Shown here: in pieces, positions 1 through 32,237 of the stretch
Position numbering within the stretch: the first letter of the stretch is position 1
How the letters are laid out: every line of letters begins with the position of its first letter
Assembly (NCBI GenBank): GCA_027314665.1
Contig: DAHVAK010000078.1
Coordinates: 1-32,237 of the forward strand
DNA length: 32,237 nt
Reading direction: 5' to 3'
Source of the DNA: Spirochaetales bacterium
GTDB taxonomy: Bacteria; Spirochaetota; Spirochaetia; DAHUYW01
Notes under the pieces: model-generated
What the model saw: only the letters and a program-made list of their open reading frames with translations
Told to the model about the DNA's origin: nothing
Databases searched by the model: none
Made by a program: the position numbers and the translations under genes

Positions 1-1
1 T

Positions 2-1129
2 CGGCCGGAAATTCGCAACACGGTTGTGACGAATGGTCCAAAGAACCCAGTAAGTGATCTTCAGCTACCGGCTGGTTTTCCATCCGACGCCTCGAGTTTC
101 GTGATTACACCTCGGTCAGACAGCTGGCCACACTATTTGAACATGGCGACAATAGCCGATGGACATCTTGTTAGTCCCCTAACAGTCAGAAGCGGCTGGA
201 GCTCAAGAGAGCTGCTGGTAGCTTTCATCGAAAACGGTTGCGAACCCATAGTGGATGCCAAAGGCCAGAAAACACGATTCGTCCTCACAGCCACCGGAGC
301 GATCGAAGCCATCAAGGCGAGAACCGATCGACAAAGCCACGTAATTACTCTCCTCACAGGGCTTGGCGGCCCTCAGAAAGCGACGGCTGAGATCCAAGAA
401 CTGAAGGTTCCTTTTGACGATTACCCAAAACCCACAGACCTGATTCGGTATTTGATCCAGATGAATGAAGGCGACGACTTCATCGCACTTGATTTCTTCG
501 CTGGTTCCGGCACAACTGCCCACGCCATTCTCGGTCAGAACTCGGTTGACAGGAGTCACCGCAAGTTCATCCTCGTCCAGCTCCCCGAGCCGACCGGGCG
601 CAATGACTACCCCACAATAGCCGATATCTGCAAAGAGCGCGTCCGGCGGGTCATCAAGAAACTGAATGATGAGGACGCCGGCAAGCTCGACCTCGAGGGT
701 TCGGAAAAGCAAGATCGCGGTTTTCGCGTGTTCAAATTGGCCGAATCGAACTTCAAGCCCTGGGAGGCCAATGGGGACTCCGATGCCGACTCTCTTGCGA
801 AGCAGCTCGAGCTCCACGTGCAGCACGTGCGGGAAGGGCGGACGGCGGAGGACCTCCTCTATGAGATTCTCCTCAAGAGCGGCTTCGCGCTCACGACGCC
901 GGTGGAAAAGCTCAGTCTCGCCGGCACGACGGTCTTTAGCGTCGCCGGGGGCACCATGCTCGTGTGCCTCGAGCCGGAGATCACCCTCGAGACAATCCGC
1001 GCCATTGCCGAGAAGAAGCCCGAGCGCGTGGTCTGCCTCGATTCCGGCTTCGCCGACAACGACCAGCTCAAGGCCAATGCCGTCCAGATCTTCAAAGCGA
1101 AGGGCATTAACAGCTTCAAGACCGTTTGA
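2..1129 (+). CDS. mod: Type III restriction-modification DNA methyltransferase (Mod), 3' part
   Basis: This is the C-terminal part of an N6-adenine DNA methyltransferase, the modification and DNA-recognition subunit of a type III R-M system. The frame is open to the left edge, so the start and the DPPY catalytic motif lie outside the window; a GTG at 26 is internal. Visible are a GPKNP segment near the start, then the SAM-binding motif LDFFAGSGTTAHA at about 488-526, followed by the long C-terminal domain ending KGINSFKTV. A motif I lying C-terminal to DPPY is the beta-class order known for Mod proteins. The stop at 1127-1129 is 11 bases before the next gene, which is followed by res, so the three form an operon. 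Base composition changes inside the gene: sampled lines before about 360 are near 52% GC, and sampled lines after 780 near 65%. Identification as Mod is firm, supported by the adjacent res. Confidence 0.93.
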   Translation, partial: RPEIRNTVVTNGPKNPVSDLQLPAGFPSDASSFVITPRSDSWPHYLNMATIADGHLVSPLTVRSGWSSRELLVAFIENGCEPIVDAKGQKTRFVLTATGAIEAIKARTDRQSHVITLLTGLGGPQKATAEIQELKVPFDDYPKPTDLIRYLIQMNEGDDFIALDFFAGSGTTAHAILGQNSVDRSHRKFILVQLPEPTGRNDYPTIADICKERVRRVIKKLNDEDAGKLDLEGSEKQDRGFRVFKLAESNFKPWEANGDSDADSLAKQLELHVQHVREGRTAEDLLYEILLKSGFALTTPVEKLSLAGTTVFSVAGGTMLVCLEPEITLETIRAIAEKKPERVVCLDSGFADNDQLKANAVQIFKAKGINSFKTV

Positions 1130-1140
1130 GAGGGTTCACG

Positions 1141-2856
1141 ATGCTGACTAAACTGACTATTCGCAACTTCAAGCTCTTCGACCATGCGGAAATAGAGCTT
1201 GGCGAGCGCGTCGTGCTCATCGGTCCGAATAACGCGGGGAAAACCTCGGCGCTGCAGGCACTTGCTCTGTGGGAAATCGGGGTCAAACGGTGGCTTGAGA
1301 AACGCGGCAGCGGCGAAGTGCCCGAGAAACGACCCGGTGTGACCATCAACCGCCGCGACTTGATCGCCGTGCCAATCCCGGCGGCGAATTTGCTCTGGCG
1401 CGACCTGCACGTTCGCGAAGGTGTTCGAGAAAACGGCAAGACCCGAACCCAGAATGTGCTCGTGGAGGTCTTAGTCGACGGTATCGACGACGGCAAGTCC
1501 TGGTCGTGCGGACTCGAGTTTGACTACGCAAACGAGGAGTCCTTCTACTGCCGGCCGAGTAGGGGCACCGAAGGAAGGCGGATGGAGGTGCCGGCTCGCC
1601 TTTCCGACCTGAAGGTTGCCTATCTGCCTCCCATGTCGGGGCTTTCACCCCGGGAAGACCGTCTCGAAATGGGCGCAATAAACGTGCGCATGGGCGAGGG
1701 TCGAACCGCGGAGGTTCTTCGCAACCTCTGCTGGCAGGTGCTCGAATTGCCGGAGGGCACAGAAAAGTGGCGTTCTATTGTCGACAAAATGCAATCGCTC
1801 TTCGGCATCCAGATGGACGAGGCAAAATACGTCAAGGAACGGGGCGAAATTGTGATGACGTTTCGCACACGTGACGGCATCCCGCTTGATCTTTCCTCAA
1901 GCGGGCGCGGCCAACAGCAGACTCTCCTGCTGCTGGCGCATATGAACGCGCACCCCGGAGCCGTCTTGCTCCTGGACGAGCCCGATGCGCACCTCGAGAT
2001 TCTGCGGCAACGGCAGATCTACCAGTTGCTCATGGAACAGGCCGCCGAGACCCGGAGCCAAATCATCGCGGCAAGTCACTCCGAGGTGATGCTGAATGAA
2101 GCCGCAGATCGCGACCTTGTGATCGCTTTCGTCGGGACCCCCCACCGGATCGACGATCGGGGAAGCCAAGTCTTGAAGGCTCTGAAGGAGATCGGCTTCG
2201 AGCACTACTATCTCGCAGAGCAAGTCGGCTGGGTGCTGCAGTTGGAAGGTTCGACCGATTTGGCGGTATTGCGTGCCTTCGCGGAGAAGCTGAATCACCC
2301 AGCGAAGAAGGAATTGGAACGCCCTTTTGTTCACTACGTAGCAAACCAACCGCGCAAGGCCTTGGAACACTTCCACGCCTTGTGGGAGGCAAAAGGCAAT
2401 CTGATCGGCATCGCGATTTACGATCACCTTGCCAACGAGCCGCCCGCCGATCCGAGTCTCGTGCAGATGATGTGGCGTCGCCGCGAGCTTGAGAATTACC
2501 TTTGCCAGAGAGAAACGTTAATGGCCTATGCGAAGGCTCAAAGCGATGACCGGCGCGGTCCACTTTTCACGACTCCGTGGCAAACGGCGATGGAGACTGC
2601 GATAAATGAGGTCGAAGGGGCCCTAAAGACCCTTGGAAGGCCGTCGCCCTGGGGACCCGAGATCAAGGCGAGCGATGAGTTTCTTGAGCCTGTTTTTGCG
2701 AAGTTCTTCGAGATTCTTGCGCTCGCCAATTTGATGCGCAAGACCGATTTTCATTCCCTCGTTCCGTATGTTGCGGAGGATGCCATAGATGTGGAAATCA
2801 CGGAGAAGCTCGACGCTATCGTGAAGACCGCGGCCGTTGCGAGGCCGGCACGATAG
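1141..2856 (+). CDS. OLD-family-like ATPase with degenerate TOPRIM-like C-terminus
   Basis: A 571-residue ABC/SMC-like ATPase. The ATG at 1141 is preferred over an upstream TTG at 1126 because it has GAGAGG just upstream and gives the normal MLTKLTIRNFKLF opening. Walker A is GPNNAGKTS (residues 28-36), a signature-like LSSSGRGQQQ follows near 251-260, and Walker B VLLLDEPDAHLE near 276-287. A C-terminal TOPRIM-like region has LEGSTD (near 368), IAIYDHL (near 425-431) and RRRELENYL (near 446-454). In OLD-type nucleases the second strand normally carries DxD; here it reads D-H-L, so metal-dependent cutting may be lost. The gene sits between mod and res with gaps of 11 and 29 bases, pointing to a role in the same antiphage response. 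It may sense or regulate rather than cut; this is inference from context. Confidence 0.85.
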   Translation: MLTKLTIRNFKLFDHAEIELGERVVLIGPNNAGKTSALQALALWEIGVKRWLEKRGSGEVPEKRPGVTINRRDLIAVPIPAANLLWRDLHVREGVRENGKTRTQNVLVEVLVDGIDDGKSWSCGLEFDYANEESFYCRPSRGTEGRRMEVPARLSDLKVAYLPPMSGLSPREDRLEMGAINVRMGEGRTAEVLRNLCWQVLELPEGTEKWRSIVDKMQSLFGIQMDEAKYVKERGEIVMTFRTRDGIPLDLSSSGRGQQQTLLLLAHMNAHPGAVLLLDEPDAHLEILRQRQIYQLLMEQAAETRSQIIAASHSEVMLNEAADRDLVIAFVGTPHRIDDRGSQVLKALKEIGFEHYYLAEQVGWVLQLEGSTDLAVLRAFAEKLNHPAKKELERPFVHYVANQPRKALEHFHALWEAKGNLIGIAIYDHLANEPPADPSLVQMMWRRRELENYLCQRETLMAYAKAQSDDRRGPLFTTPWQTAMETAINEVEGALKTLGRPSPWGPEIKASDEFLEPVFAKFFEILALANLMRKTDFHSLVPYVAEDAIDVEITEKLDAIVKTAAVARPAR

Positions 2857-2885
2857 CGTAGGCGGACTCAAAGGAAGAACACGAC

Positions 2886-5885
2886 GTGAAGCTCCAATTC
2901 GACCCCAATCAGCAGTTTCAGCTCGACGCCGTCGCCTCGATCTTCGACCTTTTCGACGGGCAGCCGCTGGGCGCGCCAGACTACGCGGTGATAAGCGCGG
3001 GTACGATGGAGGGGCTCTTCGCCGGGCAGGAGCGGAGCGAGCTTGGCGTCGGGAACCGCCTCCTCCTCGCCGACGACAAGCTCCACGAGAATCTGCGGAC
3101 CGTCCAGCTTCGCAACGACATCGAGGTGAGCGACTCCGCCGCGCCGGCGGAGGGGTGGGAGCTTTCCGACCTCCCGGGCAATCAGTTGCGGGCCTGTCCC
3201 CACTTCTCGGTGGAGATGGAGACCGGCACCGGAAAGACCTACGTCTACCTTCGTACCATATTCGAGCTCTCCCGCCGCTACGCCTTTCAGAAGTTCATCA
3301 TCGTCGTCCCAAGCGTCGCCATCCGTGAAGGAGTGCTCAAGAACATCGAGATAACGCGCGACCACTTCCGAGCGCTCTACAACAACCTGCCCTTCGAGCA
3401 CTTCGTCTACGACGCGAAGAGGGTCAATCGGCTGCGGCAGTTTGCCGTGAGCAACACCCTGCAGATCCTCGTCATCAACATCGATGCCTTCCGCAAGAAC
3501 TTCACCGGGACCGAGGCCGAGCAGAAGAGTAACGTCAACTACAAGGAGAACGACAAGCTCTCCGGGAGGCAGCCCATCGAGTTCGTCCAGGCTGCGCGTC
3601 CGATCGTTATCATCGACGAGCCACAGAGCGTGGATGCGACCGACAAGGCTCAGGAAGCGATCAAAGCCCTGAATCCGCTGTGCACCTTGCGCTATTCGGC
3701 AACCCATCGCAACCCCTACAACCTCGTCTACCGCCTGGATCCGGTGCGCGCCTTCGAGCTCAAGCTGGTGAAGCAGATCGTGGTCGCAAGCGCCGCGGCG
3801 GACGGGGCGGCAAACGAAGCCTTCGTGCGCGTCGAGCAGATCGACTACAAAAACGGGATCAAGGCAAAGGTGCGCATCCACCTTCAGACTCCCGAGGGGC
3901 CGAAAGAGAGGCTCGTCACGGTGAAGCAGGGCGCCGATCTCTTCGCGCTTTCCAACGAGCGCTCCGCGTATCGAAGCGGCTTCGAGGTGGCCGAGATCAA
4001 CGCCGAACCGGGCGGCGAGCAGGTGCGTTTCTCAAACGGCCGGACGCTCCGCCTGGGGGAGGAGATCGGGGGGATGCGCGAGGATGTCTGGCGGATTCAG
4101 ATCAAGCACACCGTGCGACGCCACCTTGAAAAGGAGCTCCAGGTGCGCTCGCTCGGGCTCAAGGTGCTCTCGCTTTTCTTCATCGACCGGGTTGCGAATT
4201 ATCGCGACTACGAGAGCGACGGAGCGCCGGCCAAAGGCAAGTTCGCCCTCGCCCTCGAGGAGGCGCTTTCCGAGCTCGCCCGGGATGAGCGCTACCGCGG
4301 GCTCTCCTGGTTGAACGAGCCTCCCGAGAGGCTCCACAACGGCTACTTTGCCGCGGACCGCAAGAGGGTCGGCGCTACGGTCATCGAGGTGCTCAAGGAC
4401 ACCCGCGGCGACACCCAAGCCGACGACGAGGTCTACAACCTCATCATGAAGGACAAGGAGAGGCTCCTGTCGCTCGATGAGCCGCTTCGCTTCATCTTCA
4501 GCCACTCGGCCCTGCGCGAAGGGTGGGACAACCCGAACGTCTTTCAGATCTGCACCCTCAACGAGACCCGCAGCGCGATGAAGAAGCGCCAGGAGATCGG
4601 CCGGGGGCTTCGCCTCCCGGTGAACCAAGAGGGCGTGCGCCTTGTCGATGAGTCCGTGAACAAGCTCTACGTGATGGCAAACGAGAGCTATGAGGATTTC
4701 GCCCTCGCCCTCCAAACCGAGTACGAGGAGGATTGCGGGGTCACCTTCGGCAAGGTCCCCTTTACCGCGCTCGTGAAGCTCACCCGCATCGTCGACGGAG
4801 TGGAGCGCCCAATAGGGCGCGAGGTTGCGCAAGCGATTCGCATCGCCCTGGTCGAGCAGAAAATGCTCGATTCCGCCGGGCGCATTCAAGCCGGCTTCGA
4901 TCCCAAACGGAAGGATTTCAAGCTGGAGCTCCCCGAGGCGCACCGCGACCTTCTCCCTGCGGTGGTCGACCTCCTCGCAAGCTACCAGCTTGAGCGCCAC
5001 ATCCGCCGCGATCGCGATGAAGGCGTCAACCGGCTCAAGAAAGAGATCATCCTGACCCCCGAGTTCAAGGCGCTGTGGAACCGGATCAAGCACAGGACCA
5101 CCTACCGCGTCGAGTTCGAGACGGAGACCCTCGTCGGCCAGGCCGTACAGGCGATTCGCCGAATGCCGAAGGTCGAAGCGCCTCGCATCCGCATCGCCGC
5201 AGGCGAGGTCGAGGTGACCAAGGCCGGCGTCGCCACCCGAGCGACGAGCGTTGCCGAAGAGCATCCGCATCTCCGCGTGCGCGCCCTGCCCGATATCCTC
5301 GCCTACCTCCAGAATGAGACCGAGCTCACCCGCTCGACGCTCGCTCGCATTCTCAAGGAGTGTGGACGGCTCGCCGAGGTATTCGTCAACCCGCAGCGCT
5401 TTCTCGACCAGGTCGCGGCTCTTCTTAAGTACGAGCTGCACCGCCTGCTCGTCGACGGCATCAAGTACGAGCGCCTCGACGGTTCGCTCGCCGATGCCGA
5501 ATGGGAGATGCTTCTCTTCAAGAACGAGGAGCTCGTCAACTATCTCAACGCCATCGAGGTGCAGAAATCCGTCTACGAGTACGTCGTCTACGACTCGGAG
5601 GTCGAGCGCGAGTTCGCGAAGAAGCTCGACGAGCGCGAGGACATCAAGCTCTTCGTGAAGCTCCCCGGCTGGTTCGAGGTCGACACCCCCGTGGGAAAGT
5701 ACATCCCGGACTGGGCGATTTTGAAAGACGACGGGACGGCGCTCTACCTCGTGCGCGAGACGAAGGGCACACGAGACTTCCTGAAGCTCCGGACGACAGA
5801 GGCGGACAAGGTGCACTGCGGGCAGCGGCACTTCGAGACCCTCGGGGTGCCCTTCGCCGTGGCAGTTTCGGCGGATGACGTCTGA
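2886..5885 (+). CDS. res: Type III restriction endonuclease subunit (Res)
   Basis: A 999-residue superfamily 2 helicase-nuclease, the restriction subunit that works with Mod, using ATP hydrolysis before cutting DNA. The start is GTG at 2886, preceded by AAGGAAG. Walker A METGTGKTY lies near residues 110-118, the motif II variant IIDEPQSVD near 241-250 and a motif VI-like QEIGRGLRLP near 568-577. The C-terminal PD-(D/E)xK nuclease reads PDWAILKDDGTALYLVRETK (near 941-960), with D and E-x-K in place. Length is normal for the family and no break is seen. The gene is the third of the mod-ATPase-res operon. The same frame stays open past the stop (see the small ORF at 5937). The intact nuclease and helicase motifs suggest a working enzyme, provided the part of mod outside the window is intact. 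Confidence 0.95.
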   Translation: MKLQFDPNQQFQLDAVASIFDLFDGQPLGAPDYAVISAGTMEGLFAGQERSELGVGNRLLLADDKLHENLRTVQLRNDIEVSDSAAPAEGWELSDLPGNQLRACPHFSVEMETGTGKTYVYLRTIFELSRRYAFQKFIIVVPSVAIREGVLKNIEITRDHFRALYNNLPFEHFVYDAKRVNRLRQFAVSNTLQILVINIDAFRKNFTGTEAEQKSNVNYKENDKLSGRQPIEFVQAARPIVIIDEPQSVDATDKAQEAIKALNPLCTLRYSATHRNPYNLVYRLDPVRAFELKLVKQIVVASAAADGAANEAFVRVEQIDYKNGIKAKVRIHLQTPEGPKERLVTVKQGADLFALSNERSAYRSGFEVAEINAEPGGEQVRFSNGRTLRLGEEIGGMREDVWRIQIKHTVRRHLEKELQVRSLGLKVLSLFFIDRVANYRDYESDGAPAKGKFALALEEALSELARDERYRGLSWLNEPPERLHNGYFAADRKRVGATVIEVLKDTRGDTQADDEVYNLIMKDKERLLSLDEPLRFIFSHSALREGWDNPNVFQICTLNETRSAMKKRQEIGRGLRLPVNQEGVRLVDESVNKLYVMANESYEDFALALQTEYEEDCGVTFGKVPFTALVKLTRIVDGVERPIGREVAQAIRIALVEQKMLDSAGRIQAGFDPKRKDFKLELPEAHRDLLPAVVDLLASYQLERHIRRDRDEGVNRLKKEIILTPEFKALWNRIKHRTTYRVEFETETLVGQAVQAIRRMPKVEAPRIRIAAGEVEVTKAGVATRATSVAEEHPHLRVRALPDILAYLQNETELTRSTLARILKECGRLAEVFVNPQRFLDQVAALLKYELHRLLVDGIKYERLDGSLADAEWEMLLFKNEELVNYLNAIEVQKSVYEYVVYDSEVEREFAKKLDEREDIKLFVKLPGWFEVDTPVGKYIPDWAILKDDGTALYLVRETKGTRDFLKLRTTEADKVHCGQRHFETLGVPFAVAVSADDV

Positions 5886-5936
5886 GTCGGTCGAAATTGC
5901 AACGAGGGGGCGATTCTCCGGAATATTGATGCGGTC

Positions 5937-6209
5937 ATGGAGGCACTGGCCGAAATTACGGATCGCGCGCTGCGGCCGGAGGATGGCGGCAACGGCGAGG
6001 CAGGTAAGGCCATCTTCGGGCGAATTATCGCGTCGGCACGCGCGCAGATGGAGCGGATCAAACAGGCAAAGGGCACGCAGCCGACGAGGCGCAGAGGAGC
6101 AGGCGATGGCAACCGACAAGATCCAATTCGCAAAAGAAAAAGAGACGATGCTCATGACCTTGAGCGCTCGAGCGATTCAGAGTCAGTGGAAGAGTCCCAT
6201 CTTGCGTGA
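5937..6209 (+). CDS. Possible small ORF after res, unrecognised
   Basis: A 90-codon ORF in the same frame as res, about 50 bases beyond its stop. The first ~55 residues look coding-like (MEALAEITDRALRPEDGG and later RIIASARAQMERIKQAKG), with alternating charged and hydrophobic residues as in an amphipathic helix. The rest overlaps the start of the methyltransferase at 6106 and looks random. No clear ribosome site precedes the ATG. It could be a real short protein, a decayed tail of another gene, or chance. Confidence 0.25.
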   Translation: MEALAEITDRALRPEDGGNGEAGKAIFGRIIASARAQMERIKQAKGTQPTRRRGAGDGNRQDPIRKRKRDDAHDLERSSDSESVEESHLA

Positions 6210-6939
6210 TCCGTGGGCTGAAGAAGCGATGCGGCATATCGATTACGATATCGGCAAGCGCTATGGGGGAGTGGGCTCGTGGAGTATGTGGAGCAAGATT
6301 GGATGCACCATCGTTGCCACGCGCGCGGCGACCTTTGACCTGCTCGCGACCCGCTATCTATCCGATCACCCGGATGCGACCGTGCTCCACGTGGGCTGCG
6401 GCATGGACAGCCGCGTCTTCCGAGTCGATCCGCCTGCCAGTGTCCGGTGGTTCGACGTCGATTATCCCGACGTGATCGACCTGCGCCGCCAACTGTTTCC
6501 CGAGCGGGCCGCCTGCCGCCTGGTCGGTACACGGCTTGAGGATTTGAGCTGGTTCGACGAGGTTCCACGGGACCGCCCTGGGCTGTTCATCGCCGAGGGG
6601 GTGTTGCACTACTTGAGCGAAACGGAGGTGAAAGCGCTCCTCAATGCGGTAGTTGCTCGCTTCCCCGGCGGTCAGATGATTTTCGATATCTGCAATTCGT
6701 GGATTGTAAAAAGGGCGGGTTCGAACGTCGGGGGCACGGGCGCAGCCTACAAATGGGGCCTCGATGATCCCCAGGAAATCAAGCTGCTTGCGCCGAAGCT
6801 TGAGCTGCTCAAGGAGTTCAGACCAAGCGAACTGGTCGCGTTTTCCCGATTCCCGCTTTGGTTGCGAGCTCTTTTCCGCGCGCAGGAGCTCAGCCCCACG
6901 CTGCGCAGGATGGAACGTACGATAGTCTACCGATATTAG
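6106..6939 (+). CDS. SAM-dependent methyltransferase, LCM/TcmP family
   Basis: A 277-residue class I methyltransferase resembling the TcmP / leucine carboxyl methyltransferase (PPM1) family of O-methyltransferases. The ATG at 6106 is chosen because GAGGAGC stands six bases upstream; the frame is open further left but that translation is arginine-rich and not protein-like. The N-terminus has the family's DPWAEEAM and IVATRAATFD segments. The SAM site is VLHVGCGMDSRVF (near residues 91-103), with WFDVDYPDVIDLR supplying the acidic loop, and FIAEGVLHYLSE follows later. TcmP-like proteins methylate carboxyl or hydroxyl groups of small metabolites; the substrate here cannot be read from sequence. 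It lies 220 bases after res in the same direction but has its own ribosome site, so a link to the defence operon is uncertain. Confidence 0.85.
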   Translation: MATDKIQFAKEKETMLMTLSARAIQSQWKSPILRDPWAEEAMRHIDYDIGKRYGGVGSWSMWSKIGCTIVATRAATFDLLATRYLSDHPDATVLHVGCGMDSRVFRVDPPASVRWFDVDYPDVIDLRRQLFPERAACRLVGTRLEDLSWFDEVPRDRPGLFIAEGVLHYLSETEVKALLNAVVARFPGGQMIFDICNSWIVKRAGSNVGGTGAAYKWGLDDPQEIKLLAPKLELLKEFRPSELVAFSRFPLWLRALFRAQELSPTLRRMERTIVYRY

Positions 6940-7098
6940 GACGCCGTAGGAGATAGTGTTTCGACTGGCACTTTCCGCTCATACAGGAGCGACTGCCGCA
7001 ACGGCGGCAAATCCTGCTCCTCGCGGAACGATACGACGCCGTCGTTGAGCAGATCCGTAAGCGGTTGTTTGGCCGTGTCTGGACCTGGAAACGCAATG
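6936..7098 (-). pseudogene. Short coding-like remnant beside the IS3 element
   Basis: The minus strand is open here for about 54 residues, ending LLYERKVPVETLSPTAS before a stop at 6936-6938. It includes RIAFPGPDTAKQPLTDLL. The open frame begins inside the inferred left end of the IS element, as expected if the IS had cut off the 3' end of a gene. No matching 5' part was seen on the far side of the IS, and I do not recognise the protein. Confidence 0.25.
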
Positions 7099-7246
7099 CG
7101 ACCTTTCCCCGATCTCGTGGACACCCGATTATGCTCCCGTGGCTCAGTTTCTTGAAGGTGTCCTTGAACTACGACCTTGCTTCAGAAAATGCAACCGCGG
7201 CCCTCCTGGTGCATGGTTTTCCGGCTCGGTAAACCCGACCGGCTTA

Positions 7247-8117
7247 TCAACTCGCCTTTCGCGCTCTCTCCTCCTCATACTCCGCCGGCGGGAGTTACCC
7301 GAGGGTCGAGTGAAGTCTCGCTCAGTTGTACAAGATCTCGATGTACTCGAAGACCTCCGCGTCGGCCCGTGCTCTCGAGATGAATGCTGCCTCACCGCAG
7401 AGCTCACCTTTCAGCGTGTTGAAAAACGACTCGGTTGGAGCATTGTCCCAGCAGTCTCCTTTGCGGCTTATGCTTTGGCGCAGCCCGTGTCGGGCGAGCC
7501 TTCCTCGCACCGTGTCGCTCGCCTAATGCGAGCCACGGTCGGAATGAAAGATCACATCCCGGGGCCAACCTCGGCGCATGAGCGCCATCTCAAGCGCCTG
7601 CACGACCAGGCTCGCCTCCGTCGTGCGGCTCATTGCCCAACCGATCACCTTCCGAGAGTACAGGTCGATGACAACGCACAGATACAGCCAGCCTTCGGCC
7701 GTGGCGAGATAGCTGATGTCCGAGCTCCACACCCGGTTGGGCTCGTCGACTCCGAACTGCCGATTGAGCAAGTTCTTTGCCGCCAGCAGCTTGTGATCGC
7801 TGTTCGTGGTGGAGCGATGTCGCTTCCGCGGGCGCCTCCCAAGGTCATGTTCTCGCATCAGTCGCGCTACACGATTGTGCCCCACCTGACATCCCTCTCT
7901 GGCGAGCTCCCTGGTCATCCGCGGCGAACCATAGTGATCCTTCACTCGCTCTTGGATGGTCTTGATGCTCTCCACCACCTTCTCGTCGCTACCCCTGGGT
8001 GCGCTCTTCGGTCGCTTCCTCCACGCACAGTATCCGGCACGCGAGACTTCGAGCAGCCCGGCCATCTTCGGAGGCGCCGTGATATCTGCGTTGCTCGTCC
8101 ATCAACCGGAACCTCAT
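7247..8117 (-). pseudogene. IS3-family transposase OrfB (DDE integrase), frameshifted with three stops
   Basis: The reading starts MRFRLMDEQR at 8117, loses two bases near 8090 (871 nt, two short of 291 codons), then continues MAGLLEVSRAGYCAWRKRP. All three catalytic residues of the integrase core remain: D in RVWSSDISYLAT, D in VIFHSDRGS and E in NAPTESFFNTLKGE. Three in-frame stops follow: TAG at 7525-7523 (where HSDRGSQYAS is expected), TGA at 7324-7322 (expected R in YNRARLH) and TAA at 7297-7295 (expected Y in TLGYLPP). The original stop is TGA at 7249-7247. The gene is dead, though its sequence is otherwise well preserved, which suggests fairly recent decay. Confidence 0.85.
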
Positions 8118-8413
8118 TTCCGGCGATACGAGAAGATGGCCAGCGCTTTTCGCAGGATTTCTCGGTCTTCACGGAGTTCCCGCACTTCGTTACGCGACGC
8201 CGCCTGCTCCTCATCGCGAGGCTTGCCGTTGCCCGGGAAGGCTCGCATGCCATCCCTCCCTTCTGTCTCCAGTGCCTTGCGTCATCGGTACACTTGCCCA
8301 CTGCCGATGCCCAACTCGATCTCGATCTGGTGGCCAGTCTTCTCGCCCCCCTCGAGCATCCGGACCGCCTGAACCTTGAACCCCCGATCGTACTTCTTTC
8401 GTGTGTCAGCCAT
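8114..8413 (-). pseudogene. IS3-family transposase OrfA, with an internal stop
   Basis: A 100-codon frame starting MADTRKKYDRGFKVQAVRML, the helix-turn-helix DNA-binding subunit typical of IS3 OrfA, ending in a heptad-like region (NEVRELREDREILRKAL). Codon 44, at 8284-8282, is TGA in the sequence GQVYR-stop-RKALE, where the family usually has tryptophan (TGG), so a single G-to-A change explains it. The normal stop TGA at 8116-8114 overlaps the orfB ATG by the ATGA arrangement. With this nonsense codon the protein would end at 43 residues. Confidence 0.8.
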
Positions 8414-8485
8414 GCTTTTCCCTTCCCCTATGTTCTACAGGGTGCTTACCTCCGCGGCTACCAAATCGGGGAAGATTCATCCTGA

Positions 8486-8514
8486 TTGAACAGCTCGAGA
8501 CAGAAGCGTAGAAT
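8486..8514 (+). promoter_or_regulatory. Candidate sigma-70 promoter for the MBL-fold hydrolase
   Basis: TTGAAC at 8486-8491 and TAGAAT at 8509-8514 are separated by 17 bases. They lie just outside the right end of the IS3 element and about 155 bases before the hydrolase start. The intervening leader (8515-8668) holds no other gene. Confidence 0.4.
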
Positions 8515-8668
8515 GCGACATGGTACCTGTAGCCAGAAATGTCTTGGCACGGTCGCATCGCCCGTAGGCGTCGACGCTACACCGACGTATCTCCACCCGA
8601 TCCTGGATCGATAAGGGCACCCAGGTCGAGACTGTCGAACACCTCGATCAGACTTGGAGGGCAGACAA

Positions 8669-9265
8669 GTGCTCTACTTCAAATATCGCAGCACCAACTG
8701 CTTTTTCCTTCGTAGCTCTTTGAATGGGCAGCTCCTGGCAATCGATGCCGGGTGGCCGGGCACGCTGTACGAGTACGCCCGCGGGATGAAAACCATCGGA
8801 TGCAACCTGGACAACATTGCCTGGGCGTTCGTTACCCACTTTCACATGGACCATGCCGGACTGATCAGCGAGTTTGTGACCCGAGGAGTCAAATGCTTTG
8901 TATTCGAACACCAACTCGGGGCGATCGACGCCATGGAGAAGACGATCGAGAAGAACGACAAGGGCTACCGACTGATCGACAAGACGAAGCTTCACGTGAT
9001 CAAGATCCAAGAATCCAGGGAAATGCTGGAGGAGGTCGGAATACGGGGACAGGTGGTCGTTACGGCCTATCACTCGTCGGATAGCATTAGCTTCATCACC
9101 GAACAGGGAGAAGCCATCGTTGGCGATCTGCCGCTCGAAGCGCAAATGATGCCCGACGACCATCGGTTACGGGAGGCTTGGGATGAGATTCGGAAGAGTG
9201 GAGGCAGAACGATCTACCCAAGCCACGCTGCGTCTTTTGAATTGGTTGCATCATACCCACGATGA
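8669..9265 (+). CDS. Metallo-beta-lactamase-fold hydrolase
   Basis: A 198-residue MBL-fold protein beginning MLYFKYRSTNCFFL. GTG at 8669 is chosen because GGAGGG ends six bases upstream; an in-frame TTG at 8654 would place that ribosome site inside the gene. The metal motif is THFHMDHAGL (near residues 56-65), followed by AYHSSDS (third-histidine region), AIVGDLP (bridging aspartate) and YPSHAASF (last histidine), so a full two-metal site is present. Family members hydrolyse thioesters, lactones, phosphodiesters and other substrates, and the sequence does not show which. It is an intact gene between two decayed regions. Confidence 0.85.
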   Translation: MLYFKYRSTNCFFLRSSLNGQLLAIDAGWPGTLYEYARGMKTIGCNLDNIAWAFVTHFHMDHAGLISEFVTRGVKCFVFEHQLGAIDAMEKTIEKNDKGYRLIDKTKLHVIKIQESREMLEEVGIRGQVVVTAYHSSDSISFITEQGEAIVGDLPLEAQMMPDDHRLREAWDEIRKSGGRTIYPSHAASFELVASYPR

Positions 9266-9688
9266 GCTCCGGTACACCTGCAGCCAGACTCCCTTGGCGC
9301 AGACCCTCATTACACCGCGTATCGGATTGGACTCGGCTCCGCACGGCAATAGTCCGAACCACAGGGCTCTTGCCGCGTCGCCAAGGGAACGGCCTCTGCA
9401 GCACAGCGAAGCGTTCGCTCGGGATTAACGGACCCGAATGGTTTTCGCGAGCTGCATCGATTCCCCCCTCTCTAGGATCTCGACAGATCATACCGAGGCC
9501 ATAGGCCGGATCGGCAGCCGGTCGCAGCCAGAGGGAAGGGAGTGAGTTGTCGGCATTGAGCCTGCGGTGGAGCATGCCGATGATCAGCGCGAGCGGGAGA
9601 GGAGAGAGATTGGACGGCCCAGCCTGGCGGAGGCGTCTCGACCCGCCGACGCTGTCTCGACCAGCCTGCGACTTCATCGGCTCGGTAC
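9266..9688. other. Intergenic stretch, no gene recognised
   Basis: Frames are open on both strands, but none has a convincing ribosome site or a recognisable protein. The minus-strand frame of the decayed XRE regulator's first segment remains open at 9689-9880 (for example GKYGRIAMSGWSAARLEVAR), which may be a coding remnant of unknown identity just beyond this stretch. Confidence 0.4.
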
Positions 9689-9879
9689 CTACCTTCGCTC
9701 GCCATCGTCGACCGGGCCCGTACGAACGGGCGGCTCATCCTCCTCGATGGGGCCTCCTACCGTGCGCGCCACCTCGAGCCTGGCAGCGCTCCAGCCGCTC
9801 ATCGCAATGCGGCCGTATTTTCCGGAATCCGCCCCGTTTCTGGTAAGCGCCCAATACGTCGTATGGGTCGAAGCTATGG

Positions 9880-10465
9880 GTCTCCCGCCCTTGAATCGTC
9901 CAACAGCCGTTTTACCTTGAGTCTGTCCTCTTCGCTTGCCGGGGTAAAGACCACCAGTTTCAGTCCCGGCTGCCCGTCGACCGAGAAGGAAGCTAATTCG
10001 AACGACAGGGCACCCCGACGCGGGCCACGGAGGTCCATGTCGCATCCGCGTTCCTGCCCCGTCGAGTAGCCGCGGCGATGAAATGCTCCAAGACGTTGAA
10101 GCGACGGGGCATAGGCTCCCCTGGGTCCCATATGACCCGAGCGGCGAGGTTGGCGGCCAATACGTCCCACGCCGGGGTGCGGATGACTGCCGGACTGAGC
10201 TCAAGCGAATCGAGGAGGTGCTGCAGCCCCGTGCCAGCCGGTCGAGGACGTCGGCCGACGGAGTGCCGCCTCGACCCTGCTCGAGCCACATGTACCAGGC
10301 GGGGCTCACGTTGGCCAGCAGGGCCACCTCTTCCCTGCGAAGGCCGGGAGTGCGTCGGCGGGTCACGGGGAAGCCGAGGCCGGCCGGGTCGAGCCTGCTG
10401 CGCCGATCCCTGAGGAATTTCCCCAGGGCGTTGTCATCGGGCTTGTTGCCCATCGTCGCGTCCAT
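9880..10465 (-). pseudogene. Decayed XRE regulator with MmyB-like ligand-binding domain
   Basis: The N-terminus is a typical helix-turn-helix: ALGKFLRDRRSRLDPAGLG, then RRTPGLRREEVALLANVSP and WYMWLEQGRGG, then SADVLDRLARG. After that the match moves to another frame as LQHLLDSLELSPAVIRTP and WDVLAANLAARVIWDPG, with about 30 expected residues missing at the junction. It moves again to the third frame for the C-terminal strands (GALSFELASFSVDGQPGLKL, then VVFTPASEEDRL). These are the parts of the MmyB-like family in order, so this is one gene broken by an internal deletion and at least two frameshifts. It is divergent from the decayed oxidoreductase at 10620, a common regulator-target arrangement. 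Confidence 0.8.
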
Positions 10466-10619
10466 CGCGGCCCAAGCCTGGTCTCACCCCGCCTACAGCT
10501 TTCGAGACGACGTCATGAGCGACCTCGGAAATCCTGTGGCGCACGACTTCCTGTTCGGACACGCCGCGAACCGGAAAACCGCTTCCGCGGTCACCTGTTG
10601 ACATCCAAGGAGGATACAT

Positions 10620-11368
10620 ATGACCTTTCCCTTTTCTTTCGACGCGCTTGCGATTCAGCAGCCCGGCTCCCCCGTGAGCCTGGTGAAAAAATACCATTGA
10701 ATCTCTCAACGACGACGAGGCGTTTGTCCACGTCGACTACGCGTCCATCAATAGGATGGACCCACTCATGGCCAGAATGAACGGCTTCCAACTTCCCCTT
10801 CCCTGCGTTCTGGGCTTCGATTTCAGCGGCGAGGTAGTTCACGTGGGAAGCGGCGGCGGGCCCAAGGTGGGCGACCAAGTCTTCGGGAACACGGGGGCCG
10901 GAGGATGCTTCGCCGAGTATCTCGTCGCGAAGAAGGACCACCTCCTGCCGCGGGCAGGGGTGCGGCCAAGCAGGCCAGCACGTTTGGTGTTGCCCTTCTG
11001 ACCGCCTACGAGTCCCTCGTCATCTCCGGCGACATCCGACGACACCAGGGGAAAACCATCTTCATTTCCGGTGCCGCTGGCGGGGTGGGACACTTTGCGG
11101 CGCAGATTGCCAAGCTCCATGGACTGGAGGTCATCGGGAGCGCCGCCAAGGCGGCATCGCTCGATCTTCTCCGGCAGCTTCACGTCGACCACATCGTCGA
11201 TTATTCGCGGCAGGATGTCGTACGCGAGATCAGGGAAGGGTTCGGCCCATGGTAACGCAGATCGTGCCCTTTGGTCCTCGCCAGTTGCAGGAGGCGTTCG
11301 AAGCCTTTCTGAATGGAGTCAACAACGTGGGCAAGGTCGTCGTTCGCTGCGGCCGCTCGTTGGGTTAG
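10620..11368 (+). pseudogene. Decayed zinc-type (MDR) NADP-dependent oxidoreductase
   Basis: Pieces of a medium-chain quinone-oxidoreductase-like protein lie in several frames. An ATG at 10620 with a strong AAGGAGG begins MTFPFSFDALAIQQPGSP and stops at 10698-10700 after a one-base gain in the run at about 10685-10692. The next frame gives ESLNDDEAFVHVDYASINRM and CVLGFDFSGEVVHVGSGGG. A second shift near 10965 leads to AKQASTFGVALLTAYESLVI and the nucleotide-binding ISGAAGGVGHFAAQIAKLHG. The frame ends FGPW at 11255, after which the C-terminus VTQIVPFGPRQLQEAFEAFL and NVGKVVVRCG appears in another frame, so a middle section is missing. The final TAG at 11366-11368 sits at the edge of repeat element copy A. 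Confidence 0.85.
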
Positions 11369-11493
11369 CAGCTCGCCGAGAGACTCCAAGGTGCCTGCCA
11401 AAACGGTGTTTTCACGAACCAGTTTCGGGCTATGGACCGTCGAAGACGCCGTTTTTTGCAGCGGTCGATCACTTTGTCAGCACCCTGTCAGGG
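11366..11493 (-). repeat. Hairpin-forming intergenic repeat, copy A
   Basis: About 128 bp matching the reverse complement of copy B from end to end. Shared segments include CTGCCAAAACGGTGTTTTC at about 11395-11413, GACGCCGTTTTTTGCAG further on, and a right edge GTCAGCACCCTGTCAGG at 11476-11492. The two AAAACG-type palindromes lie in opposite arms around a loop of about 35 bases. The left edge carries the TAG that ends the decayed oxidoreductase. It is the most diverged of the three copies. Confidence 0.8.
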
Positions 11494-11578
11494 GACGGCG
11501 CAGGGTGTCCCGAGCGCAATTCGAAGCATTGAAAAGAACGGTTTTCAGTGAGCCGCAGGTAGGCCGAGCTTCCACCGC

Positions 11579-11661
11579 TGTTGACAATCGAGACCGTCCG
11601 ACAGGGAGCAATAGCGAAGGTGCATGAAAGCATATACGTTTCTCATGAAGCATGGTATGCT
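11579..11661 (+). promoter_or_regulatory. Candidate control region of the vapBC-type operon
   Basis: TTGACA occurs at 11581-11586 but no good -10 lies at normal spacing. Closer to the gene is the perfect inverted repeat GCATggtATGC at about 11650-11660, directly before the ribosome site. A related direct repeat, CATGAAAGCAT then CATGAAGCAT, spans 11622-11653. Ribbon-helix-helix antitoxins usually bind such short repeats to repress their own operon. The operator role is inferred. Confidence 0.35.
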
Positions 11662-11678
11662 CTCACCGGAGGATTGAC

Positions 11679-11957
11679 ATGGCCAATCTTCAGGTACGTG
11701 ACTTGGACGATAAGCTCTACGAGTCGCTTCGGGCCCGTGCCGCACACGAAAGACGCTCTATTAGCCAAGAGGTCATTCACATATTGGAGAAGTACTTGTC
11801 GCTGCCGACTGCATACGACCTAAATCCCACCGACGAGTTTCTGAAATTGGCGGGAAGCTGGGAGGAAGGCGGAACGGCGCAGGAGATCGTCGCAAAGATT
11901 CGGAAGGGCAGAAGAAACTCCCCACGGTTCACTCGTTCTCATGAGCTATTTGATTGA
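11679..11957 (+). CDS. vapB: VapB/FitA-type antitoxin, ribbon-helix-helix
   Basis: A 92-residue antitoxin starting MANLQVRDLDDKLYESLRAR at an ATG six bases after GGAGG (11668-11672). The N-terminal 45 residues are an Arc/FitA-like ribbon-helix-helix: a short strand (LQVRDL), then helices including HERRSISQEVIHILEKYL, giving operator binding and dimerisation. The C-terminal tail (near 50-92, including WEEGGTAQEIVAKIRKG) is of the kind that lies across the toxin's active site. Its last 17 bases overlap the toxin gene, the usual arrangement of translationally coupled pairs. The pair has lower GC than the surrounding genes, which suggests transfer. Confidence 0.88.
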   Translation: MANLQVRDLDDKLYESLRARAAHERRSISQEVIHILEKYLSLPTAYDLNPTDEFLKLAGSWEEGGTAQEIVAKIRKGRRNSPRFTRSHELFD

Positions 11958-12339
11958 CACCGATATCATCATCTACAGCCTAAAGAATCACAGGCAGGTA
12001 GTGGAGAACTTCAACACCCACCGAAACGCACCAAAGTCCCTGTCGGTCATAACGTACGGCGAATTGGTCTATGGGGCACGAAAGTCACGGAACGTAGTAA
12101 AGAATCTCGGGATGACCCACCGAATAGCGGAGCTGTTCCCGATCATACCAATATCACCGGCTATCATGGAAACGTTCGGCGAGACAAAAGCTACGCTGGA
12201 GAAGCTGGGTGCGACCATTGACGACCTGGACTTGCTGATTGCATCTACGGCTTTGACGCACAATCTCACCCTCGTGACTAACAACGAAAAGCACTTCCGA
12301 AGAATAAAGGGTCTGGAAATCGAGAACTGGGCAACGTAA
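11941..12339 (+). CDS. vapC: VapC-type PIN-domain ribonuclease toxin
   Basis: A 132-residue PIN-domain toxin, a metal-dependent ribonuclease held inactive by the preceding antitoxin. The expected acidic residues are all visible: D in MSYLIDTDIIIYSL (residues 6 and 8), E in VITYGELVYGA (near 41), D in IDDLDLLIAS (near 95-98) and the final TNNEKHF region (near 113-119). Length is normal for the family. The ATG at 11941 lies inside the antitoxin gene. A hand count of 11941-12000 gives 24 of 60 G+C (40%), and 33 of 60 in the next line, well below the genes to the right. The pair appears intact and is flanked by decayed genes, which may mean it helps retain this accessory segment. Confidence 0.92.
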   Translation: MSYLIDTDIIIYSLKNHRQVVENFNTHRNAPKSLSVITYGELVYGARKSRNVVKNLGMTHRIAELFPIIPISPAIMETFGETKATLEKLGATIDDLDLLIASTALTHNLTLVTNNEKHFRRIKGLEIENWAT

Positions 12340-12820
12340 CGTTCCGTTGGAGCAGTCATTGGTCCGACCAACCGGTCCGTCAGCGTTGAGGCTTCGTGAA
12401 GTCCATTTCAACAACGTCCCCGCCTCCGGCGGGGTCCTCAAGTTCCCGCGCCCAATGCTGCTCAACTCAATCGTTGGGAGTCCGCGACACACCTGCGGCG
12501 CGAGGAGCGCTTGCAAGCTCCGAAGAGTGACGGCGCAGCGAGCCGCCGCACGCCGCGGAGCCGCCGGGGCAGGGCCCGTAGGAGTCGCTGAAGGCCGGGT
12601 GGGAAGCGCAGCACGCGACGAAGGAGCCGCGGATGCGTACCCGGTCCCCGATATCAGAAGAAGAGTGTCAATAGCGAACTTGAAGGGCGGATTGGGCGAG
12701 TTTCTGCGAAGCTCGCGGGTGCTGCATGGGCGGCGCAAAGCCACGCCTGCCTCGAGTCATTCTTCAAGACGCTGCAAGTCGAGCTGACCGCCTTGACTAT
12801 CGACGACAAGCCCGGCAGCC
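12340..12820. other. Gene-free stretch after vapC
   Basis: No gene is supported here. It contains the hairpin CCCCGCCtccGGCGGGG at about 12419-12435 with no following T run, the small dyad TTGGTCcGACCAA at about 12359-12371, and a short IS-like remnant at 12754-12789. The 12500-12640 part is very GC-rich and could be structured, but nothing identifies it. Confidence 0.5.
12754..12789 (+). mobile_element. Tiny IS3-type transposase remnant
   Basis: The plus strand translates as ESFFKTLQVELT, which closely resembles the segment around the catalytic glutamate of IS3-family OrfB (xESFFKTLKVEL). Only about 12 residues match and nothing to either side extends it, so it could be a leftover of an old insertion or chance. 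It is unlike the IS3 element at 7099, which reads ESFFNTLKGEL. Confidence 0.35.
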
Positions 12821-14152
12821 CTACCTCCAGTAGCTCTTGGACGCGGCGAGGCGCTCCGAGCACTCCTTCAGAAGCCCCAGCTCGTAGAGCACGTCGAGGA
12901 TGGTGTAGCGCCGGCGCATGGTCTGGGCGAGGGGGATCGTGGCGACGGCGCGCTCGCGCGTGAGGGCGATCTCCTCGGGGGCGGTCGGAACCCCCGCCGC
13001 GCGAAACATCTCTCGAAGCTCGCCGTAGGGGATGAGCTGCCCTTTGAGCTTCTCGGAGAGGCCCGGCCAGCGCTCGCGCAGAAGCGCAATTCTTCGGTCG
13101 AGCTCGTCGCGCTCGACCCACTTCGCCCTGCACTCGATGACCGCCTGCTCGGCCTGTTCGCTGCCGCCCCAGGCGGCGCGCACCTCGCGCTCGCGCTCGG
13201 CCCAGCTCGGCCATGAGGAGAGGTGCGACTCCACATCGCGGTGCGGAAGATCGATCGAAAGGAGAATCTCGTAGAGGGCGGTCGTCCCGAGGGTGCCGAT
13301 CGCAACCTTGAAGCCGTGGGAGACGGGAACCCCGTTCTTGGTGAGGTGCTGCATCTCCCAGACGTGGGAGAGGAGATGCTCGGCCCCGGAAGCGGGCCGG
13401 GAGGCCTTCATCGCCTGCATCGCAAAGCCGGTGAGGGCGAGGCCGGTGAAGACCCGCCCGAGGGCCGCCGGGGAACCGGCGGCAAGCTCCGAGGGGCGCT
13501 CGAGCCAGCCCCGAAGTCCCTCTTGGACCATGGGCCAACCGACGGGATGGAGCGGATCGATGCCGAGCGCGTCGGCAAGAATCCAGTCCGCGCCCGAGGC
13601 GATCTTCGCGGCGAGGTCGGCGTAGCCCGCAGCGGCCATCGGCGGCGGGGCGTTGCGCAGGATCTCCGTGTCCGCGACGACGGCGAGGGGGGCATCGCAG
13701 GCGAGGGTTTGCTTGAAGCCGTCCTTGACGAGCGCGGCGCCGAAGGAGGTGTAGCCGTCCACCGAGGCGGCGGTCGCGACCACGACGTAGGGCCGCTTTA
13801 GCTCGTGGGAGGCGCGCTTCACGAGATCGTTGATCGTGCCCGAGCCGACCGCGATCGGCACCTCGTCGCCTTCGCGAAGGAACTCGCGCACCCGCTCGAC
13901 GTTCGCATAATCCGGGCCGAGCATGGGGCGCCCTGGGAAGATGAGGGTTCGGGGCGGCGCAAACCCATCCGCCGCAAGATGATCGGCGATGCGCCGCCCG
14001 GCAGCCGCCTGGGTGTTCTCATCCGCCACGATTGCCGCGCCTCGCCCGGCGAAGCGGCGGCGGAGCACCTCGCCCACTCGATCGATCGCGCCCGTCTCGA
14101 CGACGAGCTCCTTGGTTTCGGTCGCCTTGGCGACCGCTTCTTTCAGCTCCAC
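12821..14152 (-). CDS. sn-glycerol-1-phosphate dehydrogenase-like protein (AraM/EgsA family)
   Basis: A 443-residue member of the iron-alcohol-dehydrogenase superfamily closest in motifs to glycerol-1-phosphate dehydrogenases, which reduce dihydroxyacetone phosphate to G1P with NAD(P)H. Visible are GSGTINDLVKRASHEL (nucleotide-binding loop), VVATAASVDGYTSFGAAL, the metal-site aspartate in AAGYADLAAKIASGADW, SGAEHLLSHVWEM and a second histidine in VPVSHGFKVAIGTL. The metal ligands D, H and H are therefore present. It is about 50 residues longer than Bacillus AraM, mainly in the C-terminal part. It follows the iron-type dehydrogenase by 25 bases and is last in the minus-strand run led by PadR. 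In bacteria G1P feeds archaeal-type or PcrB-type ether lipids, but no lipid synthase is seen here, so another polyol phosphate substrate is possible. Confidence 0.8.
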   Translation of the reverse strand: MELKEAVAKATETKELVVETGAIDRVGEVLRRRFAGRGAAIVADENTQAAAGRRIADHLAADGFAPPRTLIFPGRPMLGPDYANVERVREFLREGDEVPIAVGSGTINDLVKRASHELKRPYVVVATAASVDGYTSFGAALVKDGFKQTLACDAPLAVVADTEILRNAPPPMAAAGYADLAAKIASGADWILADALGIDPLHPVGWPMVQEGLRGWLERPSELAAGSPAALGRVFTGLALTGFAMQAMKASRPASGAEHLLSHVWEMQHLTKNGVPVSHGFKVAIGTLGTTALYEILLSIDLPHRDVESHLSSWPSWAEREREVRAAWGGSEQAEQAVIECRAKWVERDELDRRIALLRERWPGLSEKLKGQLIPYGELREMFRAAGVPTAPEEIALTRERAVATIPLAQTMRRRYTILDVLYELGLLKECSERLAASKSYWR

Positions 14153-14177
14153 AAATAGCTCCGTTTGCTATGGCCCG

Positions 14178-15359
14178 TCAGAGTCGCTTGGCCATGATGG
14201 CGTAGATTTCGTCAGGCGAAAGCCTGACCGGCCCGTTCTTCACTCCCGAGGCGGCGGCGACCTCCCGCAAACCCTGCTCGCTTACGCCGAAGGCTCCGAG
14301 CCGCGGAACGCGCAGCTCCTCGACCCACCGCGCGAGGAGCGCGACGAGCCGCTCGCAGTTCGCCTCGAGGCTTCCGGCGTCGCTTCCGGAAAGGAGCGCT
14401 CCCGCCTCGGCGTACTTCGCCCGCGCGCATCGCTCCTCCTCGGAGCCGCCTGTGGCGAGGCGCTCGAGGTTCACGCGGGTCGCCTCGGCAACGAGGGTGC
14501 CGCACACCACGCCGTGGGGGATCGGGAACAGGCCCCCCATCGGCGAGGCGATCCCGTGCACGACCCCGAGCCCCGCGTTCGCGAGGACCACCCCGGACAG
14601 GAAGGCTGCGTAGCCCATCTGGGCGCGGGCGCCCACGTCGCTTCCGTCCTCGCGCGCGACGCGCTCGAAGGAGCCTCCTGCCGAGCGCAGGCCGCTGCGC
14701 GCGAGGGCGTCGGTGAGGGGGCTCGCGCTTGAGGAGACAAAGCCCTCAAGAAGCTGCGTGATCGCGTCGAGACCCGAGGCTGCTGTCACCTCTGGGGGGC
14801 AGCTCACGGCGAGCTCGGGGTCGATGATCGCCACATCGGGGACGTAGCTCTCGTGGCGGAGGGACTTCTTGAAGCCCCCGGGGCCGGGTCGGGAGATGAC
14901 CGCATTCTTGGTCGCCTCGGAGCCCGTGCCGGCGGTGGTCGGCAGCGCGACGAAGGGGAGCTTCTTGCCGGAAGGGGTTCGGCTGCCGACCTCCTCGAGG
15001 TAGTCGGTCACCGATCCCTCCTCCATCACCATGGCGGCGATCGCCTTCCCGGCGTCGATGACGCTGCCGCCCCCGATGGCGACGACCGCATCGGGGAGAT
15101 GACCGCGCAGATCCTGGACCGTTCCGTCGACAAAGGCGGGGTCGGGCTCGCCGGATGCGGCGACGCTCCGGGCGGCGATCCCATGCCCGCGGAGATCCCG
15201 TTCCAGTCGCTCCAAGCGATCCGAGGAGCGCAGGGAGCGCGAGCCGGTCACCAGGAGAATCCTCGTCGCCCTATGTACGGCCAGAAAATCGGGCAGGCTG
15301 CCCAGCCTTCCGGCGCCCAGATAGAGGGTCGGTGTGCGCGCAAAGGTGAAGGAGGTCAT
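14178..15359 (-). CDS. Iron-containing alcohol dehydrogenase
   Basis: A 393-residue group III (iron-dependent) alcohol dehydrogenase. The N-terminal half binds NAD(P) through VVAIGGGSVIDAGKAIA (near residues 91-107) and PTTAGTGSEATKNAVI (near 140-155). The C-terminal half supplies the metal site: D in ASGLDAITQLLEGF, H in GLGVVHGIASPMGG and H in FPIPHGVVCGTL. The length is normal. Enzymes of this family interconvert alcohols and aldehydes, and the substrate cannot be read from sequence. It begins 73 bases after the UbiA-type gene ends and is followed by a second member of the same superfamily, so the two may act on successive or related C3 compounds. Confidence 0.92.
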   Translation of the reverse strand: MTSFTFARTPTLYLGAGRLGSLPDFLAVHRATRILLVTGSRSLRSSDRLERLERDLRGHGIAARSVAASGEPDPAFVDGTVQDLRGHLPDAVVAIGGGSVIDAGKAIAAMVMEEGSVTDYLEEVGSRTPSGKKLPFVALPTTAGTGSEATKNAVISRPGPGGFKKSLRHESYVPDVAIIDPELAVSCPPEVTAASGLDAITQLLEGFVSSSASPLTDALARSGLRSAGGSFERVAREDGSDVGARAQMGYAAFLSGVVLANAGLGVVHGIASPMGGLFPIPHGVVCGTLVAEATRVNLERLATGGSEEERCARAKYAEAGALLSGSDAGSLEANCERLVALLARWVEELRVPRLGAFGVSEQGLREVAAASGVKNGPVRLSPDEIYAIMAKRL

Positions 15360-15432
15360 GGCGCGAGTATAGGGGCAAGGGAGAGCTCATGTAAAGGCGA
15401 GCGGGCCGGGTGCCTCGGCCCGCCATCCTGCC

Positions 15433-16326
15433 CTACCGGATGAACAGCCCCACCGCAACCAGCACGGGGGTGAGGATATTCGCGATCACGTTCATGCCCA
15501 TCGCCGGCAGAAGCTGCGTCGTGTCCTCGGCGTGCTTCGCGGCGCGAAGGACGGACAGGGCTCCGATCGGCAGGGTCGCAAGCCCAAGAAGGCTCCACGC
15601 GGGGAGCAGACCGGCGAGGACCCCTGCGCCGATGGAGAGATAGGCAAGCAGGAGGAAGAGCCCGTAGACGATGCTGCTCCTGCTCCTGCCGAGGGCTATG
15701 GGAAGACTTCTCCTCCCGATGCTCCGATCGGCGTCGACTTCGGGAAACTGGTTCAGGAGAAGGAGATTGTTCACGAGAAAGAAGGGGACCAGCGACGCGA
15801 CGAGGGCCGTCCACGAATAGCGGCCCGTGAGGGCGAAGTAGGTGCCCATCACCATCAGGGGTCCGAAGCCAAGGCCGGGACTGATGAGGCACAGGAAGGG
15901 GCGGCGCGTCAGCCACGGGGTGTAGCCGTAAATGATCACCATCCCCAACAGGCCTAGCGGAAGGAAGGAGAGCCCCCGGGTCGCGAGGAAGTAGGCGCCC
16001 ACGGCCCCGAGAATCGCCATGGTCGTGATGCCGGTGCCCAGGGCCCAGCGCTCCATGGCGGGCGCCGCCTGGAGGGTACCGCTCCCGCCGCTAAAGGGGG
16101 TCCGCACGGTTCGGAAGTCCAGACCGCTCTTGAAGTCAAAATACTCGTTGAGGCTGTTGACGCTGATGTGCGCCGCGAGAGCGGCGATGACCACCAGCAC
16201 GAGGTTGATCGCCTCCACCCGCCCGGTCGTCCAGACTGCGCTTCCCAGCCCCAGAAGGACGCAGGCCGGTGCAAGGATCAGGAAGGGTACCCGCATGGGG
16301 CCTAAGATTTGTTTCAGGCTCGTCAC
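15433..16326 (-). CDS. UbiA-superfamily prenyltransferase, MenA-like
   Basis: A 297-residue integral membrane enzyme with about eight or nine hydrophobic segments. The two Mg-diphosphate motifs of the UbiA family are clear: NSLNEYFDFKSGLD (near residues 57-70) and NQFPEVDADRSIGRRSLP (near 191-208). These resemble MenA, which prenylates 1,4-dihydroxy-2-naphthoate for menaquinone, more than the archaeal lipid enzyme, but related bacterial enzymes use other aromatic acceptors. The start is GTG at 16326 with AGAGGAG eight bases upstream. It follows the FAD/iron-sulfur gene by 13 bases, so the prenylated product (probably a quinone) may be the electron acceptor of that oxidoreductase. That link is inference. 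Confidence 0.88.
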   Translation of the reverse strand: MTSLKQILGPMRVPFLILAPACVLLGLGSAVWTTGRVEAINLVLVVIAALAAHISVNSLNEYFDFKSGLDFRTVRTPFSGGSGTLQAAPAMERWALGTGITTMAILGAVGAYFLATRGLSFLPLGLLGMVIIYGYTPWLTRRPFLCLISPGLGFGPLMVMGTYFALTGRYSWTALVASLVPFFLVNNLLLLNQFPEVDADRSIGRRSLPIALGRSRSSIVYGLFLLLAYLSIGAGVLAGLLPAWSLLGLATLPIGALSVLRAAKHAEDTTQLLPAMGMNVIANILTPVLVAVGLFIR

Positions 16327-16339
16327 GTACTGTTCTCCT

Positions 16340-19300
16340 CTATTTCCCCCGCGGCGTGTCGCCCTTTTCCACGAGGGCCGGTTGCCTAGCGGGCCTACCT
16401 CCCCGCAGATAGCTCACCAGCGGATCGCTCACAAGGGGCACGACGTCGGGAAGCATGAAAGGCATGAGGTTCGCCATCACCTTCGGCATGAGGGCGGGCA
16501 TCTGCTCGCGCATGTAGTCCGGCATGGGGACCGCCTCCGCGATGCGCTCGAGCATGCGCGGCATGACCTTCGCCATCATCCCGGGCAGCAGCAGGGGAAA
16601 GAGCACCGGAAAGAGGCGCTTCATGGCTGCGAGCATGGCTCCGCCGAGCCGTCCGGCCCGCCCCAAGGCTCTCATCATCGATCCCATCCCAAGGGGCATC
16701 GCATCGAGCAGCTCGCTCCACATCGTGCCCATGAGATCCGCGAAGCCCCGCGGGGTCATGAGGGCGATCATCGCCTCGAAGGTCCGCCATTGGCTCAAGA
16801 CCTCGGGGCGCGGATCGGGGAAGGTGTATCCGAGGGCGCGACAGGCGAAGGCGGCTAGATCGTGAACGGGCATCTTCACATCCCGCTTCTCGTCGCTCAC
16901 CCGCAGCTGGAACTGACAGCAGGGGCACAGGGCGAGCACGGCGTCCGCTCCGGCGTCCACCGCCTCGTTGAGGCGCCGCGCCCCGAGGTCGTGGGCGACT
17001 TGCGGCTCCTTGATGAGGGTGAGCACCGAGCCGCAGCAGTAGCCGTTCTCCCGGTTGTGGGCCATCTCGACGAGCTGCACCCCGGGAATCGCCTTGATGA
17101 CCTCGCGCGGCGCCTCGTACACCCCCGAGGCGCGTCCGATGTGGCAGGAGTCGTGCCAGCTCACCTTCACGTTCGCCGCGGGTCTCTTGAAGCGGAACCG
17201 CCCGGCCTTGATCTGCTCGGCGACTAGCTCGCTGTAGTGCTGGGTCTTGATGCCGTAGTCGATCCCGAGCTTCTTCGCCCACTGGGGATAGACCTGGCGC
17301 CACATCATGTCGCAGGCGGGACAGGAGGTGATGACCGTGTCCGCCCCGGCGGCCCGCACCGCAGCAACGTTCTTGCGGAGGGTCTCGGCGAAGAGCTCCC
17401 ATTTGCCTGCCACCAGCATGGGAGTGCCGCAGCAGTTCTCCTTTTCCCCAAGATAGGTGAACTCCGCGCCCGCCTCGTCCAGGAGCCGCACGGCGGCGAG
17501 CCCGATGTCCTGCTCGACGTAGCTCGCGGTGCAGCCGGCGAAGTAGACCGCCTGAGCGCGAGTCCCCGGCCCGTGCCTGTCCGTGAGGTCGACAGGGAAC
17601 CACGCCGCGCGATCGCTTCGGTAGCCGGCCCAGATGTTGCCCTCCTTCTCGATGGAGGAGGCCATCACCTCGAAGGGCGGGAAGGTCATCCCCTTCTTGT
17701 CGGGAATGAGCTTTCCTCGGAGCTTCATCCACGAGGGCTCGATCGGGAGCCCCTCGGAGCAGACACGGTCGCAGAGCTCGCAGGTGGTGCAGGCGAGGAA
17801 GGAGTCCACCATGAACTGGTCCCATTTCTCCCGGCCCTCGAGGAGCTCCCGCAGCCAGTACCACTTCCCGCGCGGCGATTGGCTCTCCCAGCCCCGGCCC
17901 GCGAACTGGGTGCATTCCTCGATGCAGTACCCGCACTGGGAGCAGGCGTAGGCGTTCCAAGCCACCTCGCCCGGCACCTCGCCCTTATCCTTCGTCGCAC
18001 GCTCGCCGATGCGCGATGCAACCCCGTTCCCGAAGGGGCGGATGAGCGGCTCGAAGAGGCTCGCGAGATTGAGCGCCTTGCCGATGAGCCCCTTGCCGAT
18101 AACCTTCCCCGGATTCATGAGCGCGGTCGGATCGATCTCGCTCTTGAAGCGGCGAAGCCGCCTCACGCGCTCCCCACCGAGCACCTCTGCGGCGCGCGCG
18201 GGAAAGTAGATCCCGGTCGAGTAGGGCCGGCCCCCGTGACGCTCGGCGATCCGCACGACCGTGAGCGACAGACCGAAGACCAGATTGTAGCCGAAGCGGC
18301 GCTGATCGCTCGGGATGAAGCCGAGGATGACCGCCTCCGGCTCCCCGCCCTCCCCTGAGCGCACGATGACCCCCTCCTTCACGAGGGGCTGCCTCACCTT
18401 CCGCTCCATCTCGGAGAGCGCGGCGCCCAAGCTGCGCAGAGGAACGACCACCTCCGAAGGGACGAGCGATGGCCCCAAGCGCTTCACGACCATCAGGTTG
18501 AAGCGATGCTCCCACTCGTGCTCGGCAACGCCCTGGCTTAAGGGCTCGCCTTCGAAGGTCCGAACCAGAGCGGGCACCGCGGAGCGCACCGCTCCCGCGT
18601 CGCGCTCGCGGAAGGCAAGGATGACGACGTACTTCTCCGGGAGAGCGACCCTTTCCTCGACAGGATGGCCGCCGTGCTCGCGCAGGGGCGACTGATTGCG
18701 GAGAGCGGCCATGCGCGGATTGATGAAGTGAAGCGACCAGATCGGAAGGCCCGAGGCGACCAGCGCCTCGACGGCCCCCTGCAGCTTCCCAGCATCGGCG
18801 AAGGCGAGCGCCATCACCTCGTGCCGGGAGAGCGGCTGCACCTTCAAGGTGACCCGGGCGATCAGACCCGTGATGCCCTCGGCATCGGAAAGGAGCTCGA
18901 GCTCCTCCCCTCGAAACTCCCACGGGTCGCCGTTCGGAAGCACGACCCTCGCGGAGACCACATTGTCGCGAAACCACCCGTACTCGTAGGAACCGAGCCC
19001 CGCTCCCCCTTGCGCAAGCCACCCCCCCACCGTCGAGCCGGGGGCGCTCGTCGGATAGAGCCTGAGCGCGAGGCCGTGAGGCGCGAGGGCTTCCTCGAGC
19101 TTCTTCCAGGTGATGCCCGGCTCGACCGTGACGGTTTGCCCCGCAGGATCGACCGAGAGGAGACGCCTCATGCGCGTGAAGTCGACGACGAGTCCCCGCT
19201 TCACCGGCACGGCGCCTCCGTAGCCGGAGGTGGCTTTGCCCCGAGGCGTGAGCGGAATCCGGTTCGCGAGAGACCACTGCACGAGCGATGCGAGCTCCTC

Positions 19301-19477
19301 CTCGCTTTCCGGCTGGACCACTCCATCGGGGGTGGCATCGCCGACAAATGGGTGCACGAGCGACGGCATGGCGGCGACGTCGTGAGCGTACAGGCGCCGC
19401 TCGGTCTTGCGGAAGTTGACCCGCGGTCCGAAGAGCTGCTGCAGGCTCTCGGCGGCGGTTGGGGATAGGGTCACCAT
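16340..19477 (-). CDS. FAD-linked oxidase fused to a [4Fe-4S]/CCG iron-sulfur protein, with a Met/Pro-rich tail
   Basis: A 1045-residue fusion. Residues about 50-480 are a GlcD-type FAD oxidase (LTPRGKATSGYGGAVPVKRG, then STVGGWLAQGGAGLGSYEYG). Residues about 508-575 hold two ferredoxin-type clusters: CSQCGYCIEEC and CTTCELCDRVC. Two heterodisulfide-reductase-like CCG domains follow: AGCTASY...NCCGTPM...CPAC (about 643-715), and DSCHIG...YCCGSVL...CPCC (about 773-852). The last ~155 residues are unusual: methionine- and proline-rich amphipathic stretches such as MPALMPKVMANLMPFMLP. Relatives oxidise 2-hydroxy acids (lactate, glycolate) or similar compounds and pass electrons to quinone. The ATG at 19477 follows GGAGG and lies two bases after the PadR stop, so the two are co-translated. 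The substrate is unknown. Confidence 0.9.
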   Translation of the reverse strand: MVTLSPTAAESLQQLFGPRVNFRKTERRLYAHDVAAMPSLVHPFVGDATPDGVVQPESEEELASLVQWSLANRIPLTPRGKATSGYGGAVPVKRGLVVDFTRMRRLLSVDPAGQTVTVEPGITWKKLEEALAPHGLALRLYPTSAPGSTVGGWLAQGGAGLGSYEYGWFRDNVVSARVVLPNGDPWEFRGEELELLSDAEGITGLIARVTLKVQPLSRHEVMALAFADAGKLQGAVEALVASGLPIWSLHFINPRMAALRNQSPLREHGGHPVEERVALPEKYVVILAFRERDAGAVRSAVPALVRTFEGEPLSQGVAEHEWEHRFNLMVVKRLGPSLVPSEVVVPLRSLGAALSEMERKVRQPLVKEGVIVRSGEGGEPEAVILGFIPSDQRRFGYNLVFGLSLTVVRIAERHGGRPYSTGIYFPARAAEVLGGERVRRLRRFKSEIDPTALMNPGKVIGKGLIGKALNLASLFEPLIRPFGNGVASRIGERATKDKGEVPGEVAWNAYACSQCGYCIEECTQFAGRGWESQSPRGKWYWLRELLEGREKWDQFMVDSFLACTTCELCDRVCSEGLPIEPSWMKLRGKLIPDKKGMTFPPFEVMASSIEKEGNIWAGYRSDRAAWFPVDLTDRHGPGTRAQAVYFAGCTASYVEQDIGLAAVRLLDEAGAEFTYLGEKENCCGTPMLVAGKWELFAETLRKNVAAVRAAGADTVITSCPACDMMWRQVYPQWAKKLGIDYGIKTQHYSELVAEQIKAGRFRFKRPAANVKVSWHDSCHIGRASGVYEAPREVIKAIPGVQLVEMAHNRENGYCCGSVLTLIKEPQVAHDLGARRLNEAVDAGADAVLALCPCCQFQLRVSDEKRDVKMPVHDLAAFACRALGYTFPDPRPEVLSQWRTFEAMIALMTPRGFADLMGTMWSELLDAMPLGMGSMMRALGRAGRLGGAMLAAMKRLFPVLFPLLLPGMMAKVMPRMLERIAEAVPMPDYMREQMPALMPKVMANLMPFMLPDVVPLVSDPLVSYLRGGRPARQPALVEKGDTPRGK

Positions 19478-19479
19478 TT

Positions 19480-20094
19480 TCAGCTCCTCCGTTTCCTCGT
19501 TTGCGGGGAACGCGTCCCCCGTTTCTTCGAGGAGGTGAACGACGCCCAGCCCCTGTCCCGGATCTCATTCACGAGGCTTCGGAGCCAGCGCAATTCGCCC
19601 TCGAGATATCCTCTTCGATGATCGAAAATAGCCCGAACCAGGCCCGGTGCCGGCTCCCGGGAGCAGTCGCTCTCCCAGGCCTTCCTGCACTCTTCGAGCT
19701 GAGCCTCCACGACACGGATGCGGGCTTGCAGCAAGGCCAGGGACTGCTTGGCGCGCAGACCCTCGATGTATCCCATCGCCGAAAGCACCGTGTCGAATTG
19801 GAACAGGACGCGCTGGGAGGCCATGCCCTCGTCCTCGAGCATGCGCGCGAGGGCCTCTCTGCCCTCCTTCGTGATGGCGTAGACCGTGCGGGGCGGAGCG
19901 CTGCTCTCGGCCTCTTTCTTGGCCGAAACCAGGCCTTGTCCCTCAAGTCGTCGCAGAACCGCGTAGATCTGGGGAGTGCTCATGCTCGTGCAGTGCGCGA
20001 GATGCCCTTTGTCGAGGAATCGCCGCAGGTCATAGCCGTGAGCAGGCCGATCGCCAACCAAGGAGAGCACCAAAAAATCGTGCGCAGAAGCCAC
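19480..20094 (-). CDS. PadR-family transcriptional regulator
   Basis: A 204-residue repressor-type protein with an N-terminal winged helix (FLVLSLVGDRPAHGYDLRRF, then STPQIYAVLRRLEGQGLVSA, then RTVYAITKEGREAL) and a C-terminal helical dimerisation half (near residues 100-190). GTG at 20094 is chosen: it has GGAG about ten bases upstream and gives MASAHDFLVLSL, while an in-frame TTG at 20130 has no ribosome site. The tail is basic (KKRGTRSPQTRKRRS). It is the first gene of a run with the FAD/iron-sulfur protein two bases downstream, so it probably controls itself and that operon in response to a small aromatic or other ligand. Confidence 0.88.
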   Translation of the reverse strand: MASAHDFLVLSLVGDRPAHGYDLRRFLDKGHLAHCTSMSTPQIYAVLRRLEGQGLVSAKKEAESSAPPRTVYAITKEGREALARMLEDEGMASQRVLFQFDTVLSAMGYIEGLRAKQSLALLQARIRVVEAQLEECRKAWESDCSREPAPGLVRAIFDHRRGYLEGELRWLRSLVNEIRDRGWASFTSSKKRGTRSPQTRKRRS

Positions 20095-20123
20095 GTCCCC
20101 CACTTCTCCTGACTGTAGTCGAA

Positions 20124-20155
20124 TATGCAACTGTTAGTTATTTAAGACATGCATA
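20124..20155 (-). promoter_or_regulatory. Candidate PadR operator
   Basis: TATGCA at 20124-20129 and TGCATA at 20150-20155 form a perfect 6-bp inverted repeat separated by 20 AT-rich bases, directly upstream of the padR start. Such an AT-rich patch in very GC-rich surroundings is where a promoter and operator would be expected. The function is inferred. Confidence 0.35.
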
Positions 20156-20162
20156 GCCTAAA

Positions 20163-20196
20163 CCCCGGAAACCCCGCTGTCAAGCAGAAGCGGCGG
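20163..20196 (-). terminator. Candidate hairpin downstream of hemY
   Basis: AACCCCGC at about 20167-20174 can pair with GCGGGGCTT at about 20188-20196. It lies in the gap between the 3' end of hemY (20352) and padR (20094), both on the minus strand. No strong U run follows, so intrinsic termination is uncertain. Nothing else was seen between 20197 and 20351. Confidence 0.3.
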
Positions 20197-20351
20197 GGCT
20201 TCGAAGCCTCATCGCGGAGTTGTCGGCCGGGGTGCGGATCCTGTCCTCTCCGCGCCCTGCGGCACCGCGAGGGTCGGCGCCCGGCTCTGCCCCAACCGCC
20301 GCGGCCCTGCCGTCACGCCTGGCGCCCGGCTCCCGCGCCCGGGCCGCGCTC

Positions 20352-21776
20352 TCACCCCGCGAGGATTCGCTCGGCGGCGAGCTGCGCCTCGTGGATGCAG
20401 TCTCCGATTCCGATCCCCCGGTAGGAGCTGCCCACAAGCTGCAGGGAGGGGCGCGCCGCAAGGTGTTCCTCGAGCGCCGCCATTCGCTCGAGATGGCCGA
20501 CCGTGTACTGCGGCATCCCCTTCGGCCAGCGGTAGATGCGCACGAGCTCCGGCTCCGCCGAAAGCCCGAGGATCGCCTCGAGCTCCTCGAGCACGGTCTG
20601 CGTGAGGCAGGCGTCATCGAGCTCGCCGACGAGCTCCTGGTGATGCCCCCCTCCCACAAAGCAGCGAAGGAGAAGCCGCTCCGCGGGGGCGCGGTCGGAC
20701 CACTTGATGGAGCTGTAGGTCGCGGCGTTGATCCTCCTGCCCTCCGTGCGCGGGACGAGAAAGCCGAAGCCCGCAAGCGGGGCGCGGATATCCCCGCGCC
20801 GGAAGGCGAGCGAGATCGTGGCGACGGAGGTCCATCGGATCCGAGTGAGCTGGGCGGCAAGCTCGCCGTCGAAACCGCGCACGAGGGCCGCCGACTCGTG
20901 GGCGGGGGTGGCGAGGATGACCCGATCGGCCTCGAGGCTCTCGCCGCTCGCGAGGGTGAGGGCGTACCCTTCCCCTCGCGGCTCGATCGAGACGACGGCG
21001 GAATCGCGGCGAATCGCATCGCTTCCGAGAAACTCCGCGCAGGCCGCGGGAAGGGCCCCCATTCCCCCCTTGAAGCTCATGAAGTAGGTCATCGCCGCTC
21101 TCCCGGGCTCGGCGTGCTCCCGCGCGGGCCTCGAGCGGCTCCGCTCCCTCATGCCGGCGAGCATCCCGCGAATGAGGCTTCCGCTCTGCTGCTCGAGCTG
21201 TGCGAAGCGCGGGAAGGTGGCAAGCAGGCTCATCTCGCTGGGGTCCGAGGTGTGGATGCCGGCGACGAGGGGCTCGGCGATCTTTTCGAGACACTCCCTG
21301 CCGAGCCTTCGCGTGACGAAGCCCGCGAGACTCTCGTCGCCTCCCCCTCTGCGGGCAGGAATGAAGAGCTCCCTGCCCATCCGGAGCTTGCCCGGCCAGG
21401 TGATGAGCCGCGAAAGGGCTATCGGCCAGAAGGCGGTCGGCACCATGAGCATCACCCCTTCGGGCAGAGGGTGGAGGCGCCCGCGCGAGCAAATGAAGGT
21501 TCCCTTGAAGCGGTCGTTGGACGGGAGCATCTCGGCTCCGAGCCCGAGGCTCTCGGCGAGGCGCACGGTCCAGACCTTCTCGGGGAGAAAGCTATCGGGA
21601 CCGCCTTCGACTAGATAGCCGCCCTCCCGATCACTCACGATCTTTCCCCCGATGCGATCCTTCCCCTCAAGGAGCAGCACCTCGATGCTCCTCCCCCTCG
21701 CGGCGGCGCCGGCCTTCAGGTGCACCCCCGCAGCGAGCCCGGCGATCCCTGCGCCGACGATGACGACCCTCGGCAT
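20352..21776 (-). CDS. hemY: HemY-type protoporphyrinogen/coproporphyrinogen oxidase
   Basis: A 474-residue FAD amine-oxidase-fold enzyme that oxidises porphyrinogens to porphyrins in heme synthesis. The N-terminal dinucleotide fold is VVIVGAGIAGLAAGVHLKAG (residues 4-23), with LLEGKDRIGGKIVSD next. The family segments GGYLVEGGPDSFLPEK, EPLVAGIHTSDPSEMSLLAT and the C-terminal FAD contact LVGSSYRGIGIGDCIHEAQL are all present. HemY enzymes normally use oxygen as acceptor, implying at least some oxygen exposure. It starts 18 bases after the radical SAM gene, and the two form an operon. Whether the substrate is coproporphyrinogen III or protoporphyrinogen IX cannot be decided from sequence. Confidence 0.92.
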   Translation of the reverse strand: MPRVVIVGAGIAGLAAGVHLKAGAAARGRSIEVLLLEGKDRIGGKIVSDREGGYLVEGGPDSFLPEKVWTVRLAESLGLGAEMLPSNDRFKGTFICSRGRLHPLPEGVMLMVPTAFWPIALSRLITWPGKLRMGRELFIPARRGGGDESLAGFVTRRLGRECLEKIAEPLVAGIHTSDPSEMSLLATFPRFAQLEQQSGSLIRGMLAGMRERSRSRPAREHAEPGRAAMTYFMSFKGGMGALPAACAEFLGSDAIRRDSAVVSIEPRGEGYALTLASGESLEADRVILATPAHESAALVRGFDGELAAQLTRIRWTSVATISLAFRRGDIRAPLAGFGFLVPRTEGRRINAATYSSIKWSDRAPAERLLLRCFVGGGHHQELVGELDDACLTQTVLEELEAILGLSAEPELVRIYRWPKGMPQYTVGHLERMAALEEHLAARPSLQLVGSSYRGIGIGDCIHEAQLAAERILAG

Positions 21777-21794
21777 TCCTATCCTCCTGCCGCG

Positions 21795-22910
21795 TCAGTC
21801 GCGAAAGAGGATCGTGGGATAGGGGCAGAGCTCGTCGCTTTCCAGAGGATCGCCGCTTGCCGCGTAGGCCCGCGCGCGCGAGCCGCCGCAGATGAGGCGA
21901 TAGGGGCAGCGACCGCACTTCCCTTTCAGCGCCTCAGGGTCGCGCAGGGCGAGGAAGGGCTCCCCGGCCCGGTAGGTCTCCGTCAGACGGCTTGTGCGGA
22001 TATTCCCGCAGGCGATGGGCAGGAAGCCGCTGGGGAAAATCTCGCCCATGTGGGAGACGAAGACGATCCCGTTACCGTCGCGCACGCCAAGCCCCCGTCC
22101 GAAGGGCGAGCCGAGGAAGGCCTCGTCGCTCAGGCCCCGGGAGTGCATGCGCTGGTAGGAAAGACGCCGGACGTGATGGGCTTCGGTCGTCTTGATGATG
22201 AAGGGGGTCGCCCGCGACTCGCTCAGCTCGCACAGCCAGGTGAGCAGCCCCTCGCTCTGACCCGGCGAGATCTCCGTGAGCGAGCGCCCGCGCCCGGTTG
22301 CCACGAGAAAGAAGAGGGCCCATCGCCCGACGGGCAGAGTGGCAAGGAGGTTGTAGATGGAGGGGAGGTCCTCCGCCGTGGCGCCGGTCACCATCGTGTT
22401 GATCTGAAGCGGGATCGCGAGGGAGCCCGCCGCGAGAATTGCGGCGATAGTCCGTTCGAAGGTCCCCGGCACGCCCCGGAAGCTGTCGTGGCGACCCGCC
22501 TCCGATCCGTCGAGGCTCAAGGCGAGGCTGCTCACTCCCGCCTCCTTCAGGCGCTTGAGGACGCTCTCCGTGAGGCGGGATGTCGCCGCAGGGGTCACCG
22601 AGACCTCGATCCCCATGCTCCGCGCCTCGGCAATCAACTCGTAGAGGTCCGGTCGCTTGAGGGGATCACCCCCGGTGAGAACGAGGTGAGGGGGACGCTC
22701 CTCGTCGAAGGCGCGAATCTCGCGCAGCAGCGCGCGCCCCTCATCCGCAGAAAGCTCGAGGGGATCCGGCAGGGGATTGGCCTCGGCGCGGCAATGGATG
22801 CAGGCGAGGTCGCATGAGCGCGTCATCTCCCAATACACGAGCATCGGGGCCCGGTCGTAGACGAATCGCGAAGAGTAGGGCTGTAGGATCGCAGCTTGGC
22901 TGTCAGGCAT
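21795..22910 (-). CDS. Radical SAM/SPASM protein, TIGR04053-like
   Basis: A 371-residue radical SAM enzyme. The ATG at 22910 (MPDSQAAILQPYSSRFVYDR) is preferred because GGAG lies seven bases upstream and longer in-frame starts would run into the divergent deaminase gene. The SAM cluster motif is CDLACIHC (near residues 41-48), LTGGDP follows, and the C-terminal SPASM cluster reads CGRCPYRLICGGSRARAYA, then ELCPYP. The overall pattern matches the TIGR04053 family, which resembles heme-modifying radical SAM enzymes (AhbC, AhbD, NirJ). The co-transcribed HemY supports a tetrapyrrole or heme role, but the reaction is unknown. Confidence 0.88.
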   Translation of the reverse strand: MPDSQAAILQPYSSRFVYDRAPMLVYWEMTRSCDLACIHCRAEANPLPDPLELSADEGRALLREIRAFDEERPPHLVLTGGDPLKRPDLYELIAEARSMGIEVSVTPAATSRLTESVLKRLKEAGVSSLALSLDGSEAGRHDSFRGVPGTFERTIAAILAAGSLAIPLQINTMVTGATAEDLPSIYNLLATLPVGRWALFFLVATGRGRSLTEISPGQSEGLLTWLCELSESRATPFIIKTTEAHHVRRLSYQRMHSRGLSDEAFLGSPFGRGLGVRDGNGIVFVSHMGEIFPSGFLPIACGNIRTSRLTETYRAGEPFLALRDPEALKGKCGRCPYRLICGGSRARAYAASGDPLESDELCPYPTILFRD

Positions 22911-23023
22911 TTCAAGGCTCCACGTGCGGGGAGGGAGGTCCGCGAGGGCGGCGTATCCCGGCTCGACGCGCAACTGTAGCCCGCCGGATGCGTCAGGGTC
23001 AAGGAGAGGCGCCCGCCAGGAGC

Positions 23024-23053
23024 TTGCTTCGCCGGCGCGCCTGCGCGTAAGAT
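23024..23053 (+). promoter_or_regulatory. Candidate promoter of the deaminase-ridA-patB operon
   Basis: TTGCTT at 23024-23029 and TAAGAT at 23048-23053, 18 bases apart, lie 27 bases before the deaminase start in the divergent gap with the radical SAM gene. The spacing is acceptable and both hexamers are imperfect. Confidence 0.35.
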
Positions 23054-23079
23054 GGACCCATCCTGGTGCGGAGGCGGTG

Positions 23080-23571
23080 ATGGCGGAAGTGGGATATCGG
23101 CGTCCCTCGTGGGATGAGTACTTCGTGGAGGTTGCCGACGCGATCTCCAAGCGGGCCACCTGCGACAGGGGCAGAAGCGGCTGCGTCATCGCGCGCGAGC
23201 GCCAGATCCTCGTCACCGGCTACGTCGGCTCTCCGCAGGGGCTTCCGCACTGCGACGAGGTGGGCCATCAGATGCGGAAGGTCATCCACGAGGACGGCCA
23301 GATGTCGCAGCACTGCGTGCGCACGGTTCACGCCGAGCAGAACGCCATCTGTCAGGCGGCAAAGCGCGGGATCAGCATCGAAGGGGCGACTCTCTACTGC
23401 CGGATGACCCCCTGTCGAACCTGCGCGATGCTCCTCATCAACTGTGGTATTCGCCGAGTGGTCTGCGAGCGCAAGTACCACGCGGGAGCCGAGTCGGAGG
23501 AGCTGTTCCGCCTCGCCGGGATCGCCCTCGAATATCGAAGCGAAGAGCTCGAGACCTACACCAATCAGTGA
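23080..23571 (+). CDS. dCMP deaminase family protein (ComEB-like)
   Basis: A 163-residue zinc deaminase that would convert dCMP to dUMP on the route to dTTP. The ATG at 23080 gives MAEVGYRRPSWDEYFVEVAD and follows GGAGG by five bases. The zinc site is complete: HAEQNAI (near residues 86-92; H ligand and E proton shuttle) and PCRTCAMLLINCGI (near 110-123; two C ligands). The segment RSGCVIARERQILVTGYVG and the insert with HCDEVGHQM are typical of the dCMP rather than the cytidine deaminases. It is 21 bases from ridA, but there is no obvious pathway link. Confidence 0.9.
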   Translation: MAEVGYRRPSWDEYFVEVADAISKRATCDRGRSGCVIARERQILVTGYVGSPQGLPHCDEVGHQMRKVIHEDGQMSQHCVRTVHAEQNAICQAAKRGISIEGATLYCRMTPCRTCAMLLINCGIRRVVCERKYHAGAESEELFRLAGIALEYRSEELETYTNQ

Positions 23572-23592
23572 GAACAGCAAGAAGGAGCCATC

Positions 23593-23976
23593 ATGAAAAG
23601 GATAATCCAGACAGCGAACGCCCCCGAGGCCATCGGACCCTACTCGCAGGGGGTCGCGGCCGGCGGGCTTCTGTTCATATCGGGCCAGCTCGGAATTGAG
23701 CCGAAATCCGGACAGCTCGCGGCGGGCGTCGAGGCGCAGGCGCGCCGCTCGCTAGAAAATCTCAAGGCCATTCTCGCGGAGGCGGGCCTCACGACAGCAG
23801 ACGTCGTGCGCACCGGCATCTTCCTGCGGGACCTGCACAACTTTCAGAAGATCAACTCGATCTACGCCGAGTACTTCGCGGCGGACTTTCCCGCGCGCTC
23901 CACCGTCGAGGTGAGCGGGCTTCCCCGCGATGCCGAGGTGGAGATCGAGGCCGTCGCGCTTCTGAAGACCGAGTAG
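23593..23976 (+). CDS. ridA: RidA family enamine/imine deaminase
   Basis: A 127-residue protein of the RidA/YjgF family, which forms trimers that hydrolyse reactive enamines such as 2-aminoacrylate left by PLP enzymes. The signature features are IGPYSQGVAAGGLLFISGQL near the start and the active-site arginine in PARSTVEVSGLPRDAEVEIE (near residues 101-120). AAGG upstream of the ATG is strong (AAGAAGGAGCC). The next gene, 11 bases away, is a C-S lyase whose chemistry releases exactly this kind of intermediate, so the pairing makes sense. Confidence 0.95.
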   Translation: MKRIIQTANAPEAIGPYSQGVAAGGLLFISGQLGIEPKSGQLAAGVEAQARRSLENLKAILAEAGLTTADVVRTGIFLRDLHNFQKINSIYAEYFAADFPARSTVEVSGLPRDAEVEIEAVALLKTE

Positions 23977-23987
23977 GGCGAGAAGAG

Positions 23988-25166
23988 ATGACCTACAACT
24001 TCGACGAGATCATCGAGCGCCGCGGAACCGATTCGATCAAGTGGAACGGCTCGCCGCGCGGCGTGAAAGCGGCGTCGATCGGCGGCGACCTCCTCCCCCT
24101 CTGGGTGGCCGACATGGATTTCCGCAGCCCTCAGGTGGTCCTCGATGCGATCGCAAAGCGCGCGGCCCATGGGCTGTTCGGCTACACGGTCGCGCCCGCC
24201 GCCTACCTCGCCGCGACGCGGGAGTGGCTTGCGAGGCGGCACGGTTGGGAAGTTGAAACTGATTCCCTCGTTCCGGTCCCCGGGGTGGTCCCTTCGATCC
24301 AGATCGCGATCGAGGCCTTCACCCACCCCGGTGAGAAGGTGGTCATCCAGCCGCCGGTCTACCACCCCTTCCGGCTGGTCCCGATCGCAAACGGTCGCCA
24401 GGTCGTGGAGAATCCTCTCACGCGCGACGGCACGCGCTACGCGATGGACCTCGCCCAGCTCGAGCGGGTCATCGACAGCGACACCCGGCTCCTCATCCTG
24501 TGCAGCCCGCACAACCCGGTCGGGAGGGTCTGGCGCACCGAGGAGCTTGCAGGGCTCGTCGAGCTGTGCGCCGCGAAGGGGGTGGTGGTGCTCTCCGACG
24601 AGATCCACTGCGACCTGATCCTGGGCGGCAATCGGCACGTGCCCACCGGGCTCGCCGCGGGAGACCTTGCCGATCGGGTGGTGACCCTCGTCTCGGCAAC
24701 CAAGAGCTTCAACCTCTCGAGCCTCTCCTGCGCCGCGGCAGTCATCCCCGATCCGCTCCTGCGCGGCCGCTTCACGCGCCAGGTCGAGCGCGCCGCGCTC
24801 AACCATCACAACCCCTTGAGCCTTGCCGCCTCCGAAGCGGCCTACCGCCAGGGCGTCGATTGGCTCGAAGGGCTTCTCGCCTACCTCGGCGGCAACTACC
24901 GTTTCATGGTGAGCTACCTCAAGGAACAGGCACCCGCGCTGGAGGTGATCCCCCTCGAAGGGACCTATCTCGCCTGGATCGACTGCTCGCGCACCGGGCT
25001 TCCCGATGCCGAGATCACCAAGCGCCTCCTCGCCGAGGGGCTGTGGCTCGAGGAGGGACCGAAGTACGGCACCGGAGGCGAGGGCTTCCAGCGCCTGAAC
25101 TTCGCCTGTCCCCGCGCGACCCTCGAAAGGGCGCTCGCCCGACTGGTGCGGGCGCTTGCCCCCTGA
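23988..25166 (+). CDS. patB: PatB/MalY-type cystathionine beta-lyase (aminotransferase fold)
   Basis: A 392-residue fold-type I PLP enzyme of the PatB/MalY group, expected to cleave C-S bonds of cystathionine or cysteine, releasing a thiol, pyruvate and ammonia. The opening FDEIIERRGTDSIKWNG and LPLWVADMDFRSPQVVLDAI are diagnostic of the group. The cofactor is held by SPHNPVGRVW, VLSDEIHCDLIL and the Schiff-base lysine in SATKSFNLSSL (near residues 237-247). The tail includes FQRLNFACPRATLERAL with the carboxylate-binding arginine. Length is normal. The stop TGA at 25164-25166 lies in the first bases of repeat copy B, which may also end transcription against the convergent dioxygenase gene. 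Confidence 0.9.
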   Translation: MTYNFDEIIERRGTDSIKWNGSPRGVKAASIGGDLLPLWVADMDFRSPQVVLDAIAKRAAHGLFGYTVAPAAYLAATREWLARRHGWEVETDSLVPVPGVVPSIQIAIEAFTHPGEKVVIQPPVYHPFRLVPIANGRQVVENPLTRDGTRYAMDLAQLERVIDSDTRLLILCSPHNPVGRVWRTEELAGLVELCAAKGVVVLSDEIHCDLILGGNRHVPTGLAAGDLADRVVTLVSATKSFNLSSLSCAAAVIPDPLLRGRFTRQVERAALNHHNPLSLAASEAAYRQGVDWLEGLLAYLGGNYRFMVSYLKEQAPALEVIPLEGTYLAWIDCSRTGLPDAEITKRLLAEGLWLEEGPKYGTGGEGFQRLNFACPRATLERALARLVRALAP

Positions 25167-25291
25167 CAGCGCGCTGACGAAGTGATTGACCCGCTGCCAA
25201 AACGGCATTTTCGGTTGAGCCTCTTGCCCCAATTTGGCTCGAGAAAACGCCGTTTTGACAGGTGCCTTTGAGTCTGTCAGCGCTCTGATAG
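25161..25291 (+). repeat. Hairpin-forming intergenic repeat, copy B
   Basis: About 131 bp. The left edge CTGACAGCGCGCTGAC is an inverted partner of the right edge (complement CTATCAGAGCGCTGAC, 12 of 16 alike). Inner arms are CTGCCAAAACGGCATTTTC on the left and, read on the opposite strand, CTGTCAAAACGGCGTTTTC on the right, around a loop containing CTCTTGCCCCAATTTG. Each arm holds a 13-bp palindrome of type AAAACGGCGTTTT. It lies between two convergent genes and overlaps the patB stop. Confidence 0.9.
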
Positions 25292-25330
25292 ACGCCGCGG
25301 CGACGTTGGAGCGAAGCGCCCGGCCGATCC

Positions 25331-25352
25331 GCGGCGCTGTCCTCAGCGCCGC
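25331..25352 (-). terminator. Hairpin at the 3' end of the dioxygenase gene
   Basis: GCGGCGCT at 25331-25338 pairs perfectly with AGCGCCGC at 25345-25352 around the loop GTCCTC. The stop codon of the minus-strand dioxygenase (25345-25343) lies at the junction of stem and loop. There is no U run, so termination without Rho is uncertain. Confidence 0.4.
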
Positions 25353-26317
25353 GTCACCGCCTGCGGCAGCTTGAAGGGTGGAAGGATCGCCTCGATCTCG
25401 CTGCGATAGGGCTCGAAGCGCGGGGGAAGAATCAGGCGGCTTCCAAGCTCGCCGCTCGACTCATCAACCAGGAAGCCCGGCCCGGCCGTCGCCGCTTCGA
25501 AGAGGGCGCCTCCCGGCTCGCGGAAGTAGACCGATTTGAACCAGAAGCGATCGATGACCTGGGTCGGATTGAGCCCGTAGGAGGCGAGCCGCGCCTGAAA
25601 CGCAAGCTGCTCCTGCGGCTCCCCGAGGTTCCAGGCGACGTGATGGATGCTCCCGGTGCCGAGCGCCCCTCCCCTGCCTGCGGGAAGCTCCCGGAGATCG
25701 AGAACGCGGCTCGCACCCCCGCCCGGCAGCCCGTAGCGGGTGAAGCCCCCGTCGCTGCCCAGCTCGACGAAGCCGAAAACCTCCCGCAGCAGCGAGACGG
25801 TAGGGCCCGCGTGCGCCTCGAGGAGGCGAACGCTGTGGAAGCCCCGAATCTGATCCTCTTGCGGAATCAGGCTGCCCTCCCACGTCGCGACATCGCTTTT
25901 CGGGGCGGCTTCCACCAAGGCGAGAGCCATCCCGTCCGGATCGGTCAGGGTAAGCACGCGCTCGCCGAAGCGCTCCTCGATCTCCCCGACCGCGACCCGG
26001 CGCTCGACGAGCCGCTCCCGCCAGCGCTCGAGGCTTCCCGGAGGAACCGCGAGGGCAACCTCCACGCTCTGCCCGTTCCCCGGCCTCCCCTTCGCCAGAT
26101 TCGGCCAGATGAAGAAGGTGAGGTCGGTCCCGGGGTTGCCGACGGCATCCGCATAGAAGAGATGATAGGTCTCGGGGGCATCCTGGTTGACCGTCCGCTT
26201 CACCAGTCGCATGCCGAGGACCCCGACGTAGAAATCGACGTTGCGCTGAGCGTCCGCCGCCACCGCCGTAACGTGGTGGATTCCCCGCACGTGCTGACTC
26301 TCCCGGCTCATGTCCAT
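25343..26317 (-). CDS. Ring-cleaving dioxygenase, glyoxalase-fold (MhqO-like)
   Basis: A 324-residue vicinal-oxygen-chelate protein with two glyoxalase-type modules, matching the MhqO/MhqA group that opens hydroquinone-type rings. ATG at 26317 (MDMSRESQHVRGIHHVTAVA) is chosen because GAGGAG lies seven bases upstream; the next in-frame ATG at 26338 would include that site. Metal ligands are the histidine in GIHHVTAVAADAQRNVDFY, then a second histidine in GSIHHVAWNLG and the glutamate in FREPGGALFEAA near the C-terminus. Typical segments include LVKRTVNQDAPETYHLFYAD and LTFFIWPNLAKGRPG. It is divergent from the sugar ABC operon. In Bacillus, mhqO answers quinone stress; that role here is inferred. 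Confidence 0.88.
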   Translation of the reverse strand: MDMSRESQHVRGIHHVTAVAADAQRNVDFYVGVLGMRLVKRTVNQDAPETYHLFYADAVGNPGTDLTFFIWPNLAKGRPGNGQSVEVALAVPPGSLERWRERLVERRVAVGEIEERFGERVLTLTDPDGMALALVEAAPKSDVATWEGSLIPQEDQIRGFHSVRLLEAHAGPTVSLLREVFGFVELGSDGGFTRYGLPGGGASRVLDLRELPAGRGGALGTGSIHHVAWNLGEPQEQLAFQARLASYGLNPTQVIDRFWFKSVYFREPGGALFEAATAGPGFLVDESSGELGSRLILPPRFEPYRSEIEAILPPFKLPQAVTRR

Positions 26318-26443
26318 TGTTTTCTCCTCAGACTGCATTCGCTTTATATGACTAATAAGATACGAAATATCCGGCCCGAAGCGAAGAAGGGCAGCGACGC
26401 AGATGCGGGAGCGCGACCCTCATCGAAAAAAAGAGCGCGCGCG

Positions 26444-26467
26444 TGAGCTCCCGGCTCATGGTATAAT
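26444..26467 (+). promoter_or_regulatory. Extended -10 promoter with adjacent dyad, sugar ABC operon
   Basis: TGGTATAAT at 26459-26467 is a perfect extended -10 (TGnTATAAT), while the -35 region (near 26439) is poor, as is common for extended -10 promoters. The inverted repeat TGAGC-tcccg-GCTCA at about 26444-26458 touches its upstream side and could bind a sugar-responsive repressor or activator. The start codon is about 84 bases downstream. Confidence 0.55.
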
Positions 26468-26550
26468 GCGGTCAAATCTCCACCATCGAGCAAGCTTCAC
26501 GCGGAACTGTCTTGGGTGATTTTGGTAACTCTCTTATACAGGAGGTGTGT

Positions 26551-27639
26551 ATGAGAAAGGTCACGATCTTCGCTCTGGCTGCGTTCCTGATGGTCGGCTT
26601 CGCTCTTTCCTCGTCGTATGCGACGGGATCGAAGGAGGCGGCGGCGTCGACCGGAATGGTTGCGTTCCTGCTTCCGGAGAATGTCACGCCCCGCTGGGAG
26701 GGGTCTGACGCGCCGATCTTCCGGCAGGCGATCGAGAAGCTGGTTCCAGGGGTTCAGGTCGACGTCCTGAACGCGCTCAACGATCCGAGCAAGCAGCAAG
26801 CGCAGGCGGAGGCCGAGCTGACGAAGGGTGCGAAGGCGCTGGTCATCGCGGCCGTGGATCAGAAGGCTGCCGCCGTGATCGTCAATGAGGCCAAGGCGCA
26901 GGGTGTTCCAGTCATCGCCTACGACCGCCTGATCCGCAACTCGCCGCTCGCCTACTACGTCTCCTTCGACAGCGTCGCCGTCGGCAAGGCGGAGGCGAGT
27001 TGGATGTCGGACCACACCCAAAACGGCGCCCGGCTCGTGATTATCGACGGCTCGCCAACCGACGACAATGCGCACCTCGTGAATCAGGGCATCCATGCCG
27101 TCCTCGATCCGCTCTTCGCCTCGAAGGCGCGGACCCTGGTCGCCGAGGAGTGGACGCCGGGATGGGATCCCACCAAGGCCCAGAATGAAATGGAGCAAAT
27201 CCTCACCAAGTCCAACAACCAGGTCGACGGGGTGGTCTCGGCGAATGACGGAATGGCAGGCGGCATCATCGCCGCGCTGAAGGCCCAGGGAATGTCGGGC
27301 ACCGTGAAAACGACAGGCCAGGATGCCTCCCTCGAGGGCGTGCAGAATGTCCTGCTCGGGACGCAGGGGGTGACCGTGTTCAAGGACTTTCGCCTCCAGG
27401 CTCCGGCTGCAGCCCAGATCGCGGCCGATATCCTGAAGGGCCAGACTCCTTCGAACGTCAACTCCTCCGTCAACAACGGCCAGGTCGATGTTCCATCGGT
27501 GATGCTGCCGGTCGTTTCGATCGATCAGAGCAACGTCCACCTGCTCGTCTCGAACGGATGGATCGACAGCCAGCTCGGCGGAATGGACAAGGTTCTCTAC
27601 GGCCTGCCCGACAGCGTCCGCCAGTATCTCAAGAAATAG
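26551..27639 (+). CDS. Sugar ABC transporter substrate-binding protein (xylose type)
   Basis: A 362-residue exported binding protein of the ribose/xylose family (periplasmic binding protein type 1). ATG at 26551 follows AGGAGG and begins a signal peptide MRKVTIFALAAFLMVGFALS, then SSYATGSKEAAAS; there is no lipobox cysteine, so cleavage by signal peptidase I near SYA is likely. The mature protein has VAFLLPENVTPRWEGSDAPI, VDVLNALNDPSKQQAQAE, LVIAAVDQKAAAVIVNEAK and VIAYDRLIRNSPLAYYVSFD, which fit XylF-like proteins. The exact sugar is not certain. It is first in an operon with the ATPase (7 bases after) and permease. Confidence 0.9.
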   Translation: MRKVTIFALAAFLMVGFALSSSYATGSKEAAASTGMVAFLLPENVTPRWEGSDAPIFRQAIEKLVPGVQVDVLNALNDPSKQQAQAEAELTKGAKALVIAAVDQKAAAVIVNEAKAQGVPVIAYDRLIRNSPLAYYVSFDSVAVGKAEASWMSDHTQNGARLVIIDGSPTDDNAHLVNQGIHAVLDPLFASKARTLVAEEWTPGWDPTKAQNEMEQILTKSNNQVDGVVSANDGMAGGIIAALKAQGMSGTVKTTGQDASLEGVQNVLLGTQGVTVFKDFRLQAPAAAQIAADILKGQTPSNVNSSVNNGQVDVPSVMLPVVSIDQSNVHLLVSNGWIDSQLGGMDKVLYGLPDSVRQYLKK

Positions 27640-27646
27640 GACGTCG

Positions 27647-28459
27647 ATGTCGGGAGAGCTGGGGCAACGCTTCGAGGGGGAAGGCGACTCCGCCTCCCCC
27701 CTCGATCGCAAGCCGATCCTGGAGCTAAAAGGGATCTCGAAGCGCTACGGCGCCGTGCAGGCCCTGACCAACGTGGATTTCGAGGTCTATCCCCGCGAGG
27801 TCGTGGCCCTCGTCGGCGACAACGGGGCCGGCAAGTCCACGCTGATCAAGTGCATCGCCGGGACGCACACGCCCGACGAGGGCAGAATCCTCTTCGACGG
27901 GAAGGAGGTCCACATCCACGCGCCGAGCGACGCCACGCGCCTTGGCATCGAGACCGTGTATCAGGATCTCGCCCTGTGCGACAACCTCGATGTCGTGCAG
28001 AACATGTTCCTCGGGCGCGAGCGGGTCACCCCGGTGCTTCCGCCGGTTGTCGAGCTGCTCTCCGAGCTCGCGATGGAGCAGCATGCGCTTTCGGTCCTGC
28101 AGACCCTCAACGTCACCACGATCGTGAACGTGCGCTCGAGGGTGGCGGGGCTTTCGGGCGGGCAGCGGCAGTCGGTAGCCATCTCGCGGGCGGTGATGTG
28201 GAACTCGAGGCTCGTCGTGCTCGATGAGCCCACCGCGGCGCTCGGCGTCGCACAGAGCGAGCAGGTCCTCGCCTTGATTCGGCGCCTGCGCGACCAGGGG
28301 CTCGGCGTCGTCGTCATCTCGCACAACCTCCACGAGCTGTTCTCGATCGCCGACCGGATCGTCGTGCTTCGTCTTGGGCGCCGCGTGGCGACATTCGACC
28401 ACGAAAGCACGACCGCGGAGGATGTGGTTGCGGCAATCACGGGTGCCCGAGGGGAATGA
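27647..28459 (+). CDS. Sugar ABC transporter ATP-binding protein, single-domain
   Basis: A 270-residue ATPase that drives uptake through the permease encoded next. Motifs: Walker A GDNGAGKST (near residues 65-73), Q-loop in ETVYQDLALCDNL, signature LSGGQRQSVAISRA, Walker B LVVLDEPTAALG and the switch histidine in VVVISHNLHEL. XylG, RbsA and MglA in enterics carry two such domains in about 500 residues, but this protein has only one, like FrcA-type ATPases, so the working transporter probably uses a homodimer. The first 20 residues before PILELKGISKRYG are poorly conserved, so the true start could be a little later; no strong ribosome site precedes the ATG. Confidence 0.92.
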   Translation: MSGELGQRFEGEGDSASPLDRKPILELKGISKRYGAVQALTNVDFEVYPREVVALVGDNGAGKSTLIKCIAGTHTPDEGRILFDGKEVHIHAPSDATRLGIETVYQDLALCDNLDVVQNMFLGRERVTPVLPPVVELLSELAMEQHALSVLQTLNVTTIVNVRSRVAGLSGGQRQSVAISRAVMWNSRLVVLDEPTAALGVAQSEQVLALIRRLRDQGLGVVVISHNLHELFSIADRIVVLRLGRRVATFDHESTTAEDVVAAITGARGE

Positions 28460-28460
28460 A

Positions 28461-29705
28461 GTGAGAGGTTCGCCAGACGTGACCGGCGGGCAGCGCCCCG
28501 CCGAAGGGCAGCACGAGCAAGCGGCGGGGAAGGTCGGAGGGATGCTGTCTCGCTCCAGCATCCAGCGCTGGCGCCAAGGGGAGCTCGGTGCGCTTCCGGT
28601 CGTCCTCGGACTGCTCGCCATCGCGGCCTACTTCGAAAGCCAGCAGCCTGTCTTCCTCTCGGCCCGCAACCTTTCGAACCTGATCGTCCAGGTTGCGGCA
28701 ACCGGCTCGGTCGCAGTCGGCATCGTGCTGGTGCTGCTGCTCGGCGAGATCGATCTGTCGGTCGGCTCGGTGAGCGGTCTGTGCTCCGCGCTCTTGGGCG
28801 TGCTGATCATGAACCACCATTCGCCGTGGTGGTTCGCGATTCTCCTCGCCCTCGCGACCGGCGCGGCGATCGGAGCCTTTCAAGGCGCCTGGTTTGCGCT
28901 CATCGGAGTCCCCTCCTTTGTGGTGACGCTCGCCGGGTTCCTTGCCTGGCAGGGGGTGCAGCTGCGGGTCCTCGGGTCGACCGGCACGGTGAACGTCTTC
29001 GAGCCGCACATCGCGAAGATCGCGCAGTCCTACCTGAGCGACCTCTGGGGGTGGCTGCTCGGGATCGGGATCTCAGGAGTCTACCTGCTCACCCTGTGGA
29101 TTGCGCGCTTCCGCCGCGCTCGCCTTGGGCTCGCATCCGTCCCGGCGCTCGCGGTGATCACGCGCAGCCTGCTCGTCGCGATTACCGCGGTCGCAAGCGT
29201 CGCGATCCTGAACAGCTTCAAGGGCGTTCCCACCGCGGGCGTGATCCTCTTCGCTCTGGTCACGCTGTTCTCCCTTCTCACGAGACGCACGCGCTTCGGG
29301 CGCTACATCTTCGCGGTAGGCGGCAACGCCGAGGCTGCGCGGCGGGCCGGCATCGGCGTTGCCCGAGTCCGGATCGTCGTTTTCGCGCTCGCGGGGCTCA
29401 TGGCGGCGATCGGAGGGGTCATCTTCGTCTCGCGCCTGACTGCAGCAAGCACGCAGACCGGAGGCGGGACCTTCCTGCTCGAGGCCATCGCCGCCGCGGT
29501 CATCGGCGGCACGAGCCTCTTTGGCGGGCGCGGAAGCGCCTGGTCAGCGCTCCTCGGCGCCCTGGTGATCGGAAGCGTCTCAAACGGCCTGGACCTCATG
29601 GGACAGCCGCCGGAGATCAAATACATGGTCGAGGGCGCGATCCTGCTTGCCGCGGTGACGGTCGACGCGATCGCCCGCCGCAACCGCGTCGCCGCCGGGC
29701 GGTGA
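28461..29705 (+). CDS. Sugar ABC transporter permease (XylH/RbsC family)
   Basis: A 414-residue membrane protein with about ten hydrophobic segments. GTG at 28461 is chosen: it follows GAGGGGA by five bases and lies one base after the ATPase stop. The first ~40 residues are hydrophilic, then FLSARNLSNLIVQVAATGSV, LLGEIDLSVGSVSGL and GVPSFVVTLAGFLAWQG give the family's conserved core. Later RFGRYIFAVGGNAEAARRAG is the typical cytoplasmic loop that meets the ATPase, and AAVIGGTSLFGGRGS is near the end. The long form, with a large middle section, fits XylH more than RbsC. Confidence 0.92.
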   Translation: MRGSPDVTGGQRPAEGQHEQAAGKVGGMLSRSSIQRWRQGELGALPVVLGLLAIAAYFESQQPVFLSARNLSNLIVQVAATGSVAVGIVLVLLLGEIDLSVGSVSGLCSALLGVLIMNHHSPWWFAILLALATGAAIGAFQGAWFALIGVPSFVVTLAGFLAWQGVQLRVLGSTGTVNVFEPHIAKIAQSYLSDLWGWLLGIGISGVYLLTLWIARFRRARLGLASVPALAVITRSLLVAITAVASVAILNSFKGVPTAGVILFALVTLFSLLTRRTRFGRYIFAVGGNAEAARRAGIGVARVRIVVFALAGLMAAIGGVIFVSRLTAASTQTGGGTFLLEAIAAAVIGGTSLFGGRGSAWSALLGALVIGSVSNGLDLMGQPPEIKYMVEGAILLAAVTVDAIARRNRVAAGR

Positions 29706-29762
29706 GCTCGCCGTGCACTTCCGTCGCAACCGGTCTCCGGCAAGGCGCTCCCTTGAGAGGGG

Positions 29763-30158
29763 CTAACGGGGCGTCTCGCCCGAGCCGTCAACCTCAGTCT
29801 GCTTGTCCTGAACAGCCCGAATCATCGCGGTGAAGTGAAGCTCCTTCACGTAGGAGAGAAGCCGATCGAGGGTGATCTCGCCTTTGAAGAGCTGCGCGTC
29901 GAGGGAGGTCCCCGCTTTGGCGAGGGCGTCCGGGGTATCGCCGTACCGCGAGCGCGCCACGGCGGCGATCTCCAGGCTCACGGCCCCCTTCCTTCGCCGA
30001 AGGTCGTCGGTGACCCGAATCGAGAAGCCCACCCCGATGTGCGTAGGAGGAACCCCGAGCAGCTCCTCGAGCTCGTCGATAAAGGGAAGCCCCCGGCTGT
30101 CGATGGCAACCTCTCCCCGAAAATCGCCAAACTGAACGGACGCGTGTCGAAAGTCCAT
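29763..30158 (-). CDS. Unrecognised 131-residue protein
   Basis: I do not recognise this protein. The ATG at 30158 (MDFRHASVQFGDFRGEVAID) follows a GGGGG run; the frame is open further left but that part looks random. It is a soluble protein with SRGLPFIDELEELLGVPPTH, a strand-like IGVGFSIRVTDDLRRRKGAV segment, and a helical C-terminal half (FKGEITLDRLLSYVKELHFT). No membrane segments or metal motifs are seen. Its codon use resembles that of neighbours, and it is convergent with the permease gene 57 bases away. The dyad TGCCCC-cattat-GGGGCA lies right before the start and could regulate it. Confidence 0.6.
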   Translation of the reverse strand: MDFRHASVQFGDFRGEVAIDSRGLPFIDELEELLGVPPTHIGVGFSIRVTDDLRRRKGAVSLEIAAVARSRYGDTPDALAKAGTSLDAQLFKGEITLDRLLSYVKELHFTAMIRAVQDKQTEVDGSGETPR

Positions 30159-30591
30159 GGTGCCCCCATTATGGGGCACATCCGCGCGGCAGGCAAGGAA
30201 AAGGTGGCGGTTCTGGGATTCCTGCGAGTCATGAAGCGAGATTTTCAAGACCTCGCAGCATGAGATTGAGACCAGCGAGGTGAAAGAGCATTACCAGACG
30301 GAACCGACTGCGATTGCGGACGATCCATCCCAGCAGGCGATTCCATGCCTTCTCAGCGACCGATCGATGGCGGTAGCGCGAGAGCCGGCAGCCGCCTCCT
30401 TGATCCTCTCTGCGTGCGCTGTCTTCAAGCTCAGCCGAGACATTGCCATGAACTCCCGCCGCGAACGGGGAGAGCACCCCCATGGTGCGAACGCTCTGCT
30501 TCCCAAACTCCGCTCTTGTTTCGTGGCCTTCGGGAAGCGGCTTCGATTAACAGGCTGCAATCGGTTCCGCCGATCATTTTGCCCTTGACCA
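30159..30591 (-). pseudogene. Fragmentary coding-like stretch, possibly a decayed transposase
   Basis: Several short minus-strand pieces look protein-like but sit in different frames: KGKMIGGTDCSLLIEAASRR at about 30530-30590, SAELEDSARREDQGG, and near the 3' end KAWNRLLGWIVRNRSRFRLV, then MLFHLAGLNLMLRGLENLAS ending about 30232. The ending resembles the C-terminus of some DDE transposases, but I cannot name a family. It is next to repeat copy C. It could be a decayed mobile gene or chance. Confidence 0.3.
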
Positions 30592-30720
30592 CCAACAGGG
30601 TGCTGACAACGTGACTGACCCGCCGCCAAAACGACGTTTTCGATTGAGCCTCTTGCCCCAGATTGGCTCGAGAAAACGCCGTTTGGGCAGATACCTTTGA
30701 GTTTGTCAGTTACCTGTTAA
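30592..30720 (+). repeat. Hairpin-forming intergenic repeat, copy C
   Basis: About 129 bp in the same orientation as copy B. Near-identical parts include GATTGAGCCTCTTGCCCCAG at about 30642-30661, GGCTCGAGAAAACGCCGTTT further on and TACCTTTGAGTTTGTCAG towards the right. The ends are AACAGGGTGCTGACA on the left and, on the opposite strand, AACAGGTAACTGACA on the right. They differ from the ends of copy B, yet still pair with each other. Confidence 0.9.
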
Positions 30721-30852
30721 CCTTCAAAACCCGAAGCCCACCGACACGGCGATTTTGCCACGGCTCTTTTTCTGCCGTCAACAAAAATGAATCGGAAGCC
30801 GGCGTGCGGCTCTTCGCGGCAGAACCGTTGACATTCTGGCGTTCGTCGGGAA
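30721..30852. other. Gene-free stretch
   Basis: Nothing recognisable is seen apart from a TTGACA at 30828-30833 without a matching -10. It lies between repeat copy C and a short ORF. Confidence 0.4.
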
Positions 30853-30993
30853 ATGCCAAGTGCCATCGAGCGACACGGCTCCCGGCGCGCCATCAGCGCG
30901 ATTTCCACAGGCTTTCCGCTCGTCATCGGCGGAGCACGCGACCTCTCGGGCGCGGAGTTCTACGAGGTGCTCGAGAGCAAGAGCCTCTATTGA
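30853..30993 (+). CDS. Possible 46-residue protein or remnant, unrecognised
   Basis: The frame reads MPSAIERHGSRRAISAISTG, then FPLVIGGARDLSGAEFYEVL and ESKSLY, with strongly GC-biased third positions as in the real genes around it. The ribosome site is weak (GGGAA). It may be the intact 3' end of a larger lost gene or a small protein. The region 30994-31062 up to the acyl-CoA synthetase is non-coding. Confidence 0.35.
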   Translation: MPSAIERHGSRRAISAISTGFPLVIGGARDLSGAEFYEVLESKSLY

Positions 30994-31062
30994 CGTCTTC
31001 CCGGCGGAACGCGCGCCGCCCCGCCGGTCTTCCGCGTGCGGGCTGCGGCGCCCGGAGCCGCT

Positions 31063-32237
31063 TCAGGTGACCATGAAGCGCGTGATCGTGCGGGTGGTGG
31101 TCATCTCGAGGGGCGCGTCGAGGAGCCGAAAGCGGTCGATACGCTTGTAGGGCAGCAGCCGGCGGTTTACCTCGGCGACGATTTCGCCGATGCGGGCCTC
31201 GACGGCGGCCCGCTCATGGGATGGCTGACGGGTGAAAAACTCCTCGGAGGGGTAGATGTAGGCCTCGATCCCCTCGACCTTCATCTTGGGATCGCGAAGG
31301 TAGCCCTTCACGAGGACCTGCTCGATCTCCTCGTAGAGCTGGAACGAGTCTTCGATCTCTTCGGGGAAGACGTTCTTCCCGCCCTCGGTGACGATGAGCG
31401 ACTTCTTCCTGCCGGTGAGGTAAAGGTAGTTCTCTGCGTCGAGGTAGCCGACGTCGCCGGTGAGGAGGTAGCCGTCTTCGGTGAAGGTCTCCTGCGTCGC
31501 ACCGGGGTTGTTGTAGTAGCCCTGCATGACGATCGGACCCTTCACGAGGATCTCCCCCACCCCGACCTCGTCGGGCTCGAGAATCTTCACCTCCACGCCC
31601 GGAATCACCTTCCCGACCGAGCTCTCCTTGTAGTGCTCGATGGGGTTGAGGGTTACGATCGGGGAGGTCTCGGTGAGGCCGTAGCCCTGCACGAAGTCGA
31701 TCCCCAGCTGATTGAAGGCGCGAAAGGTCTCGGCCGGAAGTGGCCCGCCGCCGGAGATGCAGATGCGGATCTTGTCGAGAGAGGCCTTTGCGAGAATGGC
31801 ATGGAAGATGCGCTTGCCGGGATTGACGCGCAGCAGCTTCTTGATCACCCCGCTCACCGCCATGAGGAATCGTACGATGCCGTAGACGAGCGCTCCCCGC
31901 TCGCGGACTCCGTGCAGGATCCCTTTCAGGAGCTTGTTGAAGAGCATGGGGATGCCGAGGAACATCGTCACCTTTCCGGCCGAAAGATCGCTCAGAATCT
32001 GGGTGACCGCCAGACGCTTGCCGAAGACGATCTGCGCCCCTACCGAGATCGATTCAATGAAGACTGCGAGCATCGTGTAGGAGTGGTGGATCGGCAGGAG
32101 GGCGTAGAAGACATCGCGCTCGGAGAGGAAGAGGTTGGCCTGGGAGAGAAAACAGTCGCTCACGAGGTTGCGGTGCGAAAGCATGACCCCCTTCGCGTGG
32201 CCGGTGGTTCCGGAGGTGTAGAGGATGGCGGCGAGCT
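31063..32237 (-). CDS. Long-chain acyl-CoA synthetase (AMP-forming), 5' end missing
   Basis: The C-terminal 391 residues of an ANL-superfamily enzyme that activates a fatty acid with ATP and joins it to CoA. The frame is open to the right edge, beginning LAAILYTSGTTGHAKGVMLS, which is the phosphate-binding motif. Other family motifs follow in order: GYGLTETSPIV (A5), YLLTGDVGYLD (A7, ribose-binding aspartate) and TGRKKSLIVTEGGKNVFPEE (A8 hinge). The catalytic lysine region near the C-terminus reads RLLPYKRIDRFRLLDAPLEM and TTTRTITRFMV, so the lysine expected in the usual TxxGKIxR motif is replaced by threonine-isoleucine-threonine-arginine; a nearby variant is common in this group. The ATG at 32184 is internal. 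It resembles the FadD/Acs long-chain group. Confidence 0.9.
   Translation of the reverse strand, partial: LAAILYTSGTTGHAKGVMLSHRNLVSDCFLSQANLFLSERDVFYALLPIHHSYTMLAVFIESISVGAQIVFGKRLAVTQILSDLSAGKVTMFLGIPMLFNKLLKGILHGVRERGALVYGIVRFLMAVSGVIKKLLRVNPGKRIFHAILAKASLDKIRICISGGGPLPAETFRAFNQLGIDFVQGYGLTETSPIVTLNPIEHYKESSVGKVIPGVEVKILEPDEVGVGEILVKGPIVMQGYYNNPGATQETFTEDGYLLTGDVGYLDAENYLYLTGRKKSLIVTEGGKNVFPEEIEDSFQLYEEIEQVLVKGYLRDPKMKVEGIEAYIYPSEEFFTRQPSHERAAVEARIGEIVAEVNRRLLPYKRIDRFRLLDAPLEMTTTRTITRFMVT

Follow-up and report, generated by a model that had tools for sequence, protein, structure and literature searches.

The locus is probably a composite, comprising an acquired and autoregulated quinone module of three genes (PadR, FAD/Fe-S and UbiA; unit A) and an older, separate unit of two genes (Fe-ADH and G1PDH-like; unit B). 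The window, meaning the whole stretch of 32,237 nucleotides analysed, is contig C95 of genome G000, an assembly of 3.6 Mb in 299 contigs with 91% completeness and 6% contamination. Gene content, the boundary between the units, the presence or absence of the acquired block and family membership are established at the level of sequence. The apparent new pathway dissolves on this reading, and there is no need to search for a five-enzyme route.

The features of the locus are collected in Table 1. As reported in the preliminary description, the five genes lie on one strand with gaps of 2, 13, 73 and 25 nt according to the ORF calls, and the gene identities given there hold in Pfam and NCBIfam profiles. 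The row of five was counted correctly but is incomplete, as PPO and a radical SAM gene are located upstream on the same strand and also belong to the acquired block. PadR (Pfam PF03551, 57 bits) is preceded by an AT-rich stretch containing TTGACA and an imperfect dyad, TATGCATGT..ACAGTTGCATA. The 473-aa ORF of the radical SAM gene (21795-23216) is overextended: the true start is at about 22910 and the residues beyond it are the antisense of dCMP deaminase. A candidate precursor peptide upstream of Fe-ADH in G001 and G039 was rejected, its match to the radical SAM N-terminus being this same antisense. Two other elements were identified in the window: a type III restriction-modification island at 26-5885, in which an AAA ATPase gene separates the C-terminal part of a methyltransferase (mod) from the restriction enzyme (res, 993 bits); and a FitA-like ribbon-helix-helix and PIN pair at 11652-12339, likely a toxin-antitoxin system, bordering the G1PDH-like gene.

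Table 1. Features of the composite locus (positions in the window).
Feature	Positions	Strand	Length	Description
G1PDH-like	12821-14152	minus	443 aa	second gene of unit B
Fe-ADH	14178-15359	minus	393 aa	first gene of unit B
Sigma-70-type promoter (predicted), TTTACA-18-TATACT	15366-15395	minus		leaderless, Fe-ADH unit
G+C-rich inverted repeat	15400-15424	minus		directly after UbiA stop; possible transcript end, weak, no T-run
UbiA	15433-16326	minus	297 aa	unit A
FAD/Fe-S	16340-19477	minus	1045 aa	unit A
PadR	19480-20094	minus		first gene of unit A; start GTG, alternative TTG at 20130
PPO, HemY type (protoporphyrinogen/coproporphyrinogen oxidase)	20352-21776	minus		TIGR00562
AhbD-like radical SAM/SPASM	21795-22910	minus		TIGR04053
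dCMP deaminase	23080-23571	plus		ancestral divergent neighbour of Fe-ADH

The boundary between the two units is the 73-nt gap that separates UbiA from Fe-ADH. This gap contains a promoter-like site matching 10 of 12 consensus positions and ending 6 nt ahead of the Fe-ADH ATG; two such sites, including this one, were observed in 10.7 kb where 0.5 were expected. Hexamers and spacing are identical ahead of Fe-ADH in G001, the only other genome of the genus. Similar promoters end 6-7 nt before the Fe-ADH start in the class members L090, L093 and L095, and a perfect TTGACA-18-TATAAT was identified in one of these three. No good promoter was found at the corresponding position in G039, L092 and L091. 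The inverted repeat after UbiA forms a 9-bp stem in the fold and is not more stable than shuffled sequences (z -0.6 to -1.3). The promoters being matches to a consensus, the gap is a predicted unit boundary at which the Fe-ADH pair has its own conserved leaderless promoter. The single operon led by PadR, as initially described, is not supported in view of this predicted internal promoter.

Unit B contains two dehydrogenases. Fe-ADH belongs to the fold family (134 bits, Pfam) and lacks the D-H-H-H metal site of the iron-containing alcohol dehydrogenases, having D-Q-S-H instead. The pattern D-Q-S/A/G-H is found in all seven sequences shown (the window, L031, L032, L073, L075, L079 and L081). By its residues, this is a subfamily with two of the four ligands replaced, conserved across the class and possibly metal-free. 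The G1PDH-like protein carries an Fe-ADH_2 domain, its best NCBIfam match is NAD(P)-G1PDH (PRK00843 at 154 bits, not reaching the curated cut-off of 413) and its best solved relative is the G1PDH 9h4x (E 1e-44). Residues D179, H259 and H279, which we take to be the metal residues of G1PDH as in the archaeal structures, are kept in 29 of 29 homologues, and the motifs GSGTIND and SVDGYTS are present. Some spirochaete homologues are located in arabinose-type gene clusters. G1P, if formed, could enter PlsY/PlsC lipids (PMC13400652). The two proteins, Fe-ADH and an AraM-type G1PDH-like enzyme, are read as a separate cytosolic redox pair.

The block formed by radical SAM, PPO, PadR, FAD/Fe-S and UbiA is wholly absent from the corresponding site in G001, where G1PDH-like and Fe-ADH are followed by the divergent dCMP deaminase, RidA, PatB and glyoxalase, in the order kept in the window. 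A search of G001 for FAD/Fe-S gave no homologue of full length, and one for UbiA gave nothing close. Fe-ADH adjoins dCMP deaminase also in G039, G122 and G022, and the adjacency is seen at L031, L032, L093 and L094; given this recurrent arrangement, it is simpler to suppose that the block entered between these two genes in the lineage of the window. The sequence flanking the block on either side is orthologous to that of G001, which argues against a foreign contig; a chimeric assembly could still be the source of the block. G+C composition does not distinguish the block from its flanks. In the tree of FAD/Fe-S the window protein clusters with a sequence from Chloroflexi (support 100/99); its composition is unusual and its branch rather long. 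A clade uniting it with the other three Spirochaetia sequences in the test was rejected (AU p 0.0027). The closest UbiA, with 65% identity, is from a Desulfobacterales genome, and the UbiA tree leaves the source unsettled (AU p 0.24). PPO (TIGR00562, 288 bits, cut-off 98) is a second HemY copy, the other being on G000:C82. The radical SAM protein reaches 416 bits with TIGR04053 (cut-off 395) and 282 bits with the AhbD model. HemY and the AhbD-like gene lie side by side at 20352-22910; ahbD genes are known beside hemY sets (PMC10548856).

The FAD/Fe-S protein comprises FAD_binding_4, FAD-oxidase_C, Fer4 and two CCG domains (Pfam), in the order of GlcD plus GlcF, followed by an all-helical tail rich in Met and Pro (about residues 880-1024). 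Its two CxxCxxC cluster motifs are invariant across 35 family sequences, HdrB matches appear among its search results and its AlphaFold2 model has a mean pLDDT of 81. The preliminary description of a hydroxy-acid-type oxidase stands for the FAD fold and fails for the active site, because the His-His-Glu metal ligands are absent throughout the family. In the reference enzyme LDHD, Mn2+ is bound by His398, His405 and Glu442, and alanine mutants of these are inactive (PMC10589216). At the aligned positions, compared by sequence alignment and not by residue-level structural superposition, the window protein has R373 and P380, and GGRPYSTG replaces the GEHG of LDHD; among 35 members P380, GG and TG are invariant, and 31 have R or K at the position of R373. 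By type the protein is thus a flavin/Fe-S dehydrogenase, its placement in the D-2-hydroxyacid class being supported for the fold only.

Homologues of FAD/Fe-S were identified in GTDB genomes at no fewer than 176 loci (at least 176), ranging over anaerobes, Methanoperedens, Chloroflexi and Syntrophaceae. Among the Spirochaetia the gene is full length in G039 and G036, cut by contig ends in G054 and G015 and broken by stops in G011. The gene directly upstream is often a regulator, ArsR in 28 of 85 loci and MarR in 6; an ArsR gene precedes FAD/Fe-S in G039, G036, G054 and G015. What the upstream regulator senses could reveal the substrate. A literature search on the family found nothing useful. 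What remains of interest in this locus is an unnamed, widely distributed family whose active site is altered yet conserved.

UbiA (Pfam, 88 bits) presents both Asp-rich motifs, NEYFDFKSGLD at 60 and NQFPEVDAD at 192, and its best NCBIfam models are those of MenA, all below cut-off (92 bits against 277). Among 148 Spirochaetia genomes, orthologues (44-49% identity) were identified beyond the window only in G015 and G039, on contigs other than those of FAD/Fe-S, and Fe-ADH lies on others again. These three genomes are all among the six carrying the FAD/Fe-S family, for which the chance under independence is 20 in 529,396 (about 4e-5), a figure whose real weight is much lower as G015 and G039 belong to one family and the independent events are few. 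UbiA at 38% identity or more is present in 13 of 50 FAD/Fe-S genomes. Direct adjacency of this UbiA and FAD/Fe-S occurs in the window only, the genes being apart in G039 and most hosts. An orthologue is followed by UbiE in five Dehalococcoidia, and L120, from Desulfobacterales, has the row UbiE-UbiA-ArsR-FAD/Fe-S with a UbiA of 26% identity; this row continues with an acyl-CoA dehydrogenase and an EtfB-like gene.

Both the classical and the futalosine menaquinone routes were sought in the window genome: MenB, MqnA/D and MqnC were not found, the exceptions being a single weak match to PF02621 and paralogues with low scores, and these gene absences, like that of PcrB discussed below, are provisional in a genome 91% complete in 299 contigs. 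UbiE and cytochrome bd were identified, so that the head group would be scavenged or would come from an unrecognised route. Another Spirochaetia locus, L229 (G054:C322), has the row UbiA, CAAX-protease-like gene and UbiE, and MenB and MqnC were not found in that genome, where quinone auxotrophy or an unrecognised head-group route is possible. With UbiA and UbiE present but no head-group pathway recognised, it becomes a question which quinone these spirochaetes use.

The single strand, the short gaps and the redox themes throughout would also suit one pathway, in which two NAD(P)-linked dehydrogenases and FAD/Fe-S work in succession on one substrate and feed electrons into a dedicated quinone supplied by UbiA, with PadR controlling the whole; transcription past the weak hairpin is possible. 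Such a pathway is very unlikely, since Fe-ADH has the conserved promoter described above, the pair occurs in G001 and G039 with none of the other genes alongside, FAD/Fe-S and Fe-ADH are on separate contigs in G039, G036, G054 and G011, and none of 80 FAD/Fe-S loci from other genomes has Fe-ADH or G1PDH-like in the flanks examined. A search for the five-gene set in other genomes found its members scattered or absent in relatives. Of the oxidation route with its own quinone initially proposed, the link between FAD/Fe-S and the prenyltransferase survives through co-occurrence and the L120 row; the single five-gene pathway is not supported. More improbable still is an archaeal-type ether-lipid route, with G1P coming from the AraM-like enzyme and a prenyl chain attached by UbiA, another early suggestion. 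The AraM-type enzyme with complete metal residues agrees with it. Among bacteria, Bacillus is known to have a G1PDH (cited in PMC13400652, PMC5059525), and archaeal-type lipid genes occur in the FCB group (PMC7852524). Against it, PcrB/GGGP synthase has no match in G000 (91% complete) or G001, UbiA resembles MenA and not DGGGP synthase (92 bits with MenA models, 27 with the GGGP geranylgeranyltransferase model), UbiA orthologues adjoin UbiE and the genes fall in separate units.

A closer competitor, which we nevertheless consider rather unlikely, takes UbiA as a bystander in the acquired block, with FAD/Fe-S donating electrons to a soluble carrier of ferredoxin or heterodisulfide type instead of a quinone. 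CCG domains also serve heterodisulfide reductases, and this agrees with the HdrB matches; in addition, most FAD/Fe-S genes lack a prenyltransferase neighbour (a UbiA-family gene is in the flanks of 1 of 80 loci from other genomes) and no close UbiA orthologue was found in those Methanoperedens genomes with FAD/Fe-S that were tested. The co-occurrence in three of three Spirochaetia, the 13-nt gap and the L120 arrangement are opposed to it.

In the composite reading, which we prefer, unit A would have been inserted as a block together with the neighbouring heme unit of radical SAM and PPO. Until it senses a ligand, PadR probably keeps its own transcript repressed. The fused flavoprotein would oxidise a small organic substrate at FAD, and the electrons would pass two [4Fe-4S] clusters and then a CCG centre of the GlpC/HdrD type to reach quinone at the membrane, possibly helped by the helical tail. 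The MenA-like UbiA may make or remodel the quinone used by FAD/Fe-S, its head group being presumably scavenged or made by a route not yet recognised. Unit B, apparently older and with its own promoter, would be a cytosolic NAD(P)-linked pair with no mechanistic tie to unit A. A further extension is speculative and, taken as a whole, quite unlikely: a mobile respiratory module that regulates itself and serves anaerobes auxotrophic for quinone, its FAD/Fe-S dehydrogenase having an active site not of the hydroxyacid type and its own prenyltransferase turning a scavenged or unrecognised head group into the quinone that the dehydrogenase reduces.

Several known systems resemble parts of this locus. 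FAD/Fe-S has the domains of the GlcD/GlcF glycolate dehydrogenase and of the LdhH-type lactate dehydrogenase, and its FAD half has the fold of mouse LDHD (Foldseek E 8e-23, TM 0.78 by target); it differs from all of these in the additional Met/Pro-rich tail and in NCBIfam scores far below cut-off, and from LDHD in having R/K, an invariant P and the GGRPYSTG motif in place of His398, His405 and Glu442. The G1PDH-like protein resembles AraM/EgsA in its best solved relative and its metal residues, whereas about 70 extra residues (298-371) are unaligned and its partner is Fe-ADH instead of arabinose genes or PcrB. UbiA is similar to MenA, the DHNA polyprenyltransferase, in its Asp-rich motifs, its top models and the UbiE adjoining its orthologues, and dissimilar in its low score and in a genome without recognised DHNA-forming enzymes. 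Finally, a prenyltransferase and UbiE without a complete head-group pathway are reminiscent of quinone auxotrophs such as Lactiplantibacillus plantarum (PMC10746273), a member of a different phylum.
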